From positions 21,454,501 to 21,518,500 of the forward strand of contig AP031353.1 of NCBI GenBank assembly GCA_037833965.1: a DNA stretch of 64,000 nt, read 5' to 3'. The notes under the pieces are model-generated. The model was not told the DNA's origin. It worked only from the letters and a program-made list of their open reading frames with translations, and did no database searches. Origin of the DNA: Marchantia polymorpha subsp. ruderalis (Eukaryota; Streptophyta; Marchantiopsida; Marchantiales; Marchantiaceae). Below are positions 1-64,000 of the stretch, one piece after another. The stretch's first letter is position 1; each line of letters begins with the position of its first letter. The translations under genes were made by a program, and so were the position numbers.

Positions 1-2900
1 GCTAATGATAGAAGATGGAGAATATGTCAGTAGATCTGATGAGGACAATATGGAGGATTCAGACTAATCTGGTAACATTATCACGGGTGTGCTACTTCCA
101 ACAACAACGCTCCAACATCCAAACATCGGAGTTCCGTTTCCAACGGTTAATTATGTGCGAGACTAAGTATCAAAACTTTGTAACCTTCCACTTCAAAAGA
201 CAATAAAAACGGCTGCGCATTTTCTTCTCATAAGCAATTTCACTGTACAATTCGGTTCAACATGACAAAGAGAGCAATAGAGCCGTTGGTAGAATGTTAA
301 AAAAATCAAAACTCCAGCATTTCTCTTCCTCTAGCATATGATAGAGTATCTTTCCACATAAAGGCCACAGCCTCCGGGACAACAATGCCACATATCACAC
401 GCTCAAACAATGACATAGATTGGGCAACACAAAGGTCTTTTGTCTCACGCGGATGTTTGATTGTAAGAGCTTCTTTTCAAATATTGTACTCCTACTTTTG
501 TGAATTGAAACAATGAATCGTAGGACTCATCAAACTTGAATGGAAAATCATAATTTGAATATGGAAAGACACACTAATCAAACGTATTCTTGCATTCATG
601 ACAAAATTTTGAAGCAGAGTCGAAGGTTGGGAATTGAAGAATTTACGGTAACATCTTGATTTTATGCTGGCCTTGATGAAGAATATGAGAAATATAGATA
701 GGGCAACGAGCTTTTAAGTGTTTCGAGCTAGACAAATGTAGATGCAGATAGAAGAATATCAATCAAGATATTTTTAAATTAAGTATGATGTGCCACATTT
801 TACTAAGAGATGGTCGAAGAGTTGAAAACATAATGAAGTTACATGAATCTAAATAGTTATGACTAAGTATAGTTAGTTATATTTAGTTTATCAACATTTT
901 TTATACTTGGTAGAATAATTAGAAAAATTCTAGAAAAAAATAGAAAACATTATTATTTTGTCTTTTATAAAAGTTTAGATTTGAAGAGAAAAAACTTTTG
1001 ATAACAAGATTAGTTTTGATTGGTTGGACTAAATAAAGAAAAATCCATAGATTAGATTAAGTTTTCATTTGACTTAGTAGCAAGTTGAGGTTCTAGAATT
1101 TTGGAAGTCTCAAATGGCATATGTTCACCTCAACCTAGAGTCAAGAAAGCTTCTAAATGGTTTGGATAGACCAATGACATGTTACATATTGGAAACTAGT
1201 CAAATCTTCCATGATTTATCTTTGTAAAAATAAATTAAGAAATAATTTTCATTTGTTAATATTTCAATTTTTCAAGTTGTAAAATTAGAAAAGGAAAGAA
1301 CATGTAAATGTTTTTTGAGTAATTTTCAAGAATTTTAGTGCTTGTAGAGTCAAAAATGAATTGTGTTCAAATTTTTTTTCAGTTCCTGATCTTTCATGTA
1401 ACCAAAGTCATGAGTGTCTGAACTTTAGGGGGTTATGATAATTATCAAAGAATAACTCTTGGAAAATGTGTGCAAAGTTTATTAGAGTACTTTTTGTTTG
1501 TTAATAATTTCTGAAACTTTGTTTCTTTGTAGAATGAGATCTTAGTTCCGTAACAGTGAGAATTTCATTGACAGATCATGTCTAACAAAGAGATTATGAT
1601 CTTTCTAAAGTCTAGGGGTACAAAAACATGAATTGAATGAAAAACTTTCTACTTTAGTTATTTGCAATTTTTGGTCATTTACGAAACGTTTTGGGAGAGA
1701 TATCTTGAATTTTTTTCATTTTATAGAAAAATGAGTCAAAAAGTGAATTGGAAATTTACATTATTCAAGGTATCTGAAGTCTTGGATGATAGTCTCCCTG
1801 GACTTTAACACAAAGAAATTCAAAGTGGAGCTTCAATATAGAGCAGTAAGTCAATCTTTAAGAGTGAAACTCAAAATGTGTTTGTATTGTGGAGAGTAAG
1901 TACTCAAGGTTGTTTCGTGTACTCTCTGCAACATGAACCTGAGGTTGAGAAATCAAAGAAATTAGGGAAATTTGAAACTTTATTTGAGACCATCTTCTTC
2001 ACACAATTATCAAAGCGCAACGTATTGTGATAATTGTGAAGTGATTAGACTACCGACGAAACATAAATATATATGTGTCAAGTCACTTCTTGAATCATTT
2101 GTGGAAAGTTTGGATGACAAACTTAGTGCACAGACGAAAAATTTGACCTCGGTTAACTCAAGTTCAAATTGAAGATTAAAATCATCATTCAGATGATTAA
2201 GAATATCTTGATGAAGACAAGACTATGTTTCGAAAAGAAGAAAACTATGACTATTGAGGAATTACTCAAGGATCGAGTTACTATTGTTTGTATTATATAT
2301 AAAAGTTTCATATCAATTTTCAATAGGAAAAAAAATTAAAAAGATTAGAAATGGGAAAACTTACCATATAATATCTAGAACTATATGTCAAATCCGTTAT
2401 TAGAGTTATTCAAAATTACTTCCAACTATAAATCCAAACTCTCCATATCTGCTTCAGAACTCTATGTCAATTAGCCAATTCTCATATGTCATGGAATTGA
2501 AATTGCCTCCAACACTCCAAGACGTACATGGTTTTGCCATATTTTGTTTGTTGAGATTGGTTGAAGCTCACGGAAGAAAACCTAAACCACTAATATAGTT
2601 GGGAGGCCAAAAGTGAATAAACGATGCAAACATGGCTTTCTCTGCCATTGATCAAATATTTGTCATTCTAATAGCTATTCTTTGGAAAAAAGTTAAAAAA
2701 ATATATGACTATTTTACTATCTAATGGTTTTACACTATTGTTGAGCTCGTTCTTAGCGGTACTCATCGGCCATTGAGGAGAGGAAAATTCTGAGAGCTAT
2801 TTATGAGTGAATAATTAATACCTAGCCAGAATTATTTTATCTTCTGAGTCAGGTCGACTGGAAATTCTCGTGTCTCTATGAATAGTCTGTAATGAGACTT
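1..2900. other. AT-rich non-coding stretch
   Basis: I find no gene I can support here. The stretch is AT-rich, its open frames are short and none resembles a known family. The only recognisable item is a decayed LTR-like segment at about 855-1,210, listed separately. Confidence 0.6.
855..1210 (+). repeat. decayed copy of the 38.1-kb solo LTR family
   Basis: The segment aligns by eye, in the same order, with 38,211-38,640. Shared pieces include AGTTATGACTAA, GTTAGTTATA, GGAATAATTAG-like, ATTCTAGA and CCAATGGCAT-like blocks, plus the paired 'cacctcaacct' and 'gcttctaaa/gaaggtt' parts. The copy is diverged with many small indels, so it is much older than the 38-kb copy. I could not define its ends or any target duplication. 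Confidence 0.5.
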
Positions 2901-3020
2901 TTTGGCTTTAATCATTCGAGTAGCATCTGAACTACTTGATTTAGTATTCCAGTCTAATCTGCTCGTTTTGTGAATGAAGCTGCGGCTCTAAAAGGTCCAT
3001 GAGAGACTTCGGGAGTTCGA

Positions 3021-3166
3021 AGATGGGAGGGTATCAATCATACCCTCTCATCTAAAAAGGATTGGTCGTGTCTACTTCAATGTGGTGGATGAAAGAAAAT
3101 TGGATCATACGGTATGATCCCATATTCTTTCATCCACGAAATAGACACGACGAATCCTTTTTAGAT
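3021..3166. repeat. double hairpin in the metallothionein intron
   Basis: Two inverted repeats sit side by side. The first (about 3,022-3,054) pairs a GATGGGAGGGTAT arm with ATACCCTCTCATC across about 5 nt. The second (about 3,052-3,166) is a foldback of about 113 nt with almost no loop. Its arms begin CTAAAAAGGATT and end AATCCTTTTTAG, and contain GTCGTGTCTA / TAGACACGAC and GGATGAAAGAA / TTCTTTCATCC. The second metallothionein copy near 17,970-18,030 has only one version of this arm. It could be a small foldback transposon or a small-RNA precursor; the sequence alone cannot decide. Confidence 0.65.
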
Positions 3167-3262
3167 GATCAATATTCCACAACTGCAACCTGATTCGGCT
3201 CTTCGGCTCTTTAGTTCTGATGCATGTTTTGCTGATAATGGTTCTAATGGTGGTTGTTTCAG

Positions 3263-3332
3263 GTTTGAGGGAGCCAACGAAGGATGCAAATGCGGTGACA
3301 AATGCTCATGCAGCCCTTGCACCTGCAAGTGA
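3263..3332 (+). CDS. plant metallothionein, last exon (copy 1)
   Basis: After a pyrimidine-rich tract and an AG acceptor at 3,261-3,262, the exon reads, with one leading base, FEGANEG CKCGDKC SCSPCTCK and stop TGA at 3,330-3,332. The six cysteines have the CxCxxxCxCxxCxC spacing of the C-terminal metal-binding domain of plant metallothioneins, small cytosolic proteins that bind Cu, Zn or Cd. The N-terminal cysteine domain should be in an upstream exon; I could not find it convincingly (2,940-3,010 matches the second copy but has no clean frame). The 3' UTR to about 3,530 is nearly identical to that of the copy at 18,147-18,216, so duplication was recent. Whether this copy is functional is unknown. 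Confidence 0.75.
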
Positions 3333-4350
3333 GAATACCGCTGATCTATAGACTTCATACCTCCACCTTGCGGACGATGGATAGAGATGTGACCTGATTG
3401 CTCAGTTAGCAATCAGCTCATGGTCTACAGCCATGCAGAGGACGTAAGGCAGGCCTGTTGTTTATATGCACGCACTACAATGTTCAGAGAATACAGGAAG
3501 TGTTGTCTTGTGCGTCAAGGCTGTAAGAAGAGCTTGACTTCAAGTCGACAGGGTTCAACTGTATATTTGTTCACCAAAAATAAAGACATAATCTTCTAAC
3601 AAGAAGTCCAACATCACGGCCAATTGCCGTTTGATTTTCATGGGTTTCCGATAGTGGGTGAACTTGCAACCTTACAAGTCTAATCTAATCATGATGGCCT
3701 TACCTCGCCTGTTGAGGACCCAGGATCGGAAGGGCAGGTATGTGAAAACAAGAGAAAAATTGCTTCCAAGAACGTGGATCGAAGATCTTAATTTGCAGTG
3801 CTTTATAGTACCTAGTTCTAGATGGGAGGCACGAAGGGGTCAAATCCTCGAATGGAGATCTATAAGCAGCCGATCAAACAACATTGGTCTGATTCTGTTT
3901 AGCTGATGGATCAGATGAAACACCTTCTTACCCCGCATCTTCTCACAGGACCATCTTGCAAGGAGACGCGCTACCTGCAATACGTAGGCCCCCACATTGG
4001 GATTCTCGTTGCAGCTCGAGGAACTCTTAACGCCATCTGTGATCCCGGAGTGCCCAGACGATAATCTAATATTCAAATAGAATTGAGGATTTCTCTCGAG
4101 CAATTTCTACTCTTGGATTGTTCAAAGTAGACGGTCCCAGTACTCGGCTTCATCCGCGCCGCGTATGCACAATTCAACAAAAATCGCGAACATTGAGATC
4201 TGCAGGTGCTCGATGCATGTGCACTCTTTGATCGATCGACCCTTCGCTTGCGTGTCTCGTGGTTGGTCGAGGGAACAGTCGAACGATCTTTTATAGCGAC
4301 CATATAGCTGTGTAATTATGTAAATGCATGCGCGGATGTCGTGTGAAGTA
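3333..4350. other. metallothionein 3' flank and intergenic DNA
   Basis: The first 200 bases are the presumed metallothionein 3' UTR, shared almost base for base with 18,217-18,420. Beyond that I see no supported gene. A short phrase near 3,860 (ataagcagc.gatcaaa..) recurs near 18,955, which suggests further shared repeat sequence. Confidence 0.45.
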
Positions 4351-4352
4351 GT

Positions 4353-5021
4353 TTGAGAGCCGAGATGACCCCGTGCCGTATTATCAAATGTTCACAGAAC
4401 GAGAGTAGAAGTAGAGCTGAGCGCGATCACAGAATAAATCCCGCCGAGCTAAAAAAACGATTTCAGGAACTATCGGCGGTTCTGCAAAAGACGCGAGATT
4501 CTTTCAGCTGTCGATTGGACGAAGACCAACAGAACCCTCTGGTAGAGCTGCGCACGCGCTTGTTCAAAGCCAAAGATCGCTTCCAATCTCGGCTGGCTAT
4601 GGCTGAGAGGTTCCCAGACCCCGGAGGCTTCTACCCCGTCGAACCAGAGAATCCGTTCCAGGAACTGCGATCCGTGTTGAGAAGCGCTTGAGTCAAGTTC
4701 GTGCCTCTCTTGGATCAGTGCATTCTGGACAGCAGCAGCAGAAGCAGCACACAAGGATGGAGTTCGAGTCACAGTCGTTCGGATGGCAGAGGATTGAATC
4801 CATTTTCCGCACAGCCTCCGCCGATTGAGAAGCTGAAACTGGACGATGACAATGATGTGAATTCGTTCCCACATCGACTGCACTGGCTACTGGAGGAAGA
4901 AACGCGTTCCAGACGCAGGCAACTTGAGGCGGATCTGGATTCCCGAGACCCAGTACAAGATGCTGCTGGTGCCTCTTCCTCGCCTGCTGAGCGATCGACT
5001 CGCTCATCAATGAGGAGTTGA
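4353..5021 (+). CDS. unrecognised ORF pair in one frame (hypothetical)
   Basis: Two open stretches of 112 and 106 codons lie in the same frame, separated by one TGA at 4,689-4,691. The product would be charged, with FQELSAVL and FQELRSVL phrases about 95 residues apart, which hints at an internal repeat. I recognise no domain. Composition here is more GC-rich than the flanks, as expected of an exon-containing region. It may be a pseudogene, or exons wrongly joined by a simple ORF reading. Function unknown. Confidence 0.2.
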
Positions 5022-7270
5022 ATTGCAAGAGGGGGCCAGGCTTTGATCGTAAAAATTACCTTTGAAGGTTTCGGAGAGATCATGGCTGGAGCAAGTTCCG
5101 AACTTCGGGCGTACCAATTTGTGGGATCACGACAGACGAAAGCTGACCGCCGAAAGTTTTCTCATCCCCGGCAGTATGTCACCCTGATCCTTCTGCCTTA
5201 CAGATCGTGTGGAGCTCATTCTAGTTCATATTCTGAACACGTTCACGGGAGAATGAAAGTTAATAGTCAAGTGGAATCCCCACATCACGCCTTGCAGATT
5301 TTACACATGCATGGTCAGAGAGCTAGCTCCTCGAGAACTTCTCGAGACCAGAAATCCTCTCGGTTATGAATGCTGCGAAGATAGTCTGATGGTATTCGGG
5401 AATCGAATTAACCAGCATCCAAAGGCAGTGGAGCGTGCGATGGTTTAGCTCGATCAAATGCTGGGCACCGGAATTCAAGCGGTGAAACTAATTATCCAGC
5501 GAGGCGGTACAATACTGGAGGAATCAGGCCAATCTAGAGCATTTGTGCTGGAGATTTCAGGAGGAGGTATTGGGGCTCGTATTTTCCCATTTTTACCTTA
5601 AATACCTCGTTTCCTTCTCCAGCTTCAGTCCACTCCTTCATTGGGGTCGTTACAAATACACTCTTGCCTTGATGTGTTCCACCAGATCACAGCTCGAGGT
5701 TCCCCACCTCAACTTCTCTGTCTGAAATAAACGATAGCATTAGAGCAAGTGAAGAAGAGAGAATTCAGGAACAAATTGAGGTTCTGGATATGCCCTGCGA
5801 AAACCAAATACAGGACATCAGCTCGGCATCTTTACTCTGATAATTCAGACATTTTACCGTGATAGCATTCAACCACATCATCGGATGATGATTCACAAAT
5901 CCCCTGTCCAAAGTTTCCGTTGATAGTCATCCATCAGAATTAAAACATGTTACTCATCTTTCTGGCGTGTCCTTAACAAACCAAGCTATTTCCATGAAGA
6001 CTTAAAATGTGAATCAGAAATGAATTATGTAGAAGCAATAACGTTCATTGCAATGGCAAGAGATGGTGGTACTAGGAGTGTAGCACAGACATGCTGTAAA
6101 TTCAGATATACCACATATCTTCAAGTTCATTATATTATCCAATTGAAGGTATTATGTTTAGCTTCTTGGGAAAGTAGAGATTATTGTTCAAGAATAAAAT
6201 TTAGTTTCTTTGAAATTTTCCTGATAGAGAATTTTCCTTCGCTAATGTCATACTCATGCGCAAGAGCTTGGAGGGTTTCAGTTTTGAGATGATCTCGTAA
6301 AGTTGGGATTCATTCTAACGTTTGATAGACAATTTCTTTGACATTCTTAAACACGCAACTACCAGTTAAATTCTTAAATGCTCATAAAACTCTAGGGTTC
6401 AAGTTGCATAATTCAACGGGAGACTACTTTATTGGTAGATTAAACTCTATGTGTGGGTATTTAATCCTTAACGTTATTCTCATCACAGTGTTAGCAATAA
6501 TGAAAAACTACACTCTGAACTTTATGTCTTCCAGGAAAATATGGATATACCGAGTACTGCAACTGCGTTTTGAGTTTTCTTTTTATACACGTTGTAAGAT
6601 CTTATCTTTCAAAATTATGTTTAAACAATCTTATTATCAGATATTTGAGCCTTCCGGTACTCCAAATAATCCCACTTCTTGTGCAAAGTTTAGACATGTA
6701 CAAACGATAATGATTCCTATACAGCCTTTGATTCAAACCGAATTTACAGGAGATAGAATGCTCCTGCAATGATAATCCGGATAATGGCAGCAGAGTTTGA
6801 GGACCTCGATATTGCCCTTCCCAGCTCCGGGTTGAGGACCAGATGCGCGAGGAATTTGCGTTTATCCGTCACAGACAGGAAGAGAGCTAGCGAGGACAGT
6901 TACTCTGAACTTCTGTCGTTGTTCGCAGATGATCCACACCGTCCTGTGTCACAGATGAGTTCACATCGTGTTCAACTCGATGGAAGTACTGGCGTCTTTC
7001 CATGAACCTGGAGGGTCAGATGTGATGCAATCTCAAAATGCAGGTCCATCCATTCATCTGAAGCGCACTGTGATTTTCTTTCTTGTACTCGAATTCGGCA
7101 ACTATTACAGAAATAGATTAACAGTCGATTCTGATCGTACTTCCTAGTGTGGCCCGAGATTTGGATTCATGTAAATGGTCGTGATCAGTAGAATGGAAAT
7201 AGATTCGTAAATGTTAGAGTGTGTAAGTTTATCTATTCAGAAACAGATTGAAAAGTTGGATCCCAAAGAC
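5022..7270. other. intergenic DNA, no supported gene
   Basis: Only short open frames are present (for example 6,338-6,772 and 6,769-7,005), none with a recognisable domain. Exons of a split gene may be hidden here; in particular, the expected second exon of the minus-strand phytocyanin should lie below 7,273, but I do not see its copper-site motif. Confidence 0.4.
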
Positions 7271-7274
7271 TTAC

Positions 7275-7460
7275 CACGTAGTCTCCGAACTTGAAGATGA
7301 CACTGTCGGCCCAAGTCGTACAATTGTTGCCAATCGCATTGGCTCGGATTGCAAGTACCCACCCACTTTCATCTCCAACAAAGCATGCTTCTGCGATTGC
7401 TGCTCTGAAGGTAACTAGAAATACAACTGTCGAAGACACTGTCACTGTAGTCTGACCCAT
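7275..7460 (-). CDS. phytocyanin (blue copper protein) first exon, probably truncated gene
   Basis: From ATG at 7,460 the frame gives 62 codons. A hydrophobic signal peptide (about residues 1-25, TVVFLVTF core) is followed by CFVGDESGW, an NCTTWADS segment (N-glycosylation site NCT) and FKFGDYV. The exon ends in phase 0 at a consensus donor, GTAAGT (7,274 downward). The VGD..GW ... W ... F.VGD pattern and an intron at this position are typical of phytocyanins (plastocyanin-like secreted or GPI-anchored cell-surface copper proteins). The second exon, with the HNV and C..G.C copper ligands, was not found downstream on the minus strand, so this may be an orphan exon. An in-frame Met at 7,514 is an alternative, less signal-like start. 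Confidence 0.55.
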
Positions 7461-8051
7461 GGTGAGGTAGGCACTGTGGATGGAGGATGAGATCCTGACC
7501 ATCTCTCTCAACACTCGAATTCAGCAGAAGCCCTGAGCTTGTTGGCAATTCAAAATGTCGTTCTGCAATCTTCGCAATGCTGTTCGATGATGCTCTTCAA
7601 CCTGACTGCCGAGGAGGGCTCACGTGGCTGTTGAATCGAGAGAAAGAGGTAAATAGGATTCTGTAGAGAAACACCCATGACTAGATTAAAGACGTGAATG
7701 CTTAGATATCAGAGGCACTGTCTCATTTCGTAGAAGATCAATGAAAGGTTCAATTCAGACATTTCGACAGAATTTGGGCTATTCTGAAAGCGAGCTAATC
7801 GCTCCACATGGCACTTTTGAAATCACTGCGGCTGAACTCTGTGCACGGGCAAATGAACAATTCATCCTCGATTTCTGGAAGCTTTCTCTCGAAGCAGGGG
7901 GAGAGCATGGAAGCGCTGTCCTAAACCGACGTGGTCGGCCATCTCTAACTTGTCGGAGTGAGAACCTGTAGGAAAGCAGAGGGAGAGGACGAGGACGAGC
8001 CTCGATGCAGGTGGGAAAGCGGCTAGAGCTGGACGCAGAATCTGTCATGAG

Positions 8052-8699
8052 GTGGACGAAATACTCTGGGGCCTCATACGACCAACGTTTCCGGTTAGGC
8101 TGAGAATGGATGACTTCTACTGCGAAAAGAATTACACCATTGAGTGCGCAGATTTCAATGGAAGTCCATATGAAGATGTCGAGTACTTCCTCCGAGATTT
8201 CGAAGCCATCGCGCAGCACAAGGAACAGGTCTCGGATGAAGACAAACGGTGAACTCTTTCCAATTTGCTCTAGGAACGAGCTCTCAGTTGGTACACGTCT
8301 TTGAATGCAGACGAACGAGGAGATTGGGAAAGCCTCCGCGCTGCGCTTGTGAAGACATTTCGTCGAAATCCTGACAGATTGCCGACCAAACTCAGCAGGA
8401 TAAAGAAAAAGCCTGATGATTCCAGTAAAAAATACTGGATCAAACTGACAAGGATGATCAATCAATTGCAGAGTGTCGATGAACCCTATCCTGAAAGATT
8501 GAGGGTTTGGTGATAGTTGAAGGGACTGCCGACATCCATTCGCAAGTATTGCCTGCAAGCAGGTAATAACTCCACCATGGAAGCTGCCATATCGGTTGCC
8601 AAGACCTACGAAGAGACGGCTAAGACTCCTCGTGAAGATCTTCACGGAAGAGGTACTAAAAGGTCAGAGGATGCGGATGCTGACGCTGATGCGAGTTAG
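8052..8699 (+). pseudogene. decayed Ty3/gypsy gag fragment
   Basis: One reading frame stays recognisable but has four stop codons (TGA near 8,250, TAG near 8,271, and TGA TAG near 8,511-8,516). It contains the retrotransposon gag signature: ECADFNGSPYEDVEYFLRDFE, then ERALSWYTSLN, W..L..ALVKTFR and a basic, coiled segment. No zinc knuckle or protease follows, because the sequence is cut by the small element starting at 8,696. The stops lie in frame with no frameshift, as expected of an old copy decaying by point mutation. Confidence 0.7.
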
Positions 8700-9127
8700 G
8701 GCTCCGATAGGATCGGGCTCGGGTCGGATTTGACCTTGAACCCGACCCGAACAACCGGGTCGGATTCGGGTAGAACCCGAATCGGTCGGCAGATCCATGA
8801 TCGTGAGGGGACGGCGAGGGAGAATCGTGAGATTGGAGCTGCATTTTGAGGAGGCAGGACGAGCAGCATATGTAGGGCAGCACGTCCCAGCTAGACGCAG
8901 AAGCAAGGGAGCGGGTGCCTGCATCGCATCGAGCGAGGTACGTAGCAGGCGGGACGAGGAGGAATGCTAGACACGGAGGAGGAGGAGAGTTTCGCGAGAC
9001 GGAGCGGAAGCCGATGCAGACGACGACGACGGACCAGCTGGTCTTGCAGCTGAGCTCTTATCGGTCGTTGCTTTATTGATTTTCGGGTCGGGTACAGCGC
9101 TCTACCCGAACCCGATCGGAGGCCTAA
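8696..9127. mobile_element. MITE-like element with TTAGG...CCTAA ends (copy 1)
   Basis: The ends form an inverted repeat, TTAGGGCTCCGAT at 8,696 and ATCGGAGGCCTAA ending at 9,127. Direct copies of TGCGAG (TGCGAGTT if the TT is counted) flank both sides, at 8,690 and 9,128, so the target duplication is 6-8 bp. An 8-bp duplication would fit a hAT-type non-autonomous element. The interior holds runs of CCCGACCCGA and CGGGTCGGG. No transposase is encoded. A second copy lies inverted at 15,727-16,148. Confidence 0.6.
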
Positions 9128-9835
9128 TGCGAGTTCTGAAATTTCTGATATTGAGAGTTGTACATCCATGGGCACATCCATTTCCAGTATTGCCGAATCA
9201 GTTGATTTGAAGCGCAGAAACTTAGCTCAGAGAAAACTTCATTCCTCGCCCAGCCCGGGAGAGGACAGCCGGTATACGCACTGATCGTCATTCAACGACG
9301 GGTGTTTAACGAGAGGCGGCGAAGTTCTGCTGCAAGAGTAACGATCGACAAGAAGATGTGAGATTTGGAACAAGACTGGATCGCCGATCTGTAAGTATTC
9401 AGGATGACTTTGAAAGGCTTAGCAGGAGACTGCACGGGCAAATCTACCTTTGAAGATAAAATTGGACGAGGTGGATCGATGAAACCAGGAATTTTATCAA
9501 CGAGAGCACGGAGGGATCAATAACTGCGGCAAGAGACGCAACTTGCTCGTTCTCTCCTGACAATGCCTTCATTGAACACTGCCGGAAATGGAGTGACTAC
9601 TGGAAATACAGTATCTCCACCTCATCGTAAGAGCATAAGTTGAGATGCGAATCCCGTCAGGAAATAATTAAAACCCCACCAATCACCTATTTACTCAACC
9701 TAAAAACGTCTCGTCCGGGAATGGACCGCAAAACACCCCGGGGGTTTTCGGTTGAGTTGAAATATGTGCTTACATATCACTTCATTGCCAGCGCGACAAT
9801 TCTGATAATTGGTTGGAGTCACGACAAAATTGTTG

Positions 9836-9892
9836 CAAGCATGCCCAAGCCCCCTTTCAAGATCAAAAGGCCTGGCCCATGCTTGCATCATA
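9836..9892. repeat. imperfect hairpin
   Basis: Arms of about 23 nt starting GCAAGCATG and ending CATGCTTGC pair with several mismatches around a loop containing TTTCAAGATCAAA. Size and shape could suit a small-RNA precursor or a tiny foldback element; there is no evidence of expression. Confidence 0.45.
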
Positions 9893-10000
9893 ATACATAC
9901 ATTTGTGGTATATACATAATATACATAATTGTATGTACAACGCGTAAATGAGCGTAAAATAACTAACTCTTATAAAACCGTAAGTAATACATAGTTAGTG

Positions 10001-10054
10001 TATATTGTGCGATGCTCTATAATTTATAGAGCATCGCAGAGTGTACACAATATA
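10001..10054. repeat. 14-bp near-palindrome with longer partial arms
   Basis: GCGATGCTCTATAA (10,009-10,022) and TTATAGAGCATCGC (10,024-10,037) form a perfect 14-bp stem around one base. TATATTGTG at 10,001 and CACAATATA at 10,046 extend the symmetry with a small bulge. Confidence 0.7.
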
Positions 10055-11055
10055 TTGTGAGATGATCTCCATATGCACTAAACCACTCCATCAGATTGTA
10101 AATGCTAGACTATTACACAAGAGAGTTCTCCAAATACATTACGTTTGATTCTTGAGTGTTGTTGTAAAATGATTGGTTTTCTGTGGCTTCTTGCACTTCG
10201 AACACACCAATTTGAACCTCAGTCTGGAATAAACCATTAGAACCACATTACCCACCTCCAAGAAAAAGAATAATAGTTAAAAGCAAATGTAAGTTCGTGA
10301 AAGAATAAATTTTATCGTATTTTCAAGAATAAAATTCGTATCCAAAAATATATTATTTCTATAGGACAAAATTTCAAACAATTTTGTTCGATGTATTTAG
10401 TTTCAAAAACTTGTCAAATACCAAACCATGGTCAATTTTGAATAGTTTTATTTTTTCAATTATTCCATTTTCTATAACTCTAGAATCTATATATATATTT
10501 TAGAGTTACATTTATAGTTTATACATATATGCCCCGTATACAAAATGCAAATGAAGCCTGCCCTCGCCCGGAGGCATGCCTTTTTGGGTGGGCCTCCAAC
10601 CCTACTCCTATGTCTCATTTACCTGATGACTCACAATCCCCTGTTTGTACATGTTTGACTATTAAGGACGAAGAGTACGGGTTCCGGTTAAATCTTGTAG
10701 TTGGCCTTTCGCCGTAGTATAGGTCTCCTCTACAACTTGCTTTGCCGAATAGAGGTCTTAAGAGAACACCTTCAATGCTCAAGACGATCGTGTGTAATGC
10801 AACATGAGTAGATCTACTTTTTGTATGTCAGTAAACGCCCTTCCAGTGTACCACAAGAGTTAGTACTGTTGTTCCCAGAACCATCAAAGGAGCGAACCAA
10901 TTCATGAAGGCCATACCAATTGATTTTCAGATTTCTTGTCAACGAAAAATTGAATTCATCATGATTTCGTCACCGAAAAGGTACGAAACGAACATTTCTG
11001 GATGAGTCTGGGACTCGTAAGATTTGCTCCAGACTAATAGTGAACACTGACTGTA

Positions 11056-11311
11056 GGATGGGCACGGCTCGGCTCATGGCTAGCCGGCTAATATTTTTTG
11101 TTAGCCGGCTAGCCGATAAACACTGCCACTTCTATCCGAGGCCGAAAACGACCCGTAAACTCGGACAGAATTTACGTTTTTGGCCGATTATGTACTCAGT
11201 TTGGGCCGAAATTATTCAATATTTCGACCGAATATTGAGGTTGATTGCATTTTCGGCCGATAACCGACTAGCCGACGGCTAGACGAAAGTTAGCTGGCTA
11301 CGTGCCCATCC
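11056..11311. mobile_element. MITE-like element with GGATGGGCACG ends
   Basis: An 11-bp terminal inverted repeat, GGATGGGCACG at 11,056 and CGTGCCCATCC ending at 11,311, bounds 256 bp. Inside, GGCTAGCCGGCTAA and TTAGCCGGCTAGCC (11,078-11,091 and 11,101-11,114) form a perfect 14-bp hairpin with a T-rich loop. I found no convincing target duplication. Next to it, 11,312-11,336 is a 12-bp-arm palindrome around GATCATGTCAGT. Confidence 0.5.
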
Positions 11312-11493
11312 GATCATGTCAGTGACTGACATGATCCAAAGCTGTATTACAAACGCAAAGCTCTTTGTATTGAATTCGTAGCTGATGTGTCCCTTCGAGC
11401 CTAGATGTCTCAAAATTGTTAGATTGGATGAGAAATTGTTCATCAGTCTTCAGCCACGTATCGATCTTTCCGAACTTTGAATATCAACCTCTG

Positions 11494-12846
11494 TCAAGCA
11501 ACAACACATATGGAAACTTCTGAATAATACGGGCTCAGGTCAAACAGCTCGTGAAGATCAGGTTGCAGTTCCAAGTTTCTCTTCTTGTAAGCAGCCACCA
11601 GAACCTGGAGAACTCTTGTGAAAGCACTTCCAGAGGGGGTTTGATGGTAGTACAGAGGATGAGCGATAATGAAACTCAGAGTTACAAATCCAACGATTCC
11701 GGCTGGAATTGCTCCGACCCATACCCAACCATACTGTTCCTGCACCCAAGGGAAGAAGGCCAACGAGTCGATGACACGCTCGATGCTCAGACTGAACCAC
11801 CACCAGTTCATGAACGACACCCTCTCATGGTTCTGCCCAGGATCAGTGTCGTCAAATTGGTCTGCAGAGAATGCCGTCACACATGCTTTGATTCCTCCCG
11901 CTCCTAAGGCCATCAAGTACAATGAAACATAGAAGAAGACTCTTTGGGTCACACTAGGCTTGTCGCACATGGTGTTGAGGAGATGATGATCACACGTCGG
12001 AGGTTTGAATGGCTCGAAGGACATGGAGACCGTGACACAAACCAATGCCTGCAAGTTTCCAATTCAGAATCTCGTCAACTGAGCCATGGAGCATCCGTCT
12101 TTCAGTCCACACTCTGCAGAATATTTGCACAAGCTTTGAATATAGGAAACTTAAATCCTAGATTCTAACCTTCAAGATATACGGAGAATTCGAGAGATTG
12201 TATTTGCTTGGCATAAAGCAACTCCAGAATATTCGACACCGAGCTTTAACATGAAAGAAAATCGTCGTCAAGTAGAGATATATACCAGGAAATATATTAT
12301 CATGGACCAGACGATGGTCCAATAACGACCCAAGAATGCATCCGCAACAAATGCTCCAATAATGGGAGTAAGAAACGTAGTTCCTGCCCAGATGATATAG
12401 TTTCTGGCTGCCTCGGCCTCGGTCTCTTGCAGGACTGTCGTAAGGTAGACTGTGAGAGTGGAAGATATGGCGTAATACGCTACTAACTCTGCCACCTCGC
12501 ATGCTGAAGCAACAGTCATATCGCCAAGGATTAGTCGGACTGAGGAAAGGAAGGCTCAATGCATCGACAAGAGTGTTGATAAAATGTAACAAATGTAAAT
12601 TCATGCAAATTCTGACACCAGAATACTGTAACTTGCCTCTCCATCCCATTTTCCAATGAAGGAAAAATGTTGACAATCAATCGGGTACCACGAGATAGCT
12701 GACCAAATGAGCTAGATGTGCATGCATAGACTGACTGATAAACAGAACATGCACAACGAAACACACAACATCTTACCGAAAATGACGAGACATGCCTTCC
12801 ACTGATACGAATGACCTCGTCTGGACATATTGGGAAGATTGTACAT
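11494..12846 (-). CDS. NPF/POT-family transporter, 5' half in three exons (probably truncated)
   Basis: Predicted exons are 12,846-12,777, 12,539-12,286 and 12,048-11,494, with GTAAGA and GTATAT donors and CAG acceptors; phases join cleanly (70 + 254 + 555 nt, 292 residues). The product matches the N-terminal half of plant NPF (nitrate/peptide, proton-coupled) transporters: W.ACL..F, EVAE.VAYYAISS, WAG..FLTPIIGAF.AD..LGRYWTI, a FKPPTC loop, LALGAGGIKAC....FSADQFDD, FMNWWWFS and W.Q..YGW. Family members are usually 550-600 residues with 12 membrane spans, so the C-terminal half is missing; the stop after YYSEVS may really lie in an intron. The proton-coupling ExxER motif reads EVAEL here, losing the basic residue. 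It is the left copy of an inverted duplication. Functional status is doubtful. Confidence 0.65.
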
Positions 12847-13046
12847 CCGCTCTGGAACTTCTGAACTACAAGATCAATATTGAGCCTCCTCTAACCAAAC
12901 AAGTAGAAATGCAGTGAAGGAACGAGCAGAATTAACAACATTCGAGGAGGAGCAGTAGAGTTTATATCTCGACACGACAGGTTACGCCGACGTTCAGAGC
13001 TCACTTGCGACACTTGTGTGTAACACAGCAGACACTATTGACAGCA

Positions 13047-13854
13047 GTGAGGAGGAGTGGAGTTTACATTGGAAATGAACCTCAAGTTTAGAATTACGAA
13101 CCATACCCGGGGTATTGAATTTATAGGGGATTATATCGCAATATTATATCCAGGGCGCTGGACAGGAACACCCGACGAGGACACCCGACGATAAAGGACA
13201 CGACGATAAAGGACACCCGACGAGGACACCTGCCTGCGTGCCTGCAGGTTAAGGGAGTGTGTGCGGGTTGGAGTTTACATTGGAAATGAACCTCAAGTTT
13301 AGAATTACGAACCATACCCGGGGTATTGAATTTATAGGGGATTATATCGCAATATTATATCCAGGGCGCTGGACAGGAACACCCGACGAGGACACCCGAC
13401 GATAAAGGACACGACGATAAAGGACACCCGACGAGGACACCTGCCTGCGTGCCTGCAGGTTAAGGGAGTGTGTGCGGGTTGAATTGTGTGCGCAGGTTAA
13501 GGGAGTGTGTGCGGGTTGAATTGTGTGCGGGTTGAATTAAGTATTATTGGAATAATCCAATAATACTTAAATAAAAAAGTATATAAGCCTAACGAATAAC
13601 TTTTGGTTAAAAAACTCAAAAGAACAATAGCATTTCGTTGTTGAGAGCTCACACCTGCAGGCACGCAGGCAGGTGTCCTCGTCGGGTGTCCTTTATCGTC
13701 GGGTCCTTTATCGTCGGGTGTCCTCGTCGGGTGTTCCTGTCCAGCGCCCTGGATATAATATTGCGATATAATCCCCTATAAATTCAATACCCCGGGTATG
13801 GTTCGTAATTCTAAACTTGAGGTTCATTTCCAATGTAAACTCCACTCCTCCTCA
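13047..13854. repeat. fold-back repeat at the centre of the inverted duplication
   Basis: A block of about 210 bp (GAGTTTACATTGGAAATGAA ... CAGGTTAAGGGAGTGTGTGC) occurs twice in tandem at about 13,060-13,480 and once in reverse complement at about 13,650-13,850. Each block contains subrepeats of CACCCGACGAGGA and CGACGATAAAGGA. The spacer (13,480-13,650) holds a 12-bp hairpin AAGTATTATTGG / CCAATAATACTT (6-nt loop) and a TATATAAG box. It has no protein-coding frame. It looks like a foldback element or the scar of inverted duplication. Confidence 0.65.
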
Positions 13855-13963
13855 GAATTTGATACTTCTCCTCGTTTTTGACTTAGAATTTCATACTTCT
13901 CCTCGTTTTTTACTGGAAATCTAAGACTGGAAATCTAAGAGTAGGCTCCATCTTGACATTTTC

Positions 13964-15310
13964 TTTCAGAAGTTCCAGAGATGATGTTCAATATATCAAG
14001 ATGGGATCAATTGAGATCATACGTTCATGTGATACCAATGGCATGTCTCGTCATTGTGGGTAAAATGTTGTGTATGATAATTTTTCGTTGTGCATGATCT
14101 GTTCATCAGTCAGTCCTTGCAGGCACATCTAGCTCATTTGATCAGCTATCTCGTGTTACCCGATTGATTGTAAACATTTTTCCTTCATTGGAAAATGGGA
14201 TGGAGAGGCAAGTTGCAGTATTCTGGTGTCAGATTTTGCATGAATTTACATCCGTAACATTTTATCAACACTCTTGTCGATGCATTGAGCCTTCCTTTCC
14301 TCAGTCTGACTAATCCTTGGCGATATGGCTGTTGCTTCAGCATGCGAGGTGGCAGAGAGAGTAGCGTATCACGCCATATCTTCCAATCTCACAGTCTACC
14401 TTACGACAGTCCTGCAAGAGAACGAGGCCTGGGCAGCCAGAATATATATCATCTGGGCAGGAACTCCGTTTCTTACTTACATTATTGTTGGAGCATTTGT
14501 TGCGGATGCATTCTTGGGTCGTTATTGGACCATCGTCTGGTCCATGATGATATATTTCCTGGTATATATCTCTACTTGACGACAATTTTTTTTCATGTTA
14601 AAGCTCGGTGTCGAATATTCTGGAGTTAACTTCATGCCAAGCAAATACAATCTCTCGAATTCTCCGTAGATTAGATTAGAATTAGATTAGAATCTAGGAT
14701 TTAAGTTTCATATATTCAAAGCTTGTGCAAATATTCTGCAAAGTGTGGACTGAAAGACGGATGCTCCATGGCTCAGTTGACGAGACTCTGAATTGGAAAC
14801 TTGCAGGCATTGGTTTGTGTCACGGTCTCCATGTCCTTCGACAAGCATAGTGTGCCCCAAAGAGTCTTCTTCTATGGTTCATTGTACTTGATGGCCTTAG
14901 GAGCGGGAGGAATCAAGGCATGTGTGACGGCATTCTTTGCAGACCAATTCGACGACACTGATCCTGGGCAGAACCATGAGAGGGTGTCGTTCATGAACTG
15001 GTGGTGTTTCAGTCTGAGCGTCGAGCGTATCATGGGCTCGGTGGCCTTCTTCCCTTGGGTGCAGGAACAGTATGGTTGGGTATGGGTCGGAGCAATTCCA
15101 GCCGGAATCGTTGGGTTTGTAACTCTGAGTTTCATTATCGCTCATCCTCTGTACTACCATCAAACCCCCTCTGGAAGTGCTTTCACAAGAGTTCTCCAGG
15201 TTCTAGTGGCTGCTTTCAAGAAGAGAAACTTGGAACTGCAACCTGATCTTCACGAGCTGTTTGACCTGAGCCCGTATTATTCAGAAGTTTCCATATGTGT
15301 TGTTGCTTGA
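13964..15310 (+). pseudogene. NPF/POT transporter fragment, inverted copy with nonsense and deletion
   Basis: This is the mirror of the 11,494-12,846 gene. Exon 2 is 14,305-14,561 and exon 3 is 14,807-15,310, with the same donor and acceptor positions; exon 1 (about 13,976-14,046) has diverged strongly. At the exon 1-2 junction the left-arm codon CGA is TGA here (14,307-14,309), which would stop translation, unless a start at 14,325 is used. Exon 3 lacks 51 nt (17 codons, including the PPTC loop) relative to the left copy, without shifting frame. It keeps the EVAER proton-coupling motif that the left copy has lost. It ends at the same stop after YYSEVSICVVA. Confidence 0.65.
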
Positions 15311-15726
15311 CAGAGGTTGTTATTCAAAGGTCGGAAAGATCGATAGGTGGCTGAAGACTGATGAAAATTTTCTCATCCAATCTAACAATTTTGAGAGATC
15401 TAGGCTCGAAGGGACACATCAGCTACAAATTCAATAAAAAGAGCTTTGAATACTTGCAGATCGGCGAATCCAATCTTGTTCCAAATCTCACATCTTCTTG
15501 TCGATCGTTACTCTTGCAGCAGAACTTCGCCGCTTCTCTTTTAACAGCCGTCGTTGAATGACGATCGGTGCGTATACCGGCCGTCCTCTCCCGGGCTGGG
15601 CGAGGAATGAAAATTTCTCTAAGCTAAGCTAAGTTTCTGCACTTCAAATCAACTGATTCGGCAACATTGGAAAGGGATGTGCCCATGGAAGTACAACTCT
15701 CAAGATCAGAAATTTCAGAACTCGCA

Positions 15727-16148
15727 TTAGGGCTCCGATCGCGTTCGGGTAGAGGGCTGTACCCGACCCGAAAATCAATAAAGCAACGACCGATAAGAGC
15801 TCAGCTGCAAGACGAGGTGGTCCGTCTGCATCAGCTTCCGCTCCGTCTCGCGAAACTCTCCTCCTCCTCTCGTGTCAAGCATTCCTCCTCGTCCCGCCTG
15901 CTACGTACCTCGCTCGATGCGATGCAGGCACCCGCTCCCTTGCTTCTGCGTCTAGCTGGGACGCGCTGCGATACATATGCTGCTCGTCCTGCCTCCTCGA
16001 AATGCAGCTCCAATTTCCCGATTCTCCCTCGCCGTCCCCTCACGATCGGCCGACCGATTCGGGTTCTACCCGAATCCGACCCGATTGTTCGGGTCGGGTT
16101 TCGGTTCAAGGTCAAATCCGACCCGAACCCGACCCTATCGGAGCCCTA
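15727..16148. mobile_element. MITE-like element (copy 2, inverted)
   Basis: Begins TTAGGGCTCCGATC and ends GATCGGAGCCCTA. The interior is collinear in reverse with 8,696-9,127. The flanking sequence on the 16,148 side differs from that around copy 1, so no matching target duplication is seen here. Confidence 0.6.
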
Positions 16149-17265
16149 TACGTGGGGAGTCTGACAGCTCAGCTGACCTTCTCCACCCACGCTTTCTCGA
16201 TCCTGTGCGGGTGCAATGGGAGGTAAGACACTCTCCCTCCTCAATCGACTCGCTTCAAAAGAATCTTCTTTCTGATTTCAATTTCGTGCTGAGTTCCCAG
16301 TTCCAGCTGGTTTTCAAAGGTCTGGGTAGGGTAATCTGCTTATCTGAGTGTAGTTTTCGAGTTTCCGAGCACTTGTTTGTAGGTGTACCTTCTCCTCTCG
16401 AATCTCATTTGTCATTTGCAGCCTCTCTAAATAGGGCGCATACGGAACATGAGGGCCAAAGTGCCGTATTTCGTTTTCAGAAAGTTTCTTATTTTCAACA
16501 AAAAGCTTTTGTTGTCTAGGTGTAGAAACTAAAGGAGTCACTTAGCTAAAACTTTGGGGTGACAATTTTTGACAAATCTTTGTTGATGTGGGTGATTTTA
16601 TTAGAGAAATTTATATAAATATTCAGCTAAATCTTTGACGTGATCGTTTGTGACAATTTCTGTGTTCATTACCGTTACTTTACTAGAGAAACTAAATGAG
16701 CACTTGATAACTAAATGAGCACTTGACTAAAACCTTGCGACGACACCTGATGAGTTCAACCAAGTTCTAGTATTTTGTTTCCTTGGTTACCTCATTCACT
16801 TGTAGCTTTGAAAACACACAAAATTATTCAACTAGTTCTAAAATATCAAGAGAGTCTCAAAATTTCTCGGAAACAAAAGAACAAAGATAAAATAGTGAAC
16901 CCAGAACATTATGAAGTGCACAAAAGCCTGTTTACTGAAAAGTTTGATTCCAGGTTTTAAAAATAAATTTTGTCCAACTCATGGAGTTTTTCGTAGTATT
17001 AGTTTCACCATTTTTGAACACTTCCAACGGTGTGGAGAGTGATTTCTCCTTCCTAAAATGGGAAAAGTATATTCAGAGATCAAAGATAACATCCATTTCT
17101 CTTGAAATTGTATTACATTGCTAACAGATTCGACCGCAAACAGAGAGTTTAGGTCAAAATTCTGTCGAAAACTGTAGAGTTCCTTATATTCCGTATTTTG
17201 ATTTGAAAATTTTCCTTTATACAAACTTTCCTTATTTTGTTAAGAACGGAACATACGGATCCGCC
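16149..17265. other. intergenic DNA with imperfect tandem units
   Basis: No supported gene. From about 16,515 to 16,745 a unit with ACTAAAxGAG..ACTT, 'gctaaaactttg.ggtgac' and 'ttactttactagagaaact' recurs two to three times with divergence. Around 16,430-16,460 (CTAAATAGGGCGCATACGGAACAT) the sequence is an inverted, diverged relative of the promoter-like stretch near 17,245-17,280. Confidence 0.4.
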
Positions 17266-17275
17266 CTATATAAAG
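17266..17275 (+). promoter_or_regulatory. possible TATA box
   Basis: CCTATATAAAGAG lies about 30 bases upstream of the ATG at 17,300. It is a good TATA match, but the 5' UTR would be very short, so use as a promoter is uncertain. Confidence 0.35.
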
Positions 17276-17299
17276 AGACCTGGTCATTTGAATCTTATT

Positions 17300-17413
17300 A
17301 TGGCCACGGTCGCATATCCTCCGTACCTCGTACTCCTGACATCGTTACTCGTATGGGCGTGGGTCCGAGAGGCCACGGTCGAACATCCTCCGTACCTCAT
17401 CATGGGGTACAAG
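17300..17413 (+). CDS. possible first exon of a secreted protein (unrecognised)
   Basis: Thirty-eight codons end in phase 0 at a possible donor AAG|GTCAGC. The peptide has a hydrophobic core (YLVLLTSLLVWAW) like a signal peptide, followed by ATVEHPPYLIMGYK. The VEHPPY phrase loosely recalls the start of SOUL heme-binding domains, but this is too short to call. The two halves are partly repeats of each other: GCCACGGTCG..ATCCTCCGTACCTC occurs at 17,302 and 17,371. No downstream exon was identified. Confidence 0.2.
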
Positions 17414-17564
17414 GTCAGCTGTACAGCTCAGCTGACCTTCTCCCCCATGTCTGGAGATCCGCTCCGCTCTTTTTCTGGTGTGGAACGCACACCACACCTA
17501 TCGGCCGAATGACAGAGACAACCGTAGGAGAGCTGACAGACTCGTAGAAGCGCACGGGACGGAT

Positions 17565-17885
17565 TCACACCACAAAATGTGCTTTGACAATTGGCAGAAT
17601 GGTTTCCGGCATCCGCAGAAGAGACAGCATAGGTTCCAGGAAAGGCTGCGCGCAGCCTTTCCTGCAATGAAAGGCCGCGCGCAGCCTTTCCTTACCGCAG
17701 CCACACCTTTTCTTTCCTTCCTTCCTTTCCTTTCTTTCCTTCCTTACCGCCTTTCCTTTCCTTTCCACACCGCAGCCGCGTCCATAGACCGTGGTCCATG
17801 GACGGATCCATACCACAAAAAGTGCTTCGACAATCGGCCGAATGGTTTCCGGCATCCGCAGAAGAGCTGACAGACTCGTTCAAGG
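17565..17885. repeat. direct repeats around a perfect palindrome and a pyrimidine tract
   Basis: A segment of about 60 bp (CACAAAATGTGCTT.GACAAT..GAATGGTTTCCGGCATC) occurs at 17,570-17,625 and again at 17,813-17,870. Between the copies lies a perfect 28-bp palindrome (17,637-17,664, core GGCTGCGCGCAGCC), a second imperfect version (17,669-17,695) and a CTTTCC-rich tract (17,706-17,766). No coding potential supported. Confidence 0.7.
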
Positions 17886-18146
17886 TAGTCTAATCTGCTC
17901 GTTCTGTCCATGAAGCTGCGGCTCTAAAAGGTCCATGGACGACTTCGAGAGTTCGGAGATGAGAGGGTATCATCCAATTTATTTTCATCCACCACATCCA
18001 AGTAGAGACGAGGTATCGTAGTTCCAAGCTTGAGCTGCTTAGATGATCAATATTCCACAACTGCATCCTGTTTAGACGGTTTTGAAACTTGCAATTTGCT
18101 TGCTTCTATCTTACTGTACTTTTTGCTGATATTGATTTGGTTTTAG

Positions 18147-18216
18147 CTTTGAGGGAGCCAACGAAGGATGCAAGTGCGGTGACAAATGTTCATGCAGCCC
18201 TTGCACCTGCAAGTGA
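18147..18216 (+). CDS. plant metallothionein, last exon (copy 2)
   Basis: After TTTTAG (acceptor at 18,145-18,146) the exon encodes the same FEGANEG CKCGDKC SCSPCTCK ending at TGA 18,214-18,216 as the copy at 3,263, with only silent third-base differences. The CxCxxxCxCxxCxC spacing is that of a plant metallothionein C-terminal domain. The 3' UTR is nearly identical to copy 1 to about 18,410. The upstream intron differs: it lacks the long hairpin and keeps a single arm. No N-terminal exon was found, so this may be a partial duplicate. Confidence 0.65.
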
Positions 18217-18547
18217 GAATACCGCTGATCTATAGACTTCATACCTCCACCTTGCGGACGATGGATAGAGATGTGACCTGATTGCTCAGTTAGCAATCAG
18301 CTCATGGTCTACAGCCATGCAGAGGACGTAAGGCAGGCCTGTTGTTTATATGCACGCACTACAATGTTCAGAGAATGTAGGAAGTGTTGTCTTGTGCGTC
18401 GACGGCTGTAGGAAGAGCCCCACAACTTCCGAATCTTTGTCCCGTCACATGCACGGGACACACTCTCGAGTTTGTCCCGGGACGAAGACAACGTGATATG
18501 TGACCAAGTCATCACATGCACGGGACACATCACTCAGGTTTGTCCTG

Positions 18548-18580
18548 ACGCGTTCAGGGACGTCGCGTCCCTGAACGCGT
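18548..18580. repeat. perfect 15-bp hairpin
   Basis: ACGCGTTCAGGGACG and CGTCCCTGAACGCGT flank a TCG loop. It sits exactly between the metallothionein-derived 3' flank and the NPF-derived fragment, in a stretch with two ACATGCACGGGACACA repeats. It is not followed by a T-run. It may be a junction scar. Confidence 0.75.
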
Positions 18581-18582
18581 TG

Positions 18583-18745
18583 TGCATGATCTGTTCATCA
18601 GTCAGTCCATGCAGGCACATCTAGCTCATTTGATCAGCTATCTCGTGTCACCCGATTGATTGTCAACATTTTTCCTTCATTGGAAAATGGGATGGAGAGG
18701 CAAGTTACAGTATTCTGGTGTAAGAATTTGCATGAATTCAAGGGA
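18583..18745 (+). repeat. third copy of the NPF intron 1 region
   Basis: The sequence GTGCATGATCTGTTCATCAG ... ATGCATGAATT-like closely matches 14,085-14,250 (plus) and the reverse of 12,590-12,760, i.e. intron 1 between NPF exons 1 and 2. It breaks off before exon 2. No coding exon is included. Confidence 0.7.
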
Positions 18746-20417
18746 TAATATTTTATGTCCAACATTTTTCCTTGAATCTAGAGGACATAGTACCGGGGTG
18801 GCAGAGATGACCAAAAAAGAGAAAAATTGTGTACAATAATGGGATTTGAACAACAGCATTTGGCGCGAGATAGAGTTGTAGTCCAAGTTTAGTAAGAAAA
18901 CCCTGAACCCTAGTTTAGGGGGCACTTGAGCTCAATAGTTGGAACTGAGATGCATAAGCAGCGGATCAAAGAATATTGGTCGGATCTCTTGTAATGAACC
19001 ACTACAACATTGGTCCATTGAAGGTGTTGTGAAAGTCACATCAACCTAGAACTTTGTGAAAGATCCAATACCATCATCTTCTTTGCATACTGTCTTTAGA
19101 TTCTTTCACGGAAATCATGTACTTTCTCCATTGATGCTTACGTAGAAACGTTAAATTAGATAACCAAATATGTATTATTGTGAACTTGACTCTGGCCAAG
19201 ATTTATTGCTTTTAGAGAATCTAAAAGCAATCTTCTTTCGTGCGAATATGTATTGCCATGTCATAATTACACATATACATATAGGGATCAAAATCGTACA
19301 CAGAAAATGTATCACAACTCGCCATTCAGCTGGCGGTCAGGTCCCTCTAACTCCAAGTAACCCTATCTACAATCACATGCTATAGATCTTCATGGTTGCG
19401 CAAATCAGTAGATCGGGTGCTATGTTGTCATATCGTTAGTCGCATATTGACAATTCGTAACATATGAAGATCAAATCATCTACCCCTCTGAAATAGATCA
19501 AGCACAAATACATTGTCCAGCTGGAACCACAAAAATAATTGGAGTCAAGCACGACATGTGTCATACCTTAGATATTTATCACACACCAACATACAAGCCG
19601 TTTAACCAGCTGATACACGTAACATGCACCTCAAGCCAACACGTACTATTGCCAAGCTTGGATTCATAGTATCATCTACCTTTGGGAGATGGCATGACAC
19701 ATAGTTGAGCACATGATTTTTCCAAACAACACCTTCACGATCCTCCAACATGAGAACTCCAGAAGATAACACTTCTCGCACTTGCAAGATAGTGTTATCA
19801 CTTGCGTCAAGCTGTCACATCCAATGTTTTTGATGCAGTCTGTTATAAATAGACGTAGTTTTCCACATGAAACCTACAAATCGATGGTTGATAATTTCCT
19901 CCCCGAATGATTGCATACCGCAACATATCTCTATGCTGAGCAATTGCAAGGTTCTCAAATGCTACAGCCATGACTCTCCGAAGGAGCTTTGCACGTTAAG
20001 AACACTCTCACCCACATTTCCGCATCATCAAGATTCATCACCTCACTAGACTCACGACGAATCGATGTTGGCAAGTTTAGATATTGGATGTACAACAGAA
20101 AATATGATGAGAATGAAACCAAGAATGCTGCTTACAACTATATCGATAGGGACGATGAAAGATTGGCGTATCACAAGCCAACTCTATCTGTATGTGCGGT
20201 CCAATTAAAGCAATCATAATAAACAATTCTTATATGCACGTAACAATTGTGTCAATTGTCGTCTTTCTCCTCTTGTGATTTGGAGATTAATCAATGGCCC
20301 CCAATATTTCTCTATAGGAACACTAGAGGGTGACAACACTCTCACCGGTTGTTATGCCACATCCTCTAAAGAATCGGTACGGCTCTACGTACCCTTCTTT
20401 GGATCAACTTTCACGTG
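18746..20417. other. intergenic DNA with a possible pol remnant
   Basis: No firm gene. A minus-strand frame at 19,787-19,602 reads VREVLSSGVLMLEDREG and VWKNHV, which loosely resembles the C-terminal end of some Ty3/gypsy integrases; this is weak. Interstitial AACCCTGAACCCTAG..TTTAGGG near 18,900 is too short to be telomeric. Confidence 0.35.
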
Positions 20418-20509
20418 AGAAACTCCTCCAACTATACGGGCTACGACTCTAGTCGGCCCTCTCGTTACGCCCCAAAAACTCCAAAGATGATGAATATTTA
20501 CTTGTCGCC
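20418..20509. repeat. 92-bp direct repeat, left copy
   Basis: Identical by eye to 22,092-22,183 (AGAAACTCCTCCAACTATAC ... TTACTTGTCGCC). The two copies bracket the family C LTR fragment, so a stretch of flanking DNA was duplicated when that fragment arrived. Confidence 0.9.
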
Positions 20510-20528
20510 AAAACAGTCAAACTCTCCA

Positions 20529-22090
20529 TGTGAGCACAAAACTGTGCTCACATGTCTTTTTAACCTTGTGAGAGTTAAAGTTTTAGATTTAAGCTCTTGC
20601 AAAATTATGCTCGGAGTTTTCTGGAAGTTTTGGTAAGATTAGGAGTTGGTGTAATAGCTAGTAGGCAAAGGTCCGGAACGCGGCTTTCAGGGCAGGGTCT
20701 CCGGCGAAGAGCCTTCGGTGAAGTTCCTTCGGGGAAAGGCCTTCAGCGAAACAGTGAAACCCTCATAACGTTTTCAATGTGTGACGCCTTGACTCAGTTA
20801 GTGTCTCCTTGGAAAGAGCTCGCAACGCTCGTTCCAACGAGACCAAGAACTCTTCAAACTGATAAGGCGTCACTGAGTTATGAGCGTCGAAAGCGGCGGA
20901 TAGGGTAGGACAACATCGAACCGGAAGACATCGAACCGGAAGACATCGAACCGGCGAACATCGTGCCGGCGCCTTCGGCGATAACAGGTAACAGGCCTTC
21001 GGCGGTGTGCCTTCGGCGAAGGGTAAAACAGGCATAACTTTCTCAATTCATAACGGTTTGACCCAATTAGGGTCTCGTTGGAAAGAGCTCGACCTGGTCG
21101 TTCAAACGAGCTCACGAACTTGTGAAACGGAGCTAGGATCTGTGAGTTGTGGGTGTCGGGAGTGACTGTTATGGATAAGCAAAGGTGTGGTCGTGCGTCT
21201 TCGGCGGGTGGATGCCTTCGGCGGTGCGCGGAAGAGGATTCCCTCCGGCGGAGATCGGGTGGTCAGGAATGTAGAATGTGCAGGTGTGGCAGCGGCGGCG
21301 GCGTGAAGTCAAGTGGGGGAGGCAAGACGACAGTGCATGTAGCCGCGCAAGGGGAGTAGGCAGCTACCCATCATTGCGAGTGTTGCATTTCAGGCGGGCT
21401 GTGTGTGTCTCGGCCTTGAACTTCGAAGTGGGGAGTTCGGCCTGGGAACGGAGAGCTGGTGGTGTGCGTGTGTGGAGACGGAAGTGGTGAGAACTAGGAG
21501 GGGAGTGTGGAGAGTCTGAAGTAGGAGGAAGCAAACTCTCGTGGGTGGAGAGTCGTATCAGAGAGTGAAATTTGAGTGGGATCTGAGATTGAAGTGTAAC
21601 ATCTGTGAGTGGGATCTGAGATCAGAGTGGAAGATCTAAGAATGGGAGCTGAGAGTGAAGTGAAATCTGAGACTGAGATCTGACAGTCGGAATCTGAATT
21701 TGACACTGAAAAGGCAAAGTTGAATCTGAGAGAGGAATCTGGTGGGGTCTGAAGGTGGAAGCTGAGAAATCGACACTCAGGTCTGAGTAGGAATTGGGAG
21801 TGGGACTGGGATCTAGGATAGACCACAGCGGCTGTGGTGTTGAAAAAGTCACCCAGAGTTGAGTTAGATCTTTATGTAACAAAGAGTTTGTCTGCTACCC
21901 TTGTGGAGATAGCAGACAGCAAGTTATCATTTTCCGTTCTGGATAAATTGTCTTTGAACGAGCAAGTGTTTATGATCTCGTTGTCTTGGATACACTTTGA
22001 GCACATGGCTTGCGATCAGAGAAGTTAGATTATGGGAGTTCGAACCCCCACCCGGACTACAAACGCTGAAGGGTGGGAAGGTTTGGCTCA
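20529..22090 (+). mobile_element. family C LTR fragment, 5' part (U3)
   Basis: Starts at the LTR terminus TGTGAGCACAAAACTGTGCTC, which is itself a 9-bp inverted repeat, and matches the reverse of 24,225-26,121. It includes several GCCTTCGGCG motifs and two copies of the GGAAAGAGCTCG...CTCGTTC.AACGAG cassette (about 20,809 and 21,078). It stops at GGCTCAC, just where the other copy continues into the LTR ORF. No full gene; a 64-codon frame at 21,834-22,028 (LYVTKSLSATLVEIAD) is shared with the other copy but unrecognised. Confidence 0.7.
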
Positions 22091-22091
22091 C

Positions 22092-22183
22092 AGAAACTCC
22101 TCCAACTATACGGGCTACGACTCTAGTCGGCCCTCTCGTTACGCCCCAAAAACTCCAAAGATGATGAATATTTACTTGTCGCC
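22092..22183. repeat. 92-bp direct repeat, right copy
   Basis: Second copy of the 20,418-20,509 segment. From here to 22,320 is unique flank without a supported gene. Confidence 0.9.
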
Positions 22184-22320
22184 CCCAGCCATTGCATCTA
22201 CTGTCCCAATTGGCAATGAGCTAACTAGTGGTGTAGAACCCATCAAATTGGTGCAAAGACGTCGTTGTTTAGCCAAACTCAAGCTCATAATCCAAGTCAA
22301 ACAATTTAGATCCATAGTTT

Positions 22321-25300
22321 TGTAATAACCCACTAAAGGCTAAAACTGCAATATAGTGTTAGAAAGGTCGAACCCACAGGGACAGAGGAACACACAGGGT
22401 ACAAAGTGTCACATTTAACAGACTATTGAGGAGTTTGAATTCTCAGGCGACTGTCACTCCCAGAAATACTGCAAGTGTTCACTCGGAGCTCACTCGGAGG
22501 TCGCACAATGCAGCGTAGTTCACTCAACACACACACACACACACCTGAAACTACAGAAACACAACCCAGAGATTGGTTAGGACCTCTACTTAAGATTTCA
22601 GGGGGGAAAGTCTCTCGTGAGTACACTCAGCGAATCTGCGGGTAGTGACCCCCAACTCCGGCTTTTACAACCCTTCCACTAGCCTTCTGCTAGCGTGGGA
22701 AACCCGGGTTGGACTTCCTACTTCGGATCGAAGTCACTCACACGCGGTGAACAACACTCTCAACTCACAAAACGCACAGAGAACACAGGTCCGCACGGAG
22801 GGACTCAATTGAGAAACGATCCAGTAGCACACCATAACAGTTTATTGAAGAGTTTGAATTCTCAGGCACTTGTCATTCCCAGAAATACTACAGGGGTTAC
22901 CCTGAAGGCACCTGCTGCAGCGTAACCTGAATTTACAACCAAGGCTTACACGAAGTAGCAAAACTTCACTTTGGCATTAAGGGGAAAAATCCAGAAGGAG
23001 TACAATCAGAAACAATCACTCGAAGGTGTAAGGGGGAAACTGTTCAAGTATCTAACTCGTCATTGGCTCTAAGCATCGGCAATCACCCGCAGGTGTAGAA
23101 CTACTCAAGTCTCTAACCAATGTACCAGCTCTGAACATTCGGCCGAAGGCCTTCAGCTACACAATGCGGACCGCCAAGGTGTAGCTCCTCTTTCGTGGTG
23201 ACAGAACTAAGGACACAAACACGCAGAGAAAATGAGTTCCTGATCTGCACTTCCGAAACTGGAAAAATCCCAAGGCAAGACGCCTTGAACTACTTTATAC
23301 CTTCTAAGTCCTAACAAGCACTACACTGCACTACGCTACACGCCTGCACGGAACCACGCTACACTACACTCCGCAGAACCTGTGCTTCGCCTCCTACGCG
23401 ACGGACTGCCGCGCACTAACTCCCTACCCTGCTAGTGCTCAGCTCGTTTGTGCAGTCCCAATCGCCGCAACACCGCGGAAACCTCTAACTCGAGGGTGGC
23501 CATGGTGTCCCACGATCTCGACAGAAAAGAGTCCAGCTTCTTCGCCACTCGCCGCCGACTCCGACTGTCACCTGCCAACAACCTCGCTGCACGAAGCTCT
23601 AACTCGCGCAGTGTGAGTTTCTCCTGCGCCGCCACTTCCCAGTGAGCGTAGCCCCTAATACAGTGGGTGACTCGCCTCGCCATCTCTTACTTCGTGCGAT
23701 TTGCCTCCCGCCGGCGATCGTCTTCAACAACAACCAACTACAATTCGGCCTCCGCACGCTGCGCTCTCAATTCTCCGCACTCGGATTGCAGTCTGCGGAT
23801 AAATTCCTCATCCGCCTGTCGTGCAAGCTGACACTGCTCTAACAACCGTGTCTGTCGCACGAGCTCCTCTGACAAAATTCGATTCTGAGCCTGCTCAGAA
23901 TCCAGCTCCTCTGCTAACTTCGCCTTCGCCTTGGCGAACTCTTCCAGCTTCTCGTCCTTCGTCTTGTCGAAGGCTTTGTACAACTTCCTATTGAGGTTGT
24001 ACTGACCCCACAGGCACGCATGCTTCTCCCGTAGATCCTTAAGTTCCTGGTCCACTTGACTCAACAACTTGCTGGTGTGGACTTTAGTGCGGGTTCGCCT
24101 CCTCACTAGCTCGACGTAGGACCCAGGCTGGCGAGGGTCCACGTACTTCTCTACCTTGCAATCCATGTACCTCAACAGAGGTACTACCTGCTCAAAGAGC
24201 GCCGCCGTCGGCGCGTGTGAGCCTAAACTCCCCACCCTTCAGCGTTTGTAGTCCAGATGGGGGTTCGAGCTCCCATAATCTAACTTCTCTGATCTCAACC
24301 ATGTGGTCAAAGTGTATTCAAGACAATGAGATCATAAACACTTGCTCTTTCACAGACAAATTATCCAGAACTGAAAATAATAACTTGATGTCTGCTATCT
24401 CCACAAGAGCAGCAGACAAGCTCTTTGTTACATAAAGATCTAACCCAACTCTGGGTGACTTCTCAATACCACACCCGCTGTGATCTATCCTAGCTCCGAG
24501 TTCCACTCCCAATTCCTACTCAACTTTCAATGTCGATTTCTCAGCTTCCACCTTCAGACCCCACCAGATTCCTCTCTCAGATTCAACTCTCCCTTTTCAG
24601 TTTCAAATTCATATCCCGACTGTCAGATTTCAGTCTCAGATTTCGCTTCACTCACAGCTCCCATTCTCAGGTCTTCCACTCTGATCTCAGCTCCCACTCA
24701 CAGATTACACTTCAATCTCAGACCCCACTCACAGATTACACTTCAATCTCAGTACCCACTCACAGATTACACTTCAATCTCGGATCCCAATCTAATTTCA
24801 CTCTCAGATACGACTCTCCACCCACGAGAGTTTGCTTCCTCCTCCTTCGAACACTCCACACTCCCCTCCTAATTCTCACCACTTCCCTGCGAAAATCACT
24901 CACATCCATACTCTATTCCTGCGACCAATCCCACCAGCGTCTCCACACAATGGCACACCACACAATCCCAGCACGCAGGCCAAATAATCCTCTCCAACGT
25001 CCAAGGGCCGAGTCACCCACAGCCCGCGTGAATGCCGTTCCTGCGATGATGGGCAACGGCCTGGTTCCCATGTGCGACTTCATGCCCCGCCGTCCCATTT
25101 CCACACCTGACTTCACCCCGCCACCACTGCCACACCTGTATAGTCTTTATTTATGACCACGTCAACATCCGCCGTCCGAAATCTTCTTCTGCGCACCGCC
25201 GAAGGCATTCCTCCGCCGAAGACACTCTTCCGCACCTTTGCCTATCTATAATAGTCACCCCCGACGCTCATAACTCACAGATCCCTGCTTTTTTTTGAAA

Positions 25301-26121
25301 CGTTCTTGGGCTTGTTGGAACGAACGCGTTGAGCTCTTTCCAACGAGCCCCTAACTAAATCAAACCGATAAGAATTGAGAAAGATATGCCGGTTTTACTA
25401 CTTCGCCGAAGGCCTGCAACCGCCGAAGGCGTTCGTCCGCGCATAGGACAAAAGTCGAATTCCCTTCTGCGTAGGCGGAATCCCCGGCGAAGGCGAACTC
25501 CTTCTGCCGAAGGCGAACGTCTACCTATCTTCCGATAGTCATAACTCCCTAAGTCCTCATCCGTTCCAAGCGTTCTTGGGCTCGTTAGAACGAGCGTGTC
25601 AAGCCCTTTTCAACGAAACCCTAACTAACGCAAACCGTTAAGAATTGAAAACGTCATCACGGTTTTACCCTTAGGCGAAGGCGTTTGCCTATGCACAGGC
25701 CGCCTACGCGCAAGCCGCCTACGCACAACCCGCCGAAGGCCCTCCATATCAAAAACTTCCGCCGCTCCTAACTCGGTGATGCCTTATTCGTTTCAAGAGT
25801 TCTTGGTCTTGTTGGAACGAGCGTCGCGAGCTCTTTCCAAGAAGACCCTAACTTAGTCAAGGCGTCACACATTGAAAACGTTAAGAGAGTTTCACTTCTT
25901 CGCCAAAGGCCTTTTCCCGAAGGGACTTCACCGAAGGCACTTCGCCGAAGACCTTGCCCCGAAGGCCTCCTTCAGCACCTCTTGCCCCCTAACCATCACA
26001 CCAACTCCTAATCTTGCATAAACTTTCAGAAAACCCCAAGCATAATTTTGCAAGAGCTTAAATCCAAAATTTTAACTCTCATAAGGGTAAAAAGACATGC
26101 GAGCACAGTTTTGTGCTCACA
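22321..26121 (-). mobile_element. family C LTR (3' LTR of a minus-strand element)
   Basis: Bounded by TGTAATAACCCAC at 22,321 (LTR end, shared with families A and B) and GTGCTCACA at 26,121 (LTR start); length about 3.8 kb. Read on the minus strand it has a GC-rich U3 with CGCCGAAGGCG repeats and three CTCGTT..AACGAG cassettes, then an LTR ORF (24,235-23,432), a TATA box (GGTATAAAGTA near 23,300) and a long U5 with a (GT)n tract. Integrase-bearing pol lies immediately upstream at 26,180. Confidence 0.75.
23432..24235 (-). pseudogene. family C LTR ORF (homologue of the family A U3 ORF), 5'-truncated
   Basis: The frame gives ALFEQVVPLLRYMDCKVEKY, RQPGSYVELVR and a long coiled coil (SEELVRQTRLLEQCQLARQ, LQSECGELRAQRAEAEL). 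A stop and frame change near 23,738 follow, then RVTHCIRGYAHWEVAAQEKL, LTLRELELRA and RRRVAKKLDSFLS. This matches, block for block, the C-terminal half of the 851-residue ORF at 45,523-48,078. The N-terminal domain is missing: at 24,217 the sequence changes to unrelated LTR DNA. Confidence 0.7.
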
Positions 26122-26179
26122 TCATTGGCGACCATCATTGGAAGATTCCAGAATCTCTAGCTTTGTAGCCTAGACAGCT

Positions 26180-27691
26180 TCAAATCCGGTACTGCTTGCA
26201 TCTACTTCCTGCAGTGCGTGTGGGGAAAACTTCTCCATTCAACGTTTCCAACAGCACTGAGTTGTTTGGAAATACCTCACGAATCAGATAAGGCCCCAAC
26301 CATACTGCATCAAACTTTCCTCGGAACTCAAGCTTCCTACCATCCTGGAGCATCACCATCATACCTGGCCTCAGCGTCCTTTTCTTATGCTTCTTGTCAA
26401 AGGTGATTTTTCTCCTCCGTTGAATGGCCTCAATATGTTGAGCACTCATTCTTCTCCTCTCATCAAGCTCTTCTAATGTCATTAGCCTATTCCTTAATGA
26501 CTGACTGTTTGTAAGCCGTGACTGCACTGCAACTCGGAGTGATTCCACCTCGAATTCGATGGGAAGAGTGGCCTCCAATCCATACACTAACAAAAACGGC
26601 GTTGCCTGGGTCGTCACCTTGAAAGTTGTCCGATAAGCCCACAATGCTACTGTGAGCTTGGTGTCCCAATCCCTTTTTGAGTCAACCACCGTTTTGCAAA
26701 GAATGCTCACCAGAGTCCCATTGACTCGCTCTGTCTGACCATTTGTCTGCGGATGATAAGGAGTCGTTTTCCTGTGATCTATCTCAAACCTATATGTTAA
26801 TTCTTGAAACATCTCATTCAAAAAGTGCCTGCCCCTATCACTAACCAGAATCTTGGGACATCCAAACCTTGAAATGATGTTTTCGTACATGAATGTGGCA
26901 GCCTGAGCAGCCGTATTTGTCTTCACCGCTTTTGCTTCCGCCCACTTTGTCAAGTATTCTGTCGCAACTATGATGTAAGCCATGCCTCTTGACGAATGAG
27001 GATGAATCTCACCGATATAATCAATTCCCCATTTTTCAAAAGGTACAAGTGGCAATGAAACATGTAGAGGCATCTCCATTCGAAGGTCATTCCTAGCATA
27101 CCTCTGACAGGCATCACAGCGCTTCACATATTCATGAGAGTCCCTAAACAACCTAGGCCAGAAGTATCCCGCTCTAAGTATTTTCTGACCTGTAAGTTGG
27201 CCAGAGAAATGTCCTCCGCAAGCACTGTCGTGGCAAGCCTCTAAAATTGCGGGAACCTCCACTTCTGACACACACCTTCTCAGAACACCATCAGCTCCCC
27301 TTCTAAACAATCTGTGGCCAATCACTGCAAAATGTCTACTGTTGACTCTCACCTTTCTCCTTTCCTCCTTAGTCCAATCACGTGACAACTGCTGAGTTGT
27401 CAAAAACTCTACTATTCCAGCGTACCACTCTGGCTGAGCTGTTACTACAAAAAGACTATCATCTATCATCTAATGGACTGGTCCCTACATCCTCCGACAA
27501 CCTAGATAGATGATCGGCCTGCAAGTGCATGCGACCAGGTTTATACTCCACGGTGTAGTCAAATTCCTCCAGCAATAAAACCCACCTAGCCAATCTTCCA
27601 CTAAGCTCCGCCTTGTTCACCAGATATTTGATTGCCATATGATCAACGAAAAAAACGACTGGATTACAAGTCAGATAATGTCTAAACTTCT
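26180..27691 (-). pseudogene. family C pol fragment: RNase H end and integrase
   Basis: On the minus strand, HYLTCNPVVFFVDHMAIKYL and WVLLLEEFDYTVEYKPG..H..AD.LSR are the RNase H end. After a frame break near 27,465 comes a 429-residue integrase. It has an HHCC zinc finger (H..ACGGH ... CDACQR), the catalytic triad in WGIDYIG, LVSDRGRHF and GQTERVNG, and a GPY-like end (WLGPYLIREVFPNNSVLLE). No chromodomain. RT, protease and gag are absent because a family B LTR (27,692) cuts the element inside RNase H. The 58 bases to the LTR hold no clear polypurine tract. Confidence 0.85.
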
Positions 27692-29312
27692 TGTGGTACC
27701 CCACTTTTGGTATTTTTGAGGAATTTAAAACATTTTTGGAAAACTGTACCGCGGCAGTAGTGTAAATAGCCATCGGTGCATCAAAATAGAGTGGAACCGG
27801 ATGATCTCGGAGAATCTCAAAAGATCTCGTAGAATCCAGGAGTTGGGCGCAACTTCTGGGACAGGCGCCGCCCTAAACGACGGGCTCTGAAGGAGTACCC
27901 CTTCGGCGCAAGGCGCGTAATCCGCCTTTGGCGCTGCGCCTTCGGTGCTAGAGAAATCCTTCAAAATCTGATCAATTCCCAAACGCCTTGACTTGTTTAG
28001 GGTTTCGTTGGAAAGAGCTTGACGCGCTGATTCTAACGAGCCCAAGAACCCCACGAATTGATGAGGACTCCGGGAATGTCGCCTACGCGTAGGCGGGGAG
28101 AACTTGCACCTACGCATAGGCGGACGGGAACCGCCTACGCATAGGCGCTTCGGCGTCGGCGGGAAGTCCGCCTTTAGCCCTAGAAATCCACCTTCAGGGT
28201 TGGAAATTGTACGGCGCCTTCGGCGCAATTGCATCACGGACGGGCGAGGACCCGACGGAGTAGTAAATCCGTACAGACCGTACGGACTGTACGGACGGAA
28301 CGGACAAGTGCGCCTTCGGCCGGTTGGGATTACAGGGACAAGAACGCCGACGGAGAGGCGAGAGAAATGGACAGACTAGACGGAGTCCGTTGACCGCGGT
28401 CAATGCCTTCGGCACAGCCACCTTCGGCGCTGCGCCTATGGCGAGGGACCTGCGCGGACAAACGTCCGGTGCGCAGACGGAATTTGCCTACGCGTAGGCG
28501 AGCGCCTACGCACAGGCAAATGAAGTTCTGCGCCGGCGGAGACTCCGCCGGGGATTCCGCCTACGCAGAAGGGAGTTCAATTTTTGTCCTATGCGCGGAC
28601 GAACGCCTTCGGCGAAGCGGGACTAGCCAAAGTTAAGTACGAAGGAGTGTAGCGCGCCGGCGAGAAATCCGCCTTCGGCGCTGCGCGCCCATGTCCGCGG
28701 CGTAGTACGCTGGCGGAGTTCAAATTGCCAATTCGAGCGTGTGAGTAAAGTCGGCGTCGGCGGAGCGTGAAACCGCGCGTGAGAGAGAAGGCCGTTATAG
28801 CGCGGAGCCGGCGCGGCCATCAAGTGATCCGACCTTCACGACCGAGAGCCGACCATGACCTCCTACGAGGAGACAGAGGACGCCCCATTCTTGAATTCGC
28901 GATTTCAATTTCTGGTGCGAGCTACGCGCGTCCACCTGCTAGCTGATAGACATTCTAGACATCGCCGCTCGGAGAGTTACTCGGTGGCTGAGAGAGAATT
29001 GAGTGCGCGACAGTTGGAATTGAGAGAAATTAGAGTTTGCAGAGGAGGCAGAAGCGCGAGCAAGAGGCTCGGGCAGAGCAGAGAGAGAGTTGCGCAAACT
29101 AATTTCAAGAACGCGATGATGGCTGCGGATGATGCCACTCAAGCTTCCGCAGAATGGTTTGCGTGCTTTTGAGGAACGGCTGATTGCAAGGAAACTTGAG
29201 TTCTTGCTGTGGGGATGGAATTACGTGTGCGTATACATGGTGCGCAAATGGTTGGAACGGAGCGACCACCTACACGCGGATTGCGTCCGCAAGTAGATAG
29301 ATGGACTGTCCA
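27692..29312 (+). mobile_element. family B LTR fragment 1 (5' part)
   Basis: Starts TGTGGTACCCCACTTTTGG, inserted in the family C RNase H. GC-rich U3 with CGCCTTCGGCG and GCCTACGCGTAGGC palindromes (for example 28,084 and 28,487) and one GGAAAGAGCTTG..GATTCTAACGAG cassette (28,009). It ends abruptly at 29,312, where a second LTR of the same family begins. Confidence 0.7.
29129..29297 (+). pseudogene. family B LTR ORF, N-terminal piece
   Basis: From ATG at 29,129 (or 29,132) the frame reads LKLPQNGLRAFEERLIARKL, then EFLLWGWNYVCVYMVRKWL, to a TAG near 29,295. It matches VPQIGLRAF..VLTRLKLDFLLWGWN....MVREYL at the start of the family A U3 ORF, which helps set that start. The rest of the ORF is lost at the LTR junction (29,313). 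Confidence 0.6.
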
Positions 29313-30245
29313 TGTGGTATTCCACTTTTGGTATTTTTGAGGAATTTAAAACATTTTTGGAAAACTGTACCGCGGCAGTAGTGTAAATATCCATCGGTGC
29401 ATCAAAATAGAATGAAACTGGATGATCTCGGAGAATCTCGGAAGATCTCGTAGAATCCAGGAGTTGGGCGCAACGTCTGAGACAGGCGCCGCCCTAAACG
29501 ACGGGCTCTGAAGGAGTACCCCTTCGGCGCAAGGCGCGTAATCCGCCTTCGGCGCTAGAGAAATCCTTCAGAATCTGATCAATTCTCAAATGCCTTGACT
29601 TGGTTAGGATTTCGTTGGAAAGAGCTTGACGCGCTGATTCTAACAAGCCCAAGAACGCCACGAACAGATGAGGACCCCGGGAGTTGTGAAGGTCGAAAGA
29701 TACAAAGATTTTCGCCTACGCGTAGGCAAGGAAGGTTTGTCCTATGCGCGGACGAGGGAAGTTCGCCTACGCATAGGCGAAATATGGTCTGACGTTGGCG
29801 GGATGTCCGCCGCGAATGTCGCCTACGCGTAGGTGGGAAGGACAAGCACCTACGCATAGGCGGACGCGAATGTTGCCTACGCATAGGCGCTTCGGCTTCG
29901 GCGTCGGCGGGAAGCCCGCCTTCGGCCCTAGAAATGCGCCTTCGGGGTTGGAAATTGTACGGCGCCTTCGGCGCCAGCGCATCACGGACGGGCGAGGACC
30001 CGACGGAGTAGTAAATCCGTACAGACCGTACGGACGGAACGGACGAGTGCGCCTTCGGCCGGTCGGGATTACGGGGACAAGAGCGCCGACGGAGAGGCGA
30101 GAGAAATGGACAGACTGGACGGAGTCCGTTGACCGCGGTCAACGCCTTCGGCACAGCCGCCTTCCGCGCTGCGCCTACGGCGAGGGACCTGCGCGGACGA
30201 ACGTCCGGTGCGCGGACGGAATTCGCCTACGCGTAGGCGAGCGCC

Positions 30246-31892
30246 TACGCGCAAGAGGAATTGTTTGACCGCGGCGGAGCATGCTCTCTTTCCGCCATTG
30301 TCAGTCGACCATCCCGGGAAGTATGTGCGGGATAACGAAGTAGATACCGACGCGGAGGGTTCGCCAACTTCCACTCCACCGACTCAACAGGTAAGGGAAG
30401 GGACACACCCGCAACGAGAGTGCCGGGGAAACGAAGATGGAGAGAGGAACCGGAGAGAGAGCAACATCGAGAACCCACTGCTCCCATACGGAAGCGGCCA
30501 CTACACGAAGTTTGCAACCGGCCGAAGCAAAAAGCGCGCAGGCTTGTGTTACCAGCCAGCAGCGCGGAAACGGCGACGATCGCCACAGAGAAGGGAAGTT
30601 CGTCCACGGAGAAGGATGGGACTGCGCGGACGTCCGCAGGAGCGGTGGACCACGCTACGCCTTCGGCGGACGAGAGACGGCCTTCGGGTCAGGAGTTACC
30701 ACGTGCGGTGCGGACGAGTGTGCCGCCTACGCACAGGCGACTCCCTGTGGATAGGCGACCCCTTGCAGACGTGGATCTCTGCCTACGCGTAGGCAAAGAA
30801 AGTTCGCCTACGCATAGGCAGGACTCACCCTCGGTACAACGTAGGAAGGGGAAGGAGCCGGCGGAAGATCCGCCTTCGGCTCAAGGGCCTTCGGGGCAAG
30901 GCCCTCCGGCGGACAGAGCGCCGGGATTTGCGCCGGGATTTGCGCCTTCGGCGCCAGGGCCTTCGAGCCAACGAGTTACAAGCAGGGAGCGTGCGGAGGC
31001 CGCACCTTCGGCGGGGAATCCGCCGGAAGATGCGCCTTCGGCGGAAGGGCCTCCGGGCCAAGGGACATCGGGCGGGCGGCCTTCGGCTCTATCACCTTCG
31101 GCGGTAGACGCCTTCGGTGCTGCGCCTTCGGCGGATAACGCGCCGGGATTTGCGCCTATGCGTAGGCCAGACGCATCCCTCGCGCAGGACCGATCGAGGG
31201 AGCAGGACCTAACGGAGGAGCGGATTGTCTGTCCGCTGGATGAAATTCGCGTGCGCGATGCACAATTGCACCCCGCGCATACACATTCCGCGCGATCACC
31301 TTCGGCGGTGGACGCCGACGGCGAGGGAGTTACGATCGACACAGGACAGGCGGACGATGGGGATGTGGCACGGCCGCATTCACCCACCGCCTTGGACATT
31401 TTAGCAGGAAGCAGCGAGGCTGCAGGAGCGCCATCGGCGGCAGAACACGCAGATCACTCGCAGCCCCACTCAGGCCAGTCGCCAACGCAATCAATGGCGA
31501 CCGAAATCCTCCCTTCGGATGATGATGAAGAAGGAGGATCCACGGAATCAGTGTCGGGATCAGGATCCACCAAGGAGGAGGAGGAAGAAATAGTTGGTGC
31601 GCCAGCGGCGGCGCTCTATGAGCAGGTAGTACCTCTGCTGAGGTACTTGGATCGCAAGATGGATAAGTACGCGGATCCTCGCCAGCCTGGGTCCTACGTC
31701 GAGTTAGTGCGCAAGCGAACTCGCACTAAAGTTCACACCAGCAAGCTGCTAGCTCGGGTGAACCGGGAACTTAAGGAACTGCAAGAGAAGTATGAATGCT
31801 TGTGGGGTCAGTATAATCTCCATCGGAGAATGTACACCCACTACGACAAGGAGAGGATGGAAGACTGGAAGAACTCACCAAGGAATTGGTGA
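30246..31892 (+). pseudogene. family B LTR ORF (middle and start of coiled coil)
   Basis: It begins LTAAEHALFPPLSVDHPGKY (frame of 30,208-30,792), shifts frame near 30,410 and continues to 31,892. A Pro/Ser/Ala-rich region is built largely of PSAxGP and FGA units encoded by CCTTCGGCG repeats. It then has HSPTALDILAGSSEAA, an acidic run (SDDDEEGGSTES), and AALYEQVVPLLRYLDRKMDK followed by GSYVELVRKRTRTKVH. These blocks align in order with the family A U3 ORF. The coiled-coil end is deleted. Confidence 0.65.
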
Positions 31893-31988
31893 AGGCCACG
31901 GAAGCACTGATTTCTGAGAAGACTTAGAATCAGGTGCTGTCAGAGGAGCTAGTGCGACAGACGCGGTTGTTGGAGCAGTGTCAGTACA

Positions 31989-32027
31989 CTCAAGAGTACA
32001 CTCAGCTTTGCTGAGTGTACTCTTGAG
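31989..32027. repeat. perfect 18-bp hairpin at a deletion junction
   Basis: CTCAAGAGTACACTCAGC and its exact complement flank a TTT loop. In the other LTRs only one arm (the start of the U5 part) is present, so a short inverted duplication formed where the ORF end was deleted. Confidence 0.8.
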
Positions 32028-32310
32028 AGACTTTCCCCCTGAAATCTTGAGTAGAGGTCCTCACGGATCTTTGGGTTGTGTTTCTGTAGTTTCATGTGTG
32101 TGTGTGTGTGTGTGTATGTGTGGGTGTTACGCTGCACTGTGCGACCTCCGAGTGAGCTCCGAGTGAACACTTGCAGTATTTCTGGGAGTGACAGTCGCCT
32201 GAGAATTCAAACTCCTCAATAGTCTGTTAAAAGTGACACTTTGTACCCTGTGTGTTCCTCTGTCCCTGTGGGTTCGACCTTTCTACCACTATATTGCAGT
32301 TTAAGCCTTT

Positions 32311-33158
32311 AAGCGCACTAGAAAATGGAATCGCGAATTCAAGAATGGGGCGCTCTCCGTCTCCCGGTCGAAGGTCATGATCGGCTCTTGATCGTGAGGG
32401 TCGAATCACTTGATGGCCGCGCCGGCTCTACGCTAAAACGGTCTCCGCTCTCACACGCGGCTTCACGCTCCGCCGACGCTGATTTAACTCACACGCTCAA
32501 ATTGGCAAATTTGAACTCCGCGAGCGTACTACGCCGCGGACATGGGTGCGCAGCGCCGAAGGCGGCTTTTCCGCCTTGCGCGGTACACTCGTTCGTACCG
32601 CTCCTCGGCCAATCCTCCTCCGCCTAAGGCGATCGTCCGCGCATCGGACAAAAGTTAAACTCCCGCCTGTGCGCAGGCGGAATCCCCGGCGGAATCTCCG
32701 CCGGCGCGGAACTCTACCCGCCTGTGCGCATGCGCTCGCCTGCGAGTAGGCGAATTCCGTCCGCGTCGCTGCGCTGGCGCGGAAGGCGTTGACCGCGGTC
32801 AATAGACTCCGTCCAGACTGTCCATTCCTTGTCTCTCCGCCGGCGAAACTCCGTCCAACCAAGAGCGCATCCATCTGTCCCGTCCGTACGGTCCGTACGG
32901 ATTTTACTACTCCGGCGGCTCCTTGCTCGTCCGCGCTGTTGCGCAGGCGGAAAGCTGAGTATCTTGCAACCTTTATAACTCCCGGAGTCCTCATCCGTTT
33001 GTGGCGTTCTTGGGCTCGTTAGAATCAGCGCGTCAAGCTCTTTCCAACAAGACCCTAAACAAGTCAAGGCGTTTGGGGATTGATCCAATTCTGAAGGATT
33101 CCTCTAGCGCCGAAGGCGGATTTAGCGCCGAAGGCGGATTTCGGCGGATTTCGCGCCT
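32311..33158 (-). mobile_element. family B LTR fragment 3 (U3 part, minus orientation)
   Basis: Reverse-complement match to 28,000-28,910 and parallel to 41,730-42,600. It includes the CTCGTTAGAATCAGCGCGTCAAGCTC form of the cassette (33,012) and CGCCGAAGGCG repeats. It begins exactly where fragment 2 stops, so the two meet head to head. Confidence 0.65.
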
Positions 33159-33242
33159 GAACCCACAGGGACAGAGGAACGCAAAGGGTACAAAGTGTCA
33201 CATTTAACAGACTATTGAGGAGTTTGAATTCTCAAGCAACTG

Positions 33243-36200
33243 TGTAATAACCCACCAAAGGCTAAAACTGCAGTATGGTGGTAAAAAGATCGAACCCACA
33301 GGGACAGAGGCAACACACAGAGTACAAAGTGTCACGTTTAACAGACTTTTGGAGAGTTTGAATTCTCAGGCGACTGTCACTCCCAGAAATACTGCAAGTA
33401 CTCAACTCGGAGGCCGCTCGGAGGATGCTCAACTCGGAGGTCACTCACAGGATGCACAGTGCAGCGTAAGTCACTCAACACACACACCTGAAACTGGAAA
33501 AGCACAACTCGGAGGTCGGTCAGGACCTCCGCTTAGGATTTCAGGGGGAAAGTCTCTCAAGAGTACATTCAGAGGCTCTGCAGGTAGTGACTCCCACTCC
33601 GGCTTTTACAACCCTCCCGCTACTTTCTGCTAGCGTAGGGAACCCGGATTGGACTTCCCACTTCGGAACGAAGTCACTCATACGCGGTGGACGTCACCCT
33701 CGACTCACACTAAGCGCAGAGAGTACAGGCCCGACTGAGAAACTCAACTGAGACACAATCCAGTAACACACACACACCACAACAGTCTATTGAAGAGTTT
33801 GAATTCTTAGGCACTTATCATTCCCAGAATTACTACAGAGGTGTGCCTTGAGGGTGTCTTCTACAGCATAACCTGAATTGATAACCAAGGTTTACACGAA
33901 GTAACAAAACTTCACTTTGGCATTCAGGGGAAACGTCCCGTAGGAGTACAATCAGGATAAATCACTCGAAGGTGTAAGGGGGAACTGCTCAAGTATCTGA
34001 CTCGCAACCGGCTCTGAGCATCGGCAATCACCCGCAGGTGTAGATCCGCACTACTCAAGTCTCTAACCGGTGTACTAGCTCTGAACATTCAGCCGAAGGC
34101 CTTCAGCTACACTACTGCACCCTGCAGATCCGGTACTGCGCCTTCTGCGCGACGGACTGCCGCGCACTATCTCCCTACCCTGCCAGTCTTCCGACCGGCT
34201 GCGCAACCCCAGCCGCCGAAGGACCCCGGTCACTTCCGACTCCAAGTGCGCCATAGTATCGCGCGCACCTGACAAGAAGGCCTCTAATTTCTTCGCCACT
34301 CGCCGCCGACTCTGACTGTCACCCTCCGTCAACGCCGCCGCCCGAAGCTCAAACTCCCTGAGCGTGATCTTCTCTTGTGCCGCCACTTCCTAGTGGGTGT
34401 ATCCTCTGAGACGGTGGGTCACCCGCGCCACCAACTCTTCTCGCGTCCGATCCGCATCGCGCCGGCTGCTGCCTTCCACCTCTGCCAGCTGCATCTCCGC
34501 CTCCGCGTGCTGCGCCCTCAATTCCGCGCACTCGGATTGCAAGTTGCGCAACAACTCCTCATCCGCCTTGCGCATGCTTTGACCTTGCTCTCATGCGTGC
34601 GTCTGGCGCGCAAGCTCCTCTGTTAGAATGCGGTTTTGTCTCCGCTCTTCCTGCAATTCCAACTCAATCTTTGCCCGCATTAGCTCGACATCCTCCTAGG
34701 CTTTCGTCGCCACAACCTCACGCTGTTGTTGCAGGGTTTGTTGTAGCCTCTTTGTGATCGCCAGGTGCTGTTGGAGGGCAGTATTCCTCATCTCCAACGT
34801 TTGGCACCTAGTGGCCCAAATGGCCACCTTGTTCCTCGTCATGTTCTTGACTAACTCCACATAAGACTGCGGTTTTCTGGGATTCGCGTACTTTGCTGCC
34901 TTGCGATCCAAATATCGCAAGAGTGGTACTATCTGCTCGCACAGTACCCCTGTTGGCGTGCCACGCACAGAGTCCGCTTCCTGTTCTTCCGAACTCGTCT
35001 CATCCTCTGTTTCAAGGATTTCAGTCGCCACAGAAGCTCTTGGCGACTCCCTAGAACTGTGGCGCGTGGCAGCTTCCGCCGCGACTGCCGCTCCACTCCC
35101 TGCTAAAATATCCAAGGCAGTGGGGGATCCCACTGCCTGAGCCTCCGCTCCCGCTTGATCTCTTGTTCCCGAAGGGGTCGGCGCCGCGGTCACTCTTGTC
35201 GCCTCTACACCGCCCACTTCTACTGCCTGCTCCTCCGGCGCGATCTGCGCGGAAGATGTCTTCGCCGGAGTTGTGTCTGCCGAAGGCGCCCGCACAATGG
35301 TCGCCGGGTCTGTCCGCTTCGCAGTCGGCGAATTTGGCCGACTCTCAGTTGACCGACTCGCAGTCGGCCGACTAGCAGTTGTCCGACTGGCAGTCGGATC
35401 CACTCTGCATGTCTTTACTCCACTTGGTCGCTTTGCTGAAGGCGCTTTCTCATAAGCGTCTTCTTCCGAAGACGACTTTCTGAGAGTCGTTGGCTCTGCA
35501 GCCAAACTCCCTTCTGCTTCCGGCCTGCTGTCCGGTTCAACACGCTGTTCTCGCCGACCTACAGTTGGCCGACCTTCAGTCGCCCGACTCGCAGTCGGCC
35601 GACTCTCAGTTCGCCTGACTTCTTCCGAAGGCATCCGCGCCTTCTGCGTAGAGGGGTTCATCGACCTCCCCAGAACTTGCGCGATTATCTACTCCTGCGT
35701 GGGCAGGACATTCCGCCGGACCGGAGTACACCCGGTCTCCTCACTGCTAGTTGGCAACATCATCTTACGTGCCCTGTGTTTCGGCCGGCTGTGAAGCTCG
35801 TGGGTTGGCCGACTCCGAGTCGGCGCAGCGGGAGCTTCCGGTTGCCTGTCTTCTGGTCTCTCATCCCATTTCCGCTTCCGCGGTGCGCGCTCACTTCGAT
35901 GCTCTTCTTCTGCTCTTGCCGGTACCGGAGCTGGAACTGGACTGGCAGGTGCTTCGTCCGGATCTGTGTCCACTTCAGCCTCCCGCAAGTATCTACCCGG
36001 ATTACTCCGGGTCAGCAGCGGAAACCGCGCCCGCTCTGAAGCTGTCAAACATCCCATCGCTCGATAGAACACGATCAGGTAAGGCGAAAGATGATTGAGG
36101 GTCCCTCCTCTCTCTTCTTGCGCATGTTGGCGCGTCACCTTTCACAGGAGCCGTGCCCAATGAACCGGAGCTCCTGATAACACTAGCTCCACAAATCCCA

Positions 36201-38114
36201 CTTGCCAACCATGCATGTAGGCGGTCTTGGTCGGCTGCAATATTTGAAGCAATGCAGTCACGACATTTCTCCGCAATCGCTCTTTGTAATCCCGCGTCCG
36301 GAAACCGTTCTTGGGATGCTTGCCAACCTTGAAAAGATCATTGTAGAAGTTCTCTTCCTCCTTTGACACCTTCACGCTTTCGGCCTCGAAGAGGAGATAC
36401 CCTTCCTCGCCTGCACACCTTCCTAATACCTGCGCCCAGTGACTAATGTCCCACCTCTCGGGGTGGGGGCGGAATCCGCGCGAGGGCTGCTGTTTCTCCC
36501 GCAAATATTCGCGCACCATCTCTGGACACGTCCAATTCGATCCCCACAGGAGGAAATCAAGCTTCAACCTTGTCAACACATCCTGGAATGCGCGCAGATC
36601 GATCTGCGGCACTCTTAGTGGAGACACTCGCAGCTGGGGGACCTTTGACATGTCTCTTGCTCTCCCTGCACACACAGACGCTCTTTCCTCCCGCTCGATC
36701 TCTCACAATTGCTGCTGCGCGTCGGCCGCTCAGACACTAACTGAAATTGCTCTCTCCTTCCTTGAGCGCTCAATTTCTCTACTCGCAAACTCTCTTTGGG
36801 GTCCGTCAAGATCCTCGCGCAACTCGCCTCCGCGTGCCTGGTTGCAACGAACTCCTTCCTGCTCACTGATTCCTGCACTCTCTCCAACTCACTGAAGGTC
36901 TCTCCGCCCGATTGAGCTGCATGTCTCAAGCTTTGAAGCTGGAAAACTCACAATCAAGAATGAGAGAATGAGACTGGAGAGCAGACTTTTCTTCTCCGAA
37001 TTCAAGATCGCACAACGCTCTTCGTAGGCAGTGGGTACAATCAAACTTGATTACGCAGCCTGCTATACGGCCTAACGGTTCTCCCTCGCATGCTTGAATT
37101 CACGACTCCGCACTGCGCCCATTCGCATGCGTGAACGTTGAATTCTCCCGCCGCCATCGTCCGCCGGCTCTGAGTTCGCCATCGCCGAGGGCTTCCGGAC
37201 TCGAGTTCGCCGCGGTGGAGCGTACGCTCCGACTATGTTGTCTCTTCCCAACCTGCCCATCGCCGGAGGCGTATCGCCGAAGGCGTACTCCTACTCCGTC
37301 GGCGCCTCGCTGGAGGCGCACATCAAGTCGGCGCGAATTACGCCGACACGTACTTCTACAACTTCTTTTGTCCGTTCTGCCCCGCATATCGCCGACGGCG
37401 CGTATCCCGCCGGCGCGAATTATGCCAGCGCACCCACCTGTCCGCGCCACGTCGGAGGCGTACATTAGGTCGGCGCTTCTTTTCCGCCGCACAGCCGCCG
37501 AAGGCGCTTCCGCCTCCGACTTGATCTCCTCTCATGAGCGCGTGGTTCCGCCGAAGGCGCATCGCCGAAGGCGTACTGGGGTCCTTCCCGAAGGTGAACC
37601 CTAGCGCGAACAGCGCATCGCCGGATGCGAGTTTACCGACGCTCATAACTTCCTCGTCCCTGATCCATCTTAGGCGCTCTTGGGCTCGTTAGAACGAGCG
37701 TCCCGAGCTCTTTCCAATGAGACCTTAACCAAATAGAACTACCGTGAATCCTGATTGTTATGAAGGTTCCTCTCCCGCGCCAACGGCGCATCGCCGAAGG
37801 CGCACTCCTGGTCGGAAGCATTCCGAGGTCCTTGCCGGCTTCTGACGTCTTCAGCGACATCTCCTCCGGAGGTGTCTGTGCCGGAAGCGTACCTTCCCTA
37901 AGCGCCGGAAGCGCGTGGGTAAAGACACCTCAGCAAAGGAGATCTTGCCGAAGGCGCCGAAGGCGTTTGGCGCCGTTACGCCCAAGTCCATGACCCGCGA
38001 TCTCCTCAATACACTCTATTTAACGTACCATTTCCTAACTACAGACACTGCTTCGGTACTTCTTTTTCAAAATGGTTTAAATTCTGCGAAAAAAACAAAA
38101 AGTGTGTTACCACA
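33243..38114 (-). mobile_element. solo family A LTR
   Basis: Bounded by TGTAATAACCCACC at 33,243 and GTGTGTTACCACA ending at 38,114: 4,872 bp, almost exactly the 4,869 and 4,871 bp of the intact element's LTRs. Flanking 5-mers are AACTG (33,238-33,242) and GACTG (38,115-38,119), a target duplication with one change. No internal retrotransposon region is present, so it is a solo LTR left by LTR-LTR recombination. It contains the full-length but nonsense-broken LTR ORF. Confidence 0.8.
34075..36675 (-). pseudogene. family A LTR ORF, full length in one frame with five stops
   Basis: From MSKVPQLRVSPL (about 36,651) to the C-terminal LRRLGLRSRSEDWQG the frame never shifts over about 2.5 kb. Stops occur at 36,142 (TGG to TGA versus the intact ORF), 35,689 (TAG), 34,696 (TAG), near 34,593 (TGA) and 34,390 (TGG to TAG). 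The same domain order is seen as in the intact copy: N-terminal domain, Thr/Ser/Pro-rich linker with PTASR repeats, ALDILAGSGAAVA, CEQIVPLLRYLDRK, and coiled coil with THxEVAAQEKI. Loss by point mutation only, after the LTR became solo, is the simplest reading. Confidence 0.75.
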
Positions 38115-38122
38115 GACTGTCA

Positions 38123-39030
38123 TGTAAGACCGGGTGTTGCACATATGTACTAAGTCTTAGAAGTGGTCAAGGGAATAAGGATGATTAGCCAAGGCATATC
38201 TAAGACTAGCTAGTTATGACTAAACTAGTTAGTTATAATTAAGTTTAGCTACAATGTCTATAGTTGGCGGAATAATTAGCGGAATTCTAGAAGAATGGAG
38301 TGAGCACTTCTATTTTGTCTTTACAAGGAGTGAGCACTTCTATTTTGTCTTTTACAAGGAGTAAGCACTTCTATTTTGTCTTATACAAAAGTTCTAGATT
38401 CCAAGGGATTAGATATTTGACTAGAAGCTTGGATTTGATTGGTTTGACTAAATGTATGAAAGATGATTGGCTAGACTAAGTCTAATGTTGACTTAGTGGC
38501 TAGGAAGCTTGTAGAAGTTTAAAAGCTTCCAATGGCATGTCGCCACCTCAACCTTGGATTCCGGAGGCTTCTAGAAGGTTTAGGTAGGCCAATGGCATGT
38601 TGCCACGTAGAGAAGGTTAGTCAAACTTACCTAGGTAAAAGTAAGTTAGGAGAAATTACCACATGTTACTATGGTAACTTCTCAAGTAGTATAAATAGAG
38701 AGGTAGAGTAGCACCTCTCAAGCAAGTTTGGAGAGTCATGTGTGAGGACTTGTTTCAGGAATGAAGGAGTGAAGTTTTTGAGTATCTTGGATTATCGACG
38801 TGTGTTTGCGTTTGTGTGTGAGTTGGAGTGATACATGGAGAGTTTGTGAGATAAGGTGTTTGGGACATTAGTGTGAGGATGAATCCTAGTCTTCTAGAAC
38901 CATGGAGAGTTTGTGAGATAAGGTGTTTGGGACATTAGTGTGAGGATGAATCCTAGTCTTCTAGAACCATGATGCGCTACCGCAAAGCCATCAGAGTTAA
39001 ACCTGAGTGAGAGTCAGCCCGGAGGTTGCA
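38123..39030 (-). mobile_element. 908-bp solo LTR, probably Ty1/copia-like
   Basis: Starts TGTAAGACC and ends GGTTGCA, with GTCA on both sides (38,119-38,122 and 39,031-39,034). It lies inside family B U5. It contains a TATAAATAGAG box near 38,690 on the plus strand, so its own transcription may run on the plus strand; the strand given is therefore uncertain. No ORF. Related decayed DNA is at about 855-1,210. A 4-bp duplication is short for copia (usually 5). Confidence 0.6.
38834..38967. repeat. 67-bp tandem duplication inside the solo LTR
   Basis: Two identical 67-bp units (CATGGAGAGTTTGTGAGATA ... CTTCTAGAAC) at 38,834-38,900 and 38,901-38,967. Confidence 0.9.
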
Positions 39031-40022
39031 GTCACTCCCAGAAATACTGCAAGTGTCCACTCGGAGCTCACTTGGAGGTCGCACAGTGCAGCGTAACACA
39101 CACACACACACACACACACCTGAAACTACAGAAACACAACCCAGGGATCCGTTAGGACCTCTACTCAAGATTTCAGGGGGAAAGTCTCTCGAAAGTACAC
39201 TTAGCGAAGCTGCGCGTAGTGACTCCCAACTCCGGCTTTTACAACACTTCCACTAGCTTGCTGCTAGCGTAGGGAACCCGGGTTGGACTTCCTACTTCGG
39301 ATCGAAGTCACTCTTACGAGGTGAACAACACTCTCAACTCACAAAACACGCAGAGAACACAGGTGCGCACAGAAGGACTCACTGAGAAACATTCCAGTAA
39401 CACACCATAACAGTATATTGAAGAGTTTGGATTCTTAGGCACTTGTCATTCCCAGAAATACTACAGGGGTTACCCTGAAGGTACCTGCTGCAGCGTAACC
39501 TGAATTTACAACCAAGGCTTACACGGAGTAGCAAAACTTCACTTTGGCATTCAGGGGAAAAATACCGAAGGAGTACAATCAGAAACAACCACTTAAAGGT
39601 GTAAGGGGGAAAATGTTCAAGTATCTAACTCGTCACTGGCTCTGAGCATCGGCAATCACCCGCAGGTGTAGATCCGAACTACTCAAGTCTCTAACCAATG
39701 TACTAGCTCTGAACATTCGGCCGAAGGCCTTCAGCTACACGATGCGGAACGCTAAGGTGTAGCTCCTCTTGCGTGGTGACAGAACTAAGGACACAAACAC
39801 GCAGAGAAAATGAGTTCCTGATTTGCACTTCCGAAATTGGGAAAGATCCCAAGGCAAGACGCCTTGAACTACTTTATACCTTCTAAGTCCTAACTAACAC
39901 TACACTTCACTACGCTACGCGCCGGCACGGAACCACGCTACACTACACTCCGCGGAACCTGTGCTTCGCCTCCTGCGCGACGGACTGCTGCGCTCTAACT
40001 CCCTATCCTGCCAGTCCTCAGC

Positions 40023-41800
40023 TCAATTGCGCAGTCCCAATCGCCGCAACACCGCGGAAACCTTCGTCTCAAGGGTGGACATGGTGTCCCGCGACTTCGA
40101 CAGAAAAGAATCCAGCTTCTTCGCTACCCGCCGCCGACTCCGACTGTCACCCGTCAACAACCCGGCTGCACGAAGCTCTGAATCACGCAATGTGAGTCTC
40201 TCTTGCGCCGCCACTTCCCAGTGGGCGTAGCCCTTGAGACAGTGGGCGACTCGCCTCGCCATCTCTTCCTTCGTGCGATCTGCCTCTCGCCGGCGATCGT
40301 CTTCAATTACTACCAACTGCGATTCGGCCTCCCCATGCTGTGCTCTCAATTCTCCGCACTCCGACTGCAGCCTGCGGATTAATTCCTCATCTGCCTATCG
40401 TGCGAGCTGACACTGCTCCAACAACCGCCTCTGTCGCACGAGCTCCACTGACAGAACCTGATTCTGAGTCTTCTCAGAAATCATGCTTCCGTGGCCTTCA
40501 CCAGATCCTTTGTGAGTTCTTCCAGTCTCCCATTCTTCACCTTGTCGTAGTGGGTGTACGTTCTCCGAATGAGATTGTACTGACCCCACAAGCATTCATG
40601 CTTCTCCTGCAGTTCCTTAAGTTCCCGGTCCACTCGAGCTAGCAGCTTGCTGGTGTGGACTTTAGTGCGAGTTCGCATGCGCACTAATTCGACGTAGGAA
40701 CCAGGCTGGCGAGGATCCGCGTACTTATCCATCTTGCGATCCAAGTACCTCAGCAGAGGTACTACCTACTCACAGAGCGCCGCCGCCGGCGCACCAACTA
40801 TTTCTTCCTCCTCCTCCTCCTCGTTGGATCCCGATCCCGACACTGATTCCGTGGATCCTCCTTCTTCATCATCATCCGAAGGGAGGATTTCGGTCGCCAT
40901 TGATTGCGTTGGCGACTGGCCTGAGTGGGGCTGCGAGTGGTCTGCGTGTTCTGCCGCCGATGGTGCTCTTGCAGCCTCGCTGCTTCCTGCTAAAATGTCC
41001 AAGGCGGTGGGTGAATGCGGCCGTGCCACATCCCCATCGTCCGCCTATCGTGCGTCGATCGTAACTCCCTCGCCGTCGGCGTCCACCGCCGAAGGTGATC
41101 GCGCGGAATGTGTCTGCGCGGGGTGCAATTGTGCATTGCGCACGCGAATTTCATCCTGCGGATAGACAATCCGCTCCTCCGTTAGGTCCTGCTCCCTCGA
41201 TCGGTCCTGCGCGAGAGATGCGTCCGGCCTACGTATAGGCGCAAATCCCGGCGCGTTATCCGCCGAAGTCGCAGCGCCGAAGGCGTCTACCGCCGAAGGT
41301 GATAGGGCCGAAGGCCGCCCGCCCGATGTCCCTTGGCCCGAAGGGCCTTGCGCCGAAGGCGCAAATCCCGGCGCTCTGTCCACCGGAGGGTCTTGCCCCG
41401 AAGGCCCTTGAGCCGAAGGCGGATCTTCTGCCGGCTCCTTCCTCTTCCTACGTTGTACCGGGGGTGAGTCCTTCCTACGCGTAGGCAGGATTGGAGGAGG
41501 TGATTGAGAGTTCCCCCCTTCTCCTCGAATGCGTGCTGTCGCATCACTCTGTGCAGGATGCTCGCCTAGTGAACTGGAGCTCCGGCCAAGATGAGCTCCA
41601 CAAAAGAAACCTGCCACAAGGTGATGTATGAGGTGCGGTGTGGCTGCAGCAATTGCAGCAGCGCTGCCGCTAAAGTTCGGCGAAAGCGATCTTTGTAGTC
41701 GCGGGTCTTGTACCCATTCTTGGTAGACCTCATGGGTGACATGGGTGCGCAGCGCCAAAGGCGGATTTCTTGCCTTGCGCGCTACACTCGTTCGTACCAC
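40023..41800 (-). pseudogene. family B LTR ORF, broken
   Basis: Recognisable blocks read in order on the minus strand. Near 41,735-41,560: NGYKTRDYKDRFRRTLAAAL, LLQLLQPHRTSY and FVELILAGAPVH, then a stop. Next come MRQHAFEEKGGTLNHLL, a Pro/Ser/Ala repeat region, HSPTALDILAGSSEAA, VVPLLRYLDRKMDKY and GSYVELVR, and after a frameshift between 40,481 and 40,349 the coiled coil with HCLKGYAHWEVAAQERL and KLDSFLSKSRDTM. It is homologous throughout to the 45,523 ORF. Confidence 0.7.
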
Positions 41801-42815
41801 TCTTCGGCCAATCCCCCTCCGCCGAAGGCGATCGTCCGCGCATCGGACAAAAGTTGAACTCCCTTCTGCATAGACGGAATCCCCGGCGGAATCTCCGCCG
41901 GCGCGGAACTTCTACTGCCTGTGCGTAGGCGCTCGCCTACGCGTAGGCGAGTTCCGTCCGCGCTGCTGCGCTGGCGCCGAAGGCGTTGACCGCGGTCAAC
42001 AGGCTCCGTCCAATCTGTCCATTTCTCGCCTCTCCGTCGGCGCTCTTGTCGCCGTAACTCCGTCCGACCGAAGGCGCACTCATCCGTTTTGTCCGTACAG
42101 TCCGTACGGTCCGTACAGATTTTACCACTCCGGTGGATCCTCGCCCGTCCGCGCTGTTGCGCTGGCGCGGAAGGTGCCGTACAATTTCTAACCCTGAAGG
42201 CGTATTTCTAGGGCCGAAGGCGGATTTCCCGCCGACGCCGAAGCGCCTGTGCGTAGGCGGTCTTCGCTCGTCCGCCTGGGCAGAGGTTTCCTCGCCTACG
42301 CGTAGGCGACATTCGCGGCGGACATCGCGCCGACGTCAAACCCTATTTTGCCTACGCGTAGGCGAACTGCCTTCGTCCGCGCATAGGACAAACTTTCCTC
42401 GCCTACTCGTAGGCGAGAAGCTGAGTATCTTGCGACCTTCATAACTCCCGGAGTCCTCATCCGTTCGTGGCGTTCTTGGGCTCGTTAGAATCAGCGCGTT
42501 GAGCTCTTTTCAACAAGACCCTAACCAAGTCAAGGCATTCGGGAATTGACCAAGTTCTGAAGGATTCCTCTAGCGCCGAAGGCGGATTTTGCGCCTTGCG
42601 CCAAAGGGGTTATTCCTTCAGAGCCCGCATGTAGGGTGGTGTTCGTCCCCGACGTTGCACCCAACTCCTGGATTCTACGAGTTCTCTCGAGAATCTCTGC
42701 GATCTTCCGATTTCACTCTGTTTTGATGCACCGAAGGCTATTTACACTGCTGCCGCGGTACAGTTTTCCAAAAATGTTTTAATTTCCTCAAAAATACCAA
42801 AAGTGGGGTACCACA

Positions 42816-42828
42816 TGCTCCCCTCCTC
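42816..42828 (-). other. polypurine tract of the family B element
   Basis: Minus-strand GAGGAGGGGAGCA directly precedes the LTR start at 42,815. It corresponds to the family A tract at 54,813-54,825 and is the expected plus-strand priming site. Confidence 0.8.
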
Positions 42829-42852
42829 AATTGTGAGCGTCCACGCGAACAC

Positions 42853-44166
42853 TCATACGTGATATTTCTTCAACCGCCACCCGTTCACTCGGGTGCCTAA
42901 TAACTCTCCGGTTAAGTCCGCAAGTTGGATGGATCCATTCGAAAAGACTTCGACGACCTTGTATGGTCCCATCCATCTTAGGTGCAGTTTGCCTGGGAAT
43001 CTGGCATGCCTGCTGTCGTAGAGCAGCGCCAAATCGCCCTTCTGCAGGAGTACAGGTTTGATCTTTTTATCGTATCTCTCCTTTCTGCGGAGCTGAATTC
43101 TCCTGGTGCGCTCCTCGGCTTCTCGTCTCCTTTCTTCCAGTACCATGACTTCCTGTAATCTGTAGAGCTGACTCTCCTCCGCACTCACCCTCTATAGGTC
43201 CAACGTTCGTTGGGTGGGTACTTCGAATTCGATCGGGAGGATCGGATGTTGACCATACACCAGAAAGTATGGTGTCTGTTTCGTCGTAATCTTCTCAGCT
43301 GACCGGTACGCCCACAGAGCGGCTGCTAACTTCGTATCCCAGTCGTAAGCGTGGTTTACCGTGACTTTGAGCAATATTTTACACAACAGACTATTGGACT
43401 TCTCCGTCAATCCATTCGCCTTGGGATTGTATGGGGTAGTCTTCCGGTGCTTGATGTGAAAATGCCGTGTCAGATCTTCGATTATCTGGTTCAAAAAGTG
43501 TGTGCCTCGGTCGCTGACTAGCTCTAAAGGACATCCGTAGCGCGTGATGATCGATTCGAACAAAAAGGCTGCTACTGTGGCTGCATCATCTCTTCTCGTG
43601 GCCTTGGCCTCCACCATCTTGGTGGCGTAGTCCGTAGCTACCAGGATGTAGCGCCTTCGTGTGTTCCTAGTCACTGGTTGTATTGGCCCTACGAAGTCGA
43701 TGCTCCACTTCTCGAAAGGTGCTAGAGGCATGATGGGAGTCAGGGGCCACCGTGTTGTAGGCGTTGGTCTCCCCGTCCTCTGGCAACTATCGCATTTTCG
43801 GATGTAATCGAGAACATCCTTAAACATGGTCGGCCACCAATACCCTGCATTTACAATCTTCGTGACTGTATTCCGGGTGGCATAGTGTCCACCCGCATCT
43901 TTGGTGTGCATCGCGCTTACTACCCTTGGGACCTCGGATTCCTCCAGGCATCTGCACAAACGTTCGTCTGCCATCTTCTTGAACAAAACTCCCTGTTGTA
44001 GTTGGTACGGGCCCGCCTTATGAATAAAGACAGTCCTTTGTTCTAAGTCCATGCCCTCGGGACACTGAAGCGTTAGCAGATATCGGTACAGCTCTGCATA
44101 GCGGGACTACTGCCCCGCAGACAACTGAAACAGCTGTTCGTCCGGAAAGTCGTCCACCAGTTCCTC
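42853..44166 (-). pseudogene. family B pol, 3' part (integrase)
   Basis: Minus-strand continuation of the family B pol after the family A insertion point. It has LEQRTVFIHKAGPYQLQQGV, the HHCC finger (MHTKDAGGHYATRN ... CDSCQR), WSIDFVGPIQP, LVSDRGTHFLN, NGLTEKSNSLL and, after an in-frame stop near 43,189, the C-terminal RWMGPYKVVEVFSNGSIQLA ending at 42,853. It aligns closely with the intact family A integrase. The TAG near 44,109-44,111 and the stop near 43,189 show that it is dead. Confidence 0.8.
44162..44166. repeat. target-site duplication, left (TCCTC)
   Basis: TCCTC precedes the 5' LTR of element A. The same five bases follow its 3' LTR at 59,697-59,701. It lies inside the family B pol frame. 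Confidence 0.9.
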
Positions 44167-45522
44167 TGTGGTAACACACTTTTTGTTTTTTTTGCAGAAT
44201 TTAAACAATTTTAGAAAACTAGTACCAAAGCAGTGTTTGTAGCTAGAGAAGGGTACGCTAAATAGAGTGGACTGATGAGATCGTCACGAGGGCACAAAGA
44301 ATCACGTAGTCGGATGTACCGACGCCAACGTCTTCGGCGCCTTCGGCAAAAGCTCCTTTTTGAGGTGTCTCTATTCACGCGCCTCTAGCGTATAAGGAAG
44401 CTACGCTTCCGGCGCAGACACCTCAGGAGGAGGTTTTGCTAAAGACGTCAGGAGAAGGGCCCGGACCTCTAAAGGCATCCGACCATGAGTGCGCCTTCGG
44501 CGAAGCGCCGCTAGCGCGAAAAGGGAAAACCTTCATAACAATCGGGATACACGGTAGATCCAGTTGGTTGAAGTTGCATTAGAAAGAGCTCGGGATGCTC
44601 GTTCTAACGAGTCCAAGAGCGTCGGAGATGGATCAGGAATGGAGAAGTTATGAGCGTCGGAAAACTCGTAGCCGGACATGCGCCGTTCGCGCTAGGGTTC
44701 ACAGCCGGAAAGGATTCCCGTACGCCCTCGGCGATGCGCCTTCGGTGGAATCACGCGCTCATAGGAGGAAACCCACTCAGAGTCGGAAGCGCCTTTGGCG
44801 GCTGTTCATGGAAGGAAAGCGCCGGTCGGATGTACGCCTCCGACGTGGCGCTGACGGCCGGATGCGCTGGCATGAGTTGTGCTGGCGGATATGCGCCGGC
44901 AGCAATGGACGAGGCATAAAGGACAAAATAGGCGGTACGACTGCGCGCCGGCGTAATTCGATCCGACTGGATGTGCGCCTCCAGCAAGGCGCCGACGGAT
45001 AATGAACGCACCAGCGGCGACACGCCTCCGGAGAAGGGCGGGTTAGGAAAAGACAACAGGGCCGACGTATACCCTGCAGCGGACTCGAGTCCGGAAGGTG
45101 GTGGCGGCGGGAGAATTCAACGTTTAAGCATGCGAATGCGCGCAATGCGGAGACGTGAATTCGCGCATGCAAAGGGCGAACCGTTAAGCCGTATAGCCGG
45201 CTGCGTACGTTGCAACCAGTAAAGAACGTTGGACGTTCTTGAAATCGGAGAAGAAAAGACTGCGCTCCAGTCTCATTCTCTCATTCTTGACTTTGCAATT
45301 TCCAGTTCCAAGATTACGCGCAAGGGCGGAGCGACCTGCAGTGAGAGTAGAGAGTGCGGAGACGAGTTGCACAAGGATCTTGGCGGACCTTGAAAGAATT
45401 GGGAGTAGCGATCTTGAACGAGCGCAGAGAGAGTGAGCAGTCAGTGCTTGAGTGGCCGACGCGCAGTCGCGAGTGTGAGAGAGCGGGCGAAAGGGAGAAC
45501 GTTTGTGTGTGCAGGCAACGCA

Positions 45523-48078
45523 ATGTCGAAGGTTCCCCAGCTGCGAGTGTCTCCACTCAGGGTGCCGCAGATCGGTCTACGCGCATTTCAAGATGTGCTG
45601 ACGAGGCTGAAGCTCGATTTTCTCCTCTGGGGGTGGAATTGGACATGTCCGGAGATGGTGCGCGAGTATCTGCAAGAGAGACACAAGCCTTCTCGCGGAT
45701 TTCGCCCACACCCAGAGAGATGGGACATTTGCAATTGGGCGCAGGTGTTGGGCAGGTGTGCCGGCGAGGAAGGGGATCTCCTCTTCGAGGCCGACAGCGT
45801 GAAAGTGTCCCAGGAGGAAGAAGTCTCTTACAATGAGCTCTTCAAGGTGGCTAGACATCCCAAGAACGGTTTCCGGACACGGGATTACAAGGATCGATTG
45901 CGGAGAAATGTCGCGACGGCATTGCTGCAGATATTGCAGCCGACCAAGACCGCTTACATGCATGGTTGGCAGGTAGAGTTCGTGGAGCTAGTGTTGTCAG
46001 GAGCTCCGGTGCATTGGGCACGGCTCCTGTGGAAGGTGACGCGCCAACATGCGCAAGAAGAGAGGGGAGGAACGCTCAATCATCTATCGCCTTACTTAAT
46101 CGTGTTTTACCGGGCGATGGGATGTTTGACGAATGCTGAGAAAACTCGGTTTCCGCAGCTGACCCGGACTTATCCAGGTAGATATTCGAGGGAGGCCGAA
46201 GTGGACACGGATCCGGACGAGGAACCTGCCAGTACGCCTCCGGCTCCGGCTCCAGCCAGAGCAGCAGAAGAACGTCGAAGTGAGCGCATTCCGCGCAAGC
46301 GGAAGTGGGATGAGAGACCTGAGGACAGGCAGCCGGAAGTGCCAGCTGCGCCGACTCGTGGTCGGCCCACCCCCGAGCCTCACAGTCGACCAAAACAGAG
46401 GGCACGCAGAATGCCAACTGTTACTGAGGAGACCAGGCGAACTCCGACCCGGCGGAATCTCACACAGGAAGAGATAATTGCTCAGGTCCTAGGGAAGACG
46501 GCAGAAACCTCTGCACAGAAGGCACCACGGCCTTCGGGAGGAGATGGACGGACTGACGACCGGCCGACTGCGAGTCGGATGACTGAAGGTCGACAAGCGG
46601 AAGGAAGGCCAACTGAACGGCGCGTTGAACCGGACAGCAGGCCGGAAGCAGAAGAGAGTTTGGCTGACGAGCCAACAATCCTCAGAGGGTCGTCTTCGGC
46701 GGAAGGCACTTCTGGAAGAACGCCACCAGCAAGCAGGCCAAGTGGAGTCAAGACGCGCAGGGTGTATCCGACTCCCAGTCGGACAACTGCTGGTCGGCCG
46801 ACTGCGAGTCGGACAACAGAGAGTCAGCCGGATTCGCCGACTGCGAGACGGATGGGGCCAACGACGAGTGTGCGAACGCCTTCGGCGGACGCACCTTCAG
46901 CAAGGACACCTTCCGCGCAGATTGCGCCGGAAGGACAGGCAGCAGAAGCGGGCGGATCAAGAGTGACAAAAGTCACTGCGGCGTCGACCCCTTCACAAAC
47001 CGAAGATCAAGCCGGAACAGGGGCTCAAGCAGTGGGATCTCCCACTGCCCTGGATATTTTAGCAGGCAGTGGAGCAGCAGTCGCAGCGGAAGCTGCTGCG
47101 CGCCACAGTTCCAGGGAGTCGCCAAGGGATTCGGTGGCGACTGAGATCCTCGAGACTGAGGATGAGACGAGCTCGGAAGAGCAAGAAGAGGATTCGGTGC
47201 AGAAAACGCCAACAGGGGTGCTGTGCGAACAGATAGTTCCACTCCTGCGATATCTAGATCGCAAGACATCCAAATACGCAAGTGCCTTAAAACCGCAGTC
47301 TTATGTGGAGACAATCAGGCGAAGGACGAGGAGCAAGGTGGCAAGGTGGGCCTCTAGGTGCGGAGTATATGTGGATAGGAACACCGCCCTCCGACAACAC
47401 CTGGCGGTCACCCAGAAGCTATACCAAGCCTTGCAGCAGCAGAAGGAGGATGCGGCGACGAAGAGTCAGGCGGAGGCCGAGCTAATACGGGCAAAGATCG
47501 AGTCGGACTTGCAGGAGGAGCGGAGACAGAACAAAGTCCTAGCAGCCGAGCTTGCGCGCCAGACGCGCGCCTTAGAAGAAAGTCAAAGAGCCCGCAAGGA
47601 GGATGAGGAGTTGTTGCGCAACTTGCAAACCGAGTGCTCGGATTTGAGGGCACAACGTGCGGAATTAGAAATGCAGCTGGCAGAGGTGGAGAGCAGCTGC
47701 AGGGCACGAGGAGAGTTGGCGGCACGGGTGACTCGTTGTCTAAACGGATACACCCATTGGGAGGTGGCAGCTCAAGAGAGGGTTACACTCCGGGAGTTCG
47801 AGCTTCGGGCGGCGGCCTTGACGGAAGGTGACAGTCGGAGTCGGCGGCGAGTGGCGAGAAAATTAGAAACTTTCTTGTCGGGTGCGCGCGACACTATGGC
47901 GCACTTGCAGTCGGAAGTCACTGCAGCGCTCCGACGCCTGGGGTTACGCAGCCGGTCGGAAGACTGGCAAGGTAGAGACAGTAAGCGGAGCAGTCCGGCG
48001 CGCAGGAGGCGCAGCACCGGATCTGCTGAGTGCAGTAGAGTAGTTTGGTTTCGCGCAGATGCTGCGAGTGGTAGATAG
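45523..48078 (+). CDS. LTR (U3)-encoded ORF, 851 codons, 5' copy
   Basis: The protein is unassigned. Residues 1-215 form a conserved globular-looking region (LRAFQDVLTRLKLDFLLWGW, PEMVREYL, KNGFRTRDYKDRLRRN, LLQILQPTKTAY, FVELVLSGAPVHWARLLW). Its pattern weakly recalls the 'putative plant transposon protein' domain of Athila-type elements (inference). Residues 216-560 are Pro/Ser/Thr/Arg-rich with PTASR-type repeats, ending in TALDILAGSG. Then come CEQIVPLLRYLDRK (about 563), a heptad-rich coiled coil (about 620-735) and a basic tail (NGYTHWEVAAQER, RRRVARKLETFLSG). No signal peptide or membrane span. Start chosen at MSKVPQ, where related copies begin to align; the frame is open from 45,433. 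It lies upstream of the LTR TATA box, so its own expression needs another promoter or read-through transcription. Confidence 0.8.
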   Translation: MSKVPQLRVSPLRVPQIGLRAFQDVLTRLKLDFLLWGWNWTCPEMVREYLQERHKPSRGFRPHPERWDICNWAQVLGRCAGEEGDLLFEADSVKVSQEEEVSYNELFKVARHPKNGFRTRDYKDRLRRNVATALLQILQPTKTAYMHGWQVEFVELVLSGAPVHWARLLWKVTRQHAQEERGGTLNHLSPYLIVFYRAMGCLTNAEKTRFPQLTRTYPGRYSREAEVDTDPDEEPASTPPAPAPARAAEERRSERIPRKRKWDERPEDRQPEVPAAPTRGRPTPEPHSRPKQRARRMPTVTEETRRTPTRRNLTQEEIIAQVLGKTAETSAQKAPRPSGGDGRTDDRPTASRMTEGRQAEGRPTERRVEPDSRPEAEESLADEPTILRGSSSAEGTSGRTPPASRPSGVKTRRVYPTPSRTTAGRPTASRTTESQPDSPTARRMGPTTSVRTPSADAPSARTPSAQIAPEGQAAEAGGSRVTKVTAASTPSQTEDQAGTGAQAVGSPTALDILAGSGAAVAAEAAARHSSRESPRDSVATEILETEDETSSEEQEEDSVQKTPTGVLCEQIVPLLRYLDRKTSKYASALKPQSYVETIRRRTRSKVARWASRCGVYVDRNTALRQHLAVTQKLYQALQQQKEDAATKSQAEAELIRAKIESDLQEERRQNKVLAAELARQTRALEESQRARKEDEELLRNLQTECSDLRAQRAELEMQLAEVESSCRARGELAARVTRCLNGYTHWEVAAQERVTLREFELRAAALTEGDSRSRRRVARKLETFLSGARDTMAHLQSEVTAALRRLGLRSRSEDWQGRDSKRSSPARRRRSTGSAECSRVVWFRADAASGR

Positions 48079-48111
48079 GATAGCGTAGTGCTAGTTAGGA
48101 TCTTTTGAGAG

Positions 48112-48120
48112 TATAAAGTA
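48112..48120 (+). promoter_or_regulatory. LTR TATA box (5' LTR)
   Basis: GAGTATAAAGTAG lies about 35 bases after the U3 ORF stop. The equivalent TATAAAGTA is conserved in family B and C LTRs (reverse of about 39,870 and 23,300). It is the likely start of genomic RNA about 30 bases downstream, which places the ORF in U3. Confidence 0.6.
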
Positions 48121-49057
48121 GATCAAGGCGTTTTGCCTTGGGACTCTTCCAGTTTCGGAAGTGCAGATCAGGAACTCACTTTCTTGGCGTGTTTGTGCAT
48201 TTTGGTCCTGGCACCACGTAGAGAAGCTGCAGCATAGCGAAGTTACCGTATGTTGTAGTTGAAGGCCTTCGGCTGAATGTTCAGAGCTAGCACCCGGTTA
48301 GAGACTTGAGTAGTGCGGATCTGCACCTGCGGGTGATTTCTGATGCTCAGAGCCGGCTGCGAGTTAGAGACTTGAACAGTTCCCCCTTACTCCTTCGAGT
48401 GACATATCCTGATTGTACTCCTACGGGAAGTTTCCCCTGAATGCCAATGTGAAGTTTCATTACTTCGTGTAAACCTTGGTTTGTAATTCAGGTTGTGTGT
48501 GTGTTACTGGATCGTGTTTTCAGTAAGTTCTCAGTCGGGTCTGCACTCCCTGCGTTTTGTGTGATAGTCGAGGGTGACGTCCACGGCGTACGTAGAGGCT
48601 TCGTTCCGAAGTGAGAAGTCCAGTCCGGGTACCCCCGCTAGTTCCTGGCGGAAGGGCAGTAAAAGCCGGAGTGGGAGGCACTTCCTGTAGAACCTCTGAG
48701 TGAACTTACGAGACACTTTCCTCCTGAAATCCGAAGCGGAGGTCCTGACCGACCTCCGAGTTGTGCTTTTTGCCAGTTTCAGGTGTGTGTGTGTGTGTGT
48801 TGAGTGACCAAGCTGTACCGTGCATCCTCCGAGCATCCTCCGAGTTGAGATCCTCCTCCGAGTCGAGCCTCCGAGTCGAGCACTGCAGTATTTCTGGGAG
48901 TGACAGTCGTCTAGAATTCAAACTCTACAAAAGTCAGTTAAACGTGACACTTTTACTCTGTGTGTTGCCTCTGTCCCTGTGGGTTCGATCTTTTTACCAC
49001 CATACTGCAGTTTTAGCCTTTGGTGGGTTATTACATAAGGAGCCGACAACTTCTTTT

Positions 49058-49075
49058 TGGCGCCGCTGCCGGGGA
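49058..49075 (+). other. primer-binding site, tRNA-Asp type
   Basis: TGGCGCCGCTGCCGGGGA starts 22 bases after the LTR end. It is complementary to the 3' end of plant tRNA-Asp (TCCCCGGCAACGGCGCCA) with one mismatch at the tenth base. tRNA-Asp priming is known for Athila-type elements. Confidence 0.8.
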
Positions 49076-49118
49076 CAGTGCGTCAACACCAGAATACTTG
49101 AGCAGCAATGCTCGGTGA

Positions 49119-51947
49119 ATGTCGACGAGCGATAGTGTGGGAAACCTGAGTGCGAGAGCCACACGGAAACTCCGTCGAGATTCAGAAAAAGCCGTGGAAA
49201 CAAAACGGCGAACTAAAAAGAAGACCCCCGGTGAAGACTCTGCAGAAAGATCGCCATCACCGACCACTGGAAGACAAAGGCGTTTCAGTTCACCTACTGA
49301 GAGCATTGAGCTAACAGTTCTGTTGGACATCCCTCCGACAGGAACTCTTCCTGAGTTTGGCCAACCTAGGATCAGTCCGTCGACAGGATCACCGATGGCA
49401 GAACATCAAGCCAATCTCCGCCATGTGTTTTCCCAACCTACCACCAAACATTCGTATCCAAGATACACGGGAACGGGCGACGACGATGATGCAGATTCAT
49501 ACATAAAGCTCTTCGAGTCTGTCTCCATCGCCAATCGTGAGACCAGTGATGAAGACAGACTACGAATCTTTCCTAGCCTGCTACGCAGACGAGCGCGTAG
49601 CTGGTACAACCATGAGAGCACCGACCCCACTGGCATCCGGACCTGGGCTCAGCTCAAGGAAAAGTTTCTGAGGCGGTTCCGCGAACTCGGATATGACAGT
49701 CGAGTTCTGACCCGGCTTCGAAATCTTCGACGCGAGCGGAAGGAGAATCTTCGAGACTACACTGAGAGATTCCAAGACCTCCTAGATCGAATTCCGAAGA
49801 CAGGCCCAGGAGAACCATACTCGGTACAACAGGCAGTGGATTGGTATGTGACAGGGCTCTCAAGAGAAATGGAGACCTTCTGTAGGAGAGGCAAGACTGA
49901 CACAATCCAAGATGTGATAGCTTCCGCGGAGACCTTTGAGACGTCAACCCTTGACACTCGAAGACGTGACCGACGGTCGACGAAGAAGAAGTCGCAAGGC
50001 GGACGTCGGAAGAGAAGGAACTCGCCTTCCTCGACAGAAGAATCAAGCTCCTCCGAATCAAGTTCTTCCTCGGAAGAGGAAGAGGACTCGTCATCTTCAG
50101 AAGAAGAAAGACGGAAGAAGAAACGCAGTGCGATCAAGAAGAAGGATCGAGGTAAGGGAATCCCAGTGAAGACTCAAGGGGACATCGCAGCCAAGGTAGA
50201 CAACCTGGTGAAGAATTTTGCGGACCTGAAAGTTCATGTAGTGGGAGGCCAAGATCGACGTAAATCACCTGCGAGACAACGAGCGAATCTCTGGTGTACT
50301 ACGTGCGGACAGGTGGGACATGCCAACACGGAGTGCATGTCCGCGCGGCCATCTTACCCAGTGAATGCGGTCGAATGGACACCACAGTGGGAGAACCCCA
50401 TGTATTATGCTGAGCCACCTATGTATTATGCTGAGCAGGTTGAGGACACCGCCTACTCGGTACAGACAGCTCCAGCTACAACTCCGAACCCACCGGTGCA
50501 TATACCGCGCTTTGTTCCGAGGGAAATGGCGGGTACACTCCCACCAAGACGCATGGCACCTCCAGGCAATCACAACCGACCTCGACCACAATTCGATGGT
50601 TGCTACAACTGCGGAGACATGGGGCATTACGCGCCAAGTTGTCCCCACCCGAGGAAGCCAATGGGGGATGCACCATTGTGCAGCAATTGCAAGAAGTCCG
50701 GACATACAGCAGCTGAATGTGATCAGCCCCAACTCCCTAGGCCAGCCGTGCGTTTCGTATCAACACCTGGCAAGGAAGAAGTGCAGGTCAACCAGGTAGA
50801 ACTGAGTCTGGACCCAGCTGAAGGAGACGAAGTATGGCCAGAGGAAGAAGTAATGTGCGGTCGGGTAGAAACCCGAAGTTCGAAGAGGAGAGGAGAAGGC
50901 CACGAGGACACTCGCCGCCTCGAGCGTAGGGAAGACAGGCGGAAGTCTAAAGAAGTTAGAGAAGGCCAAAGAAGAAGGCCGGGTACACCTCCGGCTATGA
51001 GAAACACCCAGCCGGAGCAGAACTCAGAAAAGGCGGACAGGTATTCAGAAGAGTTCCGGACTCGAGATTACCTTCCGGACATCAAAGATGAGGTGAGTCA
51101 CCTCATCAAGGAAGCACTGGGCGCCGGAATGACATCCGACGACCGGAAGGCGGTTAGGCCTCCTACACCACTTCCGACCGCGAGTACAGGGAGACTTCCG
51201 GCTGTGACTTCCAACACTCCCTACGACATAGTGAAAGACATGGGGAGCCAGAGGGCAAATATTTCCTTCCACCAGTTGTTGGAAGACAATAAGACGTACA
51301 GGAGGATGCTGATGCTTTCGTTGCGCCGACCACGCAAACCCCGAAAAGAGAAACTTCCGACTGTGTACAGAGTGGAAGGAGGAGACCTGGGACCTCCAGA
51401 GATCGAGGTAGAGATCGGAGGCTGCGTCATACAGAAGGTACTTGTGGACTCCGGCTCGGGCGTGAATATCATGACCGAGGAGACAGCGAACTCCTTGGGG
51501 TTCCAGACCTTCGAGCCTACATCCCGAGTATTGCGACTGGCCGATCAAACACGCAGAATGCCACTAGGAATGTTGAGCAATGTGAGAACCAACATTGGAG
51601 GAGTGGACTTTCAACTGTCCTACATAATACTGCAACCTCTGATGAAGAAAGGTTATGATGTGCTGCTTGGCAGACCGTGGCTATACGATGCCAAAGCAAG
51701 GTGTGACTGGAGTAGGAAGAGATTACAGTTCCGTAGCCCTGCGGACCCTCCGACTGTCATTACCGTACCGTGGACCAAGGTACCCCATGAGGGCGAAACA
51801 CCTCCCACCACCTCCGGTTACACAACCGGAGGGGAGACCAGCTCATCATGCACTTCAGAGACCGAAACGTCGGAAGAATTTGTGGGCTACGTCACTTGCT
51901 GCTCTATTGAGGAGGAAGGAGACGAGGTGTATCCGGATGACGAATAG
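49119..51947 (+). CDS. gag-protease polyprotein of element A, 942 aa
   Basis: The gag core around residues 120-265 includes ESVSIANRETSDEDRLRIFP, RARSWYN and WAQLKEKFLRRFRELG. A Ser/Glu-rich acidic then Lys-rich linker follows (about 300-350). Three CCHC zinc knuckles occur at about 392-405 (CTTCGQVGHANTEC), 495-508 (CYNCGDMGHYAPSC) and 521-534 (CSNCKKSGHTAAEC). The retropepsin active site is VDSGSGVNIM (about 776-785), with a conserved ILLGRPWL-like VLLGRPWL later. The start ATG is 44 bases after the primer site and fits family B alignment from there. It ends at TAG 51,945-51,947, followed in frame by pol. It packages RNA and processes the polyprotein in cytoplasmic particles. Confidence 0.92.
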   Translation: MSTSDSVGNLSARATRKLRRDSEKAVETKRRTKKKTPGEDSAERSPSPTTGRQRRFSSPTESIELTVLLDIPPTGTLPEFGQPRISPSTGSPMAEHQANLRHVFSQPTTKHSYPRYTGTGDDDDADSYIKLFESVSIANRETSDEDRLRIFPSLLRRRARSWYNHESTDPTGIRTWAQLKEKFLRRFRELGYDSRVLTRLRNLRRERKENLRDYTERFQDLLDRIPKTGPGEPYSVQQAVDWYVTGLSREMETFCRRGKTDTIQDVIASAETFETSTLDTRRRDRRSTKKKSQGGRRKRRNSPSSTEESSSSESSSSSEEEEDSSSSEEERRKKKRSAIKKKDRGKGIPVKTQGDIAAKVDNLVKNFADLKVHVVGGQDRRKSPARQRANLWCTTCGQVGHANTECMSARPSYPVNAVEWTPQWENPMYYAEPPMYYAEQVEDTAYSVQTAPATTPNPPVHIPRFVPREMAGTLPPRRMAPPGNHNRPRPQFDGCYNCGDMGHYAPSCPHPRKPMGDAPLCSNCKKSGHTAAECDQPQLPRPAVRFVSTPGKEEVQVNQVELSLDPAEGDEVWPEEEVMCGRVETRSSKRRGEGHEDTRRLERREDRRKSKEVREGQRRRPGTPPAMRNTQPEQNSEKADRYSEEFRTRDYLPDIKDEVSHLIKEALGAGMTSDDRKAVRPPTPLPTASTGRLPAVTSNTPYDIVKDMGSQRANISFHQLLEDNKTYRRMLMLSLRRPRKPRKEKLPTVYRVEGGDLGPPEIEVEIGGCVIQKVLVDSGSGVNIMTEETANSLGFQTFEPTSRVLRLADQTRRMPLGMLSNVRTNIGGVDFQLSYIILQPLMKKGYDVLLGRPWLYDAKARCDWSRKRLQFRSPADPPTVITVPWTKVPHEGETPPTTSGYTTGGETSSSCTSETETSEEFVGYVTCCSIEEEGDEVYPDDE

Positions 51948-51953
51948 CAACTA
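51945..51953 (+). promoter_or_regulatory. predicted stop-codon readthrough signal between gag-pro and pol
   Basis: TAG CAACTA fits the UAG-CARYYA context known to promote leaky termination in plant-virus replicases. The frame is open from here to 54,788 without another stop. Family B has TAG CAATTA at the homologous site (61,231-61,223, minus strand). This would produce a minority gag-pro-pol fusion of about 1,889 residues. Confidence 0.75.
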
Positions 51954-54788
51954 GCAGCCGGACTGGGCAGAAGCGAGATCAGTCACACAGAGGGGATTGT
52001 TGACCCGAGTGATTGCTGCGAACTGCAACTCAGTCCAGGTAAAGGCTTGAAGGTGTCAAGCCAGGTACAAGGAGAAGAGTTGAACAGGGTACAGGCGTTT
52101 CTTCGCCAGTATGAGGATGTCTTCGCATGGAAGATTGAAGACATGAAAGGCATACCTGCAAGGTATGGAGAGCACAGAATCGACTTGTTGGACGAGGCAG
52201 TTCCAGTTCGCCAACGCCAATACAGGCTCAACCCAAAATATTCATTATTGGTGAAGGACGAAATCGATAAGTACCTGAGCGCAGGAATTATCTACCCGGT
52301 ACTCAGTAGCGAGTGGGTGTCGCCTATCGTGATCGTGCCCAAGAAACTGACGGGTAAGATCCGGGTGTGTCAGGACTTCAGGAAGCTGAACGCAGCAACG
52401 CGGAAGGACCATCACCCTCTTCCTTTCACGGACTCTATTCTGGACCATGTAGCAGGGCATGAATGCTACAGTTTCCTAGACGGATTCTCCGGCTACAACC
52501 AGGTGTCCATCAGGGAACAGGACAAGGACAAAACAACCTTCACGACCGACTGGGGAACCTATGCTTATCACAAGATGCCGTTCGGTCTGTGCAACGCGCC
52601 AGCGACGTTCCAGCGGATGATGACAAACATCTTCCAAGAGCACCTGAGGAAGTTCCTAGAAATTTTCATCGACGACTTTTGTGTCTTCGGTAAGAGGTCG
52701 GAGCACCTTGACCATCTTCGACAAACGTTCGACAGATGTAGGGAGAGCAGCTTGTCCTTACACCCTGAGAAATGTTTTTTCTTCATGACCAGCGGAATCC
52801 TGCTAGGGCACCGAGTTTCGTCCGATGGCATTGCAGTGGATGTAGAGAAGGTGAAGATTATTCTCGAACTGCAGCCGCCAACGAATCTGCGTGAGTTGAG
52901 GGCCTTCCTTGGCCATGTAGGTTATTACAGAAGGTTCATAAATATGTACGCCATCTTGGCAGCCGATCTGACGAAGCTGCTTAAGAAGGATGAACCCTAT
53001 GTGTGGGGCAAGGAGCAACAGCTGGACTTTGAAACGCTCAAAGCCAAACTGACGACTGCTCCGGTTCTGAGAAGTCCGGATTGGAACAGACCTTTCCATG
53101 TCTATGTAGACACGTCGGCGTTTGCAATCGGGGTGGTTCTCAGTCAGAAGGACGACAACAAGAAAGACTACCCGATTTACTTCGCGAGTCGTCAGTTGTC
53201 AGCAGCAGAGAAGAAGTACACGACAACTGAGAGGGAGGCGTTGGGAATGGTGTACTCCTGTAAGAAGTTCCGACATTATTTGATCTGCTATGAGTTCGTG
53301 TTTCATGTAGATCATTACGCCTTACAGCACCTGGTCAAGAAGGCGGATCTGTCCGGACGAATTGCCAGGTGGGTACTACTGCTGCAGGAATTCACCTACA
53401 CTGTACAGACACGGAAAGGCGTTCACCATGAGAACGCGGACTACCTCTCCCGACTATGGACCGAACCCATAGAGGAGGAAGTAGTGGATGATTTCCCCGA
53501 CGAACAACTTTTTCAGTTGTCCGCCAGCCATGAGTCCAGGTACGCGGACTTATACAGGTTTCTGCTCACACTCCAATGTCCGGAAGGATTGGATGCGGAG
53601 CAGCGCACAGTCTTCGTTCATAAAGCGGGGCCTTACCAGCTTCAACAGGGGGTCTTGTTCAAGAAAATGGCAGACGAGAGGCTGTGCAGATGTCTAGAGG
53701 AGTCTGAAGTCCCGCGAGTTGTCAAAGCCATGCACACGGAAGACGCTGGTGGTCACTACGCCACCAGAAATACAGTGACCAAAATTGTGAATGCAGGATA
53801 CTGGTGGCCGACGATGTTCAAAGATGTACATGACTACGTTCGCAAATGCGACAGCTGCCAGAGGACGGGAAGGCCGACTCCGACCACGAGATGGCCTCTT
53901 ACACCAATCATGCCATTGGCACCATTTGAAAAATGGGGGATCGACTTCGTGGGACCAATACAACCTGTCACTAAAGGCACGCGCAGGCGCTACATATTGG
54001 TAGCAACAGACTATGCGACCAAGATGGTGGAGGCAGAAGCCACAAGGCACGACGACGCAGCCGCAGTAGCACGGTTCCTATTCGAATCAATCATCACACG
54101 CTACGGGTGCCCCCTAGAAATAGTCAGTGACAGAGGGACGCACTTTCTGAATCAGGTGATAGAGAGTTTGACGCGGCACTTCCAGATTAAGCATCGAAAG
54201 ACTACTCCATACAACCCCAAGGCAAATGGTCTGACAGAGAAGTCCAATGGATTACTCTGTAAGATACTCCTCAAGGTGACTGTAAACCATGCTCATGACT
54301 GGGACACCAAGCTACCGGCCGCCTTATGGGCATATAGAACGGCAGAAAAAGTCACCACCAGGCAAACACCTTACTTCCTAGTTTATGGGCAGCATCCGAT
54401 CTTACCCATCGAATTCGAGATACCTACGAAGAGGACCTTAGATCAGAGAAGGCTGGACGCGGAGGAAAGTCAGGCATATCGACTGCAAGAGGTAATGGCA
54501 CTGGAGGAAAGACGTCAAGAAGCCGAAGATCGAACAAAGCAATTACAACTCAGGCGGAAGGAGAAGTACGATCGAAGACTCAAACCAGTACTGCTGGAGA
54601 AGGGCGATTTGGCCCTGCTATACGATAGCAGACATGCTAGATTTCCAGGCAAGCTCCACTTGAGGTGGATGGGACCTTACAAGGTGATAGAAGTTTTTCC
54701 AAATGGATCCATCCAACTCGCAGATCTCACGGGAGAATGGTTAGGCACCCGCGTGAACGGATGGCATCTGAAGAAATACCACGTGTAA
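51948..54788 (+). CDS. pol of element A: reverse transcriptase, RNase H, integrase
   Basis: The frame is continuous with gag-pro after the TAG; the first in-frame ATG is at 52,047 (913 codons), but homology starts before it (TEGIVDPSD is shared with family B), which supports readthrough rather than a new start. RT: KIRVCQDFRKLNAATRK, FLDGFSGYNQ, MPFGLCNAPATFQ and FIDDFCVFG (YVDD-box variant). RNase H: FHVYVDTSAFAIGVVL, TTEREALGMVY and FVDHYALQHL. Integrase: HHCC finger (near 53,730-53,860), WGIDFVGPI, IVSDRGTHFLN and NGLTEKSNG (D, D, E) and a GPY-like RWMGPYKVIEVFPNGSIQL. No chromodomain follows; the frame stops 37 bases before the 3' LTR. It copies genomic RNA to DNA and inserts it. Confidence 0.93.
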   Translation, partial: QLAAGLGRSEISHTEGIVDPSDCCELQLSPGKGLKVSSQVQGEELNRVQAFLRQYEDVFAWKIEDMKGIPARYGEHRIDLLDEAVPVRQRQYRLNPKYSLLVKDEIDKYLSAGIIYPVLSSEWVSPIVIVPKKLTGKIRVCQDFRKLNAATRKDHHPLPFTDSILDHVAGHECYSFLDGFSGYNQVSIREQDKDKTTFTTDWGTYAYHKMPFGLCNAPATFQRMMTNIFQEHLRKFLEIFIDDFCVFGKRSEHLDHLRQTFDRCRESSLSLHPEKCFFFMTSGILLGHRVSSDGIAVDVEKVKIILELQPPTNLRELRAFLGHVGYYRRFINMYAILAADLTKLLKKDEPYVWGKEQQLDFETLKAKLTTAPVLRSPDWNRPFHVYVDTSAFAIGVVLSQKDDNKKDYPIYFASRQLSAAEKKYTTTEREALGMVYSCKKFRHYLICYEFVFHVDHYALQHLVKKADLSGRIARWVLLLQEFTYTVQTRKGVHHENADYLSRLWTEPIEEEVVDDFPDEQLFQLSASHESRYADLYRFLLTLQCPEGLDAEQRTVFVHKAGPYQLQQGVLFKKMADERLCRCLEESEVPRVVKAMHTEDAGGHYATRNTVTKIVNAGYWWPTMFKDVHDYVRKCDSCQRTGRPTPTTRWPLTPIMPLAPFEKWGIDFVGPIQPVTKGTRRRYILVATDYATKMVEAEATRHDDAAAVARFLFESIITRYGCPLEIVSDRGTHFLNQVIESLTRHFQIKHRKTTPYNPKANGLTEKSNGLLCKILLKVTVNHAHDWDTKLPAALWAYRTAEKVTTRQTPYFLVYGQHPILPIEFEIPTKRTLDQRRLDAEESQAYRLQEVMALEERRQEAEDRTKQLQLRRKEKYDRRLKPVLLEKGDLALLYDSRHARFPGKLHLRWMGPYKVIEVFPNGSIQLADLTGEWLGTRVNGWHLKKYHV

Positions 54789-54812
54789 ATGTTCGCGTGG
54801 GCGCTCACAATT

Positions 54813-54825
54813 GAGGAGGGGGGCA
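54813..54825 (+). other. polypurine tract of element A
   Basis: GAGGAGGGGGGCA abuts the 3' LTR start at 54,826; expected primer for plus-strand DNA synthesis. Confidence 0.85.
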
Positions 54826-57800
54826 TGTGGTAACACACTTTTTGTTTTTTTTGCAGAATTTAAACAATTTTAGAAAACTAGTACCAAAGCAGTGTTTGTA
54901 GCTAGAGAAGGGTACGCTAAATAGAGTGGACTGATGAGATCGTCACGAGGGCACAAAGAATCACGTAGTCGGATGTACCGACGCCAACGTCTTCGGCGCC
55001 TTCGGCAAAAGCTCCTTTTTGAGGTGTCTCTATTCACGCGCCTCTAGCGTATAAGGAAGCTACGCTTCCGGCGCAGACACCTCAGGAGGAGGTTTTGCTA
55101 AAGACGTCAGGAGAAGGGCCCGGACCTCTAAAGGCATCCGACCATGAGTGCGCCTTCGGCGAAGCGCCGCTAGCGCGAAAAGGGAAAACCTTCATAACAA
55201 TCGGGATACACGGTAGATCCAGTTGGTTGAAGTTGCATTAGAAAGAGCTCGGGATGCTCGTTCTAACGAGTCCAAGAGCGTCGGAGATGGATCAGGAATG
55301 GAGAAGTTATGAGCGTCGGAAAACTCGTAGCCGGACATGCGCCGTTCGCGCTAGGGTTCACAGCCGGAAAGGATTCCCGTACGCCCTCGGCGATGCGCCT
55401 TCGGTGGAATCACGCGCTCATAGGAGGAAACCCACTCAGAGTCGGAAGCGCCTTTGGCGGCTGTTCATGGAAGGAAAGCGCCGGTCGGATGTACGCCTCC
55501 GACGTGGCGCTGACGGCCGGATGCGCTGGCATGAGTTGTGCTGGCGGATATGCGCCGGCAGCAATGGACGAGGCATAAAGGACAAAATAGGCGGTACGAC
55601 TGCGCGCCGGCGTAATTCGATCCGACTGGATGTGCGCCTCCAGCAAGGCGCCGACGGATAATGAACGCACCAGCGGCGACACGCCTCCGGAGAAGGGCGG
55701 GTTAGGAAAAGACAACAGGGCCGACGTATACCCTGCAGCGGACTCGAGTCCGGAAGGTGGTGGCGGCGGGAGAATTCAACGTTTAAGCATGCGAATGCGC
55801 GCAATGCGGAGACGTGAATTCGCGCATGCAAAGGGCGAACCGTTAAGCCGTATAGCCGGCTGCGTACGTTGCAACCAGTAAAGAACGTTGGACGTTCTTG
55901 AAATCGGAGAAGAAAAGACTGCGCTCCAGTCTCATTCTCTCATTCTTGACTTTGCAATTTCCAGTTCCAAGATTACGCGCAAGGGCGGAGCGACCTGCAG
56001 TGAGAGTAGAGAGTGCGGAGACGAGTTGCACAAGGATCTTGGCGGACCTTGAAAGAATTGGGAGTAGCGATCTTGAACGAGCGCAGAGAGAGTGAGCAGT
56101 CAGTGCTTGAGTGGCCGACGCGCAGTCGCGAGTGTGAGAGAGCGGGCGAAAGGGAGAACGTTTGTGTGTGCAGGCAACGCAATGTCGAAGGTTCCCCAGC
56201 TGCGAGTGTCTCCACTCAGGGTGCCGCAGATCGGTCTACGCGCATTTCAAGATGTGCTGACGAGGCTGAAGCTCGATTTTCTCCTCTGGGGGTGGAATTG
56301 GACATGTCCGGAGATGGTGCGCGAGTATCTGCAAGAGAGACACAAGCCTTCTCGCGGATTTCGCCCACACCCAGAGAGATGGGACATTTGCAATTGGGCG
56401 CAGGTGTTGGGCAGGTGTGCCGGCGAGGAAGGGGATCTCCTCTTCGAGGCCGACAGCGTGAAAGTGTCCCAGGAGGAAGAAGTCTCTTACAATGAGCTCT
56501 TCAAGGTGGCTAGACATCCCAAGAACGGTTTCCGGACACGGGATTACAAGGATCGATTGCGGAGAAATGTCGCGACGGCATTGCTGCAGATATTGCAGCC
56601 GACCAAGACCGCTTACATGCATGGTTGGCAGGTAGAGTTCGTGGAGCTAGTGTTGTCAGGAGCTCCGGTGCATTGGGCACGGCTCCTGTGGAAGGTGACG
56701 CGCCAACATGCGCAAGAAGAGAGGGGAGGAACGCTCAATCATCTATCGCCTTACTTAATCGTGTTTTACCGGGCGATGGGATGTTTGACGAATGCTGAGA
56801 AAACTCGGTTTCCGCAGCTGACCCGGACTTATCCAGGTAGATATTCGAGGGAGGCCGAAGTGGACACGGATCCGGACGAGGAACCTGCCAGTACGCCTCC
56901 GGCTCCGGCTCCAGCCAGAGCAGCAGAAGAACGTCGAAGTGAGCGCATTCCGCGCAAGCGGAAGTGGGATGAGAGACCTGAGGACAGGCAGCCGGAAGTG
57001 CCAGCTGCGCCGACTCGTGGTCGGCCCACCCCCGAGCCTCACAGTCGACCAAAACAGAGGGCACGCAGAATGCCAACTGTTACTGAGGAGACCAGGCGAA
57101 CTCCGACCCGGCGGAATCTCACACAGGAAGAGATAATTGCTCAGGTCCTAGGGAAGACGGCAGAAACCTCTGCACAGAAGGCACCACGGCCTTCGGGAGG
57201 AGATGGACGGACTGACGACCGGCCGACTGCGAGTCGGATGACTGAAGGTCGACAAGCGGAAGGAAGGCCAACTGAACGGCGCGTTGAACCGGACAGCAGG
57301 CCGGAAGCAGAAGAGAGTTTGGCTGACGAGCCAACAATCCTCAGAGGGTCGTCTTCGGCGGAAGGCACTTCTGGAAGAACGCCACCAGCAAGCAGGCCAA
57401 GTGGAGTCAAGACGCGCAGGGTGTATCCGACTCCCAGTCGGACAACTGCTGGTCGGCCGACTGCGAGTCGGACAACAGAGAGTCAGCCGGATTCGCCGAC
57501 TGCGAGACGGATGGGGCCAACGACGAGTGTGCGAACGCCTTCGGCGGACGCACCTTCAGCAAGGACACCTTCCGCGCAGATTGCGCCGGAAGGACAGGCA
57601 GCAGAAGCGGGCGGATCAAGAGTGACAAAAGTCACTGCGGCGTCGACCCCTTCACAAACCGAAGATCAAGCCGGAACAGGGGCTCAAGCAGTGGGATCTC
57701 CCACTGCCCTGGATATTTTAGCAGGCAGTGGAGCAGCAGTCGCAGCGGAAGCTGCTGCGCGCCACAGTTCCAGGGAGTCGCCAAGGGATTCGGTGGCGAC

Positions 57801-59696
57801 TGAGATCCTCGAGACTGAGGATGAGACGAGCTCGGAAGAGCAAGAAGAGGATTCGGTGCAGAAAACGCCAACAGGGGTGCTGTGCGAACAGATAGTTCCA
57901 CTCCTGCGATATCTAGATCGCAAGACATCCAAATACGCAAGTGCCTTAAAACCGCAGTCTTATGTGGAGACAATCAGGCGAAGGACGAGGAGCAAGGTGG
58001 CAAGGTGGGCCTCTAGGTGCGGAGTATATGTGGATAGGAACACCGCCCTCCGACAACACCTGGCGGTCACCCAGAAGCTATACCAAGCCTTGCAGCAGCA
58101 GAAGGAGGATGCGGCGACGAAGAGTCAGGCGGAGGCCGAGCTAATACGGGCAAAGATCGAGTCGGACTTGCAGGAGGAGCGGAGACAGAACAAAGTCCTA
58201 GCAGCCGAGCTTGCGCGCCAGACGCGCGCCTTAGAAGAAAGTCAAAGAGCCCGCAAGGAGGATGAGGAGTTGTTGCGCAACTTGCAAACCGAGTGCTCGG
58301 ATTTGAGGGCACAACGTGCGGAATTAGAAATGCAGCTGGCAGAGGTGGAGAGCAGCTGCAGGGCACGAGGAGAGTTGGCGGCACGGGTGACTCGTTGTCT
58401 AAACGGATACACCCATTGGGAGGTGGCAGCTCAAGAGAGGGTTACACTCCGGGAGTTCGAGCTTCGGGCGGCGGCCTTGACGGAAGGTGACAGTCGGAGT
58501 CGGCGGCGAGTGGCGAGAAAATTAGAAACTTTCTTGTCGGGTGCGCGCGACACTATGGCGCACTTGCAGTCGGAAGTCACTGCAGCGCTCCGACGCCTGG
58601 GGTTACGCAGCCGGTCGGAAGACTGGCAAGGTAGAGACAGTAAGCGGAGCAGTCCGGCGCGCAGGAGGCGCAGCACCGGATCTGCTGAGTGCAGTAGAGT
58701 AGTTTGGTTTCGCGCAGATGCTGCGAGTGGTAGATAGGATAGCGTAGTGCTAGTTAGGATCTTTTGAGAGTATAAAGTAGATCAAGGCGTTTTGCCTTGG
58801 GACTCTTCCAGTTTCGGAAGTGCAGATCAGGAACTCACTTTCTTGGCGTGTTTGTGCATTTTGGTCCTGGCACCACGTAGAGAAGCTGCAGCATAGCGAA
58901 GTTACCGTATGTTGTAGTTGAAGGCCTTCGGCTGAATGTTCAGAGCTAGCACCCGGTTAGAGACTTGAGTAGTGCGGATCTGCACCTGCGGGTGATTTCT
59001 GATGCTCAGAGCCGGCTGCGAGTTAGAGACTTGAACAGTTCCCCCTTACTCCTTCGAGTGACATATCCTGATTGTACTCCTACGGGAAGTTTCCCCTGAA
59101 TGCCAATGTGAAGTTTCATTACTTCGTGTAAACCTTGGTTTGTAATTCAGGTTGTGTGTGTGTTACTGGATCGTGTTTTCAGTAAGTTCTCAGTCGGGTC
59201 TGCACTCCCTGCGTTTTGTGTGATAGTCGAGGGTGACGTCCACGGCGTACGTAGAGGCTTCGTTCCGAAGTGAGAAGTCCAGTCCGGGTATCCCCGCTAG
59301 TTCCTGGCGGAAGGGCAGTAAAAGCCGGAGTGGGAGGCACTTCCTGTAGAACCTCTGAGTGAACTTACGAGACACTTTCCTCCTGAAATCCGAAGCGGAG
59401 GTCCTGACCGACCTCCGAGTTGTGCTTTTTGCCAGTTTCAGGTGTGTGTGTGTGTGTGTGTTGAGTGACCAAGCTGTACCGTGCATCCTCCGAGCATCCT
59501 CCGAGTTGAGATCCTCCTCCGAGTCGAGCCTCCGAGTCGAGCACTGCAGTATTTCTGGGAGTGACAGTCGTCTAGAATTCAAACTCTACAAAAGTCTGTT
59601 AAACGTGACACTTTTACTCTGTGTGTTGCCTCTGTCCCTGTGGGTTCGATCTTTTTACCACCATACTGCAGTTTTAGCCTTTGGTGGGTTATTACA
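54826..59696 (+). mobile_element. 3' LTR of element A
   Basis: Direct repeat of 44,167-49,035, with offset 10,659 up to the GT tract and 10,661 after it. Starts TGTGGTAACACAC and ends GGTGGGTTATTACA, followed by TCCTC. It also contains a TATA box at 58,771-58,779. Confidence 0.92.
56182..58737 (+). CDS. LTR (U3)-encoded ORF, 851 codons, 3' copy
   Basis: The translated product is identical to the 45,523-48,078 copy. Because it lies downstream of pol and upstream of the 3' LTR polyadenylation region, genomic RNA starting in the 5' R would contain this copy intact. It therefore occupies the position where Athila-type elements keep an extra ORF between pol and the 3' LTR; here the LTR has expanded to include it (inference). 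A subgenomic or spliced mRNA, or internal initiation, would be needed for its translation. Confidence 0.8.
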   Translation: MSKVPQLRVSPLRVPQIGLRAFQDVLTRLKLDFLLWGWNWTCPEMVREYLQERHKPSRGFRPHPERWDICNWAQVLGRCAGEEGDLLFEADSVKVSQEEEVSYNELFKVARHPKNGFRTRDYKDRLRRNVATALLQILQPTKTAYMHGWQVEFVELVLSGAPVHWARLLWKVTRQHAQEERGGTLNHLSPYLIVFYRAMGCLTNAEKTRFPQLTRTYPGRYSREAEVDTDPDEEPASTPPAPAPARAAEERRSERIPRKRKWDERPEDRQPEVPAAPTRGRPTPEPHSRPKQRARRMPTVTEETRRTPTRRNLTQEEIIAQVLGKTAETSAQKAPRPSGGDGRTDDRPTASRMTEGRQAEGRPTERRVEPDSRPEAEESLADEPTILRGSSSAEGTSGRTPPASRPSGVKTRRVYPTPSRTTAGRPTASRTTESQPDSPTARRMGPTTSVRTPSADAPSARTPSAQIAPEGQAAEAGGSRVTKVTAASTPSQTEDQAGTGAQAVGSPTALDILAGSGAAVAAEAAARHSSRESPRDSVATEILETEDETSSEEQEEDSVQKTPTGVLCEQIVPLLRYLDRKTSKYASALKPQSYVETIRRRTRSKVARWASRCGVYVDRNTALRQHLAVTQKLYQALQQQKEDAATKSQAEAELIRAKIESDLQEERRQNKVLAAELARQTRALEESQRARKEDEELLRNLQTECSDLRAQRAELEMQLAEVESSCRARGELAARVTRCLNGYTHWEVAAQERVTLREFELRAAALTEGDSRSRRRVARKLETFLSGARDTMAHLQSEVTAALRRLGLRSRSEDWQGRDSKRSSPARRRRSTGSAECSRVVWFRADAASGR

Positions 59697-59701
59697 TCCT
59701 C
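59697..59701. repeat. target-site duplication, right (TCCTC)
   Basis: Matches 44,162-44,166. Removing element A plus one copy restores the family B pol reading order between RNase H (right) and integrase (left). Confidence 0.9.
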
Positions 59702-61222
59702 CTCGATAGGCTGGGTCCATAATCTGGATAAGAAATCTGCATTTTCGTGATGCACCCCTTTCCTGGTCTGAACCGTGTAGGTGAACTCCTGTAGCAACAG
59801 CACCCATCTGGCTATCCGACCGGACAGGTCGGCTTTCTTGACTAGGTGTTGCAAGGCGTAATGATCCACATGGAACACAAACTCGTAGCAGATTAAGTAG
59901 TGTCGAAACTTTTTGCAGGAGTACACCATCCCCAACGCCTCTCTCTCTGTCGTGGTGTACTTCCTCTCTGCTAGAGACAGCTGACGGCTCGCGAAATAAA
60001 TCGGGTAGTCCTTTTTGTTGTCATCCTTCTGGCTCAAGACGACGCCCATGGCGAATGCAGATGTGTCGACGTAGACATGGAAGGGTCGATCCCAGTCTGG
60101 GCTCCTTAGTACTGGAGCAGTCGTGAGTTTTGCTTTAAGAGCCTCGAATGCTGACTGCTGCTTTGCACCCTAGGCATAAGGCTCGTCCTTCTTTAACAAC
60201 TTGGTCAAGTCGGCCGCCAAGATCGCATACATGTGTATGAATCTTCGGTAGTAGCCCACATGACCCAGGAATGCTCGAAGCTCCCTCAGATTCGTTGGTG
60301 GCTCGAGCTCGAGTATAACCTTGACCTTCTCGATGTCCACTGCAATGCCGTCTAACGAAACACGATGGCCCAACAAGATTCCACTAGTCATAAAGAAAAA
60401 ACACTTCTCGGGGTGCAGCGATAAACTGCTCTCGCTACATTTATCAAAGGTCTGCTTCATGTGACTTAGGTGTTCAGACCGCTTTCCAAAGACACAGAAG
60501 TCGTCTATGAATATTTCTAGGAACTTCCTCAGTTGCTCCTGAAAAATATTGGTCATCATCCGCTAAAAGGTGGCAGGTGCATTGCACAGACCGAAGGGCA
60601 TCTTGTGATACGCATAAGTTCCTCAATCAGTTGTGAATGTTGTCTTATCCTTATCCTGTTCCCGGATAGACACCTGATTGTAGCCTGAGAACCCGTCTAG
60701 GAAGCTATAGCACTCATGTCCCGCGACATGGTCTAAAATGGCATCCGTGAACGGCAGAGGGTGGTGATGCTTACGTGTTGCTGCATTCAACTTTCGGAAA
60801 TCATGACACACCCGTATCTTACCCGTCAACTTCTTCGGTACGATAACAATCGGCGACATCCATTCACTGCTGAGCACTGGGTAAATAATACCAGCGCTCA
60901 GGTACTTATCTATCTCCTCCTTAACTAGCAAGGAGTATTTTGGGTTGAGGCGATACTGGCGTTGACGTATGGGTACTGCTTCATCCAGTAAATCAATGCG
61001 GTGTTCTCCATACCGTGCAGGTATCCCCTTCATGTCTTCTATCTTCCAGGCGAAGACATCAACGTAGTGGCGAAGAAAGGCCTGTACCTCCCTTAGCTCA
61101 TCTCCTTCCACCGTGCTTGATACCTTCAAGCACTTGTTAGGACTGAGTTGTACTTCGTGACAGTCACTAGGGTCGACAATGCCCTCCATGTGACTCGTCT
61201 CACTCCTTCCCAGTCCTACCGT

Positions 61223-61231
61223 TAATTGCTA
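61223..61231 (-). promoter_or_regulatory. family B gag-pro/pol readthrough signal
   Basis: Minus-strand TAG CAATTA follows the last codon of gag-protease (PEDE). It is at the same place as TAG CAACTA in element A and is an exact UAG-CARYYA match. Confidence 0.75.
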
Positions 61232-63749
61232 TTCGTCCTCCGGCTGAATAGCGTCTGGTTCCTCTTCTACGGAACAACAGGCAACGAATCCCACAAAATA
61301 ATCGGATTCAGTGGCACTGGAGTCTGATCGGGCGGCCGAATCACTGTCCACCCCCGATGTGTAACCCGCACTAGTCGACGGTGTCTCTCCTTCATGGCGG
61401 ACCTTGGTCCAGGGCACAGTGATAGTCTTGGTCGGCTCCTTAGGATGGGGGAACTTAAGGCGATGCCTACGCCAGTCACATCGTACTTGTGCGCCATACA
61501 GCCACGGTCGTCCGAGCAGGATGTCATAGTCTTGCTTCAGCATGGGCTACAGGATGATATAGTTCAACCAAAACTCCGCACCACCGATGTTTGTTCGGAT
61601 ATTGCGCAGCATACCTACAGGCATCCTCCGCGTCTGATCCGCTAACCTCAACACAGGCCTCGAAGGTTCGAAGTCACTGAATCCCAAAGCTCGCGCAGTG
61701 TCCTCCGTCATTATGTTGACTCCTGATCCAGAGTCTACTGGTACCTTGCGTACACAACACCTTTCTATTTCCACATCGATCTCTGGAGGTCCTTGGTCTT
61801 TGCTGGCCACTTGGTACACCTGGGGGGTTTTGGCTGCGCGCGGCTTCCGAGGGCGGCGTAGCAAAAGCATCAACATCTTCCGATACGTCTTGTTGTCCTC
61901 CAGGAGCTGGTTGAACGTGATGTTCACTTGCCGGTTCCCGATATCTTCTACTAAGTCGTAGTGGACGCGTCGGTTTGGAGTCGACGACCTGCGTGGTTCC
62001 AAAGTTGCTACCATGCGAGCAGCCAAGGGTGTTGACAGGTCTTCTCGCTCTGTTCTCTTTTGGTTGCGGGTCGCTTCTTTCAACAAGTTCGCTACCTCTT
62101 CTCTGATATCCGGGCCATAGTCCCGCTTCAGCACGCGTACTGGCTCATCCTCGACCGATGTATCGGTCCGCACTGCTTGTGCTTCGCGCATAGCCGAAGG
62201 CTTTCGTGTAGGTCGCAAGTTGGACTTGCTGGTTACCTTCTCTTATCCCTTTCCTTTTTGGTCGTCGGCCTTCCGACCGTGCTTGCGAGTATCGCGCTCT
62301 TCTTCCTTTGATTTCTTTGAACTGCGGGTTTCCACTCGTGCGCACATAACTTCTTCCGCCGGCCATTCTTCTTCCTCGTCATTTCTGTTCGAACTCACTT
62401 CGACCTGGTTAACTTGGACGTCCTTCTTGGCAGGTGTTGTCACAAAGCGCACTGTGGGCCGGTGAACTGGTGTTGATCACACTTTGATGCAGTATGTCCG
62501 GACTTCTTGCAGTTAGTACAGGTTGGAACATACCCGGTTTGCCTTTTGGGATGGGGGCACTGAGGCGAGTAGTGTCCTACCTCCCCACAATTAAAACAAG
62601 CTCGCGGTGGCGGTGGGTCAAACGTCCCTGGAGGTGCCCTGTGCCTCACAGGTACCGTAGTGGCCCTGTCTATCGGATGATACCGGGGGATATGCACTGG
62701 CGGAATTGAAGTAGTAGCGGGGACCGACTGGATGGCGTAGGCTGCCTCTTCGCTCGCCTCTCCATAGTACTGGGGGGTTTCCCCATAATACGGTTGTGCC
62801 CACTCTACTGCGTTGACTGGATATGACGGAGGGGTGGTAAGACACTCAGTATTTGCATGTCCCACCGCCCCGCACGTAGTGCACCACAAGTTCGCTCGCA
62901 CTCTCCCTGGAGACTTCCGTCGATCCTGGCCACCCACCACGTGGACTTTCAGGTCGGCGAAGTCCTTAACAAGGGTCTCCACCTTCGATGCAATGTCTCC
63001 CGGCGCTCTGTCCATAGTTGCTCGTCGTGGGCCTTTCTTCTTTGCTACCCCATGCTTCTTTCTCTTCTTCTCTTCCTCCGACGAGGAGGTTTGTTCTTCT
63101 TCGGATGAGGAACGGTCCCCGTCCGAGGACTGTTCTTCCGATGACGGTGACGCACCTCTACGTCTTCTTCGCCCTCCTTTTGGTTTTCGCTCCTTCGATT
63201 CCCGTCGCTCTCTCCCTCTTCGGTTGAGAGTGGAAGTCTCAAAGGCTTCCGCCGATGCAATCACGTCTTCGATAGTATCGCACTTACTGCGTCGGCAGAA
63301 AGTCTCCATCTCCCGGGTTAAGCCGGTCACATACCAATCCACAGCTTGCTGCACCGAGAAGGGGGACCCTGGTCCCGTTTTCGGTATTCTGTCAAGGAGG
63401 TCCAGAAATCTCTCGGTGTAGTCACGCAGACTCTCCTTCTTCTCCCGCTGCAGGTTACGCAACTTCGTCAATACCCGACTGTCGTAGCCGAGCTCACGGA
63501 AACGTCGAAGGAACTTCTCCTTCAGTTGAGCCCATGTTAACAACCCATTCGGGTCGGTGCTCTCGTGGTTATACCAACTTCGTGCCTTCTTCCGTAGAAG
63601 ACTTGGAAAAATTGTAGTCGGTCTTCGTCGTGGATCTCGCGGTTAGCGATAGACACTGATTCGAACAGCTTGATGTAGGAATCTGCATCGTCGTCATCCC
63701 CACTCCCTTTATACTTCGGATAGGAATGCTTGGTAATCGGCTGAGGTAG
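61229..63749 (-). pseudogene. family B gag-protease, 5'-truncated and broken
   Basis: The minus-strand gag core begins inside KHSYPKYKGSGDDDDADSYI at the 63,749 boundary. It shifts frame near 63,600 and continues with WAQLKEKFLRRFRELGYDSR, three CCHC knuckles (CTTCGAVGHANTEC, CFNCGEVGHYSPQC, CTNCKKSGHTASKC), a further stop region near 62,440-62,220, then protease VDSGSGVNIM and LLGRPWL with a CAG-to-TAG stop at 61,547. It ends at the TAG CAATTA signal. The N-terminus is removed by an LTR inserted at 63,750. Confidence 0.85.
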
Positions 63750-64000
63750 TGTGGTACCCCACTTTTGGCAATTTTGAGGAAATTAAAACATTTTTGGAAA
63801 ACTGTACCCTGGCAGCATTGTAAATAGCCTTCGGTACATCAAAACGGGGTGAATCCGGAAGATCGCGGGGATTCTCGAGGGATCTTGTAGAATCTGGGAT
63901 TGGGGGTGCAGCAGTGAGGACAGGCACCACCCTCCCTGCGAGCTCTGCAGTTAGGACCCCTACGACGCAAGGCGCAAAACCCGCCTTCGGAGATTGCGTC
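63750..64000 (+). mobile_element. start of a further family B-like LTR (runs off the window)
   Basis: TGTGGTACCCCACTTTTGGCA followed by AAAACTGTACC.TGGCAGCATTGTAAATAGCC matches the LTR starts at 27,692 and 29,313, with more divergence. It interrupts the family B gag on the opposite strand. The bases before it (GGTAG) would be one target duplication; the partner lies outside the window. Confidence 0.75.

What the first reader, a model, noticed from the sequence alone, without database searches (positions are those of the whole stretch)
45523..48078. A full-length protein gene carried inside the LTR itself
Each 4.87-kb LTR of element A contains an intact 851-codon ORF upstream of the LTR TATA box, i.e. 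in U3. Most LTRs are non-coding; known plant extra ORFs (Athila after pol, Ogre before gag) are internal. Because it is in the LTR, each insertion carries two copies and each solo LTR keeps one. The product has an N-terminal conserved domain, a long disordered linker and a C-terminal coiled coil, with no match I can name securely. This is the best candidate for an undescribed system.
Basis: partly seen in the sequence, partly recalled or inferred. Interest (0 to 1): 0.9.

Follow-up and report, generated by a model that had tools for sequence, protein, structure and literature searches.

The report
Conserved gene inside retrotransposon end repeats
In what appears to be the liverwort Marchantia, a family of jumping elements carries an extra protein gene inside its end repeats instead of in its middle; the gene shows signs of being kept by selection and survives intact in some leftover single repeats, but what its protein does is unknown.

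Summary
Observation confirmed. Element A is a young Ty3/Gypsy-type element (LTRs 44167-49035 and 54826-59696, 99.9% identical, TSD TCCTC), in Marchantia polymorpha judging by protein hits. Each LTR holds the same intact 851-codon ORF. TATAAAGTAGWTCAAG follows the ORF in several diverged LTRs, so U3 is the best reading; no start site is mapped. The ORF is under purifying selection: dN/dS 0.26 against a solo LTR whose ORF is 76% identical (0.10 in the N-terminal domain), with no such codon signature in the flanking LTR; in a small ORF-blind sample replacements are about 0.37 of expectation, though only 3 of 8 copies are intact. Among the 53 best-scoring genome copies 44 lack stops, and three TSD-flanked solo LTRs keep intact copies. 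82 homologues (75 named, all M. polymorpha) share no Pfam domain. Anatomically it is a sense accessory ORF after pol, but the polypurine tract precedes it, so it became part of U3, as in MMTV sag. I saw no plant precedent in an open-licence library. New variant of a known kind; a nuclear coiled-coil accessory protein is inferred, no transcript or protein seen. In passing: Gag-Pro and Pol share a frame split by UAG-CARYYA in two diverged elements.

The parts
44162..44166 (.). Target site duplication TCCTC (left copy; right copy 59697-59701)
   Evidence: Read directly
44167..49035 (+). 5' LTR of element A (TGTGGTAACAC...GGGTTATTACA)
   Evidence: Self-comparison and ends
44167..45522 (+). Non-coding first part of U3; no codon-position pattern between A and solo1
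   Evidence: 86/93/87 differences by position mod 3, p 0.85; transversions 34/39/21, p 0.064
45500..45515 (+). Candidate splice acceptor CGTTTGTGTGTGCAG|G; the CAG ends 8 nt before the ATG. Solo1 has CGTCTGTGTGTGCAG|G (6.8 bits), 14 nt before its ATG
   Evidence: 8.6 bits, 5th of 28 sites of at least 5 bits in 52047-58740 (3' LTR copy); matrix approximate and recalled
45523..48078 (+). LTR ORF, 851 codons
45523..46227 (+). Residues 1-235: conserved N-terminal domain, helical in a low-confidence model, dN/dS 0.10
46228..47202 (+). Residues 236-560: linker rich in A, R, T, P, E and S, with a basic PRKRKW patch at residues 257-262
47203..48075 (+). Residues 561-851: C-terminal region; AlphaFold2 on residues 570-851 gives one helix of 177 residues (coiled coil), pLDDT about 98 over its middle
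48112..48118 (+). TATAAAG, the conserved core promoter candidate that would make the ORF U3
48468..48486 (+). Two TGTAA strings: poly(A) signal candidates (role recalled, untested); R would be about 48142-48505
   Evidence: inference
49058..49076 (+). PBS-like TGGCGCCGCTGCCGGGGAC (resembles a tRNA-Asp 3' end, recalled)
49119..51947 (+). gag-pro (Retrotrans_gag, zinc knuckles, aspartyl protease), ending in TAG followed by CAACTA
52047..54788 (+). RT-RNase H-integrase, same frame as gag-pro; no chromodomain or second RNase H found
54811..54825 (+). Polypurine tract TTGAGGAGGGGGGCA, between integrase and the ORF-bearing U3
   Evidence: equivalent before the LTR of element B
54826..59696 (+). 3' LTR of element A
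56182..58737 (+). Second copy of the LTR ORF, DNA identical (the copy that would lie in the genomic RNA)
33243..38116 (-). Solo1: LTR of the A family with near-matching flanks (CAGTC/CAGTT), 78% identical DNA; ORF homologue 36651-34108, 76% identical, 5 stops
39031..42816 (-). 3' LTR of element B, cut short at its end, with broken ORF homologue pieces 41730-39918
29313..32311 (+). LTR copy C with a diverged ORF (30420-31892, 490 codons open)
22318..24214 (-). LTR copy D, 3' part only, with ORF homologue piece 24211-23345 (2 stops)

Best explanation
It is an element-encoded accessory gene in U3 of the LTRs of a Ty3/Gypsy family seen so far in Marchantia. Shown from sequence: the ORF is intact in element A, selected as protein, and followed by the conserved LTR TATA box, also in families that share only 41-47% of the protein. 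Follows from retroviral replication: the genomic RNA carries the gene once, after pol and the polypurine tract, and reverse transcription copies that U3 into both LTRs, so each insertion and each solo LTR starts with a copy. Inferred: the mRNA comes either from a promoter in the first 1.3 kb of U3, or from a spliced subgenomic RNA using an acceptor 8 nt before the ATG, or both. The protein oligomerises through its long C-terminal coiled coil, enters the nucleus through a basic PRKRKW patch, and uses its most constrained part, the N-terminal domain, to bind a nucleic acid or protein partner. It acts in trans on the element's own expression or nuclear steps; countering silencing is one option.
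For: LTR anatomy. Selection: dN/dS 0.256 (CI 0.21-0.32) over 839 codons against solo1. Differences by codon position are 104/115/248 in the ORF (p 1e-18) but even in the flanking LTR (p 0.85 and 0.79); transversions alone give the pattern too (42/38/82), which argues against methylation decay as the cause; N domain 0.10, linker 0.32, C part 0.35; the other two sense frames give 1.49 and 1.18. ORF-blind copies: N:S 0.84 against 2.28 expected, ratio 0.37 (7 usable of 8 fetched, out of 38 full-length R-U5 matches outside the window; sums mine). Place kept. Intact in solo LTRs L003, L004, L006, each with a matching 5-bp TSD. Copy number: all 53 best-scoring copies cover residues 1-851, 44 without stops, 13,650 first-look candidates. 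Coiled coil. Basic motif: of 31 relatives that hold the marker just before the linker, 16 have [KR][KR][KR]W and 26 a looser basic run.
Against: No transcript, start site, splice junction or peptide was seen. The N-terminal model is poor (mean pLDDT 54.9) and matches nothing. Nuclear entry, partner and trans action are inference. The 53 copies are the best-scoring by protein, so their completeness and the low pN/pS among them are biased; single variants too show N:S only 0.44-0.45 of expectation, where decay after insertion alone should give 1, and shared and single variants do not differ (Fisher p 0.29). In the ORF-blind sample 5 of 8 copies are broken. In the distant family 7 of the 8 best loci carry stops, and no LTR start was within reach there, so its LTR placement rests on the downstream order alone. 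Antisense frame 1 also gives 0.355. Two gene models join parts of the ORF to gag (P0009, P0069), which would fit transcription from upstream of the ORF.
Confidence: 0.75

Rival explanations
1. The real transcription start lies upstream of the ORF, so the ORF is in a long R or in U5 and is read as a leader gene before gag, as ORF0 of Retrosat2 or (recalled) ORF1 of Ogre.
For: Two automatic gene models join ORF parts to gag (P0009, P0069). Retrosat2 has an R of 2023 bp with its TATA near the LTR start (passages read). A pyrimidine-rich stretch about 230-255 bp before the ATG is alike in A and solo1.
Against: A TATAAAG with a long conserved flank lies after the ORF in A, B and D and in 7 of 8 loci of distant families; the TATA-like strings at 44391 and 44915 are altered in solo1.
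Confidence: 0.13
2. The ORF is a passenger: a chance open frame or a decaying captured gene without current function.
For: 5 of 8 ORF-blind copies are broken; 7 of the 8 best loci of the distant family carry stops; no shared known domain.
Against: Length against simulations; dN/dS well below 1 with the signal confined to the ORF; ratio 0.37 in ORF-blind copies; a distant copy, L049, has no stop in its matched pieces and an open frame given as 828 aa.
Confidence: 0.05
3. The protein is an env-like or particle-associated product rather than a nuclear regulator: the spliced 3' gene of an env-type layout that happens to be in U3.
For: Position after pol in sense, as in Athila and Bagy2 env-like ORFs, with splicing reported for Bagy2 (PMC7264820); acceptor candidate 8 nt before the ATG.
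Against: The models show a helical domain and coiled coil, and the linker is charged; no env family matched in Pfam. No transmembrane predictor was run.
Confidence: 0.1

Closest known systems
MMTV sag (superantigen gene in U3 of mouse mammary tumour virus LTRs)
   Same: Most of the gene lies within U3 and solo LTRs preserve it (490 of 527 shortlisted sag contigs were taken as solo LTRs; PMC4667437, passages read)
   Different: A retrovirus of mammals; a shorter membrane superantigen (recalled); no Pfam match links them
Sense accessory ORFs between pol and the 3' LTR of plant elements (aORF-3S / eORF-3'F: Athila, SIRE, Bagy2)
   Same: Gene order gag-pol-accessory, same strand, mostly no known domain
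   Different: Those lie in the internal region; here the PPT precedes the gene, so it is present in both LTRs (PMC7264820 parts 1 and 2 of 3 read; PMC6317226 section 13)
Grande gene23 and Retand TRP28 antisense ORFs
   Same: Accessory gene in a large Gypsy element; Grande's product is nuclear and transcribed from a promoter of its own (PMC7264820)
   Different: Antisense, internal, and Retand's carries Transposase_28 (PF04195; PMC11963269, passages read), which did not match here
Retrosat2 ORF0 and Ogre ORF1
   Same: Extra ORF in an element with LTRs over 3 kb; Retrosat2 ORF0 has a higher Ka than its gag-pol ORF
   Different: ORF0 lies upstream of gag-pol and is treated apart from the LTR (PMC3485330, passages read); Ogre ORF1 is recalled

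Membership tests
Ty3/Gypsy LTR retrotransposon | LTRs, TSD, PBS, PPT, gag, protease, RT-RNase H-integrase in that order | tested here: met
Chromovirus | Chromodomain after integrase | tested here: not met
   No chromodomain in the pol ORF at E up to 1
Tat lineage (Ogre, Retand, TatI-III) | Second RNase H (aRH) | tested here: not met
   Only the RT-linked RNase H matched in gag-pro and pol; a diverged aRH below Pfam sensitivity is not excluded
Athila, Phygy or other non-chromovirus lineage | RT/RH/INT phylogeny | not tested
   No reference set at hand
Known plant accessory-ORF domains | Plant mobile domain PF10536, Transposase_28 PF04195 or Athila ORF-1 PF03078 | tested here: not met
   No such match in 9 members, 23 members or 10 further proteins; sequence against profile only, no profile-profile test
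Sense accessory ORF between pol and 3' LTR | Same strand, downstream of pol | tested here: met
Sense accessory ORF between pol and 3' LTR | Lies in the internal region, before the 3' LTR | tested here: not met
   PPT at 54811-54825, ORF inside the LTR
MMTV sag-like U3 gene (way of working) | Protein gene in U3, upstream of the LTR promoter | tested here: inconclusive
   Supported by the conserved TATA box after the ORF; no start site mapped
MMTV sag (homology) | Sequence match to the superantigen family | tested here: not met
   No such Pfam match
Expressed accessory gene | Transcript and protein | not testable with these tools
   No RNA or peptide data

The most novel reading that the evidence does not exclude
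The LTR itself is a mobile gene. Each insertion seeds the genome with a self-contained U3 unit (own promoter, 851-codon gene, element promoter), and solo LTRs, usually dead remnants, go on making a trans-acting nuclear protein that supports or de-silences the whole family. Selection on the gene would then work at family level, and solo-LTR formation would not remove it.
Probability: 0.2. Interest if true: 0.85.

Novelty: new variant of a known kind. Interest (0 to 1): 0.6.

Why it matters
LTRs are ordinarily treated as non-coding control regions. Here a large, selected protein gene lies in U3 in a plant lineage, as sag does in MMTV, apparently through the place of the polypurine tract relative to a 3' accessory gene. 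It helps explain the very long LTRs, means that solo LTRs can be genes, and suggests that annotation pipelines misfile such genes: many pieces sit in the databases as Marchantia 'hypothetical proteins'. It offers a model plant in which the function of a plant retroelement accessory protein could be tested.

Tried and rejected
Tried without result: Pfam on the ORF and its relatives: a few weak matches each in one to three members (lowest E 1.9e-4, Extensin_1, one member), mostly coiled-coil or low-complexity, besides gag and zinc-knuckle matches in the fused models P0069 and P0072. Solved structures by sequence (one match, E 0.45). Foldseek of the weak N-domain model against PDB and viral models (none with E up to 0.001). 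Viral contigs (12 pattern matches, none a relative). Rfam over element A (none at gathering scores). tRNA scan (none). Bacterial promoter scan (not informative for a plant). Homologue searches gave 82 proteins, 75 with names, all Marchantia polymorpha, and 7 unnamed; they score only about 8,000 candidates sharing short words, so distant homologues elsewhere are not excluded. A recalled likeness of the N domain to a 'putative plant transposon protein' family (PF20167) was not borne out by hmmscan and could not be tested profile to profile.

Considered and rejected: chance ORF; captured host gene (no relative outside this set was found, within the limits above); my first reading that 33243-38116 is the 3' LTR of element B (it is a separate solo LTR; B's own LTR is 39031-42816); a splice donor at 48523, below the listing threshold and not kept in D or solo1. 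The low pN/pS among the best-scoring genome copies is biased by how they were chosen, so I rest and the small ORF-blind sample.

Literature: ten searches. For a plant precedent I rest, for Marchantia; none of the listings or passages I saw showed a plant LTR holding a full accessory gene. The library lacks most subscription papers, among them Steinbauerova et al. (recalled; look-up by DOI failed).
Full report
What was checked. The ORF at 45523-48078 is real and intact, 851 codons from ATG to TAG. The repeats that hold it are genuine LTRs: 44167-49035 and 54826-59696, TG...ACA ends, TSD TCCTC on both sides, a PBS-like stretch from 49058 and a polypurine tract ending at 54825. The two LTRs differ by two substitutions and one 2-base indel, none of them in the ORF. 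The longest stop-free run in 1000 simulated LTRs was 413 codons against 886 observed.

Host and element. The window lies in a 241-Mb, 9-contig assembly. Of 82 protein relatives of the ORF, 75 bear a name and all 75 are from Marchantia polymorpha, so I take this as the host. The internal part holds gag with zinc knuckles and aspartyl protease (49119-51947) and RT-RNase H-integrase (52047-54788), without chromodomain or second RNase H at Pfam sensitivity. The element sits in the pol gene of a related element B on the other strand.

Is the ORF in U3? A TATAAAG at 48112, 33 bases after the stop, sits in a block kept in LTR copies A, B and D: TATAAAGTAGWTCAAGGCGTYTTGCCTTGGGA. In the eight best loci found with P0004, whose ORFs are 41-47% identical to A's, TATAAAGTAGTTCAAG again follows the ORF in 7 of 8, and the LTR terminus GGGTTATTACA lies about 960-1,000 bp beyond that TATA in 4 of 8 (L050, L052, L054, L056); no LTR start was in reach in these eight. 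The TATA-like strings upstream of the ORF at 44391 and 44915 are not kept in solo1. So the sequence favours U3. Against this: solo1 has lost about 210 bp around that TATA, LTR copy C keeps only TATAA, L008 lacks TATAAAG, and two automatic gene models fuse pieces of the ORF with gag (P0009 and P0069). No start site is mapped.

Selection. Against solo1 (33243-38116; 76% protein identity, 5 stops) dN/dS is 0.256 with bootstrap interval 0.21-0.32 over 839 codons. Substitutions by codon position are 104/115/248 within the ORF, but 86/93/87 in the upstream and 29/26/24 in the downstream non-coding LTR; transversions alone are 42/38/82 in the ORF, 34/39/21 upstream (p 0.064) and 13/11/8 downstream. 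By part: N-terminal 235 residues 0.10, linker 0.32, C-terminal part 0.35. Other sense frames give 1.49 and 1.18; antisense frames 1.17, 0.355 and 1.33. The list of ORFs of 200 codons or more holds none on the minus strand there. More distant copies in the window have silent sites near saturation, with ratios or intervals from about 0.07 to 0.75. Between A and B, also near saturation, pol is under much stronger constraint (intervals 0.01-0.03) and gag-pro pieces give intervals from 0.04 to 0.25.

Genome copies. All 53 best-scoring copies cover residues 1-851 at 98-100% identity and 44 have no stop; there were 13,650 first-look candidates, of which only the best were scored. Seven groups of hits are spaced by 10,656-10,670 bp, the LTR-to-LTR distance, one of them a run of three. 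I fetched 40 of the 51 copies outside the window and added the window's. After dropping one copy with an indel, 6 same-element partners and 5 near-identical copies, 29 remained, 24 intact, with N:S 0.70 for shared and 1.01 for single variants against 2.28 expected. This set was chosen by protein score and is biased towards few replacements; shared and single variants do not differ significantly (p 0.29). Three of 8 are intact; one (L061) does not align over its first two thirds and was dropped from the counts. The other seven have 135 replacement, 4 stop and 166 silent changes against the window copy, N:S 0.84, which is 0.37 of the expectation (sums mine; changes shared by copies are counted more than once).

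Solo LTRs. L003, L004 and L006 have an LTR flanked by matching 5-bp duplications (CTCCG, ATACA, CTGTC), without the element's PBS or PPT beside it, and an intact ORF; L008 is the same kind (ATTCC) with one stop. So some solo LTRs do keep the gene.

The protein. The N-terminal domain is helical but poorly modelled (mean pLDDT 54.9), without a match in PDB or viral models. The C-terminal part is a single predicted helix of 177 residues, a coiled coil. A basic patch PRKRKW at residues 257-262 recurs: of 31 relatives holding the marker before it, 16 keep [KR][KR][KR]W and 26 a looser basic run. Oligomerisation, nuclear entry and a role in trans are inferred from this.

How it most likely works. 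In the genomic RNA (from about 48140 in the 5' LTR to R of the 3' LTR) the gene would occur once, after pol. Its departure from the common plant 3' accessory ORF is that the PPT precedes it, so plus-strand priming makes it part of U3 and both daughter LTRs receive it (established reverse-transcription logic, inference for this element). An acceptor-like TTTGTGTGTGCAG|G ends 8 nt before the ATG, and solo1 has nearly the same string 14 nt before its ATG (recalled matrix); among 28 sites of at least 5 bits it ranks fifth, and the best site (15.6 bits) lies just inside the LTR start. So a spliced message is possible, as is a promoter in the first 1.3 kb of U3. For MMTV sag, promoters at the 5' LTR U3/R junction, in env and inside U3 have been described (PMC4667437, passages read).

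Comparison with what is known. The plant review of additional ORFs (PMC7264820, parts 1 and 2 of 3 read) treats ORFs of the internal region. The REXdb survey (PMC6317226, section 13 and passages) found extra ORFs in 3372 Ty3/gypsy elements and notes LTRs up to about 5 kb; the word Marchantia does not occur in its main text. Retrosat2 has ORF0 before gag-pol (PMC3485330, passages). I found no plant case of a full accessory gene in the LTR in searches, in an open-licence library only. Hence: new variant of a known kind, with MMTV sag as the working analogue and no homology to it found.

Verdict. A real and selected gene in the LTR, most likely in U3; function unknown in detail. Interest 0.6: the position and its persistence in solo LTRs would surprise a specialist, yet accessory ORFs are common and the U3 idea has a precedent.

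Noticed in passing
51945-51953 (+); element B 61223-61231 (-): gag-pro and pol are in one frame, split by a single TAG followed by CAACTA in A and CAATTA in B, i.e. UAG-CARYYA, the tobamovirus-type readthrough context (recalled). Residues after the stop are alike in A and B, whose pol silent sites are near saturation, and P0069 has W at the stop. Five such strings occur in the window on both strands. Suggests Gag-Pol by stop readthrough.
   Followed up: partly
48494-48499: A lacks about 92 bp that solo1, B and D share here, in the R/U5 region.
   Followed up: partly
8697-16148: Large imperfect inverted repeat with several arm pairs (89-100% alike), and a 211-bp unit in tandem at 13058-13479 with an inverted copy at 13653-13854.
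   Followed up: no
20528-27692: Another Gypsy element (pol pieces 44% and 58% identical to A) with related stretches 20528-22092 and 24216-26122 in opposite orientation; no LTR-ORF homologue within these by tblastn, though LTR copy D (22318-24214) lies between them.
   Followed up: no
G000 contig C1 (5.6 Mb): The smallest contig holds 7 of the 53 scored copies; two sets of three are 0-4 differences apart at spacings of about 340-410 kb, so they look multiplied by segmental duplication; possibly the sex chromosome (inference).
   Followed up: partly
G000:C5:9246393-9270257 and G000:C7:485835-507929: Runs of three LTR parts at 10,656-10,657 bp spacing, suggesting tandem LTR-internal-LTR-internal-LTR arrays.
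   Followed up: no
L049 (G000:C2:26894882-26897311): The deposited model P0004 matches in two pieces in one frame, both free of stops, with an open frame given as 828 aa; the model seems to treat part of the ORF as an intron.
   Followed up: no
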